Assembly: GCA_030424595.1 (NCBI GenBank)
Contig: JAUHWG010000020.1
Span: 62,001-126,000 of the forward strand
DNA: 64,000 bases
Direction of reading: 5' to 3'
Origin: Polyangia bacterium
GTDB taxonomy: Bacteria > Myxococcota_A > Polyangia > Nannocystales > Nannocystaceae
Positions 1 through 64,000 of this stretch are shown piece after piece. The first letter of the stretch is position 1, and each line of letters begins with the position of its first letter. The notes under the pieces were generated by a model. The model ran no database searches, had not been told where the DNA came from, and was given only the letters and a program-made list of their open reading frames with translations. A program made the translations under genes and the position numbers.

Positions 1-253
1 CAGGGTCCTAGCCTCATCATCTTCAATCGAGAGCGCACCCCGGGCACCTACGTGCCTCGGGGCGCTCCTGCGTGGGGCCGAGCGTGCGGACCGAGCGTGG
101 GGCCCGAGCGTGCGGGCCACGTCGACGACGGTCACGACCGCCGAGCGACTCTCCGCACCGCAACCGCTCGCGCAAGCTCGTGGGCTCCGGCGAACCTTCG
201 AAGACCCGCGCTCCCGATGATCGAGCGCGAGGGCGAGTACGCCGGCGACGACC
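1..253. other. intergenic DNA, no gene seen
   Basis: High-GC sequence with overlapping short open frames of random composition. No convincing start with a promoter or ribosome site was seen. Confidence 0.5.
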
Positions 254-454
254 TCAGTCGTCGATGTCTTTCGGCTTGCGGGGGAAGTCCTCGGAGCGCG
301 CGTTCGGGACGAAGGCCAACGACTCCGAGACGTAGAGCCCAGTGTGGAGGATGAGGTGAGTCACAGTGCGGACGAGGCAGCCGCCTGGCACCTCCGCAAC
401 AAACGCCGCCCCGCGGTTCCCGTCGCCTTCGTGCCTGACTTCAACCCAGTTCAT
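254..454 (-). CDS. small conserved-looking hypothetical protein (66 aa)
   Basis: The 66-residue product starts MNWVEVRHEGDGN and contains AAFVAEVPGGCLVRTV, a compact amphipathic composition unlike the Arg/Pro/Ala-rich random frames around it. The ATG is preceded by GAGGGAAG about five bases upstream, a good ribosome site. No signal peptide or membrane segment is visible, so it is probably cytosolic. The function is unknown. It stands alone, with no gene closer than about 380 bp on the right. Confidence 0.6.
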   Translation of the reverse strand: MNWVEVRHEGDGNRGAAFVAEVPGGCLVRTVTHLILHTGLYVSESLAFVPNARSEDFPRKPKDIDD

Positions 455-836
455 CGTGCTTCCCTCTTGGTCGCGATCGCGCCCGCGCTATGGACTTGGC
501 CCCTTCGTGGGAGCCTCGTCAGTGGCGGAGTGTAATCGAGGAGGATCGCCAAGCCAAGGGGCTGGAACCCCCGCCCCGACGAAGCGTGGGTCGATCCCCG
601 CCCCCGCAGGCGAGCCCGCGGGGTCCGCTAGACTCTGCCAAAGCCGGCACTAGAGCCCGGTATTCCGGCGTTCCTCGACCGCTGAGAGGCGCCGATGAGC
701 TCGCCGAGCGTGACACGGGACTTTCACCACGGGGCCCGAGGCGGCTATCCCCGCCAGATCGGTGACCCCAGCGTCGATTCCTGGCAACCTGCGGTGCCTA
801 CACCGGGGCCCAAAGACCCCGAAGAACCAACCTCTG
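455..836. other. intergenic DNA, no gene seen
   Basis: A 382-bp stretch between the small minus-strand gene and the outer-membrane protein. It is GC-rich and contains palindromic patches such as the GGGGCTGGAACCCCC region near 556. No credible gene or tRNA fold was found. Confidence 0.4.
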
Positions 837-1823
837 ATGCGCCCACACGCCCGACGGCTGCTCCTCTCCGGTCTCCTCGCGGCCGCCTGGAGCGGGGCCG
901 CGAGCGCAGCCCCTGACCTCGGCCGTGGGACGTCGGCCGAGGTCCCGCTAGAGCCCGCCGCAGCCCCGACGCCGGTGAGCGACGCTCGCTCGGCGCAGCC
1001 GACCGCGGCCGCCGACGTCGTCGCTGCGGATGACGAGCCGCCAGCGACGACGGAGGCCGAGACAGCGAGGCCGCCCAGCGCCGACGCTGGAGCTGACGCG
1101 TCCCCATCACCTGGCCCAAAGGCCTCGTCTTCGGAGAGGGCTCGCCCCCAGGCGAGCCCCCGGAGCGGGCGCGCGCTCGAGCTTGTACCCCGGCAATTCG
1201 GCCTCGAGCTCGGCTGGTCGAACCTCGCGATCGACAACCTCCCGGACGCGCTCATCCCCGACCCCCGACCCCATCCCCACGGCGTCTCCAGCGGCGCGCA
1301 CGTGATGTGGCAGATCGCCGGCCTGAGCCGGCGCTGGCCCACCTGGATCGGCCCTCTGATCGGCCTCGACGTCTTCCCCGCGACCCCCGTCTCACGGCGG
1401 GTCATCGCCGCCAGCTACGGCTTCCAGCTCAAGCACCAGTTCGGACGTCGACCGCGGGTCCGCCCCTTCCTCAGCTACGGCGTCGGCGCGGTCCAAGGCT
1501 GGGTCAAGACGATCCCAGGCCGCGAGATCGGGCACCAGCTCCGGGCGAGCTTCGGCTCCGCCTTCCCGATCGCCAAGCGCAGCTCCCTGACCTTCGCCTT
1601 CGTCTACAAGTACCAGGGTCAGGCGACCTTCCGTTGGGACGACGCGGGGACCCTCGCCTACAACTTTCACACGGTCGGGCTCCTCGCCGGGATCACCTTC
1701 GACGCGCCCGCTCGCCGCGTCCGCCCGCGACATCGCAGCAGGAGCCGGCAGCGACCGAGCCGCCCCGACGACGGGCGAGGCGTTGCCCGCGAGCAGGTCT
1801 TGCCGAGCTCGGGCCGCACCTGA
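837..1823 (+). CDS. outer-membrane beta-barrel-like protein
   Basis: 328 residues. An N-terminal signal peptide (RRLLLSGLLAAAWSGAASAA) is followed by about 90 residues of Ala/Pro/Glu-rich linker. The C-terminal half has alternating polar/hydrophobic strands with aromatic belts (QFGLELGWSNLAI, SYGFQLKHQFG, SYGVGAVQGWV, LTFAFVYKYQG). This looks like an 8-stranded OmpA/OmpW-type barrel. The start at 837 is chosen because the signal peptide begins there; an in-frame ATG at 762 would add 25 unlikely residues. The protein family was not identified. The extreme C-terminus is Arg-rich and may be a low-complexity run-on. Confidence 0.65.
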   Translation: MRPHARRLLLSGLLAAAWSGAASAAPDLGRGTSAEVPLEPAAAPTPVSDARSAQPTAAADVVAADDEPPATTEAETARPPSADAGADASPSPGPKASSSERARPQASPRSGRALELVPRQFGLELGWSNLAIDNLPDALIPDPRPHPHGVSSGAHVMWQIAGLSRRWPTWIGPLIGLDVFPATPVSRRVIAASYGFQLKHQFGRRPRVRPFLSYGVGAVQGWVKTIPGREIGHQLRASFGSAFPIAKRSSLTFAFVYKYQGQATFRWDDAGTLAYNFHTVGLLAGITFDAPARRVRPRHRSRSRQRPSRPDDGRGVAREQVLPSSGRT

Positions 1824-1905
1824 GAGCGAGCGCTCTCGCCCAACCCAGGGTCGCCGCCCCGCGCGGCCAGGCGCGCAGCCCGACGCTTCGCCCTCACGCA
1901 GCGCT

Positions 1906-2496
1906 TCAGCGGCGCAGCAGCCAGGGCGGCATCCGGCGCTCCGCCCACTCGGGCTCGTCCGCCACGCCGAGGCCCGAGGCGAGCCGGTTGTAGTAATTAA
2001 AGAAGCCGACGATGTGGACGAGCCGGTGGATCGCCGCGTCGGAGAAGCCGTGGGCCCGGAGACGGTCGAGGTCGCCGGGCCGCGCCCGCGACGGGTCGCG
2101 GGTCAGCTTGACGGCGTAGCCTAGGAGCGCCCGGTCTCCGTCCGCCAGCGGCCCCATCACATAGTCGTCCTCGATCGCGTCGGCGATCGCCTGACCGAGC
2201 TCGCTCCCACCTTCGACCTCAGCACGGAGGTCGTCGCCGTGGGCGAGGGTTCAGTACCCGCACTCGTTGGCCCGCGACACCGCGACCGCGATCATCTCGC
2301 GCTGGTCACGACGCAGCGGACCGGGGCCGTGCATCAGCTCCTGATAGAGCTGGACGGACGCGCTCAGGACCCGCGGCTCCACGCTCTGGACGCGGAGCAC
2401 GTTGAAGATCTTGCCCGCCCGGCCGCGGGCAGCCCTGTAGAGACGAGCCAAGAGCCCCTCGGCCTCGGCGGGATCGATCTCGTGGATCCACGACAT
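1906..2496 (-). CDS. AhpD-like/carboxymuconolactone decarboxylase family protein with in-frame UGA (candidate selenoprotein)
   Basis: Reading through the TGA at 2251-2253 gives one 196-residue protein that matches peroxidase-related AhpD-like proteins throughout (starts MSWIHEIDPAEAEG). The TGA falls exactly on the second Cys of the family's redox motif: E78-C79-G80-Y81-[TGA]82-T-L-A-H86, so CxxC becomes CxxU with the conserved His four residues on. The downstream frame stays homologous-looking to the end (VHIVGFFNYYNRLA). A hairpin lies directly after the UGA (see 2200-2247). The start at 2496 is chosen from the family N-terminus and a TATGCT box 7 nt upstream. AhpD-like selenoproteins with CxxU or UxxC are known. 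The protein is likely a cytosolic thiol/selenol peroxidase. A TGC/TGT-to-TGA sequencing error or a pseudogene is the alternative. Confidence 0.75.
2200..2247 (-). promoter_or_regulatory. candidate bacterial SECIS element
   Basis: In the mRNA, a perfect 7-bp stem CGACCUC/GAGGUCG (2233-2227 with 2220-2214) closes a 6-nt loop CGUGCU containing a GU. It begins 17 nt after the UGA, with the loop 24 nt after it. An outer stem is possible: CUCGC and CCAC (2247-2239) pair with GUGG and GCGAG (2210-2200), with a 2-nt bulge. Bacterial SECIS elements sit just downstream of the Sec codon inside the coding region and present a G/U in the apical loop to SelB. Pairing was found by eye and not folded computationally. 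Confidence 0.6.
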
Positions 2497-2503
2497 GGCG
2501 CGG

Positions 2504-2509
2504 AGCATA
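2504..2509 (-). promoter_or_regulatory. -10 box TATGCT for the AhpD-like gene
   Basis: TATGCT on the minus strand ends 7 nt before the ATG at 2496, implying a transcript that begins at or next to the start codon. There is no Shine-Dalgarno sequence. Confidence 0.5.
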
Positions 2510-2580
2510 CCCGAGCCGCCGACGGCGCGGTGTCTCGCGGCCGTGCGAGCCTCGGGTGCAGCCGGCCCGAGCTCAGCCCC

Positions 2581-3726
2581 CTACTCGGCGACCGTGGGGT
2601 CGCCCTTCCCTTCACCGGTCGCCCCGGCTCCGCTCCCCGGAGGGTCTGCCGGCCTCCGCCCTTGATGTCCGGTCTGCGGCGGCGGATCGAGCGACCAGAA
2701 GTTCGTCTTCTCGTCGTCGGCCTCCTGCTCGCCGCTGCTCTGGATCCTCGCCCGCAGCCCGGAGTCTGAGGTCGCGACGACGGTCTCCTCGATCGGCTCG
2801 ACGCTGGCGTAGACCGAGATGCTCGCGACAAGCTCCCGGCCCGCCGCGTTCAGGACGATCTGCGCGCTCACGCCGGTACCCTCGAGGGTCGCCAGCCCGA
2901 GCGCCACCAGAAGACCGCCGACCTCGGAGAAGCGCCATGTCTCGGCCGGCGAGGCCCGCTCGCCGAGGCTCACGCCGAGCGCGAAGGCGCTCGCGTGCTC
3001 CAAGAGGAGCCCGTGCAGGGCCCTCTCTCGCCCCTTTCGCAGCTCCGGGACCCGCCGCTCCTCGAGCACCACGAGCCACTGGTCGACGCTGAGCCCGGCG
3101 ATCTCCCGCTCGCCTGTCGGCGCCTCGGCCTCCGTCCCCGGCCGCCGCCGGAGCTCTCGCACCTCCGCCGAGAGACGGGCGAGCTCGGCCGCCACAGCGA
3201 CGTCGACGACCACGCGATCTTCGCGGATCCAACGGTGCACACCGGCGCTGAAGCAGCCGAGGACCCCCTGGAGGACCGCCAGCTTGAGCTCGGCGAGCGA
3301 GGCCGCCTCGGCCGCGCCGGCGTCGACCAGCCGCTGACGCAACACCCTCAGGCGCTCGCCTCGGGCCCCGGAGAGGCGCGGCCCCTGGAGCGCCGACATC
3401 TCCTCGCCGAGGACCACGGTCATCACCGGGATCCCCGCCTCCCGCGCTGCTGCGAGCTCCCGCTCGACCACGCTCTCGCCTGAGGCAGCAATGAAACCTC
3501 CGTCCCCAGCCCCGAGGACGACGAGCAGGAGGTCGCTGCGCCGGAGCCAGGCGGTCGAGGATGCCGGGCTCAGGTCGACGTCCGCCGCGAGCAAGCCGGC
3601 GCCGGCCGGGAGCTGACCGCCGACGAGGAGCGCCTCGATCACCGCCCGCTGCTCCGCGACGAACCCGCGCAGGGAGGCCGCGACATAGACGTGAAGGATC
3701 CCCGAATCGCCCGCTATACCCATCAT
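2581..3726 (-). CDS. DUF4062-like protein
   Basis: 381 residues. The N-terminal about 110 residues fit the DUF4062 pattern: a first strand with VYVAASLRGFVAEQRAVIEALL, then SDLLLVVLGAGDGGF and ERELAAAREAGIPVMTVVLGE, as in Rossmann-like domains related to TIR and nucleoside deoxyribosyltransferase folds. The middle is helical and Arg/Glu-rich. Residues about 215-320 hold a second globular part, and the tail (last 50 residues) is Pro/Gly/Glu-rich and probably disordered. DUF4062 domains often head signalling or defence proteins, but no effector domain is recognisable here. The start may be 3726 or 3723; a TATCAC box lies 5 or 8 nt upstream. Confidence 0.6.
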   Translation of the reverse strand: MMGIAGDSGILHVYVAASLRGFVAEQRAVIEALLVGGQLPAGAGLLAADVDLSPASSTAWLRRSDLLLVVLGAGDGGFIAASGESVVERELAAAREAGIPVMTVVLGEEMSALQGPRLSGARGERLRVLRQRLVDAGAAEAASLAELKLAVLQGVLGCFSAGVHRWIREDRVVVDVAVAAELARLSAEVRELRRRPGTEAEAPTGEREIAGLSVDQWLVVLEERRVPELRKGRERALHGLLLEHASAFALGVSLGERASPAETWRFSEVGGLLVALGLATLEGTGVSAQIVLNAAGRELVASISVYASVEPIEETVVATSDSGLRARIQSSGEQEADDEKTNFWSLDPPPQTGHQGRRPADPPGSGAGATGEGKGDPTVAE

Positions 3727-3898
3727 GATCGGTGATAGCCGGCGAGCCGGCCGGCCACAAGGAGGCAGATCTGCGCCTCACGGGCCGCGCGGGCCCGCGC
3801 GCTCGATCTCGGCTCCGGCGACGAGGGGGCACCCTCGCGGGGCCTGAGCCAACTCCGCTATCGACGGAGAGCGACCGATCCGCTACGCATGCCGGCCG

Positions 3899-5410
3899 AT
3901 GGCGACCCCCGGATACCGCGAGTTCATCGCCCTCGCGTGGCCGATCGTGCTCGCCCGCTCGGCCCAGGCGGTGATCGGCTTCTCCGACGCGGCGATGGTC
4001 GCCCCCCTCGGCGAGGATGCCCTCGCGGCGACCACCGCCGCGGCGACCAACACCCTCGCGCTCTTCATCCTGCCGATGGGGATCGTCTTCATCGTCCAGA
4101 GCTTCGCCTCGCAGCTCGTCGGCAAGCGCGACCTCGAGGGCGCGCGCCGCTACGCCTACTACGCCCTGATCCTGGCGGCGATCACCCTCGTTCTCTCCTG
4201 CGCGGCGATCCCAGCCCTCGGCTCCTTCGTCGACATGCTCGGCTTCACCCCCGAGGTCCGGGGCCTGATGGCGACCTACATGACGATCCGCTTCGTCGCC
4301 GCGGGGGCGGTCGTCGGCAGCGAGGGGCTGGGAAACTGGTACGCCGGCCTCGGCGACACCAAGGTGGCGATGGCCGCCAACATCATCGCCATGATCGTCA
4401 ACGTGGGCCTCAACTGGGTCCTGATCTACGGCAACCTCGGCGCCCCCGCGCTCGGGGTCGAGGGCGCCGCGTGGGCCAGCGTCATCGCCTCCTGGGTCGG
4501 CTTCGCCGCGATCGCGGCCTACTTCGCCGTCGACCGCGGCCGCCGCGTTCTCGCGGTGATCGCCGCGAACGGCGAGCCCGAGCACCCAGGGACGACCGCG
4601 CCCGCCGACTCGGACGCCTCGACCGCCTCGATCCACGGCGCATCCCTGACCGCCGAGCCGGAGAGCGCTCATACGCCGCGAGGGTCCCCGCGCTCCAGCT
4701 CCGCCCGGCGAGGCCTCTCGTGGGCCGAGTTTCGCCGGATGATCCGCTTTGGCCTGCCCAACGGGTTCAACTGGTTCCTCGAGTTCTCGGCCTTCCTCGT
4801 CTTCATCAACGTCATCTTCGCCGACCTCGGGACCTCTGCGGTCGCCGCCCTGATGGCCGTGATGCAGGTGAACTCCGTCTCCTTCATGCCGGCGTTCGGG
4901 CTCACCACCGCCGGAGCGATCCTCGTCGGCCAAGCGATCGGCCGCGACGGCCACGACGAGGTCCCGCGGATCGTCCTCCGCACGCTCTCTCTGACGATGA
5001 CCTGGCAGGGGCTGGTCGGCGTCGGCTACCTCCTCTTCCCGGCCGCGCTGATGGCGATCTTCACCGCCGAGGGCGAGTCCGCGGAGACCAGCTCGGTCGC
5101 CCTCCTCGGCGCCACATTGCTGGCGATCTCCGCGGCCTGGCAGCTCTTCGACGCCTTCGTCATGACCCTCAACGAGGCGCTCCGCGCCGCGGGCGACACC
5201 GCCTGGTGCCTCTGGGCCCGGGTCGCGACCGCGTGGCTCGTCTGGCTGCCGCTGACCTACGCGGTGGTCAGCGTGATCTATGTGGGCAGCGCTCCAGCGG
5301 CGATGTGGTGCATGGTCACCTACTTCGTCTTCCTCAGCCTTGTGATCGGCTGGCGCTTCCGATCCGGCGCCTGGCGCCGCATTCAGCTCACGGAGACGCA
5401 CGTGACCTGA
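3899..5410 (+). CDS. MATE family multidrug/Na+ antiporter-type efflux protein
   Basis: 503 residues with about twelve hydrophobic segments in the two-bundle MATE layout. Examples are the N-terminal FIALAWPIVLARSAQAVIGF with downstream DAAMVAPLGEDALAA, and the second-half counterpart IRFGLPNGFNWFLEFSAFLVF. This inner-membrane exporter moves cationic compounds outward using a Na+ or H+ gradient. A charged Ser/Pro/Glu-rich cytoplasmic insert of about 55 residues lies between the two bundles (about residues 220-275), longer than usual. The gene is transcribed alone. The start at 3899 is the first ATG before the first helix. Confidence 0.88.
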   Translation: MATPGYREFIALAWPIVLARSAQAVIGFSDAAMVAPLGEDALAATTAAATNTLALFILPMGIVFIVQSFASQLVGKRDLEGARRYAYYALILAAITLVLSCAAIPALGSFVDMLGFTPEVRGLMATYMTIRFVAAGAVVGSEGLGNWYAGLGDTKVAMAANIIAMIVNVGLNWVLIYGNLGAPALGVEGAAWASVIASWVGFAAIAAYFAVDRGRRVLAVIAANGEPEHPGTTAPADSDASTASIHGASLTAEPESAHTPRGSPRSSSARRGLSWAEFRRMIRFGLPNGFNWFLEFSAFLVFINVIFADLGTSAVAALMAVMQVNSVSFMPAFGLTTAGAILVGQAIGRDGHDEVPRIVLRTLSLTMTWQGLVGVGYLLFPAALMAIFTAEGESAETSSVALLGATLLAISAAWQLFDAFVMTLNEALRAAGDTAWCLWARVATAWLVWLPLTYAVVSVIYVGSAPAAMWCMVTYFVFLSLVIGWRFRSGAWRRIQLTETHVT

Positions 5411-5920
5411 GCCGAGCGGGGCTGCCCGCGGCTCGATCTTCGGCCGAGCTCGACCCGCAGCTCCAGCGCGACGAGTTCAGCTCCCCCCGAGGAGAGACGA
5501 CGTGATCGCGTCGCGATGACGTCATGCCTCCGGCGTCGGCGGAGGGCGTTTGCGCGCCCCTCGTGCCTGGGGGGCGACAACCACACATCGCGTCGTCCGC
5601 GATCATCCCCTCGCCTCCGCCCTGTCTCTATCGACGACGAGACGACCGCGCCGGGCGGCCGTATTGACCCGCTTTCTCCGCCTATCGCCCGCTCTGGTCG
5701 GACCAGAGCCCGCGACCGTGATCGACACGGCCGCGACCCCGATCCCTGGCGCGGCACCTCAGGGGTCTGTCCGGGACAGGTCGGAGCGCGCCGCCGAGGA
5801 CTCCCCGCAGGACATGCAGTCTCGAGAGAGGCGGCGGGCCTGCGGACCGCGCAGCCCGAGGATCCGCGAATTGGGTAATTTCTACCCCTAGCCCCTGTTC
5901 ACTCGCTATCTTCCCTCGTC
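5411..5920. other. intergenic DNA with palindromic patches
   Basis: A 510-bp gap. It contains the palindrome TGACGTCA near 5517 and the near-palindrome CTGTCCGGGACAG (about 5768-5780). A 16-mer at 5775-5790 recurs inverted at 55671-55686. The right end becomes AT-richer and holds TATCTT at 5907-5912, 8 nt before the next ATG. No gene is supported. Confidence 0.5.
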
Positions 5921-7468
5921 ATGAGGATCTCTTCCTATCCGATTATTCTTGCCACCGTATCTTCTTGGCTGGTCGCGGGGTGCACCGGCCAGTGCATCGA
6001 TGACGGCTTCGCCGGCAGCCAGCAGAAGGAAGCTTGCCTCACCGGCGCGAGCGCGACCGAGACCGCGAGCACCTCCGAGTCGAACAGCGAGAGCGAGAGC
6101 GCCTCGGTCTCCGTCTCCGTCTCCGTGACCGCGACGATGGGCTCGATGAGCGCTTCGGCGACCTCGACCGCGACCAACACCGCGACCGCGACCAACACCA
6201 ACACCGCGACCGACACCAACACCGCGGGCGGGACCGAGTGGTGCGCCGACAAGGACAATGACGGCTACGGCGATCCCGACGATTGCATCCCGGGCACCCC
6301 CGGCGAGGAGCCGCCGGACGGCTACGTCGAGGGCGGCGACGAGGGCAAGGAGGACTGCGACGACGCCGATCCGAACACCTTCCCCGGCGCCGCCGAGAAG
6401 GACGATCCCGAGGCTTGCATGACCGACGCCGACGACGACGGCTACGGCGACGAGAAACCGTCGAACCCCGACGCCGTCCCCGGCTCCGACTGTGACGACG
6501 CGGCCGCCGACACCTTCCCTGGCTCCGCCGAGAACGAGGACGCGTCCCTGTGCACCAAGGACTCCGACGACGACGGCTTCGGCGACGACGCCCCGGAGAA
6601 CCCCGACGTCGACGCCGGCACCGACTGCGACGACAGCGACGGCTTCACCTTCCCCGGCTCCGCCGAGCTCGAGAGCGAGACCGAGTGCATGCGCGACGAG
6701 GACGGCGACGGCTACGGCGACGCCAGCGTCCCCGAGGGTGTGGTCGGCGGGGCTGACTGCTTCGACGCCAACGCCGAGCTCAACCCCGGCAACCAGCTCC
6801 TCTTCTCGGTCCTCGACGGCGGCGACATCAGCGAGGTCAACGTCGACACCGGAGAGCTTACCGAGATCGGCCTCGTCGACATCCTCGGCCTCGAGGGCGA
6901 GTGGAGCGTGATCTCGGCGAGCGTCTCCCCCGACAACGGCATGACCTACGTCGCCAACGCCGCCCAGAACCGCCTGGCGATGATCGACTACTGCGCCGGC
7001 GGGGTGCCCACCGAGCTCCTGGTCCACGGCCGCTCGATCTGCGGCCTCTCCTTCGACGCCGAGTCCGTCCTCTACGGGGTCGACTCGAACGCCGACGAGC
7101 TCGTCACCTTCGACACCGCGACCGGCAGCGTCCTGACCGCCCTGCCCATCACCCTCGACGATGAGGTCGTCAACATCGGCGCCTGCGGTATGGCCTTCGA
7201 CTGCGCCTCGAACAACCTGCTGGTCTCGGACAGCCTGCAAAAGCGGCTCCTCAGCGTCGACCCGGTGACCGGCGTCGCCACGGTCGCCGCGACCCTCGAG
7301 GTCGCCCCCGGGGCCGGGCTCGCCTACGACGCGCTCAGCAAGTCGGTCCTCAGCAACAGCCTCAAGTCGCTCTACCTGATCGCGATCGACGGCTCCAACA
7401 CCGCAGAGCTCAAGTCGACCCTGGCGAGCAGCGTCAACGACCTCGACTTCGGGCCTATCTGCGAGTAG
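5921..7468 (+). CDS. MopE-like lipoprotein with Ser/Thr linker and beta-propeller-like C-terminus
   Basis: 515 residues. A lipoprotein signal ends at VAGC. It is followed by a Ser/Thr/Glu/Asn low-complexity linker of about 55 residues. Then come four Asp-rich repeats of the type D-x-D-x-D-G-Y-G-D...C-D-D-A-D-x-x-x-x-F-P-G, as in the MopE/thrombospondin-3-like metal-binding motif. The C-terminal about 220 residues are repetitive beta strands (VLDGGDISEVNVDTGEL, MTYVANAAQNRLAMID) resembling a propeller. It is probably anchored at the cell surface and binds Ca2+ or Cu; the partner is unknown. A TATCTT box 8 nt before the ATG suggests a leaderless mRNA. Confidence 0.72.
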   Translation: MRISSYPIILATVSSWLVAGCTGQCIDDGFAGSQQKEACLTGASATETASTSESNSESESASVSVSVSVTATMGSMSASATSTATNTATATNTNTATDTNTAGGTEWCADKDNDGYGDPDDCIPGTPGEEPPDGYVEGGDEGKEDCDDADPNTFPGAAEKDDPEACMTDADDDGYGDEKPSNPDAVPGSDCDDAAADTFPGSAENEDASLCTKDSDDDGFGDDAPENPDVDAGTDCDDSDGFTFPGSAELESETECMRDEDGDGYGDASVPEGVVGGADCFDANAELNPGNQLLFSVLDGGDISEVNVDTGELTEIGLVDILGLEGEWSVISASVSPDNGMTYVANAAQNRLAMIDYCAGGVPTELLVHGRSICGLSFDAESVLYGVDSNADELVTFDTATGSVLTALPITLDDEVVNIGACGMAFDCASNNLLVSDSLQKRLLSVDPVTGVATVAATLEVAPGAGLAYDALSKSVLSNSLKSLYLIAIDGSNTAELKSTLASSVNDLDFGPICE

Positions 7469-7485
7469 TCGCAGCCCCGCGGAGA

Positions 7486-7501
7486 GACGGTGCGAACCGT
7501 C
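7486..7501 (+). terminator. hairpin after the MopE-like gene
   Basis: A 6-bp stem GACGGT/ACCGTC with a GCGA tetraloop lies 17 nt after the stop codon. There is no U tract, so it may be an mRNA-end stabiliser rather than a true terminator. Confidence 0.35.
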
Positions 7502-7568
7502 ACGCGCGGCCGCTCAGGGACCGGTGTTGGCCGGTCGCTGACGGCCGCGTCTTGTTAGTGTGGGGCCG

Positions 7569-8375
7569 ATGCCCCTCCTCACCTATGCCATCGAGCTCGC
7601 CTCCCAGGCCGGCGCCGTCCTCATGGAGCACTTTGAGGGCGACTTCGAGGTCGAGACCAAGTCGTCGGCGATCGATCTCGTCACCTCCGCGGACAAGGCG
7701 GCCGAGGCCCTGATCATCGCCGGGATCCGCGACCGCTACCCGGAGCACGCGATCTTGGCGGAGGAGAGCGGGGCTGTCGCCGACGGGGCGATCCGCTGGA
7801 TCATCGATCCGCTCGACGGGACCACCAACTTCGCCCACTCCCTGCCCCACTTCTGCGTGTCGATCGCGATCTGGGACGAAGAGGGCGGCCTGGTCGGCGT
7901 GATCCACGATCCCGTCCGCAACGAGACGTTCTTCGCCCACCGGGGTCGGGGCGCCTTCCTCGAGTCGCCTCGCGGACCCCATCGCCGCCTCCAGGTCCGC
8001 AGCGCCGCGGGCCTCGGCGAGTCGCTCGTCGCCACCGGCTTCTCCTACCAGCGGGCGACCGAGCCCGACATGGGGCTGCGCGAGTTCACGTCGATCGTCC
8101 CCCAGGTCCGCGGGATCCGTCGCGCCGGGTCGGCCGCGCTCGACCTCGCCTACGTCGCCGCGGGTCGGCTCGACGCCTACTGGGAGCGACACCTCAACCC
8201 CTGGGACACGGCCGCCGGGTCTATCCTGGTCGAAGAGGCAGGTGGTCTGGTGCGGACCACCGAGGGCGGCCCTTGGACTCCCGACAATCCGTCGGTGGTC
8301 GCCGCCGGCCCGACGCTCCTGCCGCACCTCCTCGGCGCCCTCCGCGATGCGACCCCCGGGGGCGCCTCTGCCTGA
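7569..8375 (+). CDS. inositol monophosphatase family protein
   Basis: 268 residues, the usual IMPase/SuhB length. Metal-binding motifs are intact: DLVTSADKAAE, EES, WIIDPLDGTTNFAH (Asp-x-x-Asp-Gly-Thr) and the C-terminal WDTAAGSILVEEAGG. It dephosphorylates inositol-1-phosphate or related sugar phosphates with Mg2+, in the cytosol. The start at 7569 is preferred over an in-frame GTG at 7560 because a TAGTGT box ends exactly 7 nt before this ATG. It stands alone between a lipoprotein and a Ser-rich gene. Confidence 0.92.
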   Translation: MPLLTYAIELASQAGAVLMEHFEGDFEVETKSSAIDLVTSADKAAEALIIAGIRDRYPEHAILAEESGAVADGAIRWIIDPLDGTTNFAHSLPHFCVSIAIWDEEGGLVGVIHDPVRNETFFAHRGRGAFLESPRGPHRRLQVRSAAGLGESLVATGFSYQRATEPDMGLREFTSIVPQVRGIRRAGSAALDLAYVAAGRLDAYWERHLNPWDTAAGSILVEEAGGLVRTTEGGPWTPDNPSVVAAGPTLLPHLLGALRDATPGGASA

Positions 8376-8597
8376 GCAGGCCGCGCGCTCCGGCCCCACA
8401 AACCCAGGGCGACGTCGACCGACAAACACGCTCCAAAGCGCCCGTTCGACCCGCGATCGCGCCATTTCACGGTCCGGCCGCGAAGACGTGCTCAAACTCG
8501 CGGAGCCGAGGCGAGGTGGATCCAGTTTTCCGTGATCCCTGGGGGCGCCCGGCGACGCTATACCCAAAGGACCCGAGCTGGCCCCAGGTGCCGATCC

Positions 8598-9113
8598 ATG
8601 TACGCCGCTGACGACGACTCCTCGACGCTCCTCCCCGCCTCCGCCGGGATCGAGCGCAACGCCGCAGACAAGGCGGAGTCCGCGGCGAGAGCAGCGGCGA
8701 GCCGGGTCACAGCCTGGCTCCAACGCAGCCCGACCGGCCCTCTCGCGCGGGCGAGCTGCGCCGACTCGGCGCCGGTCCCCGCGAGCTCAGGCTCCGAGCG
8801 CTCAGGCTCCGAGCGCTCAGACTCCGCGAGCTCAGGCTCCGAGGACTCAGAATCCACGAGCTCAGACGCCGCGAGCTCAGACTCCGCGAGCTCAGGCTCC
8901 GAGCGCTCAGACTCCGCGAGCTCAGGCTCCGAGGACTCAGAATCCACGAGCTCAGACGCCGCGAGCTCAGACTCCGCGAGCTCAGGCTCGGTGCTCGCGC
9001 CGGCGGCCGACGACGCGGCCGACAAGACGGCCCCCCCTGCGGAGGCTGCGTCGGACGAGGGTGGCGCCGAGGCATCGGCGCCCGCCCTTCCCGTGGTGAC
9101 TGACGCCGACTGA
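8598..9113 (+). CDS. Ser/Asp/Glu-rich repeat protein
   Basis: 171 residues. The first 60 residues are Ala-rich and helical. Then comes a perfect two-copy 30-residue repeat of Ser-Glu-Asp-Ala with the core SDSASSGSEDSESTSSDAAS, and finally an acidic Ala-rich tail. No signal peptide, membrane segment or known domain is visible. The reverse strand is also open over most of it (8558-9025) because of the codon composition. The plus frame is preferred for its start context and GC-rich third positions, but confidence is limited. The 3' end runs into a 10-bp tandem repeat. Confidence 0.45.
   Translation: MYAADDDSSTLLPASAGIERNAADKAESAARAAASRVTAWLQRSPTGPLARASCADSAPVPASSGSERSGSERSDSASSGSEDSESTSSDAASSDSASSGSERSDSASSGSEDSESTSSDAASSDSASSGSVLAPAADDAADKTAPPAEAASDEGGAEASAPALPVVTDAD
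8788..8988. repeat. in-frame 90-bp tandem repeat built from about 15-18-bp subunits
   Basis: Two nearly identical 90-bp units, themselves made of variants of CTCAGACTCCGCGAG, encode the Ser-rich region. All lengths are multiples of three. Confidence 0.8.
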
Positions 9114-9141
9114 CGCCGACTGGCGCCGACTGGCGCCGACC
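9099..9141. repeat. 10-bp tandem repeat, about four copies
   Basis: The unit is ACTGACGCCG/ACTGGCGCCG. The first copies encode the last residues of the Ser-rich protein, and the rest fill the convergent intergenic space. Confidence 0.75.
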
Positions 9142-9789
9142 TCAGTCGAGCTCGACCGAGTAGTTGACGACCATGTGCTGCCCCTGGAAGGTCGGGAACG
9201 AGTGATCGGCGATCGCCTTGCGAACGCAGGGGACGATCCCGAAGACCTGGAGCTCCTCCGGCGCCGTGACGTTGACGCCGTCGACGCTCCCGTCCTTCCC
9301 GGTCACCCTGAACTCAAAGCTGATCGTCCCGCTGCCGAGGCCGTTGTTGTGGCAGGAGGCGAGGCTGAGACAGCTGTTGATCTTGTGCTCGATCTGTCGC
9401 ATCTGCGCGGCGAGCTGGGTGTCGCTGAGGCGCTCGCTGCCGGCGTTCATGTCGAGCACGGTCGCCTTCTTCGGATCGTAGGCCGGGATCGCCGAGTCAT
9501 CGACGGGCTCAAAGGGCGGGAGCGTCGACGGGTCGACATCGCAGGCGCCCCAGCTCGAGATCGGCGGCGGCATGTCCAGGACCTCCTCCTCCATCGACAC
9601 TCCGTCGCAGACGTCGGTCGAGTAGTCGACGACGCACTTGGAGCCGTCGCAGCGGGTCGACTTACCGCACATCCCCGCGCACTCGTTCGGCGACGCGCTG
9701 CCCTCGCCCTTGTGACACGAGGTTAAACCGAGCGAGAGGCCGAAGGTGAGGCTGAAGAGAGCGACAACGGTCAGCAGCGGATGTGCCAT
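9142..9789 (-). CDS. lipoprotein with AgmX/TonB-like C-terminal domain
   Basis: 215 residues. A lipoprotein signal (HPLLTVVALFSLTFGLSLGLTSC) is followed by a Cys-rich stretch with six Cys in about 30 residues (CAGMCGKSTRCDGSKC). The C-terminal about 95 residues have the pattern of the AgmX/PglI and TonB C-terminal domain: IEHKINSC, GSGTISFEFRVTGKDGSV, PCVRKAIADHSFPTFQG. This protein type is common in myxobacteria, some of them linked to gliding or envelope energy transfer; the exact role here is unknown. The start at 9789 is supported by TATCCT ending 8 nt upstream. Confidence 0.72.
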   Translation of the reverse strand: MAHPLLTVVALFSLTFGLSLGLTSCHKGEGSASPNECAGMCGKSTRCDGSKCVVDYSTDVCDGVSMEEEVLDMPPPISSWGACDVDPSTLPPFEPVDDSAIPAYDPKKATVLDMNAGSERLSDTQLAAQMRQIEHKINSCLSLASCHNNGLGSGTISFEFRVTGKDGSVDGVNVTAPEELQVFGIVPCVRKAIADHSFPTFQGQHMVVNYSVELD

Positions 9790-10071
9790 GGGCCGCGAGG
9801 ATATCAGCCCCGAGCGCCCCGCGGCCCCCGCAGCGTCGCCCCCTCGCAGCGCCACCTGCGGGTCCTAGGCCCCAATAGCGCAGCCGCCTGGAGTCCGAGA
9901 CGAGCCGCCGAACAGACACCGCCAGACACGCCGTCCAGGCACCCCAGGCACGCCGCGCGAGTGCCTGCGCGACGAGCCGCCCCTGCCCCTCCCATCGGCG
10001 CCGAGCCGACGACGGTCCTGCGGACGCGGGGCAGCGCCGCCACGCCCGAGCCCGAGGCCGCGAATGGGGGC

Positions 10072-11301
10072 TCAGAGGATCCGCGTGCGCAGACTCGTCG
10101 GCAGCGCGGCGATCGCCCGCGAGAGGTCGAGCGCCCGCAGCTCATCCCGCTCGAGCGCCAGATCGACGATCAAGAGGCCGACGTCTTCGACGGTCCCCAG
10201 GCTCTGACCGGTGACGTTGACCTCGGACTCGGCGACCGCCCGGTTGATCGCCGAGAGCACGCCCGGGACGTTGCGGTGGACGTTGACGATCCGACAGCCG
10301 GAGCTGAGCGGCGCCGCGTCGAGGTTCGGGATGTTCACCGCGCCCGAGGTCGAGCCGTGGAGGAGATAGGAGCTGAGCGCGCTTCCGACCTCTCGACCGA
10401 TGTTCTCCTGGGCCTCCTCCGTGCTGCCGCCGATATGCGGCGTGAGGATCGCGCTCTCGACCCCCCGCAGCTCGCTGAGGAAGGGAGCGCTCGGCTTGGC
10501 GGGCTCGGCCGGATAGACGTCGATCGCGGCGCCCGCGAGGTGCTCGCTGACCAGCGCCTCGCGCAGCGCCGGGATGTCGACGACCTGCCCGCGGGAGGCG
10601 TTGAGCAGGTAGCTGCCGCGGCGCATGCAGGCGAGCTCCCCCTCGCCGATCATCCCCCGGGTCAGCTCCGTGTCGGGGACGTGCAGGGTGACAAAATCGC
10701 TCGTCCGCAGCAGCTCCTCGAGGCTATCGACCGGACGGGCGTTGCCGAGCGGCAGCTTCGAGACCAGGTCGTAGTAGAGGACGCGGAGGCCGAGGGACTC
10801 GGCGAGCACGCTGAGCTGGGAGCCGATGTGGCCGTAGCCGACGATGCCGATGGTCTTGCCCCGGACCTCGTTGCTGCCGGTGGCGCTCTTTCGCCACTCG
10901 CCGCGGTGGCAGGCCGTGCTCCGCGGGAAGATCTGCCGCGAGAGCATGATGACCTCGCCGAGGATCAGCTCCGCGACCGAGCGGGTGTTGGAGAAGGGCG
11001 CGTTGAAGACGACCACCCCGGCTTGGCGCGCCGCGGTCAGGTCGATCTGATCCGTGCCGATACAAAAAGCGCCTACACTGATGAGGTTCGGCACCGCGGC
11101 GAAGACCTCAGCGGTGACCCGTGTCTTCGAACGGATACCGACCATCCGCGGTCCTTCGCCCGGAAGCGCTCGCAGGGCCTCGATCAGCTGCGGCGCCTGC
11201 ATCCCGCCGCTGTGGGTGTGAACGGCGACATCGTTGCGGCGCAGCTCCTCATGCGCGGAGACGTGGATGTTCTCGAGCAGTAGGACGTGAGCGCGTGACA
11301 C
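10072..11301 (-). CDS. serA: D-3-phosphoglycerate dehydrogenase
   Basis: 409 residues, essentially the length of the E. coli-type enzyme. It catalyses the first step of serine biosynthesis (3-phosphoglycerate + NAD+ to 3-phosphohydroxypyruvate). Visible landmarks are FCIGTDQIDL, the NAD-binding GKTIGIVGYGHIGSQL, catalytic Arg in NASRGQVVD, Glu in YPAEPA, and the His of LTPHIGGSTEEAQ. A C-terminal ACT domain (VHRNVPGVLSAINRAV) would bind serine for feedback inhibition. A GTG start at 11301 is chosen because it aligns with the family N-terminus and has CATAGT 7 nt upstream; an in-frame GTG at 11337 is the alternative. Confidence 0.93.
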   Translation of the reverse strand: MSRAHVLLLENIHVSAHEELRRNDVAVHTHSGGMQAPQLIEALRALPGEGPRMVGIRSKTRVTAEVFAAVPNLISVGAFCIGTDQIDLTAARQAGVVVFNAPFSNTRSVAELILGEVIMLSRQIFPRSTACHRGEWRKSATGSNEVRGKTIGIVGYGHIGSQLSVLAESLGLRVLYYDLVSKLPLGNARPVDSLEELLRTSDFVTLHVPDTELTRGMIGEGELACMRRGSYLLNASRGQVVDIPALREALVSEHLAGAAIDVYPAEPAKPSAPFLSELRGVESAILTPHIGGSTEEAQENIGREVGSALSSYLLHGSTSGAVNIPNLDAAPLSSGCRIVNVHRNVPGVLSAINRAVAESEVNVTGQSLGTVEDVGLLIVDLALERDELRALDLSRAIAALPTSLRTRIL

Positions 11302-11418
11302 GGCGCGCACTATGCCGCAGGGCATTCTCTCGGTCACCTACCAATTCGGTTGTGGCAAACTAAGCGCGCTCCGTAGCGAAGCGCACATGAGCGCCTCCCC
11401 CGAGCGCGAGGATCCCCG

Positions 11419-12504
11419 ATGAACGTGTCCGCCCAAGCGAAGAAGCGACTGCTCACCGGTGACCGACCCACCGGCCCTCTCCACCTCGGCCACCTCGTCG
11501 GCACTCTGCACAATCGAGTCATGATGCAGGACCAGCACGACTGCTGGCTGATCGTCGCCGATCTCCACTCGCTGACGACCCGCTCGCGGCGCGAGCAGAT
11601 AGGCGAGCTGCCGGAGCTCGTCCACGAGGTCGTGCTCGATCTCCTGAGCGTCGGCATCGACCCGGAGAAGAGCACGATCTACCTCCAGTCCGGGGTCCCG
11701 GCGGTCTACGACCTCGCGATCCTGCTGCAGATGCTGATCCCGGTGAACCGCCTGAGCGGGATCCCGACGATCCGCGACATGGCCCGAAATGCAGGTCTCA
11801 AGGACGACGAGGTCCCGCTCGGGCTGCTCGGCTATCCGGTCCTCCAGGCCGCGGACATCCTGATGGCCCGCGCCGAGGTGGTCCCGGTCGGCGGCGACAA
11901 CGAGGCCCACGTGGCGATCGCGGTCGAGCTGGCCGAGCACTTCAACACGCTCTACGGGCCGGTCTTCCCGATCCCCGAGGCGATGGTCTCGAGCACCCCG
12001 ACCCTCCCCGGGGTCGACACCGTCGACGGCGGCTCGCAGCACAAGATGTCGAAGTCGGCGGGCAACTCGATCCGCCTCAAGGACAGCGCCGACGAGGTCG
12101 CCCGCAAGGTCCGCAGCCTCGCCGGCCCCGCCGCAGGCGCCACCCCGGAGGACCTCGACAGCTCGCCGCTCTTCGCCTTCGTCGACGCGTTTATGACCGA
12201 CAAGGCGGCCGCCTCGGCGCTGAAGTACGACTACCTCCGCGGCAAGACCAACGCGGACAGCGTCCACCAGGCGATCACCGCCGACCTCGAGATCCTGCTC
12301 AGGCCTATCCGCGAGCGACGCGCCGAGCTCATGGCCGACCCCGGTCGGATCGAGGAGATCGTCGTCGACGGGACCATTCGCGCCCGCGAGGTCGCCTACC
12401 AGACGCTCAACCAAGTCCGCGACGCGATGGGCCTGGAGTCGCTGTGGAGCGGTCTGGTCGCGGCGACGCAGCGCCGCGCAGAGGCCCGTAAGCGGCCCTA
12501 CTGA
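11419..12504 (+). CDS. trpS: tryptophanyl-tRNA synthetase
   Basis: 361 residues. This class I synthetase charges tRNA-Trp. The HIGH-type motif PTGPLHLGHLVG lies at about residues 17-28 and the KMSKS loop is HKMSKSAGN. The DVPVGGDNEAH-type segment is present as VPVGGDNEAHVAIA. The ATG follows GAGG by 7 bp, one of the few clear Shine-Dalgarno starts in the window. It is divergent from serA with about 115 bp between the starts. Confidence 0.95.
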   Translation: MNVSAQAKKRLLTGDRPTGPLHLGHLVGTLHNRVMMQDQHDCWLIVADLHSLTTRSRREQIGELPELVHEVVLDLLSVGIDPEKSTIYLQSGVPAVYDLAILLQMLIPVNRLSGIPTIRDMARNAGLKDDEVPLGLLGYPVLQAADILMARAEVVPVGGDNEAHVAIAVELAEHFNTLYGPVFPIPEAMVSSTPTLPGVDTVDGGSQHKMSKSAGNSIRLKDSADEVARKVRSLAGPAAGATPEDLDSSPLFAFVDAFMTDKAAASALKYDYLRGKTNADSVHQAITADLEILLRPIRERRAELMADPGRIEEIVVDGTIRAREVAYQTLNQVRDAMGLESLWSGLVAATQRRAEARKRPY

Positions 12505-12546
12505 GGCTCCCGCGGAGGGATCGCTCCGAGCTCGAGCTCGATATCT

Positions 12547-12571
12547 CGGGCCCCGCCGTCGGCGGGGCCCG
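12547..12571 (+). terminator. strong hairpin after trpS
   Basis: An 11-bp perfect GC stem CGGGCCCCGCC/GGCGGGGCCCG with a 3-nt loop. It is followed by two copies of ACGCAATTCTGG rather than a U run. It is probably a terminator for trpS. Confidence 0.5.
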
Positions 12572-12621
12572 ACGCAATTCTGGACGCAATTCTGGAGGAC
12601 CCGCCGCTCGCCCGAGTGCGC

Positions 12622-12627
12622 TACAAC
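12622..12627 (+). promoter_or_regulatory. -10-like box TACAAC for the methyltransferase gene
   Basis: It ends 7 nt before the GTG start at 12635. The start has no ribosome site, which is consistent with a leaderless mRNA. Confidence 0.4.
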
Positions 12628-12634
12628 GCCCGGC

Positions 12635-13843
12635 GTGTCGATCACCAAAGCCAGCCGCGGACGGATCCGCCGAGCCCTCCCCCGCAAGCTCGCCGGCGGC
12701 TGGGAGCGAGCCGTCTTCACCGCGCCCGAGCGCCCCGGAGAGGCCCGTGACGAGCGCGTTCTCATCGGCCCCGGCCCCCTCGCCGAGGAGCCGACAGAGA
12801 CCGCCGAGAAGGCCCTCCAGACGGCGCTGACCGAGCTCCTCGACGCGGCCGAGGCCGCCGCCGAAGACGGCCTCGTCAAGCAGACGATCGTTCTCGACGA
12901 GCGCCGCCGCCTGCTCTTTGACGCCCGCCACGGCCACATCAAGCTCAAGACGCTCGACCCCGAGACCTCGCTCAAGGTGATGGGCGGCAAGGAGCGGCTC
13001 TTCCGCCCCGACACCAGCGCTCCCTTCCTCCGGGCGATCGGGATCATGAACGCGGACGGGACGATCTCGACCCGTCACGCCCGCAAGTACAAGCAGGTCT
13101 CTCACTTGGCGGAGCTCTGCCGCCCGACCTGGGAGCGGGTGGGCAAGCGCCGTCCGCTCAGCCCCGAGGCGCCGCTGCGGATCCTCGACCTCGCCTGCGG
13201 CAACGCCTACCTCTCCTTCGTCATCGCCGAGGCGCTGCGCCTCGCCGGCGTCCCGCTGCGCCTCCACGGCGTCGACGTCCGCGAAGATCTGATCACCCGC
13301 GCCCGCGAGCGGACGGCGCAGATCGGCCTCGAAGGGGTGAGCTTCGCTCGGGCTACGATCGCCGACGCCTACGGCGAGGCGCTGGCGGAGGACGCCCTCG
13401 CGGGGCGACCGGACATCGTCCTCGCCCTGCACGCCTGCGACACCGCGACCGACGAGGCGCTCGAACTCGCCATCCGCTACGGCGCGCCGGCGATCCTCTG
13501 CGTCCCCTGCTGCCAGCAGGAGCTGTCGACGCAGCTCGCCGCGACCGACGTCCCGGCGCCGATCCCCGCGCTCCACAGCCACGGCCTCCTGCGCGGCGCC
13601 TACGCGGACGCGCTGACCGACAGCATCCGCTGCGAGCTGCTCGCCGCCTGCGGCTACCAGGTCGACGTCGTCGAGTTCGTCGGCTCGGAGCACACCGCGA
13701 AGAACATGCTGATCCGCGCCCACCGTCGCCACCGCGGCGCCGTCGATCCGAGCCGCTGGAGGCTCGCGCCGGTGGTCGACGCCTGCGCCCGCCTGGGCGT
13801 CGATCCGAGCCTGCTACGACGGCTGCAAAGGCCGAGCCTGTAG
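12635..13843 (+). CDS. class I SAM-dependent methyltransferase (METTL25-like)
   Basis: 402 residues with a GTG start. The N-terminal about 170 residues form a substrate domain ending in SHLAELCRPTWERV. The SAM-binding fold begins with LRILDLACGNAYLSFVIAEAL and continues with LHGVDVREDLITRARERTAQIG. A later DIVLALHACDTATDEALE and a conserved VPCCQQEL (Cys-Cys) segment are typical of Methyltransf_32/METTL25-like proteins. Its substrate is not known. It lies downstream of trpS with 130 bp and a terminator-like hairpin between, so it probably has its own promoter. Confidence 0.75.
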   Translation: MSITKASRGRIRRALPRKLAGGWERAVFTAPERPGEARDERVLIGPGPLAEEPTETAEKALQTALTELLDAAEAAAEDGLVKQTIVLDERRRLLFDARHGHIKLKTLDPETSLKVMGGKERLFRPDTSAPFLRAIGIMNADGTISTRHARKYKQVSHLAELCRPTWERVGKRRPLSPEAPLRILDLACGNAYLSFVIAEALRLAGVPLRLHGVDVREDLITRARERTAQIGLEGVSFARATIADAYGEALAEDALAGRPDIVLALHACDTATDEALELAIRYGAPAILCVPCCQQELSTQLAATDVPAPIPALHSHGLLRGAYADALTDSIRCELLAACGYQVDVVEFVGSEHTAKNMLIRAHRRHRGAVDPSRWRLAPVVDACARLGVDPSLLRRLQRPSL

Positions 13844-13853
13844 CCGCGGACTG

Positions 13854-15284
13854 CTACGCCGCGTCGTCGCGAGGGGGGCGGCTGGCGCTGTAGGCCGCGA
13901 GCAGAGCGTCGTAGATCATGCCGCCCATGATGTCGACGCCGCGGCGGCTGAGGTGCTTCTCGTCGGGGGAGACCTTGCCCTCCTTCACCCACGTGTGCAC
14001 CGAGCCAGGGCCCCCCATCGCCGCGACCGAGTCGAAGAAGGCGCACTTCTCTTCGTTCGCGACCTCGCGCTCGACCGCGGTCATCAGCTCCATATGCTCG
14101 GTGCGGACGGTGTAGGTGCCCGAGCGGGCGTGATCGGTGACGCCGACGACCAGGCAGGCGAGCCCCTCTTTGCCCTGCCGAAGCTTGCGCACCGTGGTCC
14201 GGTACTCCTCCTTGAAGTCCTCACGCTTGACCGAACCGCTGACGAAGCGGCGCAGATCATTGCCGCCGTAGCTGATCACGAGCAGGTCCGGATCACGGTG
14301 GGCCACCTGACCGGCGATGTGCTCGTCGTCGTACCCGTGGAGGCGGCGGACGTAGGCGCCGGTCATGCTCACGGTGTCCCAGACGATCCCCGGCCCGTCG
14401 TTCTCCATCGCCACGCCGTAGACCCGCACCGGCCCGTTGCTGCCGCCGCGGAGCTCGATCCGGTGCTCGCCGGCCTCGATCTCGACCTGGTGCCAGCGGT
14501 CTTCGAGCGCGTCGGCGCGGGTGTTGATCAGCTCGTAGTCGCCCTTGTCGATCCTCAGCTTGAGATCGCCGCCGCTGGGGGTCGCGGCGTACCAAAGCTC
14601 CAGCTTGGAGACCTTGCGCCCGTTCGAGGAGCGGCGATGGGGGCCGATCTTCGTCCAGGCGTCGGCGACCCCGCGAAAGGTGTGGCCGCCGAGGCCGTAG
14701 TGGCCGTCCTTCTTGCAGAGGTAGGCGATGTAGCAGATCTTCCAGCCGCCAGCCTCGATCGTGGCGACGTTGCTCGAGTAGTTCTTGGAGAAGCGATCGA
14801 TGAGGACGAAGCCGGGCCCGGCGTCGCCGAAGCGCTCCTGCATCCGCGTACGGATCGCCTGCGGGAGGCCGTCGAGGCCGACCGACGAGTCGCCCATGTG
14901 GAGGACCCGGGCGATCGCCCCCTTCTCCTCTGTCCGGACCCGGTCGAGGGCCGAGAAGAACCCGACCAGCGCCTCCGGGTGTTCGATCTCCGGCGCGCCG
15001 GGGTCGAGCACGACGACCTCCATCGGCTCCAGCTGAGGGCCCGCCGAGGCCTCGTCTTCTTCGACGTCGTCCACGTCCTCGCCGTCGACCGCCTCCGAAT
15101 CACCTGTCTCTTCAGGCATGTTTTCGGGCGTTCGCACGCTCGCTCGCCCGCCCGCTACCGCCGCGCGCGAGTCCTCGACCTCGACCGCCGGCTCCTCCGT
15201 CGGCGGCGGGTGGCTACAACCGGCGCTCACGGACAGGCCGAGCCAAAGGGCGAGCAGGAGGGGTGTATCTCGCGACCGACGCAT
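13854..15284 (-). CDS. SGNH/GDSL hydrolase-like lipoprotein
   Basis: 476 residues. A lipoprotein signal (PLLLALWLGLSVSAGC) is followed by an acidic linker of about 70 residues. The catalytic domain shows block I HMGDSSVG (nucleophile Ser), the block III-type ISYGGNDLRRF and a C-terminal DEKHLS (Asp-x-x-His). A beta-sandwich-like insert (GDLKLRIDKGDYELIN to IELRGGSNGPVRVYG) lies between, as in two-domain envelope esterases. It is probably a periplasmic or surface polysaccharide/peptidoglycan O-acetylesterase. The start is placed at the signal peptide, although the frame remains open far upstream. GAGG lies 6 nt before the ATG. Confidence 0.78.
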   Translation of the reverse strand: MRRSRDTPLLLALWLGLSVSAGCSHPPPTEEPAVEVEDSRAAVAGGRASVRTPENMPEETGDSEAVDGEDVDDVEEDEASAGPQLEPMEVVVLDPGAPEIEHPEALVGFFSALDRVRTEEKGAIARVLHMGDSSVGLDGLPQAIRTRMQERFGDAGPGFVLIDRFSKNYSSNVATIEAGGWKICYIAYLCKKDGHYGLGGHTFRGVADAWTKIGPHRRSSNGRKVSKLELWYAATPSGGDLKLRIDKGDYELINTRADALEDRWHQVEIEAGEHRIELRGGSNGPVRVYGVAMENDGPGIVWDTVSMTGAYVRRLHGYDDEHIAGQVAHRDPDLLVISYGGNDLRRFVSGSVKREDFKEEYRTTVRKLRQGKEGLACLVVGVTDHARSGTYTVRTEHMELMTAVEREVANEEKCAFFDSVAAMGGPGSVHTWVKEGKVSPDEKHLSRRGVDIMGGMIYDALLAAYSASRPPRDDAA

Positions 15285-15593
15285 GTTTCGCCTCAGCTCC
15301 GACAGGCTCGGAGATCGTCGCGGAGGATAGCATGACGGGTGATCGCGATCGCGAGGCGGGGCGGGGCGCCGGGGCTGACGACAGGAGACCGCTGAGAACA
15401 CCGCACAAGCCCAAACAAGGGCCCCTTGGGCCCGCTCCGGCCTCCCCCGCCCTAGGACCCCCGAGGCCTCACGATCGAGGCTCGCGCTGCCTCTCCCAGT
15501 CGCGAGGCAGCGCCAACACAATGGCGAACAGCCCCCCCAGGCGCCCTCGTCTCCGCTCGACAAGCCCCGCCACGGACTCACGAGTGGACCGCT

Positions 15594-15712
15594 ACTCGCC
15601 TCGCCGCCGACCTCGCCGCCTACCTCGCCGCCTACCTCGCCGCCTACCTCGTCGCTGACCTCGCCACTTACCTCGCCGCCGACCTCGCCACCGACCTCGC
15701 CGCCGACCTTCG
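15594..15712. repeat. 12-bp tandem repeat, about ten degenerate copies
   Basis: The unit is CTCGCCGCCTAC and variants (CTCGCCGCCGAC, CTCGCCACCGAC). Confidence 0.8.
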
Positions 15713-16159
15713 ACGGACCCCCCCAGTGCAGAGCCGAGAGGTCGACGTCATCGCCCGACGTGATGCGATGGATGCCGCTGCCCTGAGAGCTCCGTCCACC
15801 GCAAAGCGCTGAGTCTGGCGGACAGCGCGGCGCCCTCTGGGCATCGTTCATCGCGGCGCCGCCGGCGAGAGAGCCGCTCCGACGACCAGGCTGTGCGGAG
15901 AAGATCCTCCCATGAGGAGCGACCCGACAGCGGCCCTCCTGCCTCCCGTCGATGTGGGTCCACGCCGCCTGATGGACGGAGCGCCGAGGGCTCCTCCTGA
16001 AGCTCGAAGATGCGCGACGAGGAGCTGGACCGACCACACGGTCCACCGCCGGAGCGGGGCCCGTCGTCGTCACGGGTCGCACGGCGCCCGTCGGCGATGG
16101 CGGACAGCGCAGCCCCCCCTCCTCCAAGAGCAGCTCGTCGACCCTGGACCCCCCACGGT

Positions 16160-16212
16160 GAGCGGCGATGAGCAGGAGCGGCGATGAGCAGGAGCGGCGA
16201 TGAGCGGGAGCG
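16160..16212. repeat. 15-bp tandem repeat, about three and a half copies
   Basis: The unit is GATGAGCAGGAGCGGC; the last copy has GATGAGCGGGAGCGGC. It is noncoding as far as can be judged. Confidence 0.75.
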
Positions 16213-16653
16213 GCGTCGAAGCGCGGGCTCGACCGACCCCGCACACAGCCTCTGGTCTCTATCCAAAGGGCGTGCCCTCGACGAGACGACCGTCGCACCG
16301 GTCCGCGGGCCGACGCTCCCGACCTCGATCCAGGGGAGCGTGCGTCCCCTCGGGGATCGGGGCTCAGGCCAAGCACCAACGCCCGCGAGACGAACGGAGA
16401 TGGGTCGTCCTCTCGCAGGATGACCTCTACACCAGCCCGCCGCCCTCCTTCCTCCACTCTCTGTCCTCCGTCTTCGCCGCGAGGGTCGCGACGATCGGCC
16501 CGGCAGGATCTACGGATCCCGAGGGGACGACCCATCCGCGATTCCACGCGCCGAGGCCGAGGCGCGAAGGCATGCGCTCCGAAATTGGAGGAGCTTCTCG
16601 CCTCCGATCTCGCGAAGTCCGTGGTGTATGATGACGCCAGCCTCGGGGGTCCT

Positions 16654-17859
16654 TTGCGCCGTTATCACTGCACCGTTCTCCACACGCTGGCACGTCCCGC
16701 GCTCGTCCTTGCCCTCGCCACCCTGGGTGTCGCCTGCGCCACTGGCGAGGACGACACCGGCGGCTCGGGTCTCAGCGCCGGCAACCCGACGGAGTCGGGA
16801 AGCGGCACCGACACCGTCGGCGGCTCTGGCAGCACGAGCAACTCGAGCAACTCGGGTAACTCGAGCGAGACGTCGACCGACCCGACCAACCCGACCGACC
16901 CCACCGACCCCACCGACCCCACCGACCCCACGGCGTCGACGACCGACAACACCACGGGCCCCGGCTGCATCGACGGTGACGGCGACGGCTACGGCGAGAA
17001 CTGCGATCTCGGCCCCGACTGCGACGACGCCGACTTCAACAACTACACCGACGAAGGCTGCGCGAACTGCATGGACGGCGACGCCGACGAGATCTGGGCC
17101 GGCTGCGATCAGTACGACGAGGAGAAGCAGGGCCCCGACTGCGACGACGCCAACGATGCGGTCGGCCTCGGCGACGCGGTCGAGCTGTGCAACGGCATCG
17201 CCGAGAACTGCGCCGGCGAGATCGATCCCCTCCCCCCCGAGGAGATGTGTCCCAGCGCCGGCGACCCGCCGAACGTCACCTCCTGGGTCTGCGAGCCGCC
17301 CGCGCCCGGCGTCGACGGCTGCAAGATCAGCGGCTGTGACGAGCAGTTCTTCGACGTCAACGCCGACGCCGAGGACGGCTGCGAGTGTGAGGGCACCGAC
17401 CGGACCAAGAGCATCGACACCTGCGGCGACGCGGCGCCCGGAGCTCTCGGCAGCATCACCGAGGGCGCAGCGGCCCAGGGCCTCGTCGTCGGCGTGATCC
17501 CCCAGATCGACAACGGCAAGGGCAACGGCGCCGAGGACTGGTACTCGGTCGACTTCCCGCAGGGGACGCGGCCGACCTCCGGCAAGATCCAGGTGACCTT
17601 CGCCCTGAACGAGAACAGCGACTACCGCTTCGAGGCCTACCGCACCTGCGACGGCGCCGCCTGGGAGGCCAACCTCGCCGCGTCCTGCGATGACGACCCG
17701 CCGACCACCGAGTGGACCTTTGATGACACCGGCCCGGCCAACGCCAAGTACTCGAACAACGTCAACTGGCCGAAGAAGGTCTACCTCCGGGTGTTCCGGA
17801 TACAGTCGGACAATAGCTGCTCGAAGTACCAGCTCAAGGTCGAGCGCCTGAACGACTAG
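16654..17859 (+). CDS. MopE-like metal-binding lipoprotein
   Basis: About 401 residues. A signal ends at TLGVACA, then comes a Gly/Ser/Thr linker and a (Thr-Asp-Pro)n stretch. Two to three Asp/Cys-rich repeats follow (DGDGDGYGENCDLGPDCDD; GPDCDDANDAVGLGDAVELC), a MopE-like metal-binding region. The C-terminal about 180 residues form a Cys-containing beta domain (DWYSVDFPQGTRP, KVYLRVFRIQSDNSCSKYQL) resembling prepeptidase C-terminal-like jelly rolls. The start is uncertain: TTG 16654 has GGGGGT just upstream and TATGAT 21 nt upstream; GTG at 16621/16624 is possible. It is probably surface-exposed. Confidence 0.72.
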   Translation: MRRYHCTVLHTLARPALVLALATLGVACATGEDDTGGSGLSAGNPTESGSGTDTVGGSGSTSNSSNSGNSSETSTDPTNPTDPTDPTDPTDPTASTTDNTTGPGCIDGDGDGYGENCDLGPDCDDADFNNYTDEGCANCMDGDADEIWAGCDQYDEEKQGPDCDDANDAVGLGDAVELCNGIAENCAGEIDPLPPEEMCPSAGDPPNVTSWVCEPPAPGVDGCKISGCDEQFFDVNADAEDGCECEGTDRTKSIDTCGDAAPGALGSITEGAAAQGLVVGVIPQIDNGKGNGAEDWYSVDFPQGTRPTSGKIQVTFALNENSDYRFEAYRTCDGAAWEANLAASCDDDPPTTEWTFDDTGPANAKYSNNVNWPKKVYLRVFRIQSDNSCSKYQLKVERLND

Positions 17860-18040
17860 GCCTCTTCGACCCGGCCTACGCGACTCGGCCTACGCGACTC
17901 GGCCTCTTCGACCCGGCCTCTTCGATCCGGCCTCTTCGACCCGGCCTCTTCGACTCGGCCTCGTCGACCCGGCCTCTTCGACCCGGCCTACGCGACTCGG
18001 CCTCTTCGACTCGGCCTCTTCGACCCGGCCTACGCGACCC
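17859..18040. repeat. 14-bp tandem repeat, thirteen copies
   Basis: The array starts in the last base of the stop codon of the upstream lipoprotein. The unit is GGCCT(CTT or ACG)CGA(C/T)(C/T)C. Two alternating versions, GGCCTCTTCGACCC and GGCCTACGCGACTC, are interspersed. The 14-bp period is not a multiple of three, so it is noncoding. Confidence 0.92.
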
Positions 18041-18223
18041 GGCCTGAGACGCTCGGCCAGGAGAACCGCCTACGGCGACCCGGCCATCTCGATGCGCTGA
18101 GCGGCCCTGCCTGAAGAGCCCGCCTCGACGACGGCTGAAGGCTCGCCGCTGTGGCCCTGACGAAGGTCGGCCGCCGCGAACGAAGGAGCGAGCGGACCCT
18201 GGCGACCTCGCCCGCCTCGCAGC

Positions 18224-18673
18224 TCAGATCTTCGAGACGAGCTTGCGCAGGATCTCGGTCGAGCTCGGCGCCGTCGGCCGCACGCTCTGCTCCAACGTCA
18301 CGACGACCTCAAACTTGGGGTTCGGGGTCGTCGCGCTGAGCACCCCCCGGCGCCTGCGATCGTTGTACTCGAGCACCCCCGCCTTCACCGGAGGCGAGCC
18401 AGGGACCGCGATCCAGGCGACGTACGCCCTGCTCGCCGGGTCGATCTTCTGCGGCGGCGCGAGGTGGTTTATCTGGATCTTCACCTCGCGGTTGCCGGTC
18501 TTGTTGAGCTTGACGCTGATCTTCGCCTGCGCCGCGTAGGCCGGCGAGTTTGCGTCTGACTTGTAGCGGGAGGCGCAACCGGGGGCGGCGAGCGCGAGCC
18601 CGAGGCTGACGCCGAGCACGCAGAGAGAGTGCGACGGGACGCGGGCGTGGAGGATCGATGACAGACCGGGCAC
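18224..18673 (-). CDS. hypothetical lipoprotein (149 aa)
   Basis: A lipoprotein signal (CVLGVSLGLALAAPGC) is followed by a single all-beta-looking domain (AKISVKLNKTGNREVKIQINHL, YVAWIAVPGSPPVKAGVLEYN, KFEVVVTLEQS). The family was not recognised. A GTG start at 18673 is preferred because TACCCT ends 7 nt upstream of it; ATG at 18697 would put that box inside the coding region. It is monocistronic between repeat arrays. Confidence 0.65.
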   Translation of the reverse strand: MPGLSSILHARVPSHSLCVLGVSLGLALAAPGCASRYKSDANSPAYAAQAKISVKLNKTGNREVKIQINHLAPPQKIDPASRAYVAWIAVPGSPPVKAGVLEYNDRRRRGVLSATTPNPKFEVVVTLEQSVRPTAPSSTEILRKLVSKI

Positions 18674-18680
18674 GGTGATC

Positions 18681-18686
18681 AGGGTA
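18681..18686 (-). promoter_or_regulatory. -10-like box TACCCT for the 149-aa lipoprotein
   Basis: It ends 7 nt before the GTG at 18673 and decides that start. Confidence 0.4.
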
Positions 18687-18767
18687 TCCCGAGCCACCCA
18701 TCAGCGCACCCGCTACAGCTCACACGATGGACGGACGCACTAGGGAGAAGTCCGCTGAGGAGGCCTA

Positions 18768-18822
18768 GAGCACGGCTGGAGCACGGCTAGAGCACGGCTG
18801 GAGCACGGCTGGAGCACGGCTG
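18768..18822. repeat. 11-bp tandem repeat, five copies
   Basis: The unit is (A/G)GAGCACGGCT. It is followed by a duplicated 20-bp segment (GTCACGGCGACGCCCGGC) whose second copy is the 3' end of the neighbouring thioesterase gene. Confidence 0.8.
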
Positions 18823-18845
18823 CGTCACGGCGACGCCCGGCTGGG

Positions 18846-19673
18846 TCACGGCGACGCCCGGCGTACGATCAGGGTCTGCGCCGCGACGCCGATCCAGCCG
18901 GCGCGATCGTAGAGGTGACCTGTCGCCAACCCGCAGCCCTCGGTCGTGACCTCGGTCTGGGCTGCGACGGCGATCCACTCCCCGCTCAGATCGCGGACGA
19001 TATTCGCGCTCAGGTCGGCGTTGATGAACGTGATCACCCGCGGGTCCGCGACCGGGGAGAGCCCGTTGCAGGAGTCCGCGATCACCAGCACGCGCTCGCT
19101 CGGCTCGATCGCCTCGCCCCCGACCAGATCGATCACCGCCCGCATCCAGGTGACCGTCGGGCCCTCGCCGTACACGCCCCGCTCGAGACGCATCTCAAAC
19201 GCGCGGTGGTAGCCCTCGCGCTCGCGAAAGATCGGCAGGACAAAGGGCCGACAGAGCTCCGGCGCCAGCGGTGGTGTCAGCAGGGGGCCTCCGGAGCCCG
19301 AGCTCCGACGCCGCTCTTCGAGCGCAGCGACCTCGGGGAGGTCGACCGGCTCCCGCCGCAGGGCCAGGGCCTGCGCCTCGATCAGGGGCTTGTCGTCGAC
19401 GAGGAGGCGAGCCCGCCAGCGCCAGGTCGACCGCGACTTGCCGCGCTCCTCCACCTCGAAGCGCATCGGCGCCAGCGGGACCGGGCGGAGGAGGTCGAAG
19501 GAGAGCCGAGACAGGCGCCAGCCATCGTCGGCCATCGCCAGGCGGAGCGCGCGGGCGAGCGCCGCGGTCGGCGGCCCGCCGTGCTGATGCTCCAGGTTCC
19601 AGGGGCCGCGACAGAAGGACGTCGGGATCAGCTCATCACCGTCAGCGACGTAGAACGAAGGCCTCTGCGACAT
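18846..19673 (-). CDS. acyl-CoA thioesterase-like double-hotdog protein
   Basis: 275 residues with two hotdog halves in the TesB/TE3 arrangement. The first half has RGPWNLEHQHGGPPTAALARAL, where HGGP is the typical helix start. The second half has VTWMRAVID and DSCNGLSPVADPRVITFINADLSANIVRDLSGEWIAVAAQT. It likely hydrolyses acyl-CoA thioesters in the cytosol; the chain specificity cannot be read. TAAGGT ends exactly 7 nt before the ATG and there is no ribosome site. Confidence 0.78.
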   Translation of the reverse strand: MSQRPSFYVADGDELIPTSFCRGPWNLEHQHGGPPTAALARALRLAMADDGWRLSRLSFDLLRPVPLAPMRFEVEERGKSRSTWRWRARLLVDDKPLIEAQALALRREPVDLPEVAALEERRRSSGSGGPLLTPPLAPELCRPFVLPIFREREGYHRAFEMRLERGVYGEGPTVTWMRAVIDLVGGEAIEPSERVLVIADSCNGLSPVADPRVITFINADLSANIVRDLSGEWIAVAAQTEVTTEGCGLATGHLYDRAGWIGVAAQTLIVRRASP

Positions 19674-19680
19674 CGCCGCG

Positions 19681-19686
19681 ACCTTA
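19681..19686 (-). promoter_or_regulatory. -10-like box TAAGGT for the thioesterase gene
   Basis: It ends 7 nt before the ATG at 19673, a typical case of the leaderless arrangement seen across the window. Confidence 0.45.
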
Positions 19687-19774
19687 TCAAGAAGTCGACC
19701 GCATGGGCCTCCGAGGCTTCGCGCCCGCTGCCCGCGTCCGACGCGAGAGGTCGTCGTCCGACGACCGTCTACGA

Positions 19775-20959
19775 TCAGTCGTTGGGGACGCAGGTCGAGA
19801 CGCCGGCGCCGACGACCCGCATCGGCGCCTTGTCGATCACCGTCGTCAGCATCTTGTCGCCGTCGTAGTCGAAGTGGGTGACCTTGCTCTTCGATCCTGG
19901 GCCCTCGCTCTCAGTGAAGAAGTAGAAGTCACCGGCGAAGAAGGCGAAGGCGAAGGCGTTGGTCGGCGCCAGCGGGGGGAGCGGGAGCTTCTCCAAGTAC
20001 GCGCCGGTGGTCTTGTCGACCTCGTAGAGCGCCCCCTCCTGCGACGCGCCGAAGAGGTAGAGACGACCGTCGCCTGTGCCCGTCAGCTCGGCGCCGTTGA
20101 AGGTCGTCGGCCCGACGAGCGAGAGCGCGAGCGAGAGCGAGTCGACCGATACCAGTGACCCCGCGCCGGGCCCCTCGAAGGGAACTCCGCCGTTGTAGGT
20201 GTTCCCGTAGAGGGTCTCGCAGGGGTTGTCGATGTCGGCGCTGGTGAAGGCCATGCCGAAGCGGCTCACGCCGAGCTGCCCGGGAAAGTAGCCCGGATCG
20301 ACGCAGGAGCTCGGATCGTTGACGTCGACCTTCCGCAGGGTCCCGGGGATCGGCTCGTCGAACATCACCCAGGCGTACCCAGAGCGGTCGACCGCCATCG
20401 AGAAGGTCGAGCTCAGCCCCTCGCAGTCGAGCCCGCCGAGCTCGATAAATTCGTCGTCCACCGGCCGGTACTTCCAGAGCACGGCGTCGTCCGAGATCAG
20501 GAAGATCCCGTCGCTCAGGAGCACCTCGACGTCGGCGCAGGCGCACTCGAGGCCGTCGGTGTCCGTGCCTGTGCCGGTGTCCGTGTCCGTGTCCGTGTCC
20601 GTGTCCGTGTCCGTATCCGTGTCCGTGGTCGTGCCCTCCGACGTGCCCGTCATGGTCATCGTGTCGGTCGCGCTGAGCCCGGTCGACCCGGTCGTCCCGC
20701 CCTCGGAGCCGCCCCCTGTGGTGGGCTCCGTAGAGGTCGTCCCTGAGCTCCCAGTCGCGCTCTCCGTGCCGTCGACGGTCGTCTCCGTCCCGCTCTCGCT
20801 CGCTGAGACGTCCGTCACACCGAGGGTGATCCCCATGGACGAGCCCGAGCCGCCGCCGCTCCCCTCGTTCCACAGCGGGTTCTGCATCGAGCAGCCGAAG
20901 AGGGCGCAGAGGACCGCCTCCCCGAGCGCAACGCCACCCACAACACCCCCACGCACCAT
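19775..20959 (-). CDS. lipoprotein with Thr/Ser/Asp linker and propeller-like domain
   Basis: 394 residues. A lipoprotein signal ends at LFGC. It is followed by about 110 residues of Gly/Ser/Thr linker, including a (Thr-Asp)n run. The C-terminal about 270 residues are repeated beta units (GIFLISDDAVLWKYRPVDD, GDGRLYLFGASQEGALYEVDKTTGAY, FAFAFFAGDFYFFTE), consistent with a propeller. It resembles the C-terminal part of the lipoprotein at 5921. The start at 20959 is chosen because TACGCT lies 9 nt upstream and the signal peptide fits; 20986 is the alternative. Confidence 0.7.
   Translation of the reverse strand: MVRGGVVGGVALGEAVLCALFGCSMQNPLWNEGSGGGSGSSMGITLGVTDVSASESGTETTVDGTESATGSSGTTSTEPTTGGGSEGGTTGSTGLSATDTMTMTGTSEGTTTDTDTDTDTDTDTDTDTGTGTDTDGLECACADVEVLLSDGIFLISDDAVLWKYRPVDDEFIELGGLDCEGLSSTFSMAVDRSGYAWVMFDEPIPGTLRKVDVNDPSSCVDPGYFPGQLGVSRFGMAFTSADIDNPCETLYGNTYNGGVPFEGPGAGSLVSVDSLSLALSLVGPTTFNGAELTGTGDGRLYLFGASQEGALYEVDKTTGAYLEKLPLPPLAPTNAFAFAFFAGDFYFFTESEGPGSKSKVTHFDYDGDKMLTTVIDKAPMRVVGAGVSTCVPND
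20571..20634. repeat. 6-bp tandem repeat inside the lipoprotein linker
   Basis: About ten copies of GTCCGT/GTCCGG-type units encode Thr-Asp on the minus strand. The period keeps the frame. Confidence 0.85.
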
Positions 20960-21115
20960 CGCAGAACGAGCGTACCACCGCAGCACGGCGGCTCCCTGGC
21001 CGACGAACGCTGTAGAGACCCCTATCGACGCTGAGCACTAGTGACCCAGAGGTCAGGTGGCCCCATCACCAGGCGACGACTGGTCTCCCCATGACGAGCG
21101 CGTGATACTGCCGGG

Positions 21116-21673
21116 GTGTGCTCTCGCCTGCCACCTCATCGCGCTCTCCTGACCGCGCTCCTCGCCGTCTCGCTCGGCGGTCCCGGCTGTCGTAACCGCG
21201 GGTCAGAGGTGGTGACGCCGCCGCCGGTGGTGGAGGAGCCGACGACTACGGACCGCGAGCTCTCCCACCCAGCCTTGCCGATCACGGTCCGGGTCCCCGA
21301 GCAGTGGCGTGATGAGGTCGAGGAGGGCGCGATCACCCTGATCTCGCCGAACGACGAGATCATCATGATCCTGCTGGCGATCGACGCCGCAGACCTCGAG
21401 GAGAGCCTCAAGACGCTCAACGTCGAGCTCGGGCAGATCGTCCAGCACGCCGAGATCGATGACATCGAGGAGGCCGAGGTCCACGGCATGGCGGCGATGG
21501 TCGCGGACGGACGGGGCTCGCTGAACGGTCAGGCGGTCGATCTCGGCCTCTTGCTCCTCCGCGCCCCCAACGGTCGGATCATGATGGTGGTCGGAGTCGC
21601 CCTCGCCGACGCGGATGAGGCGAACAAAGAGGACACCGCGGCGATCCTCGCGAGCTTTCGTCCCGCGCAGTAG
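21116..21673 (+). CDS. hypothetical lipoprotein (185 aa)
   Basis: A GTG start, then a lipoprotein signal (ALLTALLAVSLGGPGC). The mature part holds a compact alpha/beta domain (ITVRVPEQWRDEVEEGAITLISPNDEIIMILLAI) resembling small PsbP/Mog1-like domains that begin with a PxxW segment. This resemblance is by eye only. No partner gene is evident. GATACT ends 6 nt before the GTG. Confidence 0.62.
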   Translation: MCSRLPPHRALLTALLAVSLGGPGCRNRGSEVVTPPPVVEEPTTTDRELSHPALPITVRVPEQWRDEVEEGAITLISPNDEIIMILLAIDAADLEESLKTLNVELGQIVQHAEIDDIEEAEVHGMAAMVADGRGSLNGQAVDLGLLLLRAPNGRIMMVVGVALADADEANKEDTAAILASFRPAQ

Positions 21674-21747
21674 CGGATCTTCGAGCGGGGAGCCACCCCG
21701 CCTCCAGTGCGCGCCCTACAGGTCGGCGTCAGTGATCGAGGTGATCG

Positions 21748-22992
21748 CTAGAGAGCGATCCCGGAGAAGTGCTCGTCCCAACGCCGGATCTCGTCGACCA
21801 AGCCCGCGCCGAGCGCGGTCGGCTCCGCGTTGTCCAAGACGACCCTCGCCCCGCGGTGGTTGCCGGCGATGATCTCCCCGAGCCGGGCCTCGCCGCCAGC
21901 GCCGAGCCGATCATCACCGGCCGCGAGCATCCGCTCGTAGAGCCTCGCCACCGGGAGAAAGGCGTGGACCGCGAAGAGCACCCCGTGCAGCGGTCGCATG
22001 TCCGGTCGAAGAGGTGAGTCGTGGAGGCTGGTGAAGGCGTTGTCGACCACCGCGTCGACCTCGAAGAGCGCGTTCAGCTTGTTGTGCGAGAATTCATGGA
22101 TCACCGCCTCGACCATCGTCATCGGCTGCGGGTGCAGCGAGAGGTAGACAGTGCCGATCGACTCACGATAGGAGGCCGAGAGGTGGCGCTCTCGGTCGTA
22201 GCCCACAGGGATGAACTGATGGACGACGAGGTCGATCTCGCGTCGAAGATCCGGGAGATGCTCGCCGATGAGCTCGAGCGCGCCCGCGAGCGTCGAGGTC
22301 CATACAGACGCCGGCTCGCCCCCGAGGGAGAGCGCGTTGCCCTGCTTGTCGGGGTGGGCCTCGACCTCGGCGAGGGGGTTGTCGTCCACAGTCGCGAGGA
22401 GGAGCGCGCCGGTGATCCTGTGGAAGTAGGTCCGATCTTCGAGCTCCGACCACGCCGACTCGCAGGCGAGGCCCGCGCCCGCCGGCGCCGCGCGGATCCG
22501 CAGACCCTCGGCAGAGAGCTCGATCCCCCTGCACCCAGGCGGGAGCTCGAAGACCTCCGCCGCCGCGAGCGAGCTGAGCCGTCGTGGCAGCGGCGCCTCG
22601 ACCGTCAGGCTGAGCCCCCGCGGAAAACCACCGACGCTGGCGAGGCCGCGCCCGAGGGACCAGGCGAGACGACGAAGCCCGACCGCGGGATCCACCACCG
22701 CGCTGGCGCTGGGTCGCAAGCAGCGGATCCAGACGCCGACGTCCGGTCGACGGAGCACGCTCGCGAGGGCTCCCGGTGCGCTCTTCTTGGCGGCTCGGAC
22801 CAGTCGGCTCAGCTCGGCCCGCAGCCGCCGCTCACCGGCGCTCCCCGGGATCGACGGGTGGAGCAGGAGCCCGAGATCGCGGAGCAGCCGGCGCAGCGCA
22901 GCGGAGAGCACCCGCGCCGCGGTGGTCGAGCCCGGCTCGGGGATCGTCAGGTCCCTCAGGGGCTCTAGTCCCGTCGTCAGCGCTCCGCTCAT
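21748..22992 (-). CDS. HExxH-motif peptide-modification protein (putative aKG-dependent peptide beta-hydroxylase)
   Basis: 414 residues. The hallmark is AVIHEFSHNKLNALFE (H299-E-F-S-H303), with a C-terminal helical part ending HFSGIAL. This fits the HExxH-motif putative peptide-modification family, whose members accompany radical SAM enzymes in RiPP loci. Some are now described as alpha-ketoglutarate-dependent peptide hydroxylases rather than proteases. The start overlaps the stop of the upstream radical SAM gene in an ATGA, so the two are translationally coupled. It is cytosolic. The substrate may be the Tat-signal protein two genes upstream or an unseen peptide. Confidence 0.72.
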   Translation of the reverse strand: MSGALTTGLEPLRDLTIPEPGSTTAARVLSAALRRLLRDLGLLLHPSIPGSAGERRLRAELSRLVRAAKKSAPGALASVLRRPDVGVWIRCLRPSASAVVDPAVGLRRLAWSLGRGLASVGGFPRGLSLTVEAPLPRRLSSLAAAEVFELPPGCRGIELSAEGLRIRAAPAGAGLACESAWSELEDRTYFHRITGALLLATVDDNPLAEVEAHPDKQGNALSLGGEPASVWTSTLAGALELIGEHLPDLRREIDLVVHQFIPVGYDRERHLSASYRESIGTVYLSLHPQPMTMVEAVIHEFSHNKLNALFEVDAVVDNAFTSLHDSPLRPDMRPLHGVLFAVHAFLPVARLYERMLAAGDDRLGAGGEARLGEIIAGNHRGARVVLDNAEPTALGAGLVDEIRRWDEHFSGIAL

Positions 22993-24059
22993 GGATCCGC
23001 CGATCGCCGAGGGGCGGCGCCGCTGCGCGGCGGCGAGGCGATCGTCGCCAGAGAACGACCGCCGCTGGCGAGACGACCCATGCCGACGAAGAGTCGACGC
23101 AGCGCCTCCTCGCCGGGACCGGGGCTCCCCTGGGCGGGCGCCGCGGCGAGCCGTGCGGAGCTCAGCTCGGCGCCGGCGAAGCGAGCGAGGTAGACGGGGT
23201 CGATCCCCGCGCAGGAGGCCCGCGCAGGACAGCCCGCGCAGGCCGGCGCGTAGCCCCGAGGCTCGGCCTCCGCCAGCGACCAGCGACGATAGGGGCCGAG
23301 CAGACACTCCGGCGCGCCGATGATCCATGTCGGGAGTCGGCGTCGACGTCCGGCGTCGAGGGCCCGCAGCGCGTGGGGCACCGCCATCCCCAGGCGCGGG
23401 ATGACCTGCTCAAAGCGCCACCTTGCCCCGCCCGCGACCCGCGGCACGACGATCCCCCAGGCGTCGACGCCCCTCGTCCGCAACCACTCGGGCAAGCGCT
23501 GCAGGTTGCGAAAGTTCGAGCGGGTCAACACCGTCACGACCGCGACCTGAACACGATGATCGCGGAGCGCCGCGAGGGCCTGCGTGACCTGGTCCCAGGC
23601 GCCGACCACCCCGACGTGATGCTCGTGCACAGCCGCCCCATCGCCGTGGATCGAGAGCTGGACGTCGGTCAGCCCCGCGCGGGCGAGGCGTCCGAGCAGC
23701 CCCGCGCCGGTCGCCTCCCCCAGGTGTCGCCCGTGGCTCTGGAGGCCGACGCGGCGAAAGCCGAGGGCCCGCGCGTTGGCGACCGCGTCGACGAGCGCGT
23801 CCCCGAGGAGGGTCGGCTCCCCGCCTACAAGGGTGACCTCGTCGGCGAGCTCGCGGGCAGCCGCCAGTCGACCGGCGAGGGGCGCCAGCTCACCCTCGTC
23901 GTCGTCCTGGTTCTCGTCCTGGTTCTCGTCCTGGTTCTCGTCCTTGGCGAGCCCCTCACGACAACAGAAGAGGCAGCGATTGTCGCAGGTCTCCGCGACC
24001 TCGACCGCGACCCGCCCTCGCCCGACCCGCGGCTCAGGCCCGCGGCGAGAAGTGACCAT
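22989..24059 (-). CDS. radical SAM protein with C-terminal Cys cluster
   Basis: 356 residues. The radical SAM 4Fe-4S motif is CDNRCLFC (Cys25, Cys29, Cys32), followed by the GGEP glycine motif (VTLVGGEPTLL). A C-terminal cluster CAGCPARASC plus an earlier Cys in PECLLGPYRRW suggests an auxiliary SPASM/Twitch-like site. Between the CxxxCxxC loop and GGEP sits an acidic insert made of three ENQD repeats. It overlaps the upstream Tat-protein gene by 26 bp and the downstream HExxH gene by 4 bp, a tight three-gene operon. It is likely a peptide maturase, but the reaction is unknown. Confidence 0.8.
   Translation of the reverse strand: MVTSRRGPEPRVGRGRVAVEVAETCDNRCLFCCREGLAKDENQDENQDENQDDDEGELAPLAGRLAAARELADEVTLVGGEPTLLGDALVDAVANARALGFRRVGLQSHGRHLGEATGAGLLGRLARAGLTDVQLSIHGDGAAVHEHHVGVVGAWDQVTQALAALRDHRVQVAVVTVLTRSNFRNLQRLPEWLRTRGVDAWGIVVPRVAGGARWRFEQVIPRLGMAVPHALRALDAGRRRRLPTWIIGAPECLLGPYRRWSLAEAEPRGYAPACAGCPARASCAGIDPVYLARFAGAELSSARLAAAPAQGSPGPGEEALRRLFVGMGRLASGGRSLATIASPPRSGAAPRRSADP
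23896..23943. repeat. 12-bp tandem repeat inside the radical SAM gene
   Basis: Copies of GTCCTGGTTCTC (plus strand) encode Glu-Asn-Gln-Asp repeats. The frame is kept. Confidence 0.85.
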
Positions 24060-24564
24060 CGGGGTAGGCCCGATCGCGCTCGCGGAGGGTCATCACCTCC
24101 GGCATCACCAGGCCCGCCGCCGCCATGTCGCGCTCGCGACGGGCGAGGTACTTCTGCAGCGCCATGACCCCGCGGCCCTGGGCCTCATCGGTCGCGGTCG
24201 CCCCGTCCCCGCGGTTGATCACGAAGATCGCGAAGTGCTCGGTCTCACCGATCGCCTGCGGTCCGGTCGGATCGCGGCGGAGGAGCTCGACGTCAAAGCG
24301 GACGCCCTCCGGGGTCCGCATCTCCAGCGGCACCGCGCCGAAGCGGACCGAGCGTGCCGAGGTGATCTCCCAACCGTGGAGCGCACCGCCGGCGAGCGCC
24401 GGTCCGAGGAGCACCTCGACCCGCGCGCGCTGACTCTCCCGCGGCTCTCTCACGCCTGCGGCCTTGGCCGTCGACGCCGCGGACGCGACCGCGACCGCAC
24501 CGACGGTCGCGCCGACTGAAAGAAGGACCTGACGACGACCTAGCGTACCCACTCCATCTGACAT
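24034..24564 (-). CDS. Tat-signal small protein, first gene of the radical SAM-HExxH operon
   Basis: 176 residues. The N-terminus is a twin-arginine signal: LGRRQVLLSVGATVGAVAVA. The mature part has a beta-rich segment (LHGWEITSARSVRFGAVPLEM, EHFAIFVINRGDG) and an Arg/Glu-rich helical tail ending GHFSPRA. No family was recognised. Its frame overlaps the radical SAM gene, so it may be the substrate or a partner exported folded after cytosolic modification. CAGGAG 10 nt before the ATG is a ribosome site and TAGCCT lies about 25 nt upstream. Confidence 0.7.
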   Translation of the reverse strand: MSDGVGTLGRRQVLLSVGATVGAVAVASAASTAKAAGVREPRESQRARVEVLLGPALAGGALHGWEITSARSVRFGAVPLEMRTPEGVRFDVELLRRDPTGPQAIGETEHFAIFVINRGDGATATDEAQGRGVMALQKYLARRERDMAAAGLVMPEVMTLRERDRAYPDGHFSPRA

Positions 24565-24703
24565 CGATGCACGACTCCTGGCGTTCGTCAGGCTATCCCG
24601 TGCTCCTGCGCCCGGTCAAGCGGAGGTGCCCCGGAGAACACGAGCCGGCCGACAGGTCTGCCAGCGCGGATCGGCCCCGTGCTATGGTCCTGCTTCGGCC
24701 GCC

Positions 24704-26575
24704 ATGAAAGCGCTGATCAAGGTCGGCTACAGCTGCAACGACCACTGCAGCTTCTGCCACACCCTCGAGGTCCGTCATATCGACGGCGAGGTCGCCGAGA
24801 TCGACCGCAAGATCCGTCGGGCGGCGGCGCTCGGTCACAGCATGATCGTCCTCTCCGGCGGTGAGCCGACGATCCGGCCCGAGCTGACCCATTGGGCGCG
24901 CCTCAGCGCCTCGCTCGGCCTCGACTTCGGCCTCGTCACCAACGGCCGGATGCTCTCCTACGGCGCCCTCGTCGACGAGCTCATCGACCTGCGCCTGCGC
25001 TACGTCTACCTCTCGCTCCACGGCGGCAGCGCCAAGATCCACAACCTGATGGTCCGCTCCGACGCCTTCGAGCAGACCTACGGCGCCCTCGACAACCTGA
25101 GCGGCCGCGGGCTCGACCTCCACATCAACTGCGTCGTCACCACCCGCAACGTCGAACACCTGCGTCCGCTCGTCGACTCGGTCCTCCCCTACGCCGACGC
25201 GACCGTGAAGTTCTCGATGGTCGAGCCCAAGGGCGGGGGCTCGCGCCTCTTCGATCATCTGATGCCGCCCGTCGCGAAGGTCGCCGCCAAGGTCGCTGAG
25301 GCGATCGAGTACGGCCAGGCCAAGGCCGGCCAGACCGGCCCCCGCTTCCGCCACGGCGCCCTCCCCCTCTGCCTCATGCCGGGCAAGGAGGGCCTCTTCG
25401 ACGACCTCAAGACCCACGCCTACCGGACGATGGTCGAGATCGGCGAGGCCGACTTCTTCCCGGTCGACGACGACAACAAGCTCCACCCCCCGGTCTGCGA
25501 CGGATGCTCGATGCGAGGGCCCTGCCCGGGGCTCTACCGCGGCTACCACGAGGTCTTCGGCGCCGGCGAGCTCCGGCCGACGCGCGCTCGTCCGCGCTCG
25601 AACTCGTTCAATTACGTCTACGAGGCGATGGTCACCGAGGCCGCCTCGCCTCAGCAGCCCTGCCCCATCCTGAGCGACGGCGTCAGCCCCTGGGATCGCG
25701 GCCGCGACCTCCTCATCGAGCACGGAGCGCGGATCGCCCGCTATCGCGCCGAGACCCGCGACTTCAGCGACGCCGAGCTTGTCGAGATCAAGCTCGGGAC
25801 CGGCCAGATCTACGTCGACATCAGCCGCAAGCCGGCGCCCGACGACTTCGCCCGCGACCTGGTCAAGCTCCGCCGCTCCCCTCGCTGCGACGGGTGCCCG
25901 GTCTATGAAAATTGCACCGGGCTCTTCACGCCGAGCGAGGTCGAGGTCTTTCACCGCGATGACGCCCCGGTCCGCGCGCATCTCCGCGCGCTCACGGGGG
26001 AGGTCATCGACCTGGGCTGCGGCGAGGCGCCGTACTTGGGGGAGCTCGCCCCGCGGATCGCCTCGGCGGCGATCTCGTACCTCGGGGTCGATCCAGACCG
26101 GGCCGCCCTCGCGGAGATCGGCCGCCGAGCGCCGGGGGCCGAGCTCCTCTGCGCGACCGCTGCCGTTCTCGAAGACCGGCGCGAGGGCGCCGAGGCGGAT
26201 GACAGCGCCTCGGGCGCCGGACTCGGCGAGCGCACGTTTGACCACGCGCTGATCCTCCGTGCCTGGAATCACATCCCCGATCCCGTCGCCGTCATCAGGG
26301 CGCTCGCCCGCCGCCTCCGCCCCGGCGGCACCCTCCTGATCGTCGACAACGTCGCCTTCGGCCTCGCTCGGACGGTCGCCCAGGGCCGCCGCGGGGAGGC
26401 GTCGAGCGCCGCCTTTGAGCACTTCCGCAACGACGACGCGGCCTCGGCAGCCGCGCTCGTCGAGGCCGCGGCGACGGACTTGGTCGAGCAAGCGCGCGGC
26501 GAGGTCGGGCGAGCGACCTCCAACCAATGGACGCTCCTCTACCGGCGCCCCCACACCGGCGACGCCGCGGCCTGA
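24704..26575 (+). CDS. radical SAM/SPASM-like protein fused to a class I methyltransferase
   Basis: 623 residues. The N-terminal radical SAM domain has CNDHCSFC (Cys11, Cys15, Cys18) and MIVLSGGEPTIRPELTHW. Two further Cys groups follow: CDGCSMRGPC at about residue 265 and CDGCPVYENC at about 395. The last about 200 residues are a Rossmann methyltransferase (IDLGCGEAPYLGELAPRI, YLGVDPDRAALAEI, RRLRPGGTLLIVD). The short N-terminus, with Cys11, matches a start at 24704 rather than 24626. It is divergent from the Tat/radical SAM/HExxH operon across a 139-bp promoter region, suggesting joint regulation. Likely a peptide or small-molecule modifier; substrate unknown. Confidence 0.8.
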   Translation: MKALIKVGYSCNDHCSFCHTLEVRHIDGEVAEIDRKIRRAAALGHSMIVLSGGEPTIRPELTHWARLSASLGLDFGLVTNGRMLSYGALVDELIDLRLRYVYLSLHGGSAKIHNLMVRSDAFEQTYGALDNLSGRGLDLHINCVVTTRNVEHLRPLVDSVLPYADATVKFSMVEPKGGGSRLFDHLMPPVAKVAAKVAEAIEYGQAKAGQTGPRFRHGALPLCLMPGKEGLFDDLKTHAYRTMVEIGEADFFPVDDDNKLHPPVCDGCSMRGPCPGLYRGYHEVFGAGELRPTRARPRSNSFNYVYEAMVTEAASPQQPCPILSDGVSPWDRGRDLLIEHGARIARYRAETRDFSDAELVEIKLGTGQIYVDISRKPAPDDFARDLVKLRRSPRCDGCPVYENCTGLFTPSEVEVFHRDDAPVRAHLRALTGEVIDLGCGEAPYLGELAPRIASAAISYLGVDPDRAALAEIGRRAPGAELLCATAAVLEDRREGAEADDSASGAGLGERTFDHALILRAWNHIPDPVAVIRALARRLRPGGTLLIVDNVAFGLARTVAQGRRGEASSAAFEHFRNDDAASAAALVEAAATDLVEQARGEVGRATSNQWTLLYRRPHTGDAAA

Positions 26576-26787
26576 TCGCGATCATCGACGGCGCCCGCGC
26601 GCAGGATCTCCGCTCAGCTTCTCCGCGCAGGGATCTCCCCGCAGGATCCCCGCGCCCCACCGACACCGACACCGAGCGCCGCAGCGCACGCGGCATCCCC
26701 CCGTCTAGGAGCTCCGGTCGGCCTCCGAGCTCAGCCGCCGAAGATGCCTCCGCAGGCCGACAACCCGGTGCTATACATCGCCGCGAC

Positions 26788-27135
26788 ATGATCCGGCGCG
26801 CGACCCTCGGCCTCACCACGACCTTTGCCCTCCTCCTCAGCGGCTGCTACGGCGACGCAGAGTCGTTCATCGTCGCCAAGGCGAAGCAGGACTGCAAGCG
26901 GCTCGCGAGCTGCAACGCCTCGTTCTTCGAGGACGCCTATGACGGTGACATGAACGAGTGCCGCGCCGCGCAGGAGGACATCGTCGAGGCCGCCTACGAC
27001 CTCCTCAACATCTTCGGCGACTACGATCCCGAGGAGGGGCGCAAGTGCGTCTCGGCGACCCGCGCCAACCGCAACGACTGCTCGGACGCCGGCGACGACG
27101 AGATCAGCGACTCCTGCGACCGCGTCGTCAACTGA
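26788..27135 (+). CDS. small Cys-rich lipoprotein (115 aa)
   Basis: A lipoprotein signal (LGLTTTFALLLSGC) is followed by an acidic helical domain with six Cys in the mature part (AKQDCKRLASC, MNECRAAQ, GRKCVSA, NDCSD, DSCDR). This suggests a disulfide-stabilised periplasmic or surface protein. Such orphan Cys-rich lipoproteins are common in Nannocystis-like genomes. TATACA lies about 10 nt before the ATG. Function unknown. Confidence 0.68.
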   Translation: MIRRATLGLTTTFALLLSGCYGDAESFIVAKAKQDCKRLASCNASFFEDAYDGDMNECRAAQEDIVEAAYDLLNIFGDYDPEEGRKCVSATRANRNDCSDAGDDEISDSCDRVVN

Positions 27136-27254
27136 TCGCTCAACCGGCCCGATGAGCTGTCTGCGTGGGGCCGCTCAGCGATCCCCCGAGGAAGGCAGCG
27201 CGCACGACCGCAGGGGCAGCGGCGCGCAGCGGGTCGTCGCGCAGGGAAGAGCGC

Positions 27255-28244
27255 TCAGCGCTCGTCGGATGCCAGCCGCGCCGCGGAGACAAGCCCCGCC
27301 TCCGCCGACGATCCGCGGAGACGATCGTAGTAGAGCTTGCGAAAGCGGAGCGTCAGACGGTCGGTCGCGACCGACCGCTCCTCGCCGGCGGGCGGGACCT
27401 CCGAGGGGCTCGACGACTCGACGATCGCCCGATCTTCCCCGGCGATCCGGCGGTTGCTGAGGCGAAAGACCCAGTCGAAGATCTTCGGCTTGAGGAAGTC
27501 ACGGGCGGTCACGAAGACCATCCGCGTCCGCCCCTCGTCGATCGGCACGCAGGCGACGATGAAGCGCATCAGCCGATCCTTCGCCGGGATCTTCAGCTCC
27601 ATCGCGTTGGGGAAGCGGTAGTCGAGCCCGCCCGGCCGCCTCTCGCCGTCGACCGTGCTCGTCGAGCTGCAACCATAGGGCTGATCCTCGATCTCGACCT
27701 CCATCACCGAATTGGGGCCCATCTTCATGCCGGCGCCGATCGTCCTGCGGTGGACGAAGGGCAGGTGCGGCCAGTCGAGCATGTTCTCCATCGCTCGCGT
27801 CCAATGGACGTCCCACTCGAGGACGCCGGCCATCACCCGCACCCGCGGGTCGAGGACGATCTCTGGCACCATCGGCTGGACCGGCGCCGACTCGCCGGGG
27901 GCTGTGTACACCCAGAGGAGACCTGCCCCTTCGTACACCGGGACGGCCATCGCCCCGAGCCCGCCGCGCTTGGCGTCGGGCGTCCATGGGACCTTTTGAT
28001 TGCTGCCGTCGCCGGCGAAGCGCCAGCCGTGAAAGGGGCACTCGACGCAGCCGTCGACGACCCGCCCGAGCGAGAGCTTGACGCCGCGGTGCGGGCAGCG
28101 ATCGATGAGGCCGCGAGCCCGCCCGTCAGCCTCGCGGAAGAGGACGAGCTGCTCGCCTGCGATCTGGAGGGGCAAGAGCTGACCTGTCCGCAGCTGATCG
28201 CTGCAGCCGATGATCGTCCACACGTTGGCAAAGCCCTCAAACAT
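27255..28244 (-). CDS. Rieske non-haem iron oxygenase
   Basis: 329 residues. The Rieske 2Fe-2S cluster ligands are CPH (Cys50, His52) and CPFH (Cys69, His72). The catalytic domain shows ENMLDWPHLPFVH, the NxxDxxHxxxxH-type mononuclear iron motif. The family carries out O2-dependent hydroxylation or demethylation using an external reductase, which is not visible here. GGAGGG lies 7 nt before the ATG. It is divergent from the HxsD/HxsB operon with 385 bp between the starts, so it could act on the same product, but this is inference from position. Confidence 0.87.
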   Translation of the reverse strand: MFEGFANVWTIIGCSDQLRTGQLLPLQIAGEQLVLFREADGRARGLIDRCPHRGVKLSLGRVVDGCVECPFHGWRFAGDGSNQKVPWTPDAKRGGLGAMAVPVYEGAGLLWVYTAPGESAPVQPMVPEIVLDPRVRVMAGVLEWDVHWTRAMENMLDWPHLPFVHRRTIGAGMKMGPNSVMEVEIEDQPYGCSSTSTVDGERRPGGLDYRFPNAMELKIPAKDRLMRFIVACVPIDEGRTRMVFVTARDFLKPKIFDWVFRLSNRRIAGEDRAIVESSSPSEVPPAGEERSVATDRLTLRFRKLYYDRLRGSSAEAGLVSAARLASDER

Positions 28245-28629
28245 CTGCGCCCTCCGACATCGCGTAGTTTCTACGGCCCATCGCGAGCCGCCGCAAAACG
28301 CTCCGCCCGACGCCGGGTCCGCGCCAGCCCCCCCGAGACCTCGACCGCACCCGGTCCCGCCGCGCGGCCCGGGCGGACCCGGTCGCAGCTCGCCCAAGAG
28401 GAGCGGACGGACGGGCCCCGCCGCGATCGCCCCACCTCCCCAAGAGCGCCGAGCTCGACGGGCGCACCTGAGCACGCAGTCCCCTCGCCACCTCGGCCGT
28501 AGACCCCCGCATTTCGCGCAGAGGGCGATGATGGGCGAGGTCGCCCCCAACCCCCCACGGGCGGCCGCACGATGACCACACCACGCCCGTCGCGGCCGAT
28601 CTGGTACATTGCTCGCCCGCGAGCACCCG
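28245..28629. other. divergent promoter region between Rieske and HxsD genes
   Basis: 385 bp without a supported gene. On the plus side TACATT (28615-28620) ends 9 nt before the HxsD ATG. The minus side carries the Rieske ribosome site. No precursor-like short ORF with a His-x-Ser repeat was found. Confidence 0.45.
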
Positions 28630-29136
28630 ATGACTGATACCCCCGAAAACGTCAAGGCCGAGCTGAGCCGCGGCGCCGTCAACCTCGAGGTGGATCCGTC
28701 GATCTACCCCCTCGGGGCGATCTACGGCGCCGCCTACATCTTCATCGATCGCTGCTACGTCTTCCTCTACCGACCCTCGGAGACGAGCCTGCGGATCACG
28801 CTCCAGACCAAGGAGCCGGAGCCCGCCGAGGAGACCCTGCGGGCGCTGGTCGGCGAATTCTCCAACGAGCTCCTCTCCTGCGCCTGGCGCCGTCAGATCA
28901 CCGAGGAGAACCGGGAGCTGATCCAGGCCGTCACCTCAAAGGCGCTCTCCGGGGCGATGGGCTCGCCCTCCCTCGACGACCTCGCCGACTTCGACTTCTC
29001 CGACGACGAGTTCGAGGACCCGCTGGGGATCGCCCAGTCCTGGGAGGAGAAGCACGGGCGCAAGACGCCGAAGGAGCCCGCTGAGGCCCCCGCCGAAGCG
29101 GCCGCGACGCCCGAGGGCGAGGGGGCCGACTCGTGA
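28630..29136 (+). CDS. hxsD: His-Xaa-Ser system protein HxsD
   Basis: 168 residues. The N-terminal 90 residues match the HxsD pattern: VDPSIYPLGAIYGAAYIFIDRCYVFLYR, then VGEFSNELLSCAWRRQITEENRELIQAV. The C-terminal 60 residues are acidic and Ala/Pro/Glu-rich, a longer tail than usual. HxsD proteins accompany the radical SAM maturases HxsB and HxsC in a peptide-maturation system; their own biochemical role is not settled. The gene overlaps the next one by 4 bp (GTGA). The start at 28630 is preferred over an upstream in-frame start at 28609. Confidence 0.72.
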   Translation: MTDTPENVKAELSRGAVNLEVDPSIYPLGAIYGAAYIFIDRCYVFLYRPSETSLRITLQTKEPEPAEETLRALVGEFSNELLSCAWRRQITEENRELIQAVTSKALSGAMGSPSLDDLADFDFSDDEFEDPLGIAQSWEEKHGRKTPKEPAEAPAEAAATPEGEGADS

Positions 29137-29357
29137 TCGAGCTCCGCTTCCACCGCGATCTCTACTCGGCGAAGGCCGTGGAGGAGACCGCTGAGGCCTT
29201 CGCCGCGGTCGCCTCGATCGAGCGCAGCGAGGACGAGAGCGCGATCACCCTCGCCGTCGAGCCCCGCTACACCAAGCCGGCCCAGGTCCGGCGGATCATC
29301 GGCGAGCTGCAGAACTACGCCCTCGCCAAGACCATCGACGAAGGGCCCCGACGATGA
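29133..29357 (+). CDS. short HxsD-like protein
   Basis: 74 residues with a GTG start overlapping the HxsD stop and an ATGA overlap with HxsB. The sequence IELRFHRDLYSAKAVEETAEAF to GELQNYALAKTI has the beta-alpha layout of a truncated HxsD-like or carrier-type domain. The strict overlaps on both sides argue that it is a real subunit made in proportion to HxsD and HxsB. Confidence 0.65.
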   Translation: MIELRFHRDLYSAKAVEETAEAFAAVASIERSEDESAITLAVEPRYTKPAQVRRIIGELQNYALAKTIDEGPRR

Positions 29358-30892
29358 GCGTCGACCTCCAGCGCCTCTCCCTGAGCCCGACCAAGCCCGC
29401 CTTCTTCCGCTGGCGCGAGGTCGGCGACAACGTCGTCATCACCAACTTCGAGGGGAACTTCTTGATCCTCTCCCGCGACGAGTTCGCGGCCTTCGCCGAG
29501 GGCCGGATCGAGGCCGGCGAGGAGCTCTACGAGCGCCTCAGCGCCGCGAACTTCCTCCGCGAGACCTACGACGTCGACAGGGCCGCGGAGAGCTACGAGC
29601 GGCGCAAGTCCTTCCTCAACAGCGGCGTCAACCTCGGGATCCTCGTCGTCACCCTGCGCTGCAACGAGAGCTGCGTCTACTGCCACGCCTCGCGGGCGAA
29701 CATGGACGCGGTCCACACCGACATGTCGCCGGCGGTCGCGGAGAAGGCGGTCGACCTCTTCCTCGCGAGCACCAGCGACTTTGTCACCCTCGAGTTCCAG
29801 GGCGGCGAACCGCTGGTCAACTTCCCGGTGATCCAGCACATCATCGAGTACGCGCTGGAGCGCAACAAGACCGCGGGCAAGCGCCTCGAGTTCACGATGG
29901 TCTCGAACCTGGCGCTGATGGACGACGAGAAGCTCGCCTATCTCCTGGAGAAGAAGGTCCAGATCTGCACCAGCATCGACGGCCCGGAGAAGCTCCACAA
30001 CGCCCAGCGCAAGCTGGCGACGATGGACTCGCACCAGAAGGCCGTGCACTGGATCCGGCGGATCAACGAGGAGTACGCCGCCGCGGGGCTCGACCCGACC
30101 CTCTATCACGTCGAGGCCCTGCTGACGACGACGCGGGCGACCCTGCCGCTGTGGAGAGAGGTCGTCGACGCCTACACTAAGCTCGGCTGCCGAGCGCTCT
30201 TCCTCCGCCCGCTCGACCCCTTCGGCTTCGCCGAGCGGACCCGCAAGCGGGTCGAGTACGACCGCGACGATTATCTGGAGTACTACCGCAACGCGGTCGA
30301 CTACATGATCGAGCTCAACAAGCAGGGGGTCGAGATCCTCGAGCGCTTCGCGGCGATCTTCCTGACCAAGATCCTCCGCGGCGAGGACCCGAACTTCCTC
30401 GACGTCCGCGCCCCCGCCGGCACCGGCATCGGCCAGCTCGCGGTCAACTACGACGGCACGGTCTTCACCTGCGACGAGGGGCGGATGCTCCACGAGATGG
30501 GCGATGACACCTTCCTCATCGGCCATGTCGACACCCACCGCTACCGCCAGCTCGTCGGCCACGAGACGGTCCACACCGCCGTGATCGCCTCCAACCTCGA
30601 CGGTCAGCCCGACTGCGTCAACTGCGCCTACAACCCCTACTGCGGGACGATCCCGGCGACCAACCACAAGACCTCGGGGAGCGTCTTCGGGCGGATGCGC
30701 GAGAGCAACGTCTGCGCGGTCCACAAGGGGATCCAGGACTATCTCTTCCAGAAGCTCGCGACCGCCGACGCCGAGACCCGGGAGATCCTCGAGCGCTGGA
30801 CCACCGTCCGGCCGCGCGAGCACTTCGTGCAAGGGGTCGAGGCCGCCGAGGCCGAGACCGCCGGGGCCGAGGCCGCCGAGCCGACGCCCTGA
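29354..30892 (+). CDS. hxsB: His-Xaa-Ser system radical SAM/SPASM maturase HxsB-like
   Basis: 512 residues. A PqqD/RRE-like N-terminal region is suggested by VVITNFEGNFLILSRDEFAAF. The radical SAM core follows with CNESCVYC (Cys103, Cys107, Cys110) and FQGGEPLVNF. The SPASM region has VFTCDEGRML and CVNCAYNPYCG. This is the arrangement of HxsB peptide maturases. HxsC and a His-x-Ser repeat precursor (HxsA) are not seen in the window. The C-terminus carries an Ala/Glu repeat tail. It is the last gene of the operon and converges on the isomerase gene with only 7 bp between. Confidence 0.8.
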   Translation: MSVDLQRLSLSPTKPAFFRWREVGDNVVITNFEGNFLILSRDEFAAFAEGRIEAGEELYERLSAANFLRETYDVDRAAESYERRKSFLNSGVNLGILVVTLRCNESCVYCHASRANMDAVHTDMSPAVAEKAVDLFLASTSDFVTLEFQGGEPLVNFPVIQHIIEYALERNKTAGKRLEFTMVSNLALMDDEKLAYLLEKKVQICTSIDGPEKLHNAQRKLATMDSHQKAVHWIRRINEEYAAAGLDPTLYHVEALLTTTRATLPLWREVVDAYTKLGCRALFLRPLDPFGFAERTRKRVEYDRDDYLEYYRNAVDYMIELNKQGVEILERFAAIFLTKILRGEDPNFLDVRAPAGTGIGQLAVNYDGTVFTCDEGRMLHEMGDDTFLIGHVDTHRYRQLVGHETVHTAVIASNLDGQPDCVNCAYNPYCGTIPATNHKTSGSVFGRMRESNVCAVHKGIQDYLFQKLATADAETREILERWTTVRPREHFVQGVEAAEAETAGAEAAEPTP

Positions 30893-30899
30893 ACCATCC

Positions 30900-31604
30900 C
30901 TACGAGGACGAGCCTCGGCCGCGGCGATCCGCGGCCCGCGGCAGATCCTGCCAGCGCGCGAGGGCGGCGTCGGTGACCGGGTCTTCGCCCCGGAGGAAGC
31001 GCTCCAGGTCGCCGATGCTGTCGTCGCCCCAGAAGAGCTCGCCGTCGACGACCATCGTCGGAACCCCGAAGACCCCGGCGTGCAGCGCTGCCTCGGTCGC
31101 GCCGCGCAGGCGCGCCTTCGCCTCGGGCTTTGAGGCGGCGGCGACCAGAGCTGGCCCGTCGAGACCGGCGCGCGTCAGGACCTGGGTGATCGTCGCAGGA
31201 TCGCCGACCCCGGGACCTCCGCCCCAGGTCGCGTCAAAGAGGGCGCTTATCACCCGCCCCTGCAGCTCCGCTCCGAGCGAGGGGTCACCGGCGATCCGCA
31301 GGGCGAGGAGCGGGTTGAAGGGGTGAGCCGGCGGCGGCTCGAGACGCAGGCCGCGCTCGTGCGCCCGCCGCAGCACCTGCTTGAAGATGTAGACCCGCTT
31401 GGGCGCGATCTCAGCCGGGCCGAGGTGGCCGAAGTGGCCGAGGAGCGCCGCGAAGAGCACAGGGATCGGCCGGAGCGTGCGCCCGTGGGCCTTCGCCAGC
31501 GCCGGCATCCGCCGCCACGCGAGGTAGGCGAAGGGGGAGATGAAGTCGAGATAGAGATCGATGGCGCCGCCGCCCTCTCCCTGGCTCCTGTCGTGCTCCG
31601 GCAT
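30900..31604 (-). CDS. DsbA-family / 2-hydroxychromene-2-carboxylate isomerase-like protein
   Basis: 234 residues. The start of the fold is DLYLDFISPFAYLAWRRM, where Ser replaces the Cys of DsbA, as in HCCA isomerases and kappa-class glutathione transferases. The middle is helical, and GVFGVPTMVVDGELFWGDDSIGDLERFL is the family C-terminal cis-Pro thioredoxin edge. It is likely a glutathione-dependent isomerase of aromatic breakdown; the true substrate is unknown. The start at 31604 is chosen because TATGGT ends exactly 7 nt upstream; an ATG at 31616 overlaps that box. Confidence 0.83.
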   Translation of the reverse strand: MPEHDRSQGEGGGAIDLYLDFISPFAYLAWRRMPALAKAHGRTLRPIPVLFAALLGHFGHLGPAEIAPKRVYIFKQVLRRAHERGLRLEPPPAHPFNPLLALRIAGDPSLGAELQGRVISALFDATWGGGPGVGDPATITQVLTRAGLDGPALVAAASKPEAKARLRGATEAALHAGVFGVPTMVVDGELFWGDDSIGDLERFLRGEDPVTDAALARWQDLPRAADRRGRGSSS

Positions 31605-31611
31605 GGGGTCG

Positions 31612-31617
31612 ACCATA
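31612..31617 (-). promoter_or_regulatory. -10 box TATGGT for the isomerase gene
   Basis: It ends 7 nt before the ATG at 31604 and decides that start over 31616. Confidence 0.45.
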
Positions 31618-31791
31618 CCAAGCGCCGCATGCCCCAAGATGCTCCTTCGTCGACGCCCAGCCCCCGGCGCCAGCGGGCCCAGTGCACCTCGGGCGCTCCT
31701 CGCCGACCGGCAGAGGGTCGCCGCGCAGGCGCACGCCCCTGCACCGAGCACCCTCGGGGCTGCCCCGCGATCGTTCTGGTAGGGTCTCGGC

Positions 31792-32106
31792 ATGCGCCGC
31801 TTCGCCGCGATCCTGGCCACGCTCACGCTGTGCGGGCTCCACCTGACCTGCGGCGGGTTCGTCGAGGCCGAGGTCCGTGACGTCTGCGTCGAAGATCCCG
31901 ACCTCTGCCCCCCGTGCGCCGCCGACAGCGAGTGTGTGTTTCAGGGGAACGCCTGCACCGACTACGTCGCCTGCGCCCACCCGGACGCGGGCTTGGTCTT
32001 CGTCGAGATCGGCTGCTCGGAGGCGCTCGAGCGGCGCTGGCCGGAGGACGAGGCCTGCGCCTGCGTCGACCAGGTCTGCCAGAGCGGCCTCGACGACCGG
32101 TTCTAG
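31792..32106 (+). CDS. small Cys-rich lipoprotein (104 aa)
   Basis: A signal (FAAILATLTLCGLHLTC) with lipobox LTCGG is followed by a mature part with ten Cys (DVCVEDPDLCPPCAADSEC and CACVDQVC). It is probably a disulfide-rich surface lipoprotein. TAGGGT ends 6 nt before the ATG, suggesting a leaderless mRNA. No family was recognised. Confidence 0.68.
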   Translation: MRRFAAILATLTLCGLHLTCGGFVEAEVRDVCVEDPDLCPPCAADSECVFQGNACTDYVACAHPDAGLVFVEIGCSEALERRWPEDEACACVDQVCQSGLDDRF

Positions 32107-32196
32107 CCCCCCCTCGCGAGGTCGACGACGCCGAAAGCCGGCGCGGCGGCGACGACCGACGAGACCTGCTAGGGTGCGGCCCGCAGGAGCCCACCG

Positions 32197-33993
32197 GTGA
32201 CCCAGCGATCGAGGAGCAAGCTCGCACGCGGAGCGGGACGGAGCCGAGGGCGAGCGGCGGCCGCGAGCGCGATCTCGGCGCAGCTCCTGCGGAGACGCTG
32301 GGTCTGCCTCGTGTTGAGCCTCGCCTGGGCCCCAGCCCAAGCGTCGGCGGCCAGCTCCGCTCCGGCGCCGCGCTTCTTGCCGATCGAGCCTGTCGAGCCT
32401 GTCGAGCCTGTCGAGCCTGTCGAGCCGGTCGAGCACAGTGCGGCCGAGACCGTCGATGACACGCGGAGCGACGACGCCGCGACCACGAGCGATGACGCTG
32501 CCGACGGGGCCGCGGACGCTCCGGGCCGCGCGGTCGCCCCCACGGATCGATACCCCCTCGACACCCTGGACGTGCTCGAGCCGCCAGCCGCGACAGAGCC
32601 TGCGGAGAACAGCGCGACCGCAGGCAGCGAGGAGCCCGCGGAGGACCTCCCCCGCGCCGACACGGCCGTGATCAAGGGCTGGGGAGGGTTCGAGGATTCG
32701 TGGTCATTCCCTGCGCTGACCCTCACGCCGAGCGTCGAGTTCAACCTCCGCACCCAGGGTCGCACCAACTCGAGCTTTGATCCGACCCCGGGCGACCGCA
32801 GCCTCGACATCTTCCAGCGCTCCCGCCTCGGCCTCAACGCGGCCTACCGCGACCACGTCGGCGTGTTCATCCAGGGCCAGGACGTCCGCAGCTGGGGCTT
32901 TGAGAGCTCGACGATCGCCAACATGGCGAACACCGACCTCCACCAGGGCTTTCTCTACCTCCAGGGCTCGAAGCGCGGGGCCTCTGGGGTGATCACGGTC
33001 GGTCGGCAGGAGCTGAACGTCGGCTCCGGGCGGCTGATCGCCAACCGCAACTGGGTCCCGGTCGCCCAGAGCTTCGACGCCCTCCGCCTCCAGGGTCGGG
33101 TCGGCCGTTGGTCCGCCGACGCCGGCCTGATGCTCCTGCGGGGGCCTGGCGCCTTCACGATCGCCCACCCCAGCGGCGACCCGACCCTCGCGGAGACGGT
33201 CCAGAGCTCTGGCACCTTCAGCGGCTACTTCCAGCTGGGGCTCGACCTCGGCACGAGCATCGCCGTCGAGGCCCTCGGCATCGGCCTCCGCGAGCGCCCC
33301 TCCCCCGCCGCACAGGCCGCGAGCCGCGATCTGGTCAACGGCGGCCTCCGGGTCTACGGCGAGCCCCTCCCTGGCCTCTCCTACGACCTCGAGGGGTACG
33401 CCCAGGGGGGCCGCAACCTCGGCCTCGCCCACCGGGCCTTCGCCGCCTTCGCGACGCTCCACTACGCGCTCAAGGTCCGCGCTCGGCCGACCTTCACGCT
33501 CCGCTACAACTACGCGAGCGGAGAGAGCTGCGAAGGGGGGCCCAATGTCGGCTGCGGCAACCAACAGAGCCGCGAGTTCTACCGCTTCTACGGCGCCCGT
33601 CACCCCTTCTACGGGATCCTCGACAGGGTCGGGCACTCCAACCTCCGCAACCTCGAGGTCGGCGCCTCACTCCGCGGGCTGACCAAGCACGACGGGGATG
33701 GCGATGGCTTCGACCGGCTGATGGGATCGCTCAGCTACAACTTCATCCAGCTCGACAAGCCGACCGGCGCCTGGAAGAGCGCCCCCGATCCGCTGGTCGG
33801 CGCGGGCTGGGATCCGACCAACACGAGCCGCAACCTCGGCCACGAGCTCGACCTTATCCTGAGCTACAGGCCGATCGCCCAGCTCACCGTCCAGCCGGGG
33901 TACGGGCTCTTCATCCCCCTCGAGGCCGCTCAGCGGATCGCCGGACCCGCGACCCAGCACTTCGCCTACCTGCTGCTGGTCGCGATCTTCTGA
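32197..33993 (+). CDS. alginate-export (AlgE)-like outer-membrane porin
   Basis: 598 residues with a GTG start and AGGAG 7 nt upstream. A long N-terminal signal (LLRRRWVCLVLSLAWAPAQASA) leads into a (Glu-Pro-Val) repeat and an acidic Thr/Ala linker of about 100 residues. The C-terminal about 430 residues form a large beta barrel: LTPSVEFNLRTQGR, GVFIQGQDVRSWG, GVITVGRQELNVGSGRLIANRNW, FTLRYNYASGE, ending FAYLLLVAIF. The GRQEL...RLIANRNW segment is typical of the alginate-export domain. It probably passes a polymer or small substrate through the outer membrane. Decayed copies of its 3' end follow. Confidence 0.78.
   Translation: MTQRSRSKLARGAGRSRGRAAAASAISAQLLRRRWVCLVLSLAWAPAQASAASSAPAPRFLPIEPVEPVEPVEPVEPVEHSAAETVDDTRSDDAATTSDDAADGAADAPGRAVAPTDRYPLDTLDVLEPPAATEPAENSATAGSEEPAEDLPRADTAVIKGWGGFEDSWSFPALTLTPSVEFNLRTQGRTNSSFDPTPGDRSLDIFQRSRLGLNAAYRDHVGVFIQGQDVRSWGFESSTIANMANTDLHQGFLYLQGSKRGASGVITVGRQELNVGSGRLIANRNWVPVAQSFDALRLQGRVGRWSADAGLMLLRGPGAFTIAHPSGDPTLAETVQSSGTFSGYFQLGLDLGTSIAVEALGIGLRERPSPAAQAASRDLVNGGLRVYGEPLPGLSYDLEGYAQGGRNLGLAHRAFAAFATLHYALKVRARPTFTLRYNYASGESCEGGPNVGCGNQQSREFYRFYGARHPFYGILDRVGHSNLRNLEVGASLRGLTKHDGDGDGFDRLMGSLSYNFIQLDKPTGAWKSAPDPLVGAGWDPTNTSRNLGHELDLILSYRPIAQLTVQPGYGLFIPLEAAQRIAGPATQHFAYLLLVAIF
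32388..32430. repeat. 9-bp tandem repeat in the porin linker
   Basis: About five copies of GAGCCTGTC encode Glu-Pro-Val and keep the frame. Confidence 0.85.
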
Positions 33994-34010
33994 GCTGAGC
34001 TCGACGCCCC

Positions 34011-34190
34011 GGCGCAGCGCTGGACCTGCGACCCTGCACTTCGCCTACCTGATGCTCGTCGCGAACTTCTGAGCCCTCCTCCGCGGCGGCCCGGCGCAGC
34101 GCTGGACCTGCGACCCTGCACTTCGCCTACCTAGGCACCTTCAGCCCCTCCGCGGAGGCTCGGCGGATCGCTAGACCCCAGCGCCTCGCC
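34011..34190 (+). pseudogene. decayed tandem copies of the porin 3' end
   Basis: After the porin stop codon the end of the gene recurs about every 80 bp. Copy 1 (34011-34073) still encodes AGPATLHFAYLMLVANF plus stop. Copy 2 (34091-34132) breaks after CTTCGCCTACCTA. Copy 3 (34161-34190) keeps only the CGGCGGATCGCTAGACCC part. The real gene ends AGPATQHFAYLLLVAIF. These are best read as remnants of tandem duplication and deletion. Confidence 0.75.
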
Positions 34191-34252
34191 TCGTGGCAGC
34201 AGCTCGCGCTCGTGGGACTCCGCACCTCCGAGCGTCCGCGCGCAGCGTCCTC

Positions 34253-35395
34253 CTAGGTCGAGAGCGCGTTGTTCCGGGCTGGGGGCCGCCGCGCGAGGGG
34301 GACCTCCCACTGCGAGCGGAGGGCGGCGAAGATCCGGGCGTCGGGCTCCGGGGCGGACGCGCCGGGCCTCAGCACGCCGAGGCGCTCGAGCGGCTCACGA
34401 CCGGCGCGGATCCTCCGGCGGGAGCTCGGGATGATCGTCGCCGGGGCCCAGACGGCGCGGAAGTGCGGCGCCTCGTCGGCGGTGGTCGCGAGGATCGCCC
34501 ACGAGGCGTCGCGATCGGGCTCACCGAGCTCCGGGATGTACTTGTGGGTCTCGCGGACGAGCGACACCTCGTCGGTGTTCGCCTCGAGGTGGGGACCCCC
34601 GTCGAAGGGATCGATCCGCCCCGAGTACTTGAAGCCTATCCGCTCGAGCAGGCGCTGGGCGCCGATCGTGTTCGGCCCGACCTTGCCGATGATCTCGCGG
34701 ACCCCCTCCGGGAGCAGGCTCGCGTGCACCGGCGACGAGGGGAAGAGGCGCCAGATGAAGTCCTTCGAGGTCCGGCTGAGGGCGTCGGCCTCTTCGTAGG
34801 TGAGCCCGGTGAAGACGCTGCCGAGCGCGTCCCACAGCGGCGACCGGGTCGCCCCGTTCGGCCCCTTGTAGAGCGGCGGCAGGAGCTCGGCGAGGAGGCG
34901 CTCACGAAACCACCCGCGGTAGCCGGCGACGAAGACGAAGCGACCGAGGGAGAGGAGCCGCCCGAGCTTGTCTGGATGACCGCGGAGGTCCGGGCTTAAG
35001 ACCAGGCCGCCGAGCTCGCTCGGGCCGTCGTAGGTCTGCCCCAGGTGGAGCATCGTGTGCAGCATGTGCACCTCGTGGTGGTCTCCGCTCGGACCGACGA
35101 GATCGGCGTAGCGCTCCTCGGTGATCACCCGGAAGAAGACATGCGGCTCGTCGAAGTCGCCGTGCTGCGCGTGGATCATCGACGTGCCGACGGCTCGACC
35201 GTCAGGCCCCTCCAGGACGAAGAGGAAGCGGCGACCGGGGTCGAAGTCCGGCGTCCCGCGAAACGAGGCGATCGACCGCTTGAGGAGCTGCGAGATGAAG
35301 GAGCGCTCGGGCGGCAGGTTGAGGGTGTTGAGGTGGCGCGCGAGGTCGAAGATCGAGTCTTCGTCGCTGGGCATGGCTTCGCGGAACAGAAACAT
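34253..35395 (-). CDS. astA: arginine N-succinyltransferase-like protein
   Basis: 380 residues, slightly longer than usual. It matches AstA along its length: FLFREAMPSDEDSIFDLA, GTSMIHAQHG, ELGGLVLSPDLRGHPDKLGRLLSLGRFVFVA, EARxVIG-type VREIIGKVGPNTIGAQRLLERIGFKYSGRIDPFDGGPHLEA. AstA transfers succinyl from succinyl-CoA to the arginine alpha-amine, the first step of the arginine succinyltransferase pathway. The other ast genes are not adjacent, so the physiological acceptor may differ. GGGAGAGG lies about 6 nt before the ATG. Confidence 0.85.
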   Translation of the reverse strand: MFLFREAMPSDEDSIFDLARHLNTLNLPPERSFISQLLKRSIASFRGTPDFDPGRRFLFVLEGPDGRAVGTSMIHAQHGDFDEPHVFFRVITEERYADLVGPSGDHHEVHMLHTMLHLGQTYDGPSELGGLVLSPDLRGHPDKLGRLLSLGRFVFVAGYRGWFRERLLAELLPPLYKGPNGATRSPLWDALGSVFTGLTYEEADALSRTSKDFIWRLFPSSPVHASLLPEGVREIIGKVGPNTIGAQRLLERIGFKYSGRIDPFDGGPHLEANTDEVSLVRETHKYIPELGEPDRDASWAILATTADEAPHFRAVWAPATIIPSSRRRIRAGREPLERLGVLRPGASAPEPDARIFAALRSQWEVPLARRPPARNNALST

Positions 35396-35573
35396 GTTCG
35401 ACCTCTCCCGACCGTCCCGGGTTGGCTAGCATGCCACTCTTCGGCCCGCGATCGCTGCCCTCAGAGCGCGGGACGAGGCGCTTTGTCCGGCGGATCGGGG
35501 GAGGGTGAGGGGTTTCGCCCGGAGAGTGCGGAAGCCGCGACCTCGCGATCGCACGCGAGCGAGCGAGGAGGCC

Positions 35574-35738
35574 GCGGGCTATGGCGAGAGCCTCGTGTGC
35601 TCTCGCGCACCCCCTTCGGCCCGCTCGGCTCCGCGGATGCGCAGCCGCGCCGGATCGGAGCCCGGGTTACGGCGCTGCCGAGAGGGCTGTCGGCGAACGA
35701 GCGAGCGAGCGCGGGCTCTTGCCACGGGCTGCGACGAG
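35574..35738. repeat. dispersed inverted-repeat element, copy 1
   Basis: The left arm (GGGCTATGGCGAGAGCC at about 35576-35592) matches the inverse of the right arm (GGCTCTTGCCACGGGCTGC at about 35720-35738). It is related to copies at 37380, 48971, 61635 and 63537. Confidence 0.5.
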
Positions 35739-35788
35739 CTGAGAGGTCGCGCGACAGGTGGGGAGCGCGAAGAGGTGCGAAGACAGGT

Positions 35789-35820
35789 CGGGCCGGCCTC
35801 CGCAGCGCGAAGCCGGCCCG
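35789..35820 (-). terminator. hairpin downstream of ssb
   Basis: A 9-bp stem CGGGCCGGC/GCCGGCCCG with a 14-nt loop lies 26 nt past the ssb stop. There is no U tract. Confidence 0.4.
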
Positions 35821-35845
35821 CACTTCTTGGGGGCGCCCTCGGGCC

Positions 35846-36466
35846 CTAGAACGGAATGTCGTCGTCGACCGGATCGGAGGGCTGGTAGGGATCCTCGTAG
35901 GGGGGGGGAGTGTCGCCTCCGCCTCCGCCGCCTCCGCCGCCTCCGCCACCATAGCCGCCGCTCTGGCCTCCACGGGCTCCGCCGCCTCCGCCGTAGCCGC
36001 CACCACCTCCGCCGCCGCCGTAGCCTCCGCCACTGCCGCCGCCGCTGTAGCCTCCGCCGCCGCCGTAGTCACCACCTCCGCCGCCGTAGTCACCACCTCC
36101 GCCGCCGCCGCCTCCACCGCCGCCTCCGCCGCCTCCGCCGCTGAGGAACTGGACGTTGTCGGCGACGATCTCGGTCGAGTAGTGGCGCTGGCCCTCCTTC
36201 TCGTAGCTCGTGGTCTTGAGCCGACCCTCGACGTACACCTGCCGCCCCTTGGTCAGGTAGGTGTTGCAGTGCTCGGCCGACTTCCCCCACACCGTGATCC
36301 GGTGCCACTCGGTCTCCTCGACCATCTCGTTGCTGCGCTTGTTCAGGTAGCGGCGCGATGTCGCGACCGCGAGGCGGCACACGGGCTGCCCTCCCTGGGT
36401 GTAGCGGAGCTCCGGGTCGCGTCCGAGGTTGCCAATTACGATCGCCTTGTTGATGCCGCCTGCCAT
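35846..36466 (-). CDS. ssb: single-stranded DNA-binding protein
   Basis: 206 residues. The OB fold is complete: NKAIVIGNLGRDPELRYTQGG, TEWHRITVWGKSAEHCNTYLTKGRQVYVEGRLKT, HYSTEIVADNVQFL. The C-terminal linker is an unusually long pure Gly/Tyr/Asp tract (about 75 residues), and the protein ends in the acidic tip DDDIPF that recruits replication and repair partners. It binds ssDNA as a tetramer. The start is the ATG before AGGINK; the frame is open further upstream but lacks family similarity there. Confidence 0.95.
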   Translation of the reverse strand: MAGGINKAIVIGNLGRDPELRYTQGGQPVCRLAVATSRRYLNKRSNEMVEETEWHRITVWGKSAEHCNTYLTKGRQVYVEGRLKTTSYEKEGQRHYSTEIVADNVQFLSGGGGGGGGGGGGGGGGDYGGGGGDYGGGGGYSGGGSGGGYGGGGGGGGYGGGGGARGGQSGGYGGGGGGGGGGGGDTPPPYEDPYQPSDPVDDDIPF

Positions 36467-36779
36467 CGGGGTTCGCCTTCGTGAGGGTGTTCTTCGCTCG
36501 GGAGATGTGGCCCGGGCGCGGTCGCGCCGGGCGATGTTGGTCTTTACCAGAAAGTCCGACCGCTTGGATCGACCGGCCGAGGGACCCGTTGCGGGGAAGA
36601 TTCGGGATTTTTTCCCCCGCGGCATATGCGCTTGTGACGCTCACCGGAGGCCGGAGGCCGGGACGACGGGCGGCGGGGCCTCCCACGCGGACCCCATCCC
36701 GGCGCCGCAAGAGCGCGCCTCCTTGCGCTACCCTGGAGAGCCCTGAGCGAGCGCCAGGGCGTCTCGCCGCGACCCGCCG
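36467..36779. other. intergenic DNA, no gene seen
   Basis: 313 bp containing the ssb promoter side on the left and, on the right, TACCCT about 50 nt before the next gene. Confidence 0.4.
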
Positions 36780-37358
36780 ATGCGCATCGATCTCTCCATC
36801 CTCCTCCTGCTCCACGACCTCGAGCCCGTCGTCGCCGGCATGGTCCGCGACGCTCGCGAGCTCGGCGGAGCCCTCGCCGGCGATCGCGGGTTTGAGATCC
36901 TCGCCCTCGACGAGCGCTCCGGCGACAACACCCTCAGCTTCCTCAGCATCCTCCACGCCCAGGTGCCCGAGCTGCGCACGCTCCAGGACCTGAGCCGAGG
37001 CAGCGGGATCAGCCAAGGGGCCAAGGTCGCCCGCGGACGTCGCTGGCTCATCCTCGATCGCCCCGTCAACCCGGAGCTGCTCCGCTGGGCCCTCCTCCAG
37101 CTCCGCGACCACGGACACCCGGCGGCGATCATCCCCGGCGAGGTGCTCGCCGTCACAGCCAGCACCGGCGCCGCGACCCTCTACGACCTCCGCGGCGGCC
37201 TCACCTCCGCCCAACGCGCGGTCGAGCAGAACCTCAGCCGCTCCGGCGGATCCAAGGCCGCCTGGCGCCCCGCCCCCGACCACGGGGTCGCCCGCCGAGC
37301 GCTCCTCTATGTCCGAAGGCGACTCGGCGGCCTGAAGCTGAGCCGCGGCAAGGCCTAG
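36780..37358 (+). CDS. small glycosyltransferase family 2-like protein
   Basis: 192 residues. The opening DLSILLLLHDLEPVVAGMVRDAREL and EILALDERSGDNTLSFLSIL recall the GT-A nucleotide-sugar fold of family 2 transferases. The usual DxD metal-binding motif is replaced by LILDRPVNPEL, and the protein is shorter than active family members. It may be a degenerate or non-catalytic member. It is divergent from ssb and has no obvious operon partner. Confidence 0.5.
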   Translation: MRIDLSILLLLHDLEPVVAGMVRDARELGGALAGDRGFEILALDERSGDNTLSFLSILHAQVPELRTLQDLSRGSGISQGAKVARGRRWLILDRPVNPELLRWALLQLRDHGHPAAIIPGEVLAVTASTGAATLYDLRGGLTSAQRAVEQNLSRSGGSKAAWRPAPDHGVARRALLYVRRRLGGLKLSRGKA

Positions 37359-37379
37359 GAGCCCGCGGCTCGGACGAAG

Positions 37380-37425
37380 AGCCCGCGGCGAAGGTCCCTG
37401 GGATCGCGCCGCGATCGTCGGTCCT
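37380..37425. repeat. dispersed repeat, copy 2 (one arm plus core)
   Basis: AGCCCGCGGCGAAGGTCCC (37380-37398), then a 22-bp core at 37404-37425 that is identical to 63564-63585. It lies just after the stop codon of the glycosyltransferase-like gene. Confidence 0.6.
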
Positions 37426-37612
37426 TCTAGCCAGGCGAAACGCCGCTGGACCGCGCTCTAGCGCAGCTCTTCGCGGAGCCGAGCGGGACGTCGCGCAGAG
37501 GCGAGAGCGCGCGAGACCTCGACCGCGGGCTCCTCGGGGACCCAAGCGAGATACCCCAGGGAGCGCCCGCGGGCCGGCGAAAGAGAGCCCGGCCCCTCGG
37601 GGGAGCGGCTGC

Positions 37613-37618
37613 TATAGT
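37613..37618 (+). promoter_or_regulatory. -10 box TATAGT for rseP
   Basis: It ends 7 nt before the GTG start at 37626, close to the consensus TATAAT. This implies that the mRNA begins at the start codon. Confidence 0.55.
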
Positions 37619-37625
37619 CCGCCGC

Positions 37626-38672
37626 GTGGGTTTTACGGAGATCCTCACCGCAATCATCACGATCTCGGTCCTGATCATCATCCACGAGTTCGGCCACTAC
37701 CTCTGCGCCGTCTCCACGGGGATGAAGGTCGACCGATTCAGCGTTCTGGGGATAGGTCCGGTCGTCGCCCGCCTCTTCACCTACAAGGGTACGGAGTTCG
37801 TCCTCTCGGCGATCCCCTTCGGCGCGTACGTCCACATCGTCGGCATGGAGCCCGAAGATGACGACCCCAAGGCGCCGCCCGACCCCGATCCGTCGCTCTT
37901 CCGCAATCGCCCGCTCTGGGCGCGGATGTTGACGATCGCCGGCGGACCCATCGCGAATTACCTGACGGCGTCGCTGATCATCTTCAGCGTCCTCGCGGTC
38001 GCCGGCAACCGCGACGTCATCACCATGGAGGTCGACGCGGTCCAGTCCGAGACCGCGAAGTCGGCCGGTATGGAGAGTGGCGACGAGCTGATCAAGATCG
38101 CCGAGTTCGACGTCACCGGCGACGAGCCCTACGGCAAGGTGTCCGAGGCGACCTCCTCCCACAAGGGCGAGACGGTCCCTGTGGTGGTCCGCCGCGAGGC
38201 CGACGAGGTCGAGCTCCAGGTGCCGATCTCCGACGCGGGCCTGATGGGCGTAGGCCTCGTCGAGGGCGAGGTCGTCCATCGCCCCGCCTCCCTCGGCCAC
38301 TCGGCCAAGATGGCCGTCCGCCAGCCCCTGGTGATCACCCAGAAGCAGCTCAAGGGGCTCTACTACCTGATCACCGGCCAGATCGACGCCAAGGTCTCGG
38401 GTCCGGTCGGCATCGTCAAGGAGATTGCGAAGTCCGCCGAGAAGGGCTGGATCGACCTCTTCTTCTTCGCCGCCGGGATCTCGACGCTCCTCGGGCTCTT
38501 CAACCTCCTGCCGCTCCCCGCCCTCGACGGCGGCCGCCTGGTCTTCCTCTTCTACGAGCTCATCGCCCGCCGTCCGGCGAACCGCCGGATGGAGGAGATG
38601 ATCCACGGGATCGGCATGCTCCTCCTCCTCGCGCTGATCCTCTACGTGACGATCGCCAACGACATCCTCTAG
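37626..38672 (+). CDS. rseP: site-2 protease RseP-like membrane metalloprotease
   Basis: 348 residues with a GTG start. The zinc site is HEFGH (His20, Glu21, His24) in the first membrane helix, and the third ligand motif is NLLPLPALDGGRL near the C-terminus. One PDZ domain lies between (about residues 130-205: SAGMESGDELIKIAEFDV), fewer than the two in E. coli RseP. Membrane helices flank these. It cuts transmembrane substrates such as anti-sigma factors. The gene has no dxr or bamA neighbour here. Confidence 0.9.
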   Translation: MGFTEILTAIITISVLIIIHEFGHYLCAVSTGMKVDRFSVLGIGPVVARLFTYKGTEFVLSAIPFGAYVHIVGMEPEDDDPKAPPDPDPSLFRNRPLWARMLTIAGGPIANYLTASLIIFSVLAVAGNRDVITMEVDAVQSETAKSAGMESGDELIKIAEFDVTGDEPYGKVSEATSSHKGETVPVVVRREADEVELQVPISDAGLMGVGLVEGEVVHRPASLGHSAKMAVRQPLVITQKQLKGLYYLITGQIDAKVSGPVGIVKEIAKSAEKGWIDLFFFAAGISTLLGLFNLLPLPALDGGRLVFLFYELIARRPANRRMEEMIHGIGMLLLLALILYVTIANDIL

Positions 38673-38892
38673 CGAGCCCGCCCCACGGCGGCTCGCTCGG
38701 CGGCTCGATCGACGGCTCGATCGGCGGCTCGATCAACCCTGAGGACGCCGCCACGAGCGGCGTCTCCTCTTCTCCGGGTGGAGCCCTCCAGCGGGTACGT
38801 CCTTCGCGAACGTGCGAGCGGGACGACAGGCGGCGCTGCCTCGCGGAGCTCGCCCATACGAACGGCGCTCACGTCGGCGCTCACCGCGAGCC

Positions 38893-39789
38893 TCACGGGC
38901 TCGGGCTCGTGCTCGGGCTCGGGCTCGGGCCGAGGTAGCGAGCACAGGCGGCGACGAGCGCCTCGGGCGCCTCGATCCACAGCGCGTGGCCGATCCCCGG
39001 CAGACGCTCGAGCGGCGCGCCGACGAGCCCCGCCAGGCGCTCCGCCTCGTCGATCGGGAAGATCCAGTCGAGCTCGCCGCAGACGACAGCCCGGACCCTG
39101 TCGATCCCGCGAAGCTCCCCCTCCAGGCGATGCTCCAGGAGCGCGTCGAAGGCCCCGATCCAATTGGCGCGATCGAGCGGGACCTGCCCCAGGAGCGCCT
39201 CCAGCACCGCGACCACCCCCGGCCGCCGGAGAAAGGGGGGCCCGAAGAGCACGCCGATGAGCGCCCTCGCCAGGGTCATCGACCCGAGCTCCTGCTCAAA
39301 GAGCGCGCGGAGGTGGGCCATCATCGCCCGCTCCCGCGCCCGGAGACGGGCGGCCGTCGCCGCCAGGATCGCCCCCTCAAAGCGCTCCGGTGCGGCGAGG
39401 AGCGCGTGCTGGGCGACCACTCCGCCGAAGGACCAGGCGAGAACGTCGACCCGATCGAGCCCGCGCCGATCGAGCTCCGCGACGATCGCCGCGACCCGCG
39501 ACGGCCACGGGCCGGAGAGCGAGTCGGCCTCGATCGAGAGCACGGGTCGGGTCCGCGCGAGCCCGTCGAGGAGCGCGACCAGCCCCGCCTTGCCGCCGCC
39601 GAGGCCGGGGAGGACGAGGAGCGTCCGTCGATCGCTCGCCACGTCCCTCCCGACGCGGTCGATCACGGGCCCGTGGATCGCTCGCTTGGGGCCCCTCGTC
39701 GCGACCTTCGTCGCGGCCTTCGTCTCCGCCGCGCCCGCGCTCGCAGCCTCCTTCGATCGCGCCTCGCCTCTCTCTTGGTCGTCGCTCAT
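38893..39789 (-). CDS. alpha/beta hydrolase (BioH/thioesterase-like)
   Basis: 298 residues. After a 45-residue charged N-terminal extension comes LLVLPGLGGGKAGL, the nucleophile elbow AWSFGGVVA (Ser, with Ala in place of the first Gly), Asp in GELDWIFPID, and His in GIGHALWIEAP. The C-terminal Pro-Ser repeat comes from a short tandem repeat. Its start overlaps the hotdog gene by 4 bp. In this operon it may release or hydrolyse an acyl thioester or ester made by the adjacent KS/KR/ACP system. Confidence 0.78.
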   Translation of the reverse strand: MSDDQERGEARSKEAASAGAAETKAATKVATRGPKRAIHGPVIDRVGRDVASDRRTLLVLPGLGGGKAGLVALLDGLARTRPVLSIEADSLSGPWPSRVAAIVAELDRRGLDRVDVLAWSFGGVVAQHALLAAPERFEGAILAATAARLRARERAMMAHLRALFEQELGSMTLARALIGVLFGPPFLRRPGVVAVLEALLGQVPLDRANWIGAFDALLEHRLEGELRGIDRVRAVVCGELDWIFPIDEAERLAGLVGAPLERLPGIGHALWIEAPEALVAACARYLGPSPSPSTSPSP

Positions 39790-40223
39790 CCGCCCTCCCT
39801 CGCGAGCGTCACCTGGGCCTCAAGACATAGTTCGCCTTCTCCGCCGCCCTCTCCTTCGCCTGCCTCGACCCCAGCCCCTGGGCTCTCCCGCACCTCGACC
39901 GCGAGCTGGTGCATCGAGAGAAACGCGCGGAGGGGCCGGACCTCGACGATGAAGCGCTGGGCGCTGAGGGAGACCGGCCAGCGGACGCCCTCGTAGGCGA
40001 CGACCAGGAGCGAGAGCTCCGCTGGATCGGCGTCGCCGCGGGCGCAGAGGCCGGCCGCTTGCGCAGCGGCGTCGAGGAGCTCCGCCGGATGCCAGGCGCC
40101 GCGCTCGACCGTCAAGAAGCGGCGACCCCCGCGGGCCCGAGCCTGAAGCTCGCGCTCGATCGCCAGAGCCGGCCGCCGATGGCGGAGGCGAGCGCGGATC
40201 TCCGCGGGACCGAGGGCGCTCAC
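39786..40223 (-). CDS. hotdog-fold protein (dehydratase/thioesterase-like)
   Basis: 145 residues. The pattern ERGAWHPAELLDAAAQAAGL, VAYEGVRWPVSLSAQRFIVEVRPL and LCLEAQVTLAR fits a single hotdog domain of the FabZ/ApeP type. The position of the usual HFPGxP helix is replaced by AWHPAELLDAA, so its catalytic competence is uncertain. It overlaps both neighbours by 4 bp (ATGA), so it is made as part of one translational unit. Confidence 0.6.
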   Translation of the reverse strand: MSALGPAEIRARLRHRRPALAIERELQARARGGRRFLTVERGAWHPAELLDAAAQAAGLCARGDADPAELSLLVVAYEGVRWPVSLSAQRFIVEVRPLRAFLSMHQLAVEVRESPGAGVEAGEGEGGGEGELCLEAQVTLAREGG

Positions 40224-40672
40224 CGGACCACCTCCAGACGCGCGCTCGCGACCACGGTGCGCTCCGCAGGCGCGTCATCCCCCCCGCTCTCACCGCCTCG
40301 CAGCACCTCAGCGTCGACCCGCCCCGCCGTCTTCCCCAGGCGCGCCCGGACCCAGAGCCTCTCCTCCGGACCGACCGGGGCGCGGAAGACCGCCCTGCGG
40401 ACGAGGAGCTCGCCGACCTCTGCGCCCGCGAGGAGGCGAGCGACGTCGACCATCAGGGCGACGAGGTGGGAGCCCGGCACGATCGGTCTCCCGGGAAAGT
40501 GCCCCGCGCAGAGCCGGCGGAGCGCCGCTTCGCCGACGACCACCTCGACCTCACCAACCTGACCCTTTGAACATGCACCTTCGTCCTCGCGGACCTGCCG
40601 ACAAAAACGCGCTTGCGCGCTCTCCGGCGCGAGCGCGCGCAGGACTGACAGGTCGACGGGCTCCCCAGACAT
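40220..40672 (-). CDS. FabZ-like 3-hydroxyacyl-ACP dehydratase
   Basis: 150 residues. The hotdog catalytic region is CAGHFPGRPIVPGSHLVALMVDVARLL, with the FabZ-type His and the Pro-Gly helix start. The strand FRAPVGPEERLWVRARLGK follows. It would remove water from 3-hydroxyacyl-ACP in a type II synthase. It is the first gene of the minus-strand operon, and its ATG is 26 bp from the TTG of the divergent KS gene, with a -10 box shared between the two directions. Confidence 0.78.
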   Translation of the reverse strand: MSGEPVDLSVLRALAPESAQARFCRQVREDEGACSKGQVGEVEVVVGEAALRRLCAGHFPGRPIVPGSHLVALMVDVARLLAGAEVGELLVRRAVFRAPVGPEERLWVRARLGKTAGRVDAEVLRGGESGGDDAPAERTVVASARLEVVR

Positions 40673-40682
40673 GAGGCTCCGT

Positions 40683-40690
40683 AGTATACA
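40683..40690. promoter_or_regulatory. overlapping divergent -10 boxes (AGTATACA)
   Basis: The palindromic core GTATAC reads TATACT on the minus strand (10 nt before the ATG at 40672) and TATACA on the plus strand (8 nt before the TTG at 40699). The 26-bp intergenic space leaves no room for separate promoters or leaders, so both operons probably start from this symmetric element. Confidence 0.55.
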
Positions 40691-40698
40691 GAGGCCGC

Positions 40699-41880
40699 TT
40701 GGAACTCCGTCGAAACTCGGCCTCCGGGTGTCGTGTCGTGATCACTGGCATCGGCTCCTGGACAGCGCTTGGACCGACCTGGCCCGATCTCCGGAGCGCG
40801 GCCCTGGAGGGTCGCAGCGGCCTGCGCCCGGTGGGTAAGCGATCGCCCGCGCTCGCCGACGCGGTCGCCGGCCTGATCGACGATCTCAAGCCCTTCCGCG
40901 CCCGCTTCCCGGACATCCGCCCGCCCTTGCCGATCCCCCTGACGAGGATCGCCCTGGTCAGCGCCTACGAGGCGCTCAGCGACGCCGGCCTCCTAGAGGC
41001 CGACGATCGCGGGCGCTTCGGCGTGATCCTCGGCCGAGCCACCGGGCCGGCCTCGGTCGTCGTCAAGACCCTGACCCCCGTGATCCAACGGGGGCCGAAG
41101 AAGGCGAGCCCGCTCCTCTTCTCGCAGAGCGTCTCCAACGCGCCCCTCGGGGCGGTCGCCACCCGCTTCGGCCTCCGCGGCCCCAACCTCCTGGTCCAGT
41201 CCGGCGCCGCGCTGATGCTCGCCTTCGACGCCCTCCGCCGCGGGGACGCGCCGGTGATCCTCTGCGGCGGCATGGACGAGGTCGAGGAGCGCTCCTTCGC
41301 CGCCTCCGCCGCGAACGGCTTCATCGCCCCGCAGGTCGCCGCCGAGGCGATCTGTCCCTACGACCCTGCGTGCGCCGGACCCACCCACGGCGAAGGGGCC
41401 GCGTTCCTCACCCTCGAGCGAGAGGACCACGCGCGAGCCCGCGGGGCCAGGATCTACGGCGAGCTCTCGGCGATCACGGTCGGCGACGAGCCGGGCCTCC
41501 GCGACATGTCGCAGCTCCGCGGCTGGGGCTCGCCGACCGGCGAGGGGCTCGCGGAGCTCTGCCGCGAGGCGCTCGCCATGGCCGACGCCACCCCTGAGCG
41601 CATCGTCCTCCACAGCGGCAGCGGCAACGGTGAGGCGCGGGTCGACCGGGCCGAGCTCGACGCCCTCGCCCTCCTCGGCCGCGACGACCTCCGGCCCTTC
41701 AGCCTCAAGGGTCTGACCGGAGACACCCGCGGGGCCGGGCCTGTGCTCTGCGCGGCCTGGGCCGCAGCGTGGGCCCGCGAAGAGAGGAGCGCGGAGGCCC
41801 TCGCCCTGATCACCCACGTCGAGTTTCACGGCGGCGAGCTGGCGGCCGTCGTCCGACCCTGGACGGAGAACGAGCGATGA
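40699..41880 (+). CDS. ketosynthase-like protein without Cys-His-His triad (chain-length-factor-like)
   Basis: 393 residues of thiolase-fold ketosynthase. All three catalytic positions are changed: the active-site Cys segment reads LLVQSGAALML, the HGTGT segment reads LHSGSGNGEA, and the KxxxGHxxxAAG segment reads KGLTGDTRGAGP. The fold elements GITGIGSWTALGP-like VITGIGSWTALG and GEGAAFLTLERE remain. Catalytically dead KS partners act as chain-length factors in type II polyketide and aryl-polyene systems. It is followed by KR with an ATGA overlap. The TTG start is supported by TATACA 8 nt upstream; GTG at 40738 is possible. Confidence 0.8.
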   Translation: MELRRNSASGCRVVITGIGSWTALGPTWPDLRSAALEGRSGLRPVGKRSPALADAVAGLIDDLKPFRARFPDIRPPLPIPLTRIALVSAYEALSDAGLLEADDRGRFGVILGRATGPASVVVKTLTPVIQRGPKKASPLLFSQSVSNAPLGAVATRFGLRGPNLLVQSGAALMLAFDALRRGDAPVILCGGMDEVEERSFAASAANGFIAPQVAAEAICPYDPACAGPTHGEGAAFLTLEREDHARARGARIYGELSAITVGDEPGLRDMSQLRGWGSPTGEGLAELCREALAMADATPERIVLHSGSGNGEARVDRAELDALALLGRDDLRPFSLKGLTGDTRGAGPVLCAAWAAAWAREERSAEALALITHVEFHGGELAAVVRPWTENER

Positions 41881-42659
41881 GCGAGACGACCCAAGACACC
41901 GCGGAAGACGACGTCGAGCGTCGGGTCGCCCTGGTCACCGGCGGCTCGCGTGGGATCGGTCGGGCGATCGTCGTCGCCCTCGCCCGCCGCGGGCTGACGG
42001 TCGTCATCAACTACCGCAGCGATCAGGCCGCGGCCGAGTCCCTGCGGGCAGAGCTGGCAGAGGCCGGACACACGGTCACCCTGGCCCGCGCCGACGTCAG
42101 CGATCGCGGCGAGGTCAAGGCGATGTTCAAGGCGCTCCGCCGCGATCACGGCCGCCTCGACGTCCTGATCAATTGCGCCGGTGTCCTCCACGAGGGCCTC
42201 TTCATGTTCACCCCGGCCGATCGTTTTTGGGAGGTCCTCCGGACCAACCTCGGCGGGGTCGAGGCCTGCTGCCGCGCGGCGATCCCGAGCCTCAGCCGGC
42301 GACGCGACGGACGGATCGTCAACATCGCCTCGATCGCGGCGATCCACGCGACCGCCGGGCTCTCCGCCTACGCAGCCTCGAAGGCCGCGGTGATCGCCCT
42401 CTCGCAGGTGCTCGCCCGCGAGCTCGCCGGGATCGGCGTCCGCGTCAACGTCGTCGCCCCGGGGCTCGTCGAGACCGACATGACCGCCGGGATGGTCGAC
42501 GAGACCGCCCGCGAGCGCGCGCTCAGCCAGCAGCCGATCCCCCGGATCGGCCGCCCGGAGGAGGTCGCCAATCTCGTCACCTACCTCGCGCTCGACGCCC
42601 CCGACTACATGACGGGGACTGTCCAGCGGATCGATGGCGGGGCCATGATCGGAGGCTGA
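41877..42659 (+). CDS. 3-oxoacyl-ACP reductase (FabG-like SDR)
   Basis: 260 residues. NADPH-binding TGGSRGIGRAIVVALA, NCAGVLHEG (NAG-like), catalytic Ser in NIASIAAIHA, YxxxK in SAYAASKAAVI, and the C-terminal GGAMIGG of FabG-type reductases. It reduces 3-oxoacyl-ACP to 3-hydroxyacyl-ACP. The ATG overlaps the stop of the upstream KS-like gene (ATGA). The 42648-42690 region after it carries a 10-bp tandem repeat. Confidence 0.9.
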   Translation: MSETTQDTAEDDVERRVALVTGGSRGIGRAIVVALARRGLTVVINYRSDQAAAESLRAELAEAGHTVTLARADVSDRGEVKAMFKALRRDHGRLDVLINCAGVLHEGLFMFTPADRFWEVLRTNLGGVEACCRAAIPSLSRRRDGRIVNIASIAAIHATAGLSAYAASKAAVIALSQVLARELAGIGVRVNVVAPGLVETDMTAGMVDETARERALSQQPIPRIGRPEEVANLVTYLALDAPDYMTGTVQRIDGGAMIGG

Positions 42660-42690
42660 GCGGAGGCTGAGCGGCGGCTGAGCGGCGCCA
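42648..42690. repeat. 10-bp tandem repeat at the end of the KR gene
   Basis: The unit is CGGAGGCTGAG/CGGCGGCTGAG, about four copies. The first encodes the last residues and the stop. Confidence 0.7.
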
Positions 42691-42735
42691 AGCCGACGAG
42701 CGACCGCAAACGGACACGAGGCAGGGGAAGAGCAG

Positions 42736-42769
42736 ACCAGCGAAGGGCGAAGGGCGAAGGGCGAAGGAA
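42736..42769. repeat. 7-bp tandem repeat before the KS start
   Basis: Four to five copies of GCGAAGG lie directly upstream of the KS GTG. The last copy supplies the GGAAG ribosome site, so repeat-number changes could alter translation. Confidence 0.75.
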
Positions 42770-42775
42770 GACACA

Positions 42776-44041
42776 GTGCAGCGACACGATGAAAGACGAG
42801 CCGAGGCCGGCGACGCAGTGGTGATCACGGGGAGCTCCGCGTGGACCTGCTTTGGCCGCGGCGTCGACCGCCTGCTCCGGGCGATCGAAGAGGGGCGCCG
42901 CGAGCCCAAGCAGGTGCTCGGCTTCGACACCAGCGACCCGTGGTTCCTCACCCGAGAGGCGATGCAGGTGCCGCCGGAGCCGACGATCCGCTCCGCCCTC
43001 GACGACACGACCCGCCCGGTCGACCCGCAGTCCTGGTCGCTCAACCTCGCGGTCGAGACCGCCCTCGACGCGATCGTCGACGCCGGCCGGCCCCACGCCG
43101 AGATCGCGGCCCGGCGCATGGGCGTCCTCGTCGGCAGCTCGCACGGGACCAACCACGGGATGATCGAGCACCTCGAGCGGGGCCTCGCCGGGGAGACGCC
43201 GGACCCCGAGCTCCTCGCCGAGACCCCGAGCCTCGCCCCCCACGCGATCGCCCTCCGCCTCGCCACCTGCGGGCCGGCGATCGCCCTCAACACCGCCTGC
43301 TCCGCCGGCGCCAACGCGATCGGTCAAGCCTGGCACATGCTCCTCGACGGGCGGATCGACTGCGCCGTCGCGGGCGGCTACGACACCTTCTCGCGCCTGA
43401 GCTTCACCGGCTTCAACAGCCTCCGGGCCCTGGATCCCCAGGGCTGCCGCCCCTTCGATGTCAGCCGCGCCGGCCTCTCCCTCGGGGATGGCGCGGCGTT
43501 CTTCGTCCTCGAGCGCGAGGCCGACGCGCGCGCCCGCGGAGCGACGATCCTCGGCCGCCTGACGGGCTACGGCTGCGGCGGCGAGGCCTATCACCCGACC
43601 GCGCCCAACCCCGAAGGCGCGGGGATCTTCGCGGCGATGCGGCAGGCCCTGGCGACCGACCGAGCCCCCGAGGAGCTGACCCTCGTCTCCGCCCACGGCA
43701 CCGGCACCCCCGCCAACGACGCGGCCGAGGCGAACGCGATCGAGCGGCTCTGCCTGGCGATCCCCGCCCGTGAGGTCGTCCAGGTCGCGTCGCTCAAGTC
43801 GCAGACCGGGCACAGCCTCGGCGCCGCCGGTGCGGTCCAGGCCGTCGCCGCCCTCGCCTGCGCCCGCGCTGGGATCAGGCCGGCGACGATCGGCCTCCGC
43901 CAGCCGATCGACCACGGCCCCCGGATCTCCTTCCCCCAAGCGCCCGGACGGGGACCTGTCCCCCTCGCCCTGTGCAACGCCCTCGGCTTCGCCGGCAGCG
44001 TCGCCGCCCTCGCCCTTCGCCCCTTCCCAAGCGAGAGATGA
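42776..44041 (+). CDS. beta-ketoacyl-ACP synthase (FabF-like)
   Basis: 421 residues. The complete Cys-His-His triad is present: NTACSAG (Cys175), HGTGTP (His307), KSQTGHSLGAAG (His346). It performs decarboxylative condensation of malonyl-ACP with an acyl chain, presumably as a heterodimer with the inactive KS-like protein upstream. GTG start with GGAAG nearby. It overlaps the ACP gene by 4 bp (ATGA), so KS and ACP are translationally coupled. Confidence 0.93.
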   Translation: MQRHDERRAEAGDAVVITGSSAWTCFGRGVDRLLRAIEEGRREPKQVLGFDTSDPWFLTREAMQVPPEPTIRSALDDTTRPVDPQSWSLNLAVETALDAIVDAGRPHAEIAARRMGVLVGSSHGTNHGMIEHLERGLAGETPDPELLAETPSLAPHAIALRLATCGPAIALNTACSAGANAIGQAWHMLLDGRIDCAVAGGYDTFSRLSFTGFNSLRALDPQGCRPFDVSRAGLSLGDGAAFFVLEREADARARGATILGRLTGYGCGGEAYHPTAPNPEGAGIFAAMRQALATDRAPEELTLVSAHGTGTPANDAAEANAIERLCLAIPAREVVQVASLKSQTGHSLGAAGAVQAVAALACARAGIRPATIGLRQPIDHGPRISFPQAPGRGPVPLALCNALGFAGSVAALALRPFPSER

Positions 44042-44406
44042 CCATGGAGCACCCTGACAAGCCAGACCAGCCCGATCAACCCAACGTTCCGGGGACGACG
44101 GACGCCCCCGCGGACACGAGCCCGGTCGACCCCGCGATCGCCGGGCGGATCGTCGAGCAGATCATCGAGCGCCTCGAGCTCGAGGACTTCACGGTCGACG
44201 ACTTTCCCCGCGACGCTGTCCTCTTCGCCCCCCCCGAGGGCGGCGGCCTCGGCTTCGACTCGATCGCGAGCCTCGAGATCATCGCCGGCCTCGCCGACGA
44301 GTTTGATCTCCCCTTCGACAACATGGCCCGCGAGGACTTCATGAGCGTCGACTCCCTGGCGCGCTACGTCGCCCGTGAGCAGGCGGCCGAGGCCGATCCT
44401 GCCTAG
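44038..44406 (+). CDS. acyl carrier protein
   Basis: 122 residues. A 35-residue Pro/Asp/Thr-rich N-terminal extension precedes a four-helix carrier domain. The phosphopantetheine attachment motif is GFDSIASLEIIAGL (Ser of DSI). The next helix DEFDLPFDNM and SVDSLARYV complete the fold. It carries the growing acyl chain for the KS/KR/dehydratase set. No acyl-CoA ligase or phosphopantetheinyl transferase is adjacent. Confidence 0.9.
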   Translation: MTMEHPDKPDQPDQPNVPGTTDAPADTSPVDPAIAGRIVEQIIERLELEDFTVDDFPRDAVLFAPPEGGGLGFDSIASLEIIAGLADEFDLPFDNMAREDFMSVDSLARYVAREQAAEADPA

Positions 44407-44478
44407 TCCTGATCGGTCGCCCTGGAGCCCCGCGCGCGGCTCCTCTGGGCGATCTTCCCCTGCGAGCACGGACAGACC

Positions 44479-45996
44479 ATGAGGCTCGAGATCCTCGGCG
44501 GCGGTGCGATCATCATCGCCGGCAGCGACACCTCCCTGCTGCTCAACCCCCTCCTCGGCGAGCACCACAGCGGCGGCCGCTTCGCCCCCTACCCGCCGCG
44601 CCAGATCGACGTCCCGCAGATGCCGCTGTGCGGCGCGGTCCTCCTGAGCGGGGTCGATCCGAGCCGCCTCGACCTCGAGTCCCTGGCGAGGGTCCCACGC
44701 TCGACCCCGATCCTCGCCCCTGATGATCGCCTCGCCCTCGGCTGCATCGACGGCCTCGGCTTCGCCAACATCGAGGTGATCTGCGACTGGCGGCCCGTCG
44801 ACGCCGGCTCGCTGGAGATCATCGCGACCCCTGGATCGGGGCCCGCGAGCCACGGCTTTATCCTCCGCGGCGACGGCCTGACCCTCTGGCACCTCGCCCG
44901 CGCCCTCCCCGACGCGGCGACGATCCGCGAGGTCCACCGCCTCTTCGGCGACGTCGACCTCCTCATCGCCCCGCTCCACCGAGGGGCCCCGGACCCGCAG
45001 GGCTCCGGCGACCCGGTCGAGCAGCATCGCCGGGTGCTCGCGACGATCCGCGCGATCGGACCGGCTGCGCTCATCCCCGACGGAGTCTCGGCCGCGATCG
45101 GCCCCTCCGCGTCGGCCAACCATCGCCTCTTCCCGATAAGCCGCGAGCGAGCCCTCCTGGACCTCGCCGCGCTCGACCCAGAGCTCGGCGCCCGCCTCTT
45201 CGTCGTCGACCCGGGGGACGCCCTCGTGATCTCGGAGGGGGTCGTCGCCCGCGAGCGAGGTCTGCTCCGCTACTGCGCTCGCGTGGCCGACCACGAGCCT
45301 GCGCGCATCGAGCTCCGACCGCGACCCGCTGCGGGCCCGCGCCCCCTGCCGGAGGGGGTGACGGACGAACACTTTGCGGCTGTGCTAACGGACATCCTTG
45401 ACGCCGTAGTCAACGCTGCACAGGGCGATCCTCGCGCCTTCGCCGAACACCGTCGCTGGCGCGCACGCTGGCGCTACGACGTCCTCCTCCCCGACGAGAG
45501 CCGCCTCACCCGAACGATCGATCTTTGCGCCAGACCAGGCGCAATTGATCCTGAGGAGAGCCCGGCGACATCTCCGTGCACGGCGATCACAGCGATCCAT
45601 GCGGCCAGCCTGATCGATCTCCTGAGCGGCGCCGCGAGCTGGTCGACGCTCGTCGCGGCCGGCGAGATCGCCGTCGACACCCACCTCTATCGCGTCGACG
45701 AGGCCGGCCTCCACCGGGCGCCGGAGCCCCTCATCGACCCCCTCGTTCTCGCCTTCGCCGGCGATGAGGCGCGCGAGCAGAGCCTCGCGCGCGCCGTCGA
45801 GCAGCTCCTCACCGAGGAACATGTCTCTGGAGACATGGGATCGTCTCGTGACAAAGATGCGCCCCAGATCGACAGTGAAGCGATTATGCGCGGCATCTCC
45901 GAGGCGCTCCACACCGCAGGGCTTGACGCGAACATGGCCGACGCTATAGCTTGGCCACCGGAAGTTAGTGACGAAGGTGGTGGACATGAAGAATGA
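44479..45996 (+). CDS. metallo-beta-lactamase-fold-like protein lacking metal ligands
   Basis: 505 residues. The N-terminus MRLEILGGGAIIIAGSDTSLLLNPLL follows the UlaG/MBL start. The position of the HxHxDH motif reads LLSGVDPSRLDLESL, so the zinc ligands are gone. Later fragments (ATPGSGPASHGFILRGDGLTLWHL, DLLIAPLHRG) fit the rest of the fold. Residues about 290-440 form a second domain (LYRVDEAGLHRAPEPLIDPLVLAFAG), and the tail is acidic. The partner domain was not recognised. It lies in the KS/ACP operon and overlaps the next, Tat-signal, gene. It could be a non-catalytic scaffold. Confidence 0.6.
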   Translation: MRLEILGGGAIIIAGSDTSLLLNPLLGEHHSGGRFAPYPPRQIDVPQMPLCGAVLLSGVDPSRLDLESLARVPRSTPILAPDDRLALGCIDGLGFANIEVICDWRPVDAGSLEIIATPGSGPASHGFILRGDGLTLWHLARALPDAATIREVHRLFGDVDLLIAPLHRGAPDPQGSGDPVEQHRRVLATIRAIGPAALIPDGVSAAIGPSASANHRLFPISRERALLDLAALDPELGARLFVVDPGDALVISEGVVARERGLLRYCARVADHEPARIELRPRPAAGPRPLPEGVTDEHFAAVLTDILDAVVNAAQGDPRAFAEHRRWRARWRYDVLLPDESRLTRTIDLCARPGAIDPEESPATSPCTAITAIHAASLIDLLSGAASWSTLVAAGEIAVDTHLYRVDEAGLHRAPEPLIDPLVLAFAGDEAREQSLARAVEQLLTEEHVSGDMGSSRDKDAPQIDSEAIMRGISEALHTAGLDANMADAIAWPPEVSDEGGGHEE

Positions 45997-46483
45997 TACG
46001 AGGCGTGAACTTCTGACCAAGCTCGGGATCGGCGCGGCCGCTGCCGTGGCCGTCGCGGCTGCACCCAAGACCGCAGCCGCAGGGCCCATCCCGGCGCAGC
46101 AGCTCCCCAAGACGCTCCCCAAGAACCTCCCGGGCAAGCTCAAGCTGACCTCGGCCTCGCGGGTCCAGCTCGTCAAGCCGCTCGAGCCGCGGACCCTCCA
46201 GGTCCGGGTCGCGGTGACCAAGGCGGGCGTCGTCATCGACGCCGCGGCGACCCCCAAGGTGAAGGTCGGCCTGACCAAGGATCGTCGCGTTCTCCAGCTC
46301 GGCGTTCAGGTCGACTCGGTCGGCGGCGTCAACGTTCTCGGGCTCAACGCCCTGGTCGAGGCGGCCGCCGCCTCGGGCTCCGGTCGCTGCAACGGCAACG
46401 GCAAGGACAAGCTGCAAGAGGTCATCAACCCCGCAGAGCTGACCATCGACGCCCTCAAGGGCGACATGATGGCCCGCTTCTAG
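45986..46483 (+). CDS. Tat-signal small protein in the lipid/arginase cluster
   Basis: 165 residues. The twin-arginine signal is TRRELLTKLGIGAAAAVAVAA with cleavage near TAAAG. The mature part is basic and beta-rich (KLKLTSASRVQLVKPL, TLQVRVAVTKAGVVIDAAATPKVKVGL, RVLQLGVQVDSVGG) and has one Cys near the end. AAGGTGG 5 nt before the ATG is one of the best ribosome sites in the window, which suggests high expression, and the start overlaps the upstream gene by 11 bp. It is a candidate substrate or carrier for the neighbouring arginase-like and acyltransferase enzymes. No family recognised. Confidence 0.72.
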   Translation: MKNDTRRELLTKLGIGAAAAVAVAAAPKTAAAGPIPAQQLPKTLPKNLPGKLKLTSASRVQLVKPLEPRTLQVRVAVTKAGVVIDAAATPKVKVGLTKDRRVLQLGVQVDSVGGVNVLGLNALVEAAAASGSGRCNGNGKDKLQEVINPAELTIDALKGDMMARF

Positions 46484-46504
46484 CGGTCCACGACAAGCGT
46501 ACGC

Positions 46505-47758
46505 ATGGGTCGCTCGACTCTGACGCGCCGTCTCCAGGTCAACCCTGACCTGAGGCGCGTGGCGGGGTCAGCGACCCACGCTTTTTTGCGCTCGGATCCG
46601 CGGCGGCTCTTCGAGCTCACGGCCGACACCTTTGAGCTGCTCAGCCAGCTCCGCGAGCCGCAGACCATCGCCGAGCTCCTGGGCGAGCCCGACGACGCCA
46701 CCCTCGCGATCATCGACGAGCTCGTCGAGCTCGGGATCCTCCAGGCCGAGGGTCCGCGCTCCGCCCCGAAGCCGGCCCTGCGACCGCTCGGCCAGCGCCT
46801 CTGCGGCGCGCCGGCCTGGCTCGGAGAGCCCCTGCGAGCGGGCGCGGTCGTCATCGTCGGCGCCCCCTTCGACGACCTCACGCCGGCGCCGCACCCCCGC
46901 GGTGCCGCCAGCGGTCCCGCCCTTGTCCGCCGCGCGAGCGCCCCCTTCCCGCTAGAGCCGAGCCTCCGCACCGGCGCGGTGATCGGCCTCTACGACATCG
47001 ACCTCGGCCGCAACCTGATGGCCGGCGTCGACCTGGTCGACGCCGGCGATCTCCCGCCCCTCGCCGGCGCCCCGGCGAGCGACTATCTCCAGGCCCTGAG
47101 CGCGGAGCTGCGGGCGATCCTCGACGCCGGCGCCCGCCCCCTCCTCCTGGGCGGCGATCACAGCGTCAGCGCAGCGGCGATCGACGCCCTCGTCCACGCC
47201 CAGGGCGGGGGACCTCTCGGGATCCTCCACGTCGACGCCCACACCGACGCGGCGCCGATCCGCTGGCCCGGCGAGCTGCACCACGGCAACGTCCTCCGCG
47301 CGATCGCCCGTCGACCCGAAGTCGTCGACATCACCTGTGTGGGCGCCCGGGGCTTTCAAGACATCCCCGAGGAGCTCGAGGGCACCCCCTACCGCGCGCT
47401 CTCGCCGAACATCCTCCGCGCCGCGGACCCGAGCGCGCTCGCCGGGCTCCTCCGCGAGGACATCCCCTACTACGTGACCGTCGACATCGACGCCCTCGAC
47501 CCGACCGTCGCCCCGGCGACCGGCGTTCTCGAGCCCGACGGCCTCGGCCTCGGCGAGCTGCGTCACCTCCTGCGGACGATGATCGGCGCCCGCGAGGTGC
47601 TCGCCGCCGATCTCTGCGAGGTCCACGGCGAGGTCCACGGCCAGGTCCACGGCCAGGTCCACGGCCAGGGAGCAGGCGCGGAGCTCACCGGCAAGGCCGC
47701 CTTCCAGGTCATCGTCGAGCTCATCGACCTCCTCGCCCGCCCGACACCGGCCGCCTGA
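46505..47758 (+). CDS. arginase-family ureohydrolase with PqqD/RRE-like N-terminal domain
   Basis: 417 residues. Residues about 15-85 (FLRSDPRRLFELTADTFELL, TIAELLGEPDDATLAIIDELVELGIL) look like a PqqD-type winged-helix recognition element. The ureohydrolase domain has all manganese ligands: GGDHS (216-220), DAHTD (244-248), DID (327-329). A fourfold EVHG/QVHG repeat (about 372-388) sits near the C-terminus. Arginases release urea from arginine. Arginase-family enzymes with RiPP recognition are known as peptide arginases that make ornithine in peptides (OspR type). A free-arginine or agmatine substrate is the alternative. Next to LpxL-like acyltransferase. Confidence 0.75.
   Translation: MGRSTLTRRLQVNPDLRRVAGSATHAFLRSDPRRLFELTADTFELLSQLREPQTIAELLGEPDDATLAIIDELVELGILQAEGPRSAPKPALRPLGQRLCGAPAWLGEPLRAGAVVIVGAPFDDLTPAPHPRGAASGPALVRRASAPFPLEPSLRTGAVIGLYDIDLGRNLMAGVDLVDAGDLPPLAGAPASDYLQALSAELRAILDAGARPLLLGGDHSVSAAAIDALVHAQGGGPLGILHVDAHTDAAPIRWPGELHHGNVLRAIARRPEVVDITCVGARGFQDIPEELEGTPYRALSPNILRAADPSALAGLLREDIPYYVTVDIDALDPTVAPATGVLEPDGLGLGELRHLLRTMIGAREVLAADLCEVHGEVHGQVHGQVHGQGAGAELTGKAAFQVIVELIDLLARPTPAA
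47624..47671. repeat. 12-bp tandem repeat in the arginase-like gene
   Basis: Four copies of GAGGTCCACGGC/CAGGTCCACGGC encode Glu/Gln-Val-His-Gly. The frame is kept. Confidence 0.9.
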
Positions 47759-47767
47759 GCGCTGACC

Positions 47768-48967
47768 ATGGACCGAGCTCGCCCCCTGACCCCGGCGCGA
47801 CGGGCCTCCCGCAGGGCGGCCCACCGAGCGGTGCTCGCCTCCCACAGCGGGCCGCAGGCGGAGATGTTCGACCGCCGCGAAGCCGCCGCCCTCACCGGCG
47901 CGGCGATCGGTCTCCAGGGCCAGGCCACGCGGGCGGAGATCCGCCGCGTCGCCCGACGGAGCAGCCGCCTGGTTCTCTACTACGACCGACTCTGGGAGGA
48001 CAACGACACCTGGGAGCCCTTCGCGATCGCCGGCCGCGAGCACCTCGACGCCGCCCTCGCCCGCGGCCGCGGGGTGATCTTCGTGCCCTCGCATTTTGGC
48101 CGCTATCGCTGGGTCCCGCTCGCCCTCCTGGAGCTCCGCCTGCCCGTCACCCTCCTCGTCGATGAGCGCAACCACGGGCTCATCACCGCCGACGTCGACG
48201 CGCGGATCGACGCGATGCACCACCACCTCCGCCCGGACATCTTCGACACCGTCGAGAGCGGCGACCCCTCGGCGCTCTGGCAGCTCGCGCGGGCGCTCAA
48301 GGGCGGCTCGGTGACCGTGATGTTCGCCGACGGAAACAGCGGGATCGACGGTCAGGCGAGCCCCCGCGGCGCCCAGGTCGTCCCCTTCCTCGGCCAGTCG
48401 ATCTTCGTCCGCCCGGGGATCGGCGCCCTCGCGGCGACCACCGACGCGACGGTCGTCCCGGTCTTCTGCCACGAGCGCCGTGACGGCCCGCCGATCCTCC
48501 GCTTTGACCCGCCGATCTACCGGGGCCCGGACGAGCGCCGCAGCGTCTACCGCGAGCGGGTGATGCTCGAGCTCTTCGCCACCTTGGAGCGGGAGATCCT
48601 CGCCCAACCGTGGCTCTGGGAGGAGTGGTGGATCCTGCCGCGCTGGCTCGCCGCGGCGCCTGTCTTCCCCGAGATCTCAGCCCCGCCCCCGCGTCGCTTC
48701 TCTGTTACCCTGCCAGGGCTCGTAGGCCGCCGCCTATGCCTGCCGCGCGACGATATTTGGGCCCTTCGGGGGGCGTCGGGACCGGAGATCTGGAGCTTCG
48801 CCAGCGGCGAGGTCGTGCGCGGCGAGGCCGAGCTCGCAGACCTCCTGCGCGCCGCCGAGGAGCGACGCCCAGCCGGCGCATGGCTCCGCGAGCGCCCCTC
48901 GATCGAGCCCGCGCGGCGCACCCTCGAGGGCGCGCTCGATGCGGGGTTGGTCGCCCTCCTGCGCTAG
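47768..48967 (+). CDS. LpxL/HtrB-like acyltransferase with C-terminal extension
   Basis: 399 residues. The acyltransferase core shows GVIFVPSHFGRYRWVPLALLEL, with the conserved His but Arg instead of the acidic residue of the HxxxxD/E motif. FADGNSGIDGQASPRGAQVVPFLGQSIFVRPGIGALA and ATVVPVFCHERRDG follow the lysophospholipid/lipid A acyltransferase family. The last about 75 residues (RRLCLPRDDIWALRGASGPEIWSFASGE) form an extra small domain. It probably transfers an acyl chain from the ACP of this cluster, but the changed motif makes catalysis uncertain. It starts 9 bp after the arginase-like gene. Confidence 0.72.
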   Translation: MDRARPLTPARRASRRAAHRAVLASHSGPQAEMFDRREAAALTGAAIGLQGQATRAEIRRVARRSSRLVLYYDRLWEDNDTWEPFAIAGREHLDAALARGRGVIFVPSHFGRYRWVPLALLELRLPVTLLVDERNHGLITADVDARIDAMHHHLRPDIFDTVESGDPSALWQLARALKGGSVTVMFADGNSGIDGQASPRGAQVVPFLGQSIFVRPGIGALAATTDATVVPVFCHERRDGPPILRFDPPIYRGPDERRSVYRERVMLELFATLEREILAQPWLWEEWWILPRWLAAAPVFPEISAPPPRRFSVTLPGLVGRRLCLPRDDIWALRGASGPEIWSFASGEVVRGEAELADLLRAAEERRPAGAWLRERPSIEPARRTLEGALDAGLVALLR

Positions 48968-48970
48968 CGA

Positions 48971-48987
48971 GCCGCGGCGAAGGTCCC
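48971..48987. repeat. dispersed repeat, copy 3 (one arm)
   Basis: GCCGCGGCGAAGGTCCC lies 3 bp after the stop codon of the acyltransferase gene, matching the arm of the dispersed inverted-repeat family. Confidence 0.5.
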
Positions 48988-49025
48988 CAGCGCTCGCACG
49001 GCCCCCCCACAGAGCGAGGCTCGGC

Positions 49026-49700
49026 ATGAGCGGGGCCGTCGCGGCGCTCCTCGTCCACATCATCGCCGGCTCGACAGCGATGCTCTGCGGCGCCGTCGCG
49101 CTCCTCAGCCTCAAGGGGGGCCGGACCCACCGACGCTTTGGCGCCGTCTTTCTCGCGGCGATGATCCTGATCGGCCTGAGCGCGATCGTCCTGACCTTCT
49201 TCCGGCCCAACCTCTTCCTCCTCTTCCTCGCCCTCTTCGCCCTCTATCTCGTGATCTGGGGCCGCCTCGCCCTGACCCGCAAGCGCCTCGCCCCGGAGCA
49301 GCCGGCGCCGCGCTCCCACCTCCTGCCGACCCTGCTCTTCGGCCTCAGCTCCCTCGCCTTCCTCGCGGTCGCGATCCGCAACGGCGCCCCTGTCTTCATC
49401 GTCTTCGTCGGCCTCGCGCTCCTCCTCGTCCGCGGACATCTCGGACGCCTGCGCCACGGCGGCGAGCACCGCCTCCACTGGCTCGTCGACCACGTCTTCG
49501 GCTTCGCGATCGCCTACGTCGCCGGTCTGACCGCCGTCCTCGTCGTCAACACGACGCCCCACCTGCCGCCGACCCTGCCGCTGCTCTTCCTGGTCTGGCT
49601 CGGCCCGACGGCGGTCGGCGTGCCCCTCGTCATCCGCTACGCCCGCAAGCTGCGGCGAACGGCGGAGGGCGCCCCGACAAGGGGTCGCGCCGAGCGGTGA
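49026..49700 (+). CDS. DUF2306-like integral membrane protein
   Basis: 224 residues with seven hydrophobic helices. The opening VAALLVHIIAGSTAMLCGAVALLSLKGG and a histidine in GRTHRRFGAVFL resemble DUF2306/cytochrome-like membrane proteins. No catalytic motif can be read. It begins 58 bp after the acyltransferase and may be the last gene of that operon. Confidence 0.65.
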   Translation: MSGAVAALLVHIIAGSTAMLCGAVALLSLKGGRTHRRFGAVFLAAMILIGLSAIVLTFFRPNLFLLFLALFALYLVIWGRLALTRKRLAPEQPAPRSHLLPTLLFGLSSLAFLAVAIRNGAPVFIVFVGLALLLVRGHLGRLRHGGEHRLHWLVDHVFGFAIAYVAGLTAVLVVNTTPHLPPTLPLLFLVWLGPTAVGVPLVIRYARKLRRTAEGAPTRGRAER

Positions 49701-49843
49701 AACGGCGGCCTTCCTCGACCGGCCTCCTCCGCGGCCTTCCTTGACGGTCCTGCGCCGCGGTCCTCCGCATCGGCCCGCATCGGCCCTCCTCCTCGGCCCT
49801 CCTCCGCCGGATCCCGGCCCTGCCATCGACCGATGATCTGGGC

Positions 49844-49849
49844 TAGCCT
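49844..49849 (+). promoter_or_regulatory. -10-like box TAGCCT for uvrC
   Basis: It ends 9 nt before the uvrC ATG. No ribosome site is visible. Confidence 0.35.
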
Positions 49850-49858
49850 GGCGCTTCT

Positions 49859-52252
49859 ATGGCCAAGGCCAAGCGCAAGGGAGGCGCCCGCAGCAGCCGC
49901 GGGACACCGCCGCCGCCGGTCCCCGCGGACTGGACACCGCGGGCGACCTCGCGCGAAGAGCTGCTCGCGCTGGTCGAGCGGCTCCCCGACGTGCCCGGCG
50001 TCTACATCATGCGCGATCGCGCAGGCGCGGTCGTCTACGTCGGCAAGGCCCGCCGCCTGCGGGCCCGCGTCCGGCAGTACTTCAGCGGCCACGACACCCG
50101 CCACTTCGTCCCCCTCCTGGGCGACCTGCTCGGCGACCTCGAGACCGTCGTCACCGCCAACGACAAGGAGGCGCTGCTCCTCGAGAACACGCTGATCAAG
50201 ACGCACCGGCCGCGCTTCAACGTCAAGCTCCGGGACGACAAGCAGTACCTGGTGCTCCGCCTCGACCCGGCCAAGGAGTGGCCGCGCCTCGAGCTCGTCC
50301 GCCGGGTCGCCAGCGACAACGCCCACTACTTCGGCCCCTATCACTCCGCCGGCGCGGTCCGCCACGCGCTGCGGGTCGTCAACCGCCACTTCAAGCTGCG
50401 GACCTGCACCGACTACGTGCTCCACCACCGCCGGCGCGCCTGTCTTCAGCACCAGATCGGCCGCTGCCCCGCCCCCTGCGTCTACGAGGTCGACGAGGCC
50501 GCCTACGCCGCCCAGGTCCGCGACGTCTCGCTCTTCCTCGGCGGCCGCCACAAGGAGCTGGTCGCCGACCTCAAGGCGCGCATGGAGGCCGCCGCCGCGC
50601 AGCTCGACTTCGAGTCCGCAGCCCGCCTCCGCGACCGGATCTCCGCGATCGAGACCACCCTCGAGAGCCAGCGGGTGGTCAGCGTCGGCGACCGCGATCA
50701 GGACATCATCGGCATGTACCGCGAGGGCGGCCAGGTCGAGTTCGTCGTCATGCACGTCCGCCAGGGCAAGCTCCTCGGCACCCGGATCTACTCCCAGCGG
50801 GGGATGGAGCTCCCCGACCCCGAGGTGCTCCACTCCTTCCTCGCCGCCTACTACGCCGACGCGCCGATGATCCCCGACGAGGTGCTCATGCCGACCGCGC
50901 TCCACGAGGACGACGCCGCGCCCCTCGTCGCCTGGCTGCGGGAGGCGAGCGGCCGCAAGACCGTTCTCCTGGTCCCGGAGCGCGGCGACAAGCGCAAGCT
51001 GCTCCGCCTCGCCCAGCGCAACGCCGCCTCCAACTTCGTCTCGCGGCGCAACCAAAAGAAGGACGCCGACCAGGCGCTCACCGAGCTCCAGCAGCGCTTC
51101 GGCCTGAGCCGCCTGCCGCGGGTGATCGAGTGCTACGACATCAGCCACATCCAGGGCTCTGACACGGTCGCGTCGATGGTCGTCTTCGTCGACGGAGCCC
51201 CCGCCAAGGACCGCTACCGCTCCTTCAAGATCCGCGGCCTCGAAGGCGCGCTGGCCCAGGGAAACCGGCAAAACGACGACTTCGCGAGCATGCAGGAGGC
51301 CCTCGGGCGGCGCCTCCGTCGTGGTCTCGAGGCGGCGGCTGGCGACGACAACGACGACACTACCGACACGACCGACGCCGCCGAGACGGACGAGAGCGCT
51401 GGGGCCGACGACCCCTGGGCCCTGCCGGACCTCCTGGTGATCGACGGCGGCAAGGGCCAGCTCGGGCGGGTCCTCGCGGCGATGCAGGACATGGGCGTGC
51501 CCGTCGGCGCCGAGGGGGTCGACGTCATCTCGCTGGCGAAGGAGCGGCGCCTCGAGCTCGGCCACGGGAAGACCGCCCTCCGGCGCCTCCGAGCCCGCCG
51601 CAGCGCGCAGCCGAAGGCGAGCGTCGCCGCGCCCGCGCTGACCGCCCGCGACGGCGATGGGAGCGAGCGCCTCTCCGCCGAGGGGGCGACGACCAGCTCC
51701 CCCAGGACCCCTGCGGAGATGGGGAGAGGCGCCCCGGACGGCGCATATCAAGAGGTCCGGGCGGAGGTCGACGATCCCGACGCGCCGACCCCCGACGCCG
51801 CCCCCGAGACCTCGGTCTGGGACTCCCTCCTGCCCGACCCCGAGCCGGGGCAGGCGCTCAAGGACTACGTCGTCGCCACCGCCGACGAGGTCGACGCCCA
51901 CGTCCCCCCGGACGACGACGGCGAGATCAAGCCCGAGCGGGTCTTCGTCCCCGGGCGCCGGGAGTCGATCCGCCTCCGGCCCGGCTCGTCGGAGCTCCAC
52001 CTCCTCACGCGGATCCGCGACGAGGCCCACCGCTTCGCGATCACCCACCACCGCAAGCGCCGGGGCAAGCGAGCGTTGGTCTCCTCCCTCGACCGGATCC
52101 CCGGCGTCGGCCCGGCGATGAAGCGCGCGCTCATCAAACACTTCGGCTCGATCGCCGCGATCAAGCGGGCCGACGTCGAGGCCCTGAAGGAGGTCAAGGG
52201 CGTAGGCCCCAGCCTCGCCGCGAGGATCCGCGAGACGATCGGCGAGGGCTAG
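49859..52252 (+). CDS. uvrC: excinuclease ABC subunit C with long insert
   Basis: 797 residues, well above the usual about 600-650. The GIY-YIG nuclease lies at about residues 45-120 (VPGVYIMRDRAGAVVYVGKARRL). The UVR motif is KARMEAAAAQLDFESAARLRDRISAIE-like (read in pieces). The RNase H-like nuclease has ECYDISHIQGSDTVASMVVF and DLLVIDGGKGQL, and two C-terminal helix-hairpin-helix units follow (IPGVGPAMKRALIKHFGS, VKGVGPSLAARI). Two acidic/Pro-rich inserts break the RNase H-like domain: about 25 residues before LPDLLVIDGG and about 130 residues after SLAKERRLELGHGKTALRR. It makes the dual incisions in nucleotide-excision repair. Confidence 0.94.
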   Translation: MAKAKRKGGARSSRGTPPPPVPADWTPRATSREELLALVERLPDVPGVYIMRDRAGAVVYVGKARRLRARVRQYFSGHDTRHFVPLLGDLLGDLETVVTANDKEALLLENTLIKTHRPRFNVKLRDDKQYLVLRLDPAKEWPRLELVRRVASDNAHYFGPYHSAGAVRHALRVVNRHFKLRTCTDYVLHHRRRACLQHQIGRCPAPCVYEVDEAAYAAQVRDVSLFLGGRHKELVADLKARMEAAAAQLDFESAARLRDRISAIETTLESQRVVSVGDRDQDIIGMYREGGQVEFVVMHVRQGKLLGTRIYSQRGMELPDPEVLHSFLAAYYADAPMIPDEVLMPTALHEDDAAPLVAWLREASGRKTVLLVPERGDKRKLLRLAQRNAASNFVSRRNQKKDADQALTELQQRFGLSRLPRVIECYDISHIQGSDTVASMVVFVDGAPAKDRYRSFKIRGLEGALAQGNRQNDDFASMQEALGRRLRRGLEAAAGDDNDDTTDTTDAAETDESAGADDPWALPDLLVIDGGKGQLGRVLAAMQDMGVPVGAEGVDVISLAKERRLELGHGKTALRRLRARRSAQPKASVAAPALTARDGDGSERLSAEGATTSSPRTPAEMGRGAPDGAYQEVRAEVDDPDAPTPDAAPETSVWDSLLPDPEPGQALKDYVVATADEVDAHVPPDDDGEIKPERVFVPGRRESIRLRPGSSELHLLTRIRDEAHRFAITHHRKRRGKRALVSSLDRIPGVGPAMKRALIKHFGSIAAIKRADVEALKEVKGVGPSLAARIRETIGEG

Positions 52253-52489
52253 CGAGCCAGCGAGCGTTGGACACCGGCGCCCGTGCTCCAGACCTCGATC
52301 CTTCCCGGCGTCGCGCTCCCCCCTCCTCGCCCCGCCCCTCGCCCCGCCCCTCGCTTAGGGCGCAGTCCTAGCTCGGCCAAGCGCGGAGGGCCCACAGATG
52401 CGAGCGCGCTCCGAGCTCGGCCACGCCCGCGGCCAGAGACGGGACCTCAGCACTCGGTATCATCGCGCCAGCGACTGCGGCGCAGGCTC

Positions 52490-53713
52490 CTAGCCGTCGT
52501 TCTCCTCGGTCGGCTCCGGCGATGTCACCACCTCGATCGTGCCGGTCAGGAGGCGATGCACAGGGCACTTGTCGGCGATCTCGATCAGCCGCGCTCGCTG
52601 CTCGTCGTCGAGCTCGCCGTCGAGCTCCACCCGCCGATCAAAGCGGCCGATCTTCCCCTGCGTCGCGGACCCGGCCGGGGCTGAGACCTGCTCGTAGGAG
52701 ACCCGCGTCGTCACCCCGTCGAGGGGCCACTCCTTGCGATCGGCGTACATCCGCAGGGTCATCGACGTGCAGGCCGCGAGCCCGGCGTTGACCATGTCGA
52801 AGGGGTTCGGCCCCAGCTCTCCGCCGCCGACCCGCGCCGGCTCGTCGGCGATCCACGCGTGCTCTCCGGTGACCATCCGCGTCCGGTAGAGGTCACGACC
52901 GATCGCCGCCGCGACGGTCGCCCCGCGCAGCTCGATCGTCGGCTCTGAGCTCGCCGGGTCGAGGTAGCGCTCCGCCCAGCTCGCGATCACCTCGCCGACG
53001 TAGCGAGCGTCCGCCGGGCGGGTGAGCAGGTGGTCGGCGTCGTCGAGCGAGAGAAAGCTCTTCGGGTGCTTGGCCGCCTTGAAGATCGCCGCCGCGTTGT
53101 CGATCCCGACGGTCTGGTCCCGCGGCGCGTGGATCACCAGCAGCGCCAGACGCAGCGCGCCGATCGCCTCGTGCATCGACCCTTGGTCCAGGGCTGCGAG
53201 GAACTCGCGGGTGATCCGGAAGTGACGGCCCGCGATCGCCACCTCGACAGAGCCGGACTCCTCGAGCTCCCCCTTGTCGGCGGTGAAGAGGCGGAGCACG
53301 TGGCTCGGCTCGGCGGGCGCTCCGACCGTGACCACCGCGCGCAGCGAGGGGATCTGCCCGGCGGCCAAGAGGCTCGCCGCGCCGCCGAGCGAGTGGCCGA
53401 TGAGGACCGTCGGCGCGCCGACGTGCTCCTTGAGATGCTCGGCCGCCGCGACCAGATCGCCGACGTTCGCCGCGAAGTGACCCTCGGCGAGGGTCCCCTC
53501 GCTCTCGCCCAGGCCGGTGAAGTCGAAGCGGAGCACCGCGTAGCCCCGCGCCGCGAGGGCCCGAGCGATCCGCACGAGCCCGCTCAGGTCCTTCGAACAC
53601 GTGAAGCAGTGGGCGAGCAGGGCCACCCCCCTCTGCGCCCCCACAGGCAGCTCCAGTCGGCCCGCGAGCAGGGCCCCTGTGGACCCACGAAACGTGATCG
53701 ACGTCGATGACAC
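52490..53713 (-). CDS. alpha/beta hydrolase-OsmC fusion protein
   Basis: 407 residues with a GTG start. Residues about 1-255 are an alpha/beta hydrolase with LIGHSLGGAASLLAAG (Ser nucleophile), HAPRDQTVGIDN (Asp) and DDADHLL (His). Residues about 270-400 are an OsmC/Ohr-like domain with NPFDMVNAGLAACTSMTLRMYA and CPVHRLLTG, carrying the two redox Cys. This fused architecture is known in bacteria; the OsmC part reduces organic hydroperoxides using thiols, and the hydrolase part may free lipid peroxides. TAGGAT ends 6 nt before the GTG. Confidence 0.9.
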   Translation of the reverse strand: MSSTSITFRGSTGALLAGRLELPVGAQRGVALLAHCFTCSKDLSGLVRIARALAARGYAVLRFDFTGLGESEGTLAEGHFAANVGDLVAAAEHLKEHVGAPTVLIGHSLGGAASLLAAGQIPSLRAVVTVGAPAEPSHVLRLFTADKGELEESGSVEVAIAGRHFRITREFLAALDQGSMHEAIGALRLALLVIHAPRDQTVGIDNAAAIFKAAKHPKSFLSLDDADHLLTRPADARYVGEVIASWAERYLDPASSEPTIELRGATVAAAIGRDLYRTRMVTGEHAWIADEPARVGGGELGPNPFDMVNAGLAACTSMTLRMYADRKEWPLDGVTTRVSYEQVSAPAGSATQGKIGRFDRRVELDGELDDEQRARLIEIADKCPVHRLLTGTIEVVTSPEPTEENDG

Positions 53714-53719
53714 CGGCGG

Positions 53720-53725
53720 ATCCTA
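53720..53725 (-). promoter_or_regulatory. -10 box TAGGAT for the hydrolase-OsmC gene
   Basis: It ends 6 nt before the GTG at 53713, with no ribosome site. Confidence 0.45.
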
Positions 53726-53785
53726 TCAGACCCACACGCGGACAACGCCGCAGCGGATCTCATGCTCGATCGGCCTTGCGAGGCT

Positions 53786-53828
53786 CGCGGCGTGGTCGCC
53801 CCGTGGTCGCCCCGTGGTCGCCCCGTGG
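53786..53828. repeat. 12-bp tandem repeat, about three copies
   Basis: The unit is GTGGTCGCCCC followed by G/C, repeated upstream of the Mini-RNase III gene. It is noncoding. Confidence 0.75.
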
Positions 53829-53958
53829 CCTCTGCGATCAGGCTCGCGGGGCTGGCCTTGGGGGGCAGGGATCGCCGCGCCGCCTCCGCGCAGAAGCCTC
53901 TCCGGTGAGGACCCGTCGCAGCTTCATCCGTCGCCTCCCATCCGTTACCCTCTCGCCC

Positions 53959-54390
53959 ATGCCCCTCGACCTGCGGAGCCGCTCGATCCGTACGCTCGCC
54001 TGGCTCGGCGACGTCGAGTTCGAGCGGGAGGTGCGTATGCGCCTCATCGCCCGCGGCGACTACCCGACCCACCGCCTCGACGCGATCAAGACCCTGATCG
54101 TCTGCGCCGAGAGTCAGGCGGCGATCCTCGCCGAGATCGAGGGCGAGCTCGACGAGGCCGAGACCAACGTCGTCCGCCGCGCCCGCAACACCAGCACCCG
54201 GGGCACCAGCCGCAGCCAGCGCAACACCCGAGCGTACCGGGCCGCCACCGCCCTCGAGGCCCTCATCGCCCACTGGTTCCACAGCGACCCCCGCGGTCGC
54301 GAGCGCTTTGCCGCCCTCATCGAGCCCCCCCTCACGCTCGCGGTCGATCGCGCGATCGACCGCGCCGGCGTCCGCCTCCGCCGCGGCTGA
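53959..54390 (+). CDS. mrnC: Mini-ribonuclease III
   Basis: 143 residues, the size of dsRBD-less RNase III. It follows MrnC closely: LAWLGDVEFEREVRMRLI (catalytic Asp18 of the LGD signature), CAESQAAILAEI, DEAETNVVRRARNTSTRG, and ATALEALIAHWF with the second acidic site. In Firmicutes this enzyme trims the ends of 23S rRNA precursor. TACCCT ends 7 nt before the ATG, deciding this start. Family membership is well supported by eye, although MrnC outside Firmicutes, cyanobacteria and plastids is less often described. Confidence 0.82.
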   Translation: MPLDLRSRSIRTLAWLGDVEFEREVRMRLIARGDYPTHRLDAIKTLIVCAESQAAILAEIEGELDEAETNVVRRARNTSTRGTSRSQRNTRAYRAATALEALIAHWFHSDPRGRERFAALIEPPLTLAVDRAIDRAGVRLRRG

Positions 54391-54579
54391 TCTCTCGCCG
54401 GTCAAGCGCCCCAGCGACCGCTTCGAGCTCCGTCCGCGGGGCACGGCCCCCGGTCGTCATACCCCGCCGCCGGCGTCCGCCTCCGTCGCCGCTCAAGCGT
54501 TCGAGCGACCGCTGCGAGCTCCGTCTATAGGGCTTCGCGGCCCTCGGCCGCCCTGCCACCGCCGACGCCCGCGGATCCT

Positions 54580-54640
54580 GGCGGTCGATCGAACGAACGA
54601 TCGCACGATCGATCTCACGATCGATCTCACGATCGATCGA
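54580..54640. repeat. palindromic GATC-rich tandem repeat
   Basis: Copies of CTCACGATCGAT/CGATCGATCGA and relatives, about 12-14 bp each, lie between Mini-RNase III and the next lipoprotein gene. Each contains GATC and CGATCG. Confidence 0.75.
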
Positions 54641-54713
54641 GCGGCCTAGCCGCAGCCTCCGCGGCCCCGCGCCCGGCGAAACCACTACACTGGCGACGAC
54701 CTCGAGACCCGCT

Positions 54714-55253
54714 ATGGATCGCCGCTCTCTCTTCGCCCTCCCGCTCCTCCTCCTCCCCGGCGTCGCAGCCTGCTCCTCCTCGTCGCGTGGCCCCCGCGCG
54801 CCGATGGTCGGCGGCGGCGCCCTCAGCATCGTCCGCCGGGCGCCGCTCATCGAGCCCTCGGCGATGCCGGAGGATGTCCGCGACGAGTGCAACCCCGAAG
54901 AGGGCCTGATCAACTACATCGCCAAAGAGGCCGCCGACGAGGGCTTTGGCGTCGCCCTCGTCGACAGCGCCGAGGGGATCGCCGGCGTCGTCCTCGAGGT
55001 CCAGCTCGTCGGCATCCTCGCCACCGGCGGCGGCGCCTGGTCGGGCCCCAAGCAGGTGCGCTGCCAGGGCTGGCTCACCCAAGACGGAGTCAAGATCGCC
55101 GACTTTCGCGGGCAACGCACCTCCGGCGGCGGCATGTACGGCGGCTTCAAGGGCACCTGCTCGATCCTCGACACCTGCATCGAAGAGCTCGGCGAGGACA
55201 TCGCCGAGTGGCTCCTCGCCCCGACCATGAACGGCCGCCTCGGCGAACTCTGA
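54714..55253 (+). CDS. hypothetical lipoprotein (179 aa)
   Basis: A lipoprotein signal (SLFALPLLLLPGVAAC) is followed by a Ser run. One alpha/beta domain follows (GLINYIAKEAADEGFGVALVDSAE, VVLEVQLVGILATGGGAWSGPKQVRCQGWLTQDG). The VVLEVQLVGILATGGGAWSGPK stretch looks like a DUF4410/secreted lipoprotein strand pair, but no name can be assigned with confidence. Envelope location likely. TACACT lies about 20 nt upstream of the ATG. Confidence 0.65.
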   Translation: MDRRSLFALPLLLLPGVAACSSSSRGPRAPMVGGGALSIVRRAPLIEPSAMPEDVRDECNPEEGLINYIAKEAADEGFGVALVDSAEGIAGVVLEVQLVGILATGGGAWSGPKQVRCQGWLTQDGVKIADFRGQRTSGGGMYGGFKGTCSILDTCIEELGEDIAEWLLAPTMNGRLGEL

Positions 55254-55334
55254 GCCACCACGAGCCCCGCCCCGAGCCAAGCCTCGAGCGCCCCCCACCT
55301 GCCCCACCTGCCCCCCACCCCAAGCGCACCCGCT

Positions 55335-55410
55335 GAGCGCAGCTGAACTCAGCTGAACTCAGCTGAACTCAGCGCAGCTCAGCTCAGCTGAACTCAACTG
55401 AACTCAGCTG
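55335..55410. repeat. 10-bp tandem repeat CAGCTGAACT
   Basis: About seven degenerate copies (CAGCTGAACT, CAGCGCAGCT, CAACTGAACT). It is noncoding. Confidence 0.85.
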
Positions 55411-55609
55411 AGCACCCAACGAGCACCCTCGCCCCACCCAACGAGCAGCGACTCAGCCCCTCGGGCGCTCGGACCGGCCACCCCGTCCCTGCCAAAGCGC
55501 AGCGCAGGCGAGCCTTCAACAACCTCGCCAACCCGCACCCAGCCGCCAAGCACCCCAGCCTTGGTCCTCAGCCGACCTCCACAGGAGGACGAGCCGCAGG
55601 GGACGGGCG

Positions 55610-55707
55610 AGGGGGGACACCGCGAACGAGTCTAGGACGCGCATCGACCCCTTGGAACAAGGGGTCGACGCGCGCTCCGACCTGTCTGAGAGAGTGGTGT
55701 CCCCCCT
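55610..55707. repeat. 98-bp composite palindrome (possible REP/MITE-like element or structured RNA)
   Basis: The outer arms AGGGGGGACACC (55610-55621) and GGTGTCCCCCCT (55696-55707) pair perfectly. Inside is a second hairpin with arms TCGACCCCTT and AAGGGGTCGA (55644-55653, 55659-55668) around a GGAAC loop, extended by GCGC/GCGC. A 16-bp part of the right side (55671-55686) recurs inverted at 5775-5790. Confidence 0.75.
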
Positions 55708-55796
55708 TGACCGGCCCACGCCTCAGCCTCCCCCCTACCCTGAACTTTCGCACCCGAGGTCGCCCCCGAAGAGCGAGAGAGAGACGACCCAGCAAG

Positions 55797-55925
55797 CCTC
55801 ACCAGACCGACCCGACCCGACCCGACCCCACCCGACCCGACCCGACCCGACCCGACCCGACCCGCCCTACCCGACCCGACCCGCCCCGACCCGACCCGAT
55901 CCGCCCGACCCGATCCGACCCGAGG
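55797..55925. repeat. 5-bp tandem repeat CCCGA
   Basis: A long run of CCGACCCGACCC with small variants, about 125 bp. It is noncoding. Confidence 0.95.
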
Positions 55926-55983
55926 GACATCTTCGGACCACCACCGCCCGGCGCACTCCTCGATCCTCCTCGGTCGACGCTCA

Positions 55984-56011
55984 CGACAAGGACAAGGACA
56001 AGGACAAGGAA
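55984..56011. repeat. 6-bp tandem repeat GACAAG
   Basis: Four copies abut the stop codon of the M2 peptidase gene. Confidence 0.9.
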
Positions 56012-56012
56012 C

Positions 56013-57956
<1,944 letters not shown>

Positions 57957-58060
57957 GGGGCAAAATACGTCGCCCGCCCGCGATTGTCAGCTCGACCCCT
58001 GCGGCCCACGGCCCCCAACGCCGGTCTAGCCGGTGATCCCGTCGTCCTCCCCGAGCGGCC

Positions 58061-58849
58061 CTAGCCGCAGATCGCGGGGTCGAGGACCACCGAGATCGGG
58101 CAGTGGTCCGAGCCCATCACCTGGGGATGCACCGCCGCCGCGCGGACGAAGGGGAGCGCCGACGGCGAGGCCAAGATGTAGTCGATCCGCCAGCCGACGT
58201 TGCGCTCACGGACCCCCTGGCGCTGGCTCCACCAGGTGTAGGCGCCCTCCTCCTCGGGCCGGAAGTGGCGGAAGGTGTCGACCCAGCCCCGCTGCAGCCA
58301 GCGATCGACCTCTGCGCACTCCTCCGGGAGAAAGCCGCTGGTCTTGCGGTTGTCCTTGGGCCTGGCGAGGTCGATGTCGCGGTGGGCCGTGTTGAAGTCC
58401 CCCATCACCAGCACCCGGGCCCCCGAGCGGCGCAGGCGCTGGAGGATCTCGAAGAGGTGGCGGTAGAAGTCGAGCTTGTAGGGGACCCGGCTGTTGTCGC
58501 GATCGCGGCCGCTGCCGTTGGGAAAGTAGACGTTCGCGACCCGCAGGCGGCCGAAGCGGGCGATCTGGACCCGTCCCTCCGCGTCGAAGCGGGGCTCGTC
58601 CATCCCCTCGCGGACGTCATCGGCGGGGCGCCTAGAGAAGAGCCCGACGCCGCTGTAGCCGGGCCGCTCGGCGGCGATGAAGTGGCTGCTCCACCCCGGG
58701 GGCTCCGCGATCTCGGCCGGGAGCTGCTCGCGCCGCGCACGCACCTCCTGCACCCCGACGATCGACCCCTCGGAGGCCTCGAGCCACTGGGCCCAGCCCT
58801 TTTTCGCGCAGGCCCGAAGCCCGTTCACATTCCAAGAGAGCACTCGCAT
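58061..58849 (-). CDS. xth: exodeoxyribonuclease III
   Basis: 262 residues, family length. Catalytic landmarks: LSWNVNGLRA, Glu in VGVQEVRARREQLP, VANVYFPNGSGRD, MGDFNTAHRDID, and the C-terminal GSDHCPISVVLD. It acts as AP endonuclease and 3'-5' exonuclease in base-excision repair. It is a monocistronic gene with a promoter region facing the M2 peptidase. The start has no ribosome site. Confidence 0.94.
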   Translation of the reverse strand: MRVLSWNVNGLRACAKKGWAQWLEASEGSIVGVQEVRARREQLPAEIAEPPGWSSHFIAAERPGYSGVGLFSRRPADDVREGMDEPRFDAEGRVQIARFGRLRVANVYFPNGSGRDRDNSRVPYKLDFYRHLFEILQRLRRSGARVLVMGDFNTAHRDIDLARPKDNRKTSGFLPEECAEVDRWLQRGWVDTFRHFRPEEEGAYTWWSQRQGVRERNVGWRIDYILASPSALPFVRAAAVHPQVMGSDHCPISVVLDPAICG

Positions 58850-58984
58850 CCGATCCTACTAAGCGGGCGCTCCCGCGCCGTGTCAAGACGCCACGGAAAA
58901 TGGCTTGCAAAGGAGGACTTGGGACGATAGTCAGCGCTCGCCGGGGCTCTGAGGGCCTGCAAGCGGCACATGAGGACCGGGATC

Positions 58985-59341
58985 ATGACCGACACGCTGA
59001 AAATCATCACCGTCCACGACGCCTTCGAAGACTTCCTCAGGGCCAAGGGCGACGGCCTGACCCGCCGAGCCCTCCGCAACTACCGCGAGGTGCTCGACCT
59101 CTTCGCCGAGTTCCTCGACGAGCGCGGCCTCGGCAGCTTCAGCCCCGGACCCAGCAGCGCCGCCCACATCGAGGAGATCCTCGACCTGGTCGACGAGTTC
59201 AACGACGACTACCTCGTCGGCACCATCCAGGCAGAGCGGGACTTCCTCCGGACCGCAGGTCTGGTGAGCCGAGACCTCAGCCGCTGGCTCCGCAACCGCA
59301 GTATCCCCTCCGTCGTGACCTCGGCGGCGGCCCACGCATAG
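58985..59341 (+). CDS. hypothetical small protein, SAM-like integrase N-domain pattern
   Basis: 118 residues, helical and acidic. The first 50 residues (VHDAFEDFLRAKGDGLTRRALRNYREVLDLFAEFLDERG) have the rhythm of the N-terminal DNA-binding SAM-like domain of tyrosine recombinases, but no catalytic domain follows. The rest is helical (HIEEILDLVDEFNDDYLVGTIQAERDFLRTAG). GAGGACC precedes the ATG at 58985. A perfect terminator follows (59392-59418). This resemblance is by eye and the function is unknown. Confidence 0.65.
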   Translation: MTDTLKIITVHDAFEDFLRAKGDGLTRRALRNYREVLDLFAEFLDERGLGSFSPGPSSAAHIEEILDLVDEFNDDYLVGTIQAERDFLRTAGLVSRDLSRWLRNRSIPSVVTSAAAHA

Positions 59342-59391
59342 GCCCCCACGAGGCGCCCCCAGGCGGTCCCGAACCACCGCCGAGAAGCTCC

Positions 59392-59418
59392 AAGGCCCCC
59401 GCATCACGCGGGGGCCTT
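59392..59418 (+). terminator. rho-independent terminator
   Basis: An 11-bp perfect stem AAGGCCCCCGC/GCGGGGGCCTT with a 5-nt loop, followed by TTGTCGTTT. It ends the 118-residue small gene. Confidence 0.8.
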
Positions 59419-59738
59419 TGTCGTTTACGGGGGTGGGGAGTTGCCCCCAAGCGGGCCCCACGGCGGACCGGGGCATTTTGTCGGCCTGTGGCACAATGCC
59501 ACGCAATCAAGGTACGTCGGTGTCAGACTCGACAGGAGATCCTAGAAATTTAGCCGATCGGGAATACGTTTTTTGCACCTCGGAACACCCAGGCTCCCTC
59601 ACCGAAGAGGATCACAGACCCCCATTCTTTCTGCGAATTCGATCGATCTGAGGCGACGATTGGGTATACTCGGTTCCGCTCATCGGGCTTCGGTCATGTC
59701 TATGACGAAGCTCTTTGACGGCAGTTGGGATCGTAGAC

Positions 59739-60032
59739 ATGCAGGCTGTGAATCGTCGTAGAAGCTACACCCAGATCGTCAACATGCTCGCGGAGCGCAG
59801 CTCCAGCCTCCTCGGCGAGACAGAGCTGTCTGACGATCAGTCCATGTGGCTCCGGTCCGTCGAGGAGACCTACGGCGTCAGCATCCAGCTCGAGACGACG
59901 TTGGGCCCCGACAACCGGCCGGCGGCGATCGATGGGGTGATCTCCAGCGAGGATCAGCTCCCGGCTGGCTTCCAGTGGGCCTTCCGGATCGATCGTCACG
60001 AGACTCGCTGCTGCCTCCGAGCCCTCGACTAG
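59739..60032 (+). CDS. hypothetical small protein (97 aa)
   Basis: The product (RRRSYTQIVNMLAERSSSLLGET to GVSIQLETTLGPDNRPAAIDGVI) is soluble and mixed alpha/beta, with no motif. The preceding 250 bp are AT-richer than the rest of the window and contain TATACT (59663-59668) and a T run, fitting a long leader or local promoter. Function unknown. Confidence 0.5.
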   Translation: MQAVNRRRSYTQIVNMLAERSSSLLGETELSDDQSMWLRSVEETYGVSIQLETTLGPDNRPAAIDGVISSEDQLPAGFQWAFRIDRHETRCCLRALD

Positions 60033-60475
60033 GCGACGGGCTCACGCCGCGTCGAGCCTGCGCTCCGCGGCCAACGTAGCAGCCCCTCCGCGAACCTCTC
60101 CCTCCGTCGCGAACCCGTCGCGAGCTCGCTAGCAGCGAGGTCGAGCTGCTCTGCAGGACCCCCTCGCGAGGCTCACTCCAGCTCGCCGCGAGTTCTGCTC
60201 CATAGGACAGCTCCCTCCGGTGTCCCAGGATCACGGCTGACTCGGAACGACCGAGGCCGACTCACCAGACCGGCCTCACCGAGGGCGGCTGGTGATGCGC
60301 AGACTCGCGCAGAGTTCGACCGCGCACGGATCCGGCGCGCCGCGAAGAAGACCGCTCAAAGGAGCGCTAGCGCGCCTTCAGGCGCTGTTCTCCGCATCTC
60401 CCCCCTGTCCTCCACAGCGGAACTTCTCTAGCCTAGGCGAGGCGGAGGCAGGGGTCATCACGCCGCCCGATCGCG
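60033..60475. other. intergenic DNA, no gene seen
   Basis: 443 bp of high-GC DNA with short random frames. CTAGCCTAGG (60429-60438) lies about 45 nt before the kinase start. Confidence 0.4.
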
Positions 60476-61633
60476 ATGAGCCAGAGTCCCGAAGCCAGCG
60501 GCGTTATGAAGCCCCTCTCGCTCGCTGAGGTCGCTGAGATCCTCGGCTGTAGCCGCGTCGGCCTCTTCTTCGCCGACTCCAGGGAGCTGCCGCGGCTGGC
60601 GAGCGAGGCCTGGCCTGAGGCCCGTCACTTCGACCGCACAGCGAAGGACCTCTGCGAACGGGTATGGCTGAGCCGCGAGGTCGCCCTCGAGATCGACAGC
60701 GCGAGCGCCCAGGGCTACATCGCCGCGCCGGTGCTGATCGGCACCCAGCTCTTCGGCGTGCTCCTCGGGGCCCGCGCCGGCCTCCCGGCCTTCACCAACG
60801 ACGACGGCGAGATCCTCGCGGCGATGGCCGAGCGGATCGCCATCGATCATCAGCACCGGCGAGCGCAAGAGCTGGCCCGCGCAGAGCAGGCGGCCCACGC
60901 CGCCAACCGGGCCAAGAGCGCCTTCCTCGCCCACATCAGCCATGAGATCCGCACCCCCCTCAACGCGATCATCGGCTACAGCGAGCTCCTCGAGGACGAG
61001 CTCGTCGACGACGGCCACGACCGCTACGTCGACGACATCCACCGGATCCAAGGGGCCGCGCAGCACCTCCTCGGCCTGATCAACAACATGCTCGATCTGA
61101 CCAAGATCGAGGCGGGCAAGATGGAGCTCTTCGTCGAAGATCTGGCGATCGACGAGCTCATCACCGACGCCGTCACCACCTGCCGGCCGGTCGTCGAGCG
61201 CAACCACAACGTTCTCACCGTCACCGTCGCCCCGGAGCTGCGGACCCTCCCCCTCCGCGGCGACCGGCTCAAGCTCACCCAGATCCTGATCAACCTCCTG
61301 AGCAACGCGGGAAAATTTACCGAGGGCGGTGAGGTTCGCCTGATGGCCGCGCTCGCGCGGTCAGGGCCGGACGACGAGCACGACCTCATCCTCGAGGTCT
61401 CCGACGAGGGCATCGGCATGAGCGAGGCCCAGATCAGCCGGATCTTCAGCGAGTACACCCAGGCGACGCTGGCGACGACGAGCCTCTACGGCGGCACCGG
61501 CCTCGGCCTCGCCGTGACCCGCCGGCTCTGCGACCTGATGGGCGGCTCCATCCAGGTCGAGAGCGCACCCGCCCGCGGCTCCACCTTCCGCGTCCGCATG
61601 CCGACGCAGCCCCGCGCCGAAGGCTCGACCTAG
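60476..61633 (+). CDS. sensor histidine kinase with GAF-like N-terminus
   Basis: 385 residues. An N-terminal GAF-like domain (about 10-130) is soluble with no membrane segment. The dimerisation/phosphoacceptor helix is FLAHISHEIRTPLNAIIGYSELL (phosphorylated His in SHEIR). The ATPase has N box NLLSNAGKFT, G1 DEGIGM, and G2 GGTGLGLAV. It is cytosolic. No response regulator is adjacent, so it is an orphan. The start is ATG 60476; a second Met is 11 codons on. Confidence 0.9.
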   Translation: MSQSPEASGVMKPLSLAEVAEILGCSRVGLFFADSRELPRLASEAWPEARHFDRTAKDLCERVWLSREVALEIDSASAQGYIAAPVLIGTQLFGVLLGARAGLPAFTNDDGEILAAMAERIAIDHQHRRAQELARAEQAAHAANRAKSAFLAHISHEIRTPLNAIIGYSELLEDELVDDGHDRYVDDIHRIQGAAQHLLGLINNMLDLTKIEAGKMELFVEDLAIDELITDAVTTCRPVVERNHNVLTVTVAPELRTLPLRGDRLKLTQILINLLSNAGKFTEGGEVRLMAALARSGPDDEHDLILEVSDEGIGMSEAQISRIFSEYTQATLATTSLYGGTGLGLAVTRRLCDLMGGSIQVESAPARGSTFRVRMPTQPRAEGST

Positions 61634-61634
61634 C

Positions 61635-61707
61635 AGACCGTGGCAAGGGTCCCGCGCGCTCTCGCTTTTCCTCGTCGCGAGCGCGCACCGGACCTTCACC
61701 ACGGGCC
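61635..61707. repeat. dispersed inverted-repeat element, copy 4
   Basis: The left arm CCGTGGCAAGGGTCCC (2 nt after the kinase stop) pairs with the right arm GGACCTTCACCACGGG. A short stem-loop with TTTTCC lies between. Such a copy could act as terminator or mRNA-end stem. Confidence 0.6.
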
Positions 61708-61811
61708 GCGAGAGAGCCCTCGCTCGCGACGACGCAGGAGGGCCGCGGGGGCCTCGGCCGGGAGCCCCCGCGCTCCAAGGAAGATCCATCCTTTGTTATG
61801 GTTGGTGGCGG

Positions 61812-62330
61812 ATGAACAGGCTCCTGTCGGTCTTTGGTTGGATCCTCGCCACGGTGGGGCTTGTCTTCGCGCTCTTCAGCGTCCTCGTCCTGATCGACGC
61901 GCTCACGACCCCCGACGAGAAGAGCTGGAGCGCTTTGATGGGCATGCTCCTCCTGACCGGCCTCTTCGGGATCCCCGGCGGCCTCCTCCTGTGGCGGACC
62001 CGCCTCGCCCGCGGCCGCGAGGAGTTCAACAAGCGCCTGATCGGCTTCATCACCAGCCTCGACAACTTCACGGTCGGAGAGCTCGCCGGCAAGATCGGCC
62101 GCACCGAGCTGGAGACCAACGGCCTCATCGCCACCCTGATCTCCGAGCGGGCGGTCGACCTCGCCTTTCACCGCCAGACAGGGCGCTATCTCCATCGCGG
62201 ACGCCTCCAGCGGAGCTACCGGATCATCGACCGCTGCGGATCCTGCGGCGCCGCCGTCGGCCAAGAGCTCGTCTTCGACGGCGAGACCCCCGAGTGTAGC
62301 TACTGCGGCGTTCGCCTCGGCTCCGCCTAG
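61812..62330 (+). CDS. membrane protein with cytosolic winged-helix-like and zinc-ribbon-like parts
   Basis: 172 residues. Two helices (FGWILATVGLVFALFSVLVLID; ALMGMLLLTGLFGIPGGLLLW) are followed by a soluble region with FITSLDNFTVGELAGKIGRTELETNGLIATLISERAVDLAF, a PCI-like winged-helix pattern. The C-terminus has two CxxC pairs, CGSCG and CSYCG, for zinc. Similar small proteins are often called hypothetical; the function is unknown. TATGGT lies 9 nt before the ATG. Confidence 0.68.
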   Translation: MNRLLSVFGWILATVGLVFALFSVLVLIDALTTPDEKSWSALMGMLLLTGLFGIPGGLLLWRTRLARGREEFNKRLIGFITSLDNFTVGELAGKIGRTELETNGLIATLISERAVDLAFHRQTGRYLHRGRLQRSYRIIDRCGSCGAAVGQELVFDGETPECSYCGVRLGSA

Positions 62331-62742
62331 CGAAGCGTGGTGAACCTCCCGCGATCCCTCGCGCCGCGGCCGTCGGCCCTCTTGGCCTCGACGAGACGTC
62401 CCTGTACCGAGCTGCCACCCTCGACGGAGCCGAGAGGAATGGCGAGGGTCAGCGAGCGCGCGGGACTCTTACTCTTGTGCCACGGCCGCCTCGCGGATGG
62501 AGCTCGCCTCCACCGGGGCTCACGCGCCTCCGGGTCGCCTCGCGAGAACCTCGGCTCCACCCCGTGAGCCGCGACGGCGCTCCCTTGAGGCTGCCGATGA
62601 GATCTCCGCGGGGCGCGAGCGAACCTCGGCGCGCGTCTTCGTAGGGCTTGGCGCGACTCTCCGTCCCAACCCACAAGTTTTTCGATCGCAAACTCACATG
62701 TTACGTGAAATACTCATTGCCGTAACAAAGTGAGGCTCGACC
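62331..62742. other. intergenic DNA with inverted repeat upstream of a small gene
   Basis: 412 bp. Near the right end TGTTACG (62699-62705) and CGTAACA (62721-62727) form a 7-bp inverted repeat with 15 nt between. An 8-bp pair GGCTCACG/CGTGAGCC lies further left (62517-62572). No gene supported. Confidence 0.5.
62699..62727. promoter_or_regulatory. inverted repeat TGTTACG-N15-CGTAACA, possible operator
   Basis: It lies immediately upstream of the ribosome site and ATG of a 43-residue gene. A related GTAACG core lies in the palindrome just after that gene (62872-62896). Confidence 0.4.
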
Positions 62743-62874
62743 ATGCTCTTCTCCAATTTCCACGCGTCTCCCGCGCGCTCCATTGACCGCCTTGAATCGA
62801 CCCGTGACGTCACCTTGTGGCTGATCATGAGCGCTGGCGGGGTCTGGGCCTTTCTCAGCGGCAGCGGAATGTGA
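62743..62874 (+). CDS. tiny one-helix membrane peptide (43 aa)
   Basis: Forty-three codons from ATG 62743 to TGA 62874. GTGAGG lies 6-8 nt upstream. The peptide has an N-terminal soluble part and the hydrophobic stretch VTLWLIMSAGGVWAFLSGSG, a possible single helix. The 3' end is followed by a palindrome (TGACAGG...CCTGTGTCA). It could be a small regulatory or toxic peptide; no family known. Confidence 0.45.
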   Translation: MLFSNFHASPARSIDRLESTRDVTLWLIMSAGGVWAFLSGSGM

Positions 62875-62896
62875 CAGGTACGTAACGCCTGTGTCA
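62872..62896. promoter_or_regulatory. palindrome after the 43-residue gene
   Basis: TGACAGG and CCTGTGTCA flank TACGTAACG. It could be a terminator stem or a second operator related to the upstream TGTTACG/CGTAACA repeat. Confidence 0.35.
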
Positions 62897-63078
62897 CGCT
62901 CATTTTCGCCCTCAGGGCGCTCCTGCAGCCCCTCGTCGACCCCTCCTCGGAGGTTCGTCTTCGAACTTTCGGACGCCGGGGTTAATCCGATCGGCCTCCT
63001 CGGGACGCTCATCCGAGGACGGCGCTCGACGTCCCTGGAGCCCGACGGCTCCGGACCCACAGGCGCCGGGAGATTCTC

Positions 63079-63258
63079 ATGAGCACCACAAGCTTCATCA
63101 GCAACGACCCGACGTACGACCTGGCCACGACCGCGACCGCGACCACGACCACGGAAACCGAGACGGAGACCAGCAAGCCGCGCGAGCCCGACGAGCTCTA
63201 CGCCTCCGCCTCTGGCCGCGACATCATCGTCTCCCGCGACGACAAGGACAAAGAGTAG
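63079..63258 (+). CDS. small Thr/Glu-rich peptide (59 aa)
   Basis: Fifty-nine codons from ATG 63079 to TAG 63258 with GGGAG 8 nt upstream. The middle is (Ala/Thr)-rich then (Thr-Glu)n, and the C-terminus is charged (DIIVSRDDKDKE). A GU-tolerant hairpin terminator follows at 63372. It is a plausible short precursor or intrinsically disordered peptide. No family recognised. Confidence 0.5.
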   Translation: MSTTSFISNDPTYDLATTATATTTTETETETSKPREPDELYASASGRDIIVSRDDKDKE

Positions 63259-63371
63259 CCGCCGACAAGAGCGGCTCGACGAGCACCGGCCCCCCCCAGG
63301 GAAGAGACACGAACGACGCCCGCCCGAGCCGCCCTTGCCGACCCGATATCGGTCGACACCCGACAAGAAGA

Positions 63372-63396
63372 GGGTCCAGCCTGACCAGCTGGGCCC
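63372..63396 (+). terminator. hairpin after the 59-residue gene
   Basis: GGGTCCAGC/GCTGGGCCC (one G-U pair) with a 7-nt loop, followed by TTCTCCGTTCTC. Confidence 0.5.
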
Positions 63397-63536
63397 TTCT
63401 CCGTTCTCGAGCTCCGGAGCGGGTCGCAAGGCGTCCTCCCGTCCTCCCGTCCTCCCACGGCCTCTGCCGAGGAGACCGGGCAGAGGCCCCGCGCCCTCTC
63501 ACGGGCCCTCGCCCATCACGACAGACAGCCCCTACG

Positions 63537-63690
63537 AGACCGCAGTGAAGGTCCCATGTGCTCTCGCGCCGCGATCGTCGGTCCTCTCGGCTCGGACAAG
63601 ACGCCGCGGCACCGGGCCGTAGAGCAAGTCTTGGCCGGGTCGCGAGGGACGACGAGGGCTGGAGAGCCCGCGGGACCTTCGCCACGGGCT
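63537..63690. repeat. dispersed inverted-repeat element, copy 5 (most complete)
   Basis: The left arm (63537-63565, containing GTGAAGGTCCC and GCTCTC) matches the inverse of the right arm (63662-63690, GGGACCTTCGCCACGGGCT). The core shares a 22-bp identity with 37404-37425. It lies just after the stop of the minus-strand partial gene. Confidence 0.65.
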
Positions 63691-63691
63691 G

Positions 63692-64000
63692 CTAGCCGCG
63701 CGGCAGCCGAAGATCGTAGACGAGGTTGCGCGTCCCGGCCGCGTCGCCGAGCACCTTCACCAGCCCCTTGAGGCCGCGGGTCGCGACGAACTTCCGGTCC
63801 TTAAAGACCTTAAAGGGGTAGCGCTCGCGCATCGCCTCGTAGCGCCGCCGCTCCTTGTCCTCGATCACCGAGCTCAGGAGGGGACCTAGCGGGTCGTTGC
63901 TCTTCTCCTCGCGGATATCACCGGCCGCGACGTCGCTCGCGAAGGTCGCGAGCACCTCCGGACCGCTCGCCGAGGCCCCGTCACCGGCGAGCCAGTGCTG
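63692..64000 (-). CDS. hypothetical protein, 5' part beyond the window
   Basis: At least 102 residues; the frame is open through the window edge. The visible part is helical and charged (SSVIEDKERRRYEAMRERYPF, FVATRGLKGLVKVLGD) and ends YDLRLPRG. No domain can be named. Confidence 0.55.
   Translation of the reverse strand, partial: QHWLAGDGASASGPEVLATFASDVAAGDIREEKSNDPLGPLLSSVIEDKERRRYEAMRERYPFKVFKDRKFVATRGLKGLVKVLGDAAGTRNLVYDLRLPRG

Follow-up and report, generated by a model that had tools for sequence, protein, structure and literature searches.

An in-frame UGA in the redox motif of an AhpD-like (TIGR01926) gene is very probably read as selenocysteine

Does the TGA at the redox motif of an AhpD-like gene end a short protein, or is it decoded as selenocysteine (Sec) within a longer one? 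Mechanical ORF finding in the stretch of DNA analysed here (64,000 nucleotides of a Polyangia genome, hereafter the window) yields two pieces, 2251-2508 (85 aa) and 1906-2160 (84 aa). Translated from ATG 2496, the frame is broken once only, by TGA 2253-2251, and is then open to TGA 1908-1906; the read-through product has 196 aa with Sec82. On the minus strand the motif context is NECGY-U-TLAHGDDLRAEV, that is N-E-C-G-Y-[TGA]-T-L-A-H. The sequence, the translation and the Cys/Sec column in relatives bear out the original prediction that this TGA replaces the second Cys of a CxxC motif. We consider it very probable that UGA 2251-2253 is decoded as Sec in a TIGR01926 (COG2128) AhpD-like gene, whose main features are:

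1906..2496, minus strand: predicted AhpD-like (TIGR01926) selenoprotein gene, ATG 2496-2494, 196 codons, stop TGA 1908-1906 (from translation, profile scores and the starts of relatives).
2251..2253, minus strand: in-frame UGA, predicted Sec82, second position of CxxU; the same codon in 80/80 best relatives (of 492), Cys in 26/90 class loci.

Of the other TGAs in the window, two came through the same filter on base composition, 3481-3483 (+) and 28893-28895 (-), both without a CxxU motif; the former is antisense to ORF 2581-3726 and the latter has an atypical codon-position profile. Rfam gave no matches and ARAGORN no tRNAs in the 64-kb window.

The family assignment rests on profile scores of 129.5 bits for TIGR01926 "peroxidase-related enzyme" (cut-off 81.8; residues 6-187 of the read from 2508) and 39.2 bits for Pfam CMD (cut-off 23). 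The earlier label "AhpD-like" therefore needs refinement: it holds in the sense of the TIGR01926/COG2128 peroxidase-related subfamily, and the protein is not a canonical AhpD. With the UGA read as Sec, the product would be a 196-residue all-helical AhpD-like protein. An AlphaFold2 model built from 19 aligned sequences (pLDDT 90.2) best matches the structures 2prr, 6k40, 2oyo, 2pfx and 3c1l (Z 21.5-22.4, 177-181 residues, 28-33% identity), followed by S. pneumoniae AhpD 6e8l and the debrominase Bmp8 (Z 19.6-19.9). Presumably, 6k40 is DR_1765 of D. radiodurans. In AhpD, the attacking residue is Cys133, the second Cys of the motif, for which Sec82 would stand. The window protein has the Glu-x11-Cys-x-x-Cys/Sec-x3-His site in an AhpD fold, and all 19 aligned sequences share its residues Glu67, Cys79, Sec82 and His86, apart from the Sec/Cys exchange:

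2260..2262, minus strand: Cys79, first CxxU residue, invariant in 19/19.
2239..2241, minus strand: His86, equivalent of the AhpD proton-relay His137 (PMC3141380), invariant in 19/19.
2296..2298, minus strand: Glu67, equivalent of the AhpD proton-relay Glu118 (PMC3141380), invariant in 19/19.

As described in the passages on AhpD in PMC3141380, the relay residues there are Glu118, Cys130, Cys133 and His137, and the distance from Glu to the first Cys, 12 residues, is the same as in the window protein. By analogy with Cys homologues, Glu67 and His86 would activate Sec82 and relay protons, Sec82 would attack either a hydroperoxide or the disulfide of a partner, and its resolution by Cys79 would give a selenenylsulfide, which a dithiol reductant would reopen. 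We consider a role in peroxide and thiol redox defence probable for this gene.

A tentative and less likely alternative is that the selenoprotein has a job other than peroxide reduction, for example on a halogenated substrate like Bmp8 or as a partner disulfide reductase. The model and Bmp8 (6ohi, 6ohj) align structurally over 178 residues (Z 19.6-19.7), although identity is only 14-15%. Bmp8 uses its Cys pair and deiodinases use Sec, which also counts for such a job. The review PMC8945050, in its passages on these proteins, cuts both ways: AhpD is described there as able to give AhpC electrons, whereas the AhpD-like DR_1765 of D. radiodurans gives CxxC-dependent protection against H2O2. Returning to a role in peroxide and thiol redox defence, we infer both Sec insertion and enzyme activity for the window protein, and the two mechanically read ORFs become one predicted selenium-dependent redox enzyme.

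The occupancy of the TGA column in relatives was determined in two samples. Of 289 genomes searched in the window's class, 133 gave matches, and 90 class loci were classified, comprising the best 89 matches (own gene included) and a paralogue in the own genome. Their last CxxC position is TGA in 62 and Cys in 26; two loci (L071, L108) are without C-x-x-[U/C] and were excluded from the U/C comparison. A scan of genome contigs with a single peptide pattern, itself taken from Sec forms, ranked loci by similarity, giving a sample that is not random; among the best 80 of its 492 relatives, TGA stands at this position in 80/80 (79 by script, L165 by hand). In both samples the column is thus Cys or Sec, as had been anticipated. 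L165, labelled Phycisphaerales, has an Ala/Pro-rich insertion 3' of the SECIS region. Past the TGA, the frame runs on with family-like sequence to a normal stop and is conserved up to the family's C-terminal region in the 19-sequence alignment; a lack of conservation downstream, sought in this alignment of relatives, is not what we see.

By record label, the 80 TGA loci span seven phyla, many of the records being metagenome bins. Within these best 80 of 492, the labels are Planctomycetota (29), Acidobacteriota (22), Myxococcota (12; Nannocystis, Enhygromyxa and others), Chloroflexota (6), Bdellovibrionota, Actinomycetota and Latescibacterota (1 each), and 8 are unlabelled. Nannocystis and related Myxococcota have such genes, as do genomes with the labels Planctomycetota, Acidobacteriota and Chloroflexota. 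The pattern C-x-Y-[TGA/TGC/TGT] followed by a SECIS-type peptide has matches in 6 of 377 phylum genomes, window included, and all six carry TGA. A tree of 156 rows was built by a quick method (58 of its 153 inner branches are drawn open). It places the window next to L115 (75% identity) and within a clade of 30 rows that are all Sec forms (SH-aLRT 99). The Sec/Cys label changes eight times on the best tree and three times when well-supported branches alone are counted. Both this tree and the 86-sequence hairpin alignment used below omit L165 and eleven class loci that duplicate named loci.

Decoding UGA as Sec requires dedicated machinery, and a genome without it would have spoken against the original prediction; selA, selB, selD and tRNA-Sec are all four present in the own genome (9.54 Mb, 65 contigs, 93% complete). 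The tRNA-Sec scores 77.5 bits and is called tRNA-SeC with anticodon tca by ARAGORN, the second-best match of the search being an ordinary tRNA-Ser. The genes selA (393 bits), selB (270.6 bits, or 296.8 with a neighbour piece) and selD (327.3 bits) form one cluster on contig C5 (25060-29765). With these genes, SelA and SelD would make Sec-tRNA(Sec), and SelB, bound to a hairpin 17 nt downstream of the UGA, would deliver it. The selD gene (L048, C5:28815-29765) has one in-frame TGA of its own (...GGGUAAKLRHG...), and the SelD of this genome is probably also a selenoprotein.

SelA and the Sec form of the gene occur together across the class. SelA matches were found in 135 of the 289 class genomes, of which 130 are treated as SelA-positive; the weak-match genomes G003, G017, G152, G198 and G202, none of which holds a classified locus, were counted negative. 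SelA-positive genomes hold 59 of the 62 Sec loci versus 11 of the 26 Cys loci or, counted by genome, 48 of 51 genomes with a Sec locus are SelA-positive versus 6 of 20 with Cys only. The three Sec loci in genomes without a SelA match belong to G130 (71% complete), G162 (73%) and G178 (96%). Among these, tRNA-Sec is above the cut-off of 47 bits in G178 only, the best tRNA-Sec-like matches in G130 and G162 reaching 43.7 and 40.2 bits.

The second ingredient of bacterial Sec insertion is an RNA element directly after the codon, and a candidate is found here:

2214..2233, minus strand: putative bSECIS hairpin, stem 2233-2227 / 2220-2214, loop 2226-2221 (CGUGCU), supported by conservation, covariation and specificity to Sec forms.

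The stem is a perfect 7 bp that begins 17 nt after the UGA, the loop begins 24 nt after it, and the isolated hairpin has -10.2 kcal/mol. The bacterial SECIS model, as given in the relevant part of PMC13188914, has a loop of 3-9 nt that starts 16-37 nt after the UGA and carries a G at its first or second position, a stem of 4-16 bp and an MFE of at most -7.5; the window agrees throughout (a 6-nt loop at 24 nt with G as its second base, 7 bp, -10.2 kcal/mol). The 7-bp GC hairpin with a hexaloop that had been proposed at 17 nt from the UGA was recovered by a script using these published constraints, and it is conserved and covarying. The possible outer stem proposed with it fared less well: some flanking bases do pair when the window sequence is folded on its own, but a conserved outer stem is rejected because the RNAalifold consensus of 86 sequences keeps the inner stem only, with 6/7 pairs.

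For the window alone, the hairpin is not significant, as 27% of synonymous shuffles reach its score, and a comparable hairpin with a somewhat lower score also lies 3' of the true stop. By itself, the hairpin therefore proves little in this GC-rich DNA, and at the level of sequence the case for a SECIS rests on conservation across relatives. With a threshold of at least 6 bp and a score of at least 14, a bSECIS-like hairpin is present in 127 of 130 Sec forms from all clades versus 2 of 26 Cys forms (the named copies of eleven duplicate pairs being left out of this comparison), three Sec forms having none at this threshold. A synonymous-shuffle test on the bSECIS constraints separates Sec from Cys forms better than one on MFE (p 1.3e-9), with values of 5% or less in 31/130 Sec and 0/26 Cys forms. 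The corresponding MFE test on the 45 nt after the codon is weak because shuffles of GC-rich DNA fold too: values of 5% or less occur in 5/62 Sec and 0/26 Cys forms (Mann-Whitney Sec vs Cys p 0.0035), and the window has z -0.11.

Hairpin geometry varies among the Sec forms. In L031, L146 and L157, a hairpin further upstream, around GATCTCC, apparently replaces the stem that is usual in the clade, and other CMD/AhpD-like Sec clades of the class (L054-L107, e.g. L055, L097) have different geometries. Loops that begin 17 nt after the codon are of 4 nt in 20 rows and of 3 nt in 19 rows, versus the combination of 24 nt and a 6-nt loop in 66 rows.

Covariation was assessed in an alignment of 86 Sec sequences (the window, 6 class loci and 79 named loci; 77 distinct), which is gapless from the TGA and covers the window's clade and near rows, without the other Sec clades of the class. 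Standard pairs occupy 94.2% of stem cells versus 88.2 in shuffled alignments (0/500 as high), and the covariation score is 0.219 versus 0.118 shuffled (0/500), slid versions of the stem reaching at most 0.088. By a weaker measure, three pairs are changed on both sides, a number matched by 53/500 shuffles. All seven pairs can form in 62/86 sequences and at least five in 84/86; the outermost pair is unpaired in 21 of the 77 distinct sequences. When single sequences are folded over the 45 nt after the TGA, at least 5/7 stem pairs appear in 65/86 and 21 fold otherwise. The clearest column pair, 24/37, is C-G in 59 sequences, U-A in 14 and U-G in 4, mostly reflecting GAC/GTC versus GAT/ATC, a silent Asp change tied to a Val-Ile exchange. 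On the tree this pair changes about 12 times with only four independent pairs on well-supported branches; an average of 3.6 of these 4 agree in direction and none runs counter, whereas columns 21/40 are weak in the same tree-aware test (1.6 of 4 in agreement). Four independent pairs per column pair are too few for p < 0.05.

These data also bear on explanations that do without Sec. It is very improbable that the UGA is read otherwise, by near-cognate read-through or by genome-wide reassignment to Trp or Cys: the frame would be open under any sense reading of TGA, but the gene itself terminates with TGA, C-x-x-[TGA or Cys] describes 88 of the 90 class loci (the script sought those residues alone), the genome has dedicated Sec machinery, and the hairpin beside the codon shows nucleotide-level conservation. 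Still less probable is a pseudogene, nonsense mutation or sequencing error that leaves an 81-residue fragment only, as the split ORF listing would have it, given that the TGA is kept in 80/80 of the best relatives (the nearest 80 of 492, not a random draw), that the sequence after it is conserved and that the hairpin is conserved and covarying. Conservation and the Sec machinery lead us to reject a pseudogene, a sequencing error and a genome-wide reassignment of TGA.

The hairpin also constrains synonymous codons. Codon choice within it departs from usage elsewhere in the 79 named genes: the Leu codon is CTC in 75/77 versus 36%, the Val/Ile codon is GTG in 1/77 versus 41% of Val, and the Arg codon is CGG or CGT in 75/77 versus 42%. 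The start of the gene has a conserved feature of its own:

2504..2509, minus strand: putative -10 element TATGCT, ending 7 nt before the ATG (from the position of TANNNT across 78 genes).

ATG 2496 matches the starts of the aligned relatives (19-sequence alignment). Of the 78 genes with a recognisable start, window included, 19 (the window and 18 relatives) have a TANNNT whose end lies 6 or 7 nt upstream of the start codon; no other distance between 0 and 69 nt is shared by more than 3. Both parts of the earlier proposal, a start at 2496 and a -10 box of its own, gain from this comparison, the start being shared with relatives and TATGCT being backed by TANNNT conservation. The window gene has no SD-like motif, which 24/78 genes have, and at 1700-2700 neither a two-hexamer sigma-70 promoter nor a terminator consensus was found. 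Because the -10 box lies so close to the ATG, we suggest that the mRNA is probably leaderless, transcribed from the box directly before the ATG.

An evenly balanced conjecture is that the window's TIGR01926 clade is an essentially Sec-only, multi-phylum lineage in which the SECIS has fixed a D-L-R-x-E-[V/I] peptide and many mRNAs are leaderless. The peptide after the motif would then exist because its codons must form the hairpin. If so, SelB would work without a 5' leader in many members, and an RNA signal would influence, across phyla, which amino acids stand in an active-site helix. The SECIS-coded peptide offers a simple search motif for mis-annotated members and a clear example of a protein sequence under constraint from an RNA element in its own frame.

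The neighbourhood of the gene was compared by eye at 8 loci (ORFs of at least 110 aa with GC3 > 0.7), and no neighbour is common to them. In the window, the two adjoining ORFs, 2581-3726 and 762-1823 (+), have no Pfam match, and ORF 3899-5407 is MatE (Pfam). ORF 5921-7468 (+) looks secreted and is Ser/Thr-rich with D-x-D-x-D-G-Y-G-D repeats and a weak DUF6923 match. The Pfam-less gene at 762-1823, convergent to the selenoprotein gene, is signal-peptide-like, and a similar-looking gene (similarity by eye only) occupies the same place in the sister genome (L115, 1751-2683, minus strand). Because no shared neighbour was seen at the 8 loci compared by eye, and in view of the Pfam scan of four window ORFs, we propose no partner enzyme.

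Among known systems, canonical AhpD of M. tuberculosis (1knc, 1gu9; TIGR00777) has the same catalytic spacing (PMC3141380, in its account of the relay) but differs in its fold match (Z 12.5-12.8) and identity (12-13%), and the window protein has no TIGR00777 match at E 1e-3. The Cys-form peroxidase-related proteins 2prr, 6k40 (D. radiodurans), 2oyo, 2pfx and 3c1l share the fold (Z 21.5-22.4); in 2pfx and 2oyo, the CxxC aligns with the window's motif region, the second Cys being Sec in the window protein. Two NCBIfam families with (seleno)protein names, NF041238 AhpD_rel_CFYUT and NF053654 YciW-related, both match at E < 1e-3, with scores of 40.6 bits (cut-off 175 for the NF041238 equivalog) and 19.6 bits (cut-off 310), which place the window protein in neither.

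Because "AhpD-like, COG2128, CXXU" was described in earlier selenoproteomes, the window gene's kind is already known. The Sargasso Sea selenoproteome listed 27 sequences under "AhpD-like protein, COG2128, CXXU" (PMC1088965, 2005), followed by 2 AhpD-like COG2128 CxxU sequences (PMC1794560, 2006) and 299 sequences of AhpD-like 1 (PMC2398784, 2008), and TIGR01926 appears with CxxU in Table 1 of a 2026 review (PMC13188914). In the passages of this literature that deal with AhpD-like CxxU proteins, the D-L-R-x-E-V peptide, the Val-Ile covariation and the leaderless -10 element are unmentioned. A search of the open-access literature, which carries no evidence on other journals, found no paper on a selenoprotein or selenocysteine in Myxococcota or Nannocystis. 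The window gene is a further CxxU AhpD-like (COG2128/TIGR01926) selenoprotein, of a kind in print since 2005, and has in common with the published forms the profile family, the CxxU motif and a UGA followed by a bSECIS hairpin. Nothing categorical separates it from them; what its clade has is the D-L-R-x-E-V peptide together with the hairpin at 24 nt with a 6-nt loop.

Follow-up and report, generated by a model that had tools for sequence, protein, structure and literature searches.

A conserved cluster joining a type II synthase to a ureohydrolase, a Tat-signal protein and an LpxL-type acyltransferase: a candidate source of a lipidated, ornithine-bearing ribosomal product

The window analysed here is a 64-kb stretch, bases 62001-126000 of its contig, from a 9.5 Mb genome of the same family as Enhygromyxa salina. 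Between rseP (37626-38672) and uvrC (49859-52252) it holds two divergent gene groups (Table 1). The minus group encodes a FabZ-like hotdog protein, a second hotdog protein and an alpha/beta hydrolase. The plus group runs from a ketosynthase (KS) lacking the catalytic Cys through a ketoreductase (KR), a second KS, an acyl carrier protein (ACP), a metallo-beta-lactamase (MBL)-fold protein, a Tat-signal protein, a ureohydrolase and an LpxL-type acyltransferase to a DUF2306 membrane protein. All enzymes named in the original prediction, which was made from the letters alone, are open reading frames at or near their predicted positions; matches to Pfam and NCBIfam families are given in Table 1.

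Table 1. Genes of the cluster in the window, with family matches and other evidence for each
Gene product	Coordinates	Strand	Evidence
Alpha/beta hydrolase, candidate thioesterase/chain-release enzyme	38893..39789	-	PF12697 8.4e-8; orthologues in the same place in both relatives (L024, L025)
Second hotdog protein, ApeP-like half	39786..40223	-	Motifs LRHRxPALxIxR and ELLDAAAQAAG; no Pfam match
FabZ/ApeI-like hotdog half (GHFPGRPIVPG)	40220..40672	-	Weak: PF07977 0.005, TIGR01750 8e-4
Chain-length-factor-like partner ketosynthase, lacking the catalytic Cys and the His motifs	40699..41880	+	PF00109 5.5e-24
FabG-like ketoreductase	41877..42659	+	TIGR01830 1.6e-70; 61-62% identity to relatives
Ketosynthase with Cys-His-His triad	42776..44041	+	TIGR03150 8e-73, PRK09185 1e-63
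Acyl carrier protein (FDSIASLE)	44044..44406	+	PF00550 5e-4, PRK09184 3.5e-7; 67% identity to relatives
MBL-fold protein with C-terminal extension	44479..45996	+	Metal site lost in the window, kept in relatives
Tat-signal protein, 165 aa, candidate precursor/substrate	45986..46483	+	TIGR02811 1e-5, below cut-off
PF00491 ureohydrolase with probable N-terminal PqqD/RRE-like domain	46505..47758	+	PF00491 3e-42; PqqD profile 52.7%, P 1.4e-4
LpxL/PatA-type acyltransferase with C-terminal beta-then-three-helix domain	47768..48967	+	PF03279 2.5e-11; PqqD profile 10.5%, P 0.003
DUF2306 membrane protein	48939..49700	+	PF10067 1.2e-8; relatives adjoin the cluster in L024 and L025

Coupling of the genes by stop-start overlaps, as originally proposed, applies to parts of the locus. 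Overlaps of 4 nt, read from the sequence, join the hydrolase to the second hotdog gene, that gene to the FabZ-like one and the Cys-less KS to the KR, and the MBL and Tat-signal genes overlap by 11 nt; the series is interrupted by gaps of 116 nt (KR to KS) and 72 nt (ACP to MBL). Spacings of 21 nt and 9 nt separate the ureohydrolase gene from the Tat-signal gene before it and the acyltransferase gene after it. A strong ribosome site had been ascribed to the Tat-signal gene; GAAGGTGG precedes its ATG at 45986. The DUF2306 gene, ending at 49700, is part of the cluster unit.

The MBL protein was used to search 79 related genomes, and the neighbourhoods were compared. The same 11 genes, with order and orientation kept, occur in the metagenome-assembled genome Polyangia bacterium Co_bin.371 (L024; 38-67% protein identity to the window) and in Enhygromyxa salina SWB005 (L025; 32-67%). 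These represent two other genera of the window's family, so that the set is found in three. The cluster flanks in both are unlike those in the window, and uvrC lies on other contigs in both. Gene order kept in three genera at unrelated loci with differing flanks argues for one cluster that travels as a unit. The original claim of a single system uniting the fatty-acid/polyketide genes with the RiPP-like enzymes was to be refuted if relatives lacked the genes after the ACP from the neighbourhood. It withstood this test: those genes remain next to the rest of the set in both relatives, and so wherever the set occurs.

The cluster is rare. An acyltransferase orthologue is found in 3 of the 29 genomes of the family, and scanning 84,980 species genomes with two short peptide patterns yielded the Co_bin.371 and SWB005 loci alone. 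A ureohydrolase with the extra N-terminal domain was found nowhere else in 379 phylum genomes (a sample that does not include Co_bin.371). Two further candidates were set aside. The second aryl polyene (APE) cluster of the E. salina genome paper is reported for SWB007 and DSM 15201 and not for SWB005 (PMC6226438), and a locus brought up by a search for the fused dehydratase (genome G353) belongs to a different pathway, with an acyltransferase and without ureohydrolase, MBL or Tat-signal genes.

In the elongation module, Cys175, His307 and His346 of the KS are invariant in all three orthologues, whereas none of the three partner KS proteins has the Cys or either His motif, so that the predicted pairing of an intact-triad KS with a dead one extends to the relatives. 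The loss of these motifs is as expected for a chain-length-factor-like subunit, the role that we assign provisionally to the Cys-less protein. Both hotdog halves form a single fused open reading frame in the relatives (281 and 286 aa), and the two hotdog proteins of the window therefore very probably act as a pair; the fusion fits an ApeI:ApeP-like dehydratase pair. The best PDB match of the GHFPG half, taken from a fused relative, is 6qsr_A, which we take to be ApeI from the ApeI:ApeP heterocomplex, a dehydratase, and PRK09184 and PRK09185, matched by the ACP and the KS, are models known from APE clusters. As first noted for the window, no enoyl reductase is encoded, here among the genes of all three loci, and pathway knowledge then leads us to expect (poly)unsaturated chains. 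Only the elongation enzymes bear the suggested likeness to aryl polyene systems: a KS with a chain-length-factor KS, a KR, two hotdog dehydratases of the ApeI/ApeP type, an ACP and no enoyl reductase are common to APE clusters and the cluster here. The aryl starter activation, initiating third KS and RND/Lol export of APE clusters are missing from the genes of the cluster in the window and both relatives, and the ureohydrolase, Tat-signal and MBL genes are added.

The metal ligands of the ureohydrolase (GGDHS, DAHxD and DxDxxDP of PF00491) are invariant. Its closest PDB structures are proclavaminate amidinohydrolase (5.5e-33) and agmatinases, not L-arginine arginases. The N-terminus of this enzyme had been predicted to be PqqD-like. 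A PF05402 (PqqD) scan of the three genomes gave no score for it, first ~92 residues included, nor for the acyltransferase; support comes instead from comparing a PqqD profile made from 25 class members with the cluster proteins in 82 slices, using hhalign. Here the ureohydrolase N-terminus reached 52.7% probability in a sensible register, and the acyltransferase C-terminus ranked second (10.5%, over 64 columns); control slices of the other cluster proteins reached at most 8.4%, and 120 column shuffles of the two domains gave maxima of 3.2% (ureohydrolase) and 1.4% (acyltransferase). We consider a PqqD/RRE-like domain probable at the N-terminus of the ureohydrolase, encoded at 46505-46780, and possible at the C-terminus of the acyltransferase, encoded at about 48680-48967.

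Leader-binding RRE domains (beta3-alpha3) are common, though not universal, on RiPP modifying enzymes. They are defined by strands first and three helices after (PMC12710340). In the AF2 model the acyltransferase C-terminus has strands at 322-324, 331-334, 340-343 and 349-351 and then three helices (block-mean pLDDT 52-70 for strands and 78-87 for helices), an arrangement that suggests RRE-type topology. For the ureohydrolase N-terminus, modelled from a shallow alignment of three sequences, AF2 confidence was low. A PDB sequence search with both extra domains gave only chance matches, and comparison of the two domains with each other showed no clear relation. The acyltransferase matches the folds of PatA and LpxM.

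The MBL protein of the window has LSGVDPSRLD where the relatives have HAHSDH and HAHADH, so that its description as a pseudo-MBL is correct for the window, with the HxHxDH metal motif intact in both relatives. The protein belongs to a broad myxobacterial family with an N-terminal part resembling CmlA, NAPE-PLD and SaxA, and in this family the three cluster proteins form one clade (99/96). The window branch (1.0) is twice as long as those of the relatives (0.47 and 0.52). In both relatives the cluster is adjoined by an AsnB-type amidotransferase (41% identity between the two, N-terminal Cys kept) and by a Rieske/SRPBCC protein (44% identity between the two). Neither gene is found within the 64-kb window, and the Rieske protein has no orthologue in the window's whole genome. 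Given these two absences and the lost metal motif, the window version may make a simpler product. E. salina also encodes a diiron desaturase-like protein downstream of the cluster.

Outside the clade, the closest MBL relative is at locus L026, from a further genome of the window's family (G009), where it directly adjoins a PF12640-like peptide arginase (E 1.6e-4, below the Pfam cut-off; motifs DAHLD and LDIDLDYF). That locus shares with ours the MBL gene directly beside an arginase, and differs in its arginase family, in having an NHLP precursor (3e-13), a LanM-type protein, YcaO and TfuA, and in the absence of fatty-acid genes. Other MBL relatives abut a SagB-type dehydrogenase (L027), lie alongside a Nif11 precursor, a lantibiotic dehydratase and a C39 transporter (L126), or have a radical SAM or B12 radical SAM protein as neighbour (L125, L134, L136, L028 and L140). 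By our own labelling from the genes read, ~10 of the 33 outside members look RiPP-associated, and many have no such company. The occurrence of the family in bona fide RiPP loci gives independent support for a RiPP link, and since one MBL type has been paired with two arginase families that are not related, a peptide gains support as the substrate of the ureohydrolase here.

The Tat-signal gene lies between the MBL and ureohydrolase genes in all three clusters. Its product begins with an invariant MKN-TRR--L-KLG and has a conserved body, an invariant GRC and a variable tail thereafter; the GRC Arg is the sole invariant arginine of the mature part. It matches neither the NHLP nor the Nif11 families of Pfam and NCBIfam, and among 331 phylum genomes no convincing relative was found outside the cluster, only chance matches. 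At ~130 aa the mature protein is large for a precursor, and with its conserved body it could be a folded carrier.

The best reading of these data is, in our view, a selidamide-like pathway assembled from other enzyme families, with Tat export. What the data show is which genes are present and that they are conserved together, the families of the enzymes, which active sites are kept or lost, and the association of MBL relatives with RiPP genes; each reaction, the substrate and the product we infer. We give about an even chance to the locus being a single cluster whose product is a lipoprotein or lipopeptide, encoded ribosomally and bearing ornithine. In such a pathway the KS and its Cys-less partner would extend an acyl chain carried by the ACP of the cluster, and the KR and split dehydratase would reduce and dehydrate it in each round, leaving the chain (poly)unsaturated for want of an enoyl reductase; the hydrolase would probably edit or release chains. 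The Tat-signal protein would be bound by the PqqD/RRE-like domains at the N-terminus of the ureohydrolase and the C-terminus of the acyltransferase. The PF00491 enzyme would hydrolyse one or more arginines to ornithine, the GRC Arg being the sole invariant candidate, and the LpxL-type enzyme would take the acyl group off the ACP and attach it to the amine of the ornithine, after which the product would exit through Tat. In the relatives the MBL protein probably serves in tailoring, by oxidation or hydrolysis; its counterpart in the window is probably non-catalytic, either a remnant or a scaffold.

More specifically, and only tentatively, the product may be a folded, Tat-exported protein of ~130 residues in which the GRC Arg becomes ornithine and its amine receives a polyene chain from the dedicated type II synthase. 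The enzyme adding the chain would belong to the LpxL family and have acquired a leader-binding domain. The three known clusters are too few for their sequences to reveal which residue is modified. Several findings weigh against the selidamide-like reading: the cluster encodes no protease, transporter or known precursor family, the PqqD similarity is modest, and the nearest relatives of the ureohydrolase, proclavaminate amidinohydrolase and the agmatinases, act on small molecules.

The main rival, which we hold to be rather unlikely though far from negligible, is a small lipid: the substrate of the ureohydrolase would be arginine in its free form, agmatine or an intermediate with a guanidino group, the amine would be acylated with the polyene by the LpxL-type enzyme, and the Tat-signal protein would be a periplasmic carrier or receptor. 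Besides the structural matches of the ureohydrolase, it draws on the normal substrates of LpxL/PatA enzymes, which are lipids and sugars, on the glutamine-type AsnB of both relatives, which could amidate a small acid, and on an SCP2-like C-terminal domain in a related MBL protein. It does not account for the PqqD/RRE-like domains of the two enzymes, nor for the RiPP genes that accompany MBL relatives, and the constant place of the Tat-signal gene between MBL and ureohydrolase speaks against it. A free ornithine lipid is likewise less likely than a ribosomal product, since the leader-binding-type domains and the dedicated Tat-signal protein would have no explanation. A beta-lactam, brought to mind by an AsnB-type enzyme together with one like proclavaminate amidinohydrolase, was set aside: AsnB in both relatives has the N-terminal Cys that marks glutamine-dependent enzymes, and the genes read include no carboxyethylarginine synthase.

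Less likely than the small lipid, and to us improbable, is an aryl-polyene-type pigment whose extra genes only anchor and export the polyene, with ureohydrolase and Tat-signal protein as accessories. The KS, ACP and FabZ-like half do resemble APE enzymes, and acyltransferases also occur in APE clusters (PMC8253772). Against this, the aryl-AMP ligase, third KS and RND/LolA-type export genes of the E. coli APE cluster (PMC8253772) are missing here, and the MBL-Tat-ureohydrolase block is always present. As for two unrelated operons side by side by chance, the 72-nt gap between ACP and MBL would allow it and a promoter and terminator scan was uninformative on the transcript, but the conservation of that very junction in three genera at unrelated genome positions makes this highly improbable.

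Compared with known systems, the preferred reading, an acylated, ornithine-bearing ribosomal product, has precedent for each half. To our knowledge the selidamides (kamptornamide, phaeornamide and nostolysamide) have no dedicated chain synthase, whereas a type II synthase is part of the cluster here. The proposed logic is the same: in selidamides a peptide arginase makes ornithine and an acyltransferase adds a fatty chain to the side-chain amine (PMC12703449, PMC13060382). The parts differ, with a PF12640 arginase, a GNAT acyltransferase and NHLP/Nif11 precursors there, and here a PF00491 enzyme with all metal ligands and a PqqD-like domain, a PF03279 enzyme of PatA/LpxM fold and a Tat-signal protein. 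Enteropeptins offer a PF00491 peptide arginase, KgrD, which acts on an Arg next to Cys in a ribosomal peptide (PMC12703449), an arrangement also seen in the conserved GRC. KgrD needs a thiomorpholine made first from cysteine; the cluster here has no radical SAM gene and has a dedicated acyl-chain synthase. Lipolanthines, goadvionins and lipoavitides are class III lanthipeptides with GNAT N-terminal acylation, made with other synthases and, unlike here, without an arginase. As here, their chains come from dedicated fatty-acid or polyketide genes, joined to a ribosomal peptide (PMC13060382). In its enzyme families and its carrier protein the cluster differs from all of these.

There are few fatty-acid/RiPP hybrids, and every lipidated example that we found described uses a GNAT acyltransferase. 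If the more specific reading, a lipidated protein exported by Tat, is true, this would be, as far as we found, the first LpxL-type acyltransferase acting on such a ribosomal substrate and the first such substrate exported by Tat. With this cluster, the lipidation of ribosomal peptides would gain an enzyme family unrelated to GNATs and another arginase family with a built-in leader-binding domain, and the cluster would link aryl-polyene-type synthases to ribosomal products. It is small, rare and present in a cultured strain, E. salina SWB005, and so is testable. The MBL family, found beside two kinds of peptide arginase and many RiPP genes, offers a search handle for unrecognised RiPP loci in myxobacteria.

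At its edges the gene cluster has further ORFs in the two relatives that carry it whole. In L024, from the MAG Polyangia bacterium Co_bin.371, the recombinase-like ORF at the edge, recognised by eye, is perhaps a trace of transfer. The diiron protein was found in Enhygromyxa salina only (L025, strain SWB005). Within the window, the long antisense Ala/Ser-rich ORFs to which the glycine-rich ssb tail gives rise are probably not genes.

Positions of features in the window and related loci
Sequence	Position	Feature
Window	35461-36144	Region of ssb C-terminal tail and its antisense ORFs
Window	42660-42775	KR-KS gap, taken up by tandem arrays of the short units GCGGAGGCTGA and GCGAAGG
L024	1080-2369	Tyrosine-recombinase-like ORF
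L025	13791-14618	Diiron fatty-acid-desaturase/rubrerythrin-like protein, directly downstream of acyltransferase
L026 (G009:C154:17500-37400)	9336-16849	RiPP locus distinct from window's cluster

MBL proteins also occur at loci of other genomes. The RiPP locus of L026, from the same family as the window, encodes one together with a PF12640-like arginase, an NHLP precursor, YcaO, TfuA and a LanM-type protein, whose ORF covers the DUF4135 part only. At L126 (G183:C20) and L138 (G316:C712) the MBL-fold protein and a second MBL domain, which in L126 is fused to a lantibiotic dehydratase C-terminal domain, form a tandem pair, and Nif11 or GG-type precursors adjoin. At L125, L134 and L140 (with L028 and L136) the neighbours are B12-binding radical SAM proteins that carry a fused PCMT-like domain. 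L125 and L140 also encode small repeat peptides, marked by GPCLSP or GPCLDY motifs, which possibly represent an undescribed peptide family.
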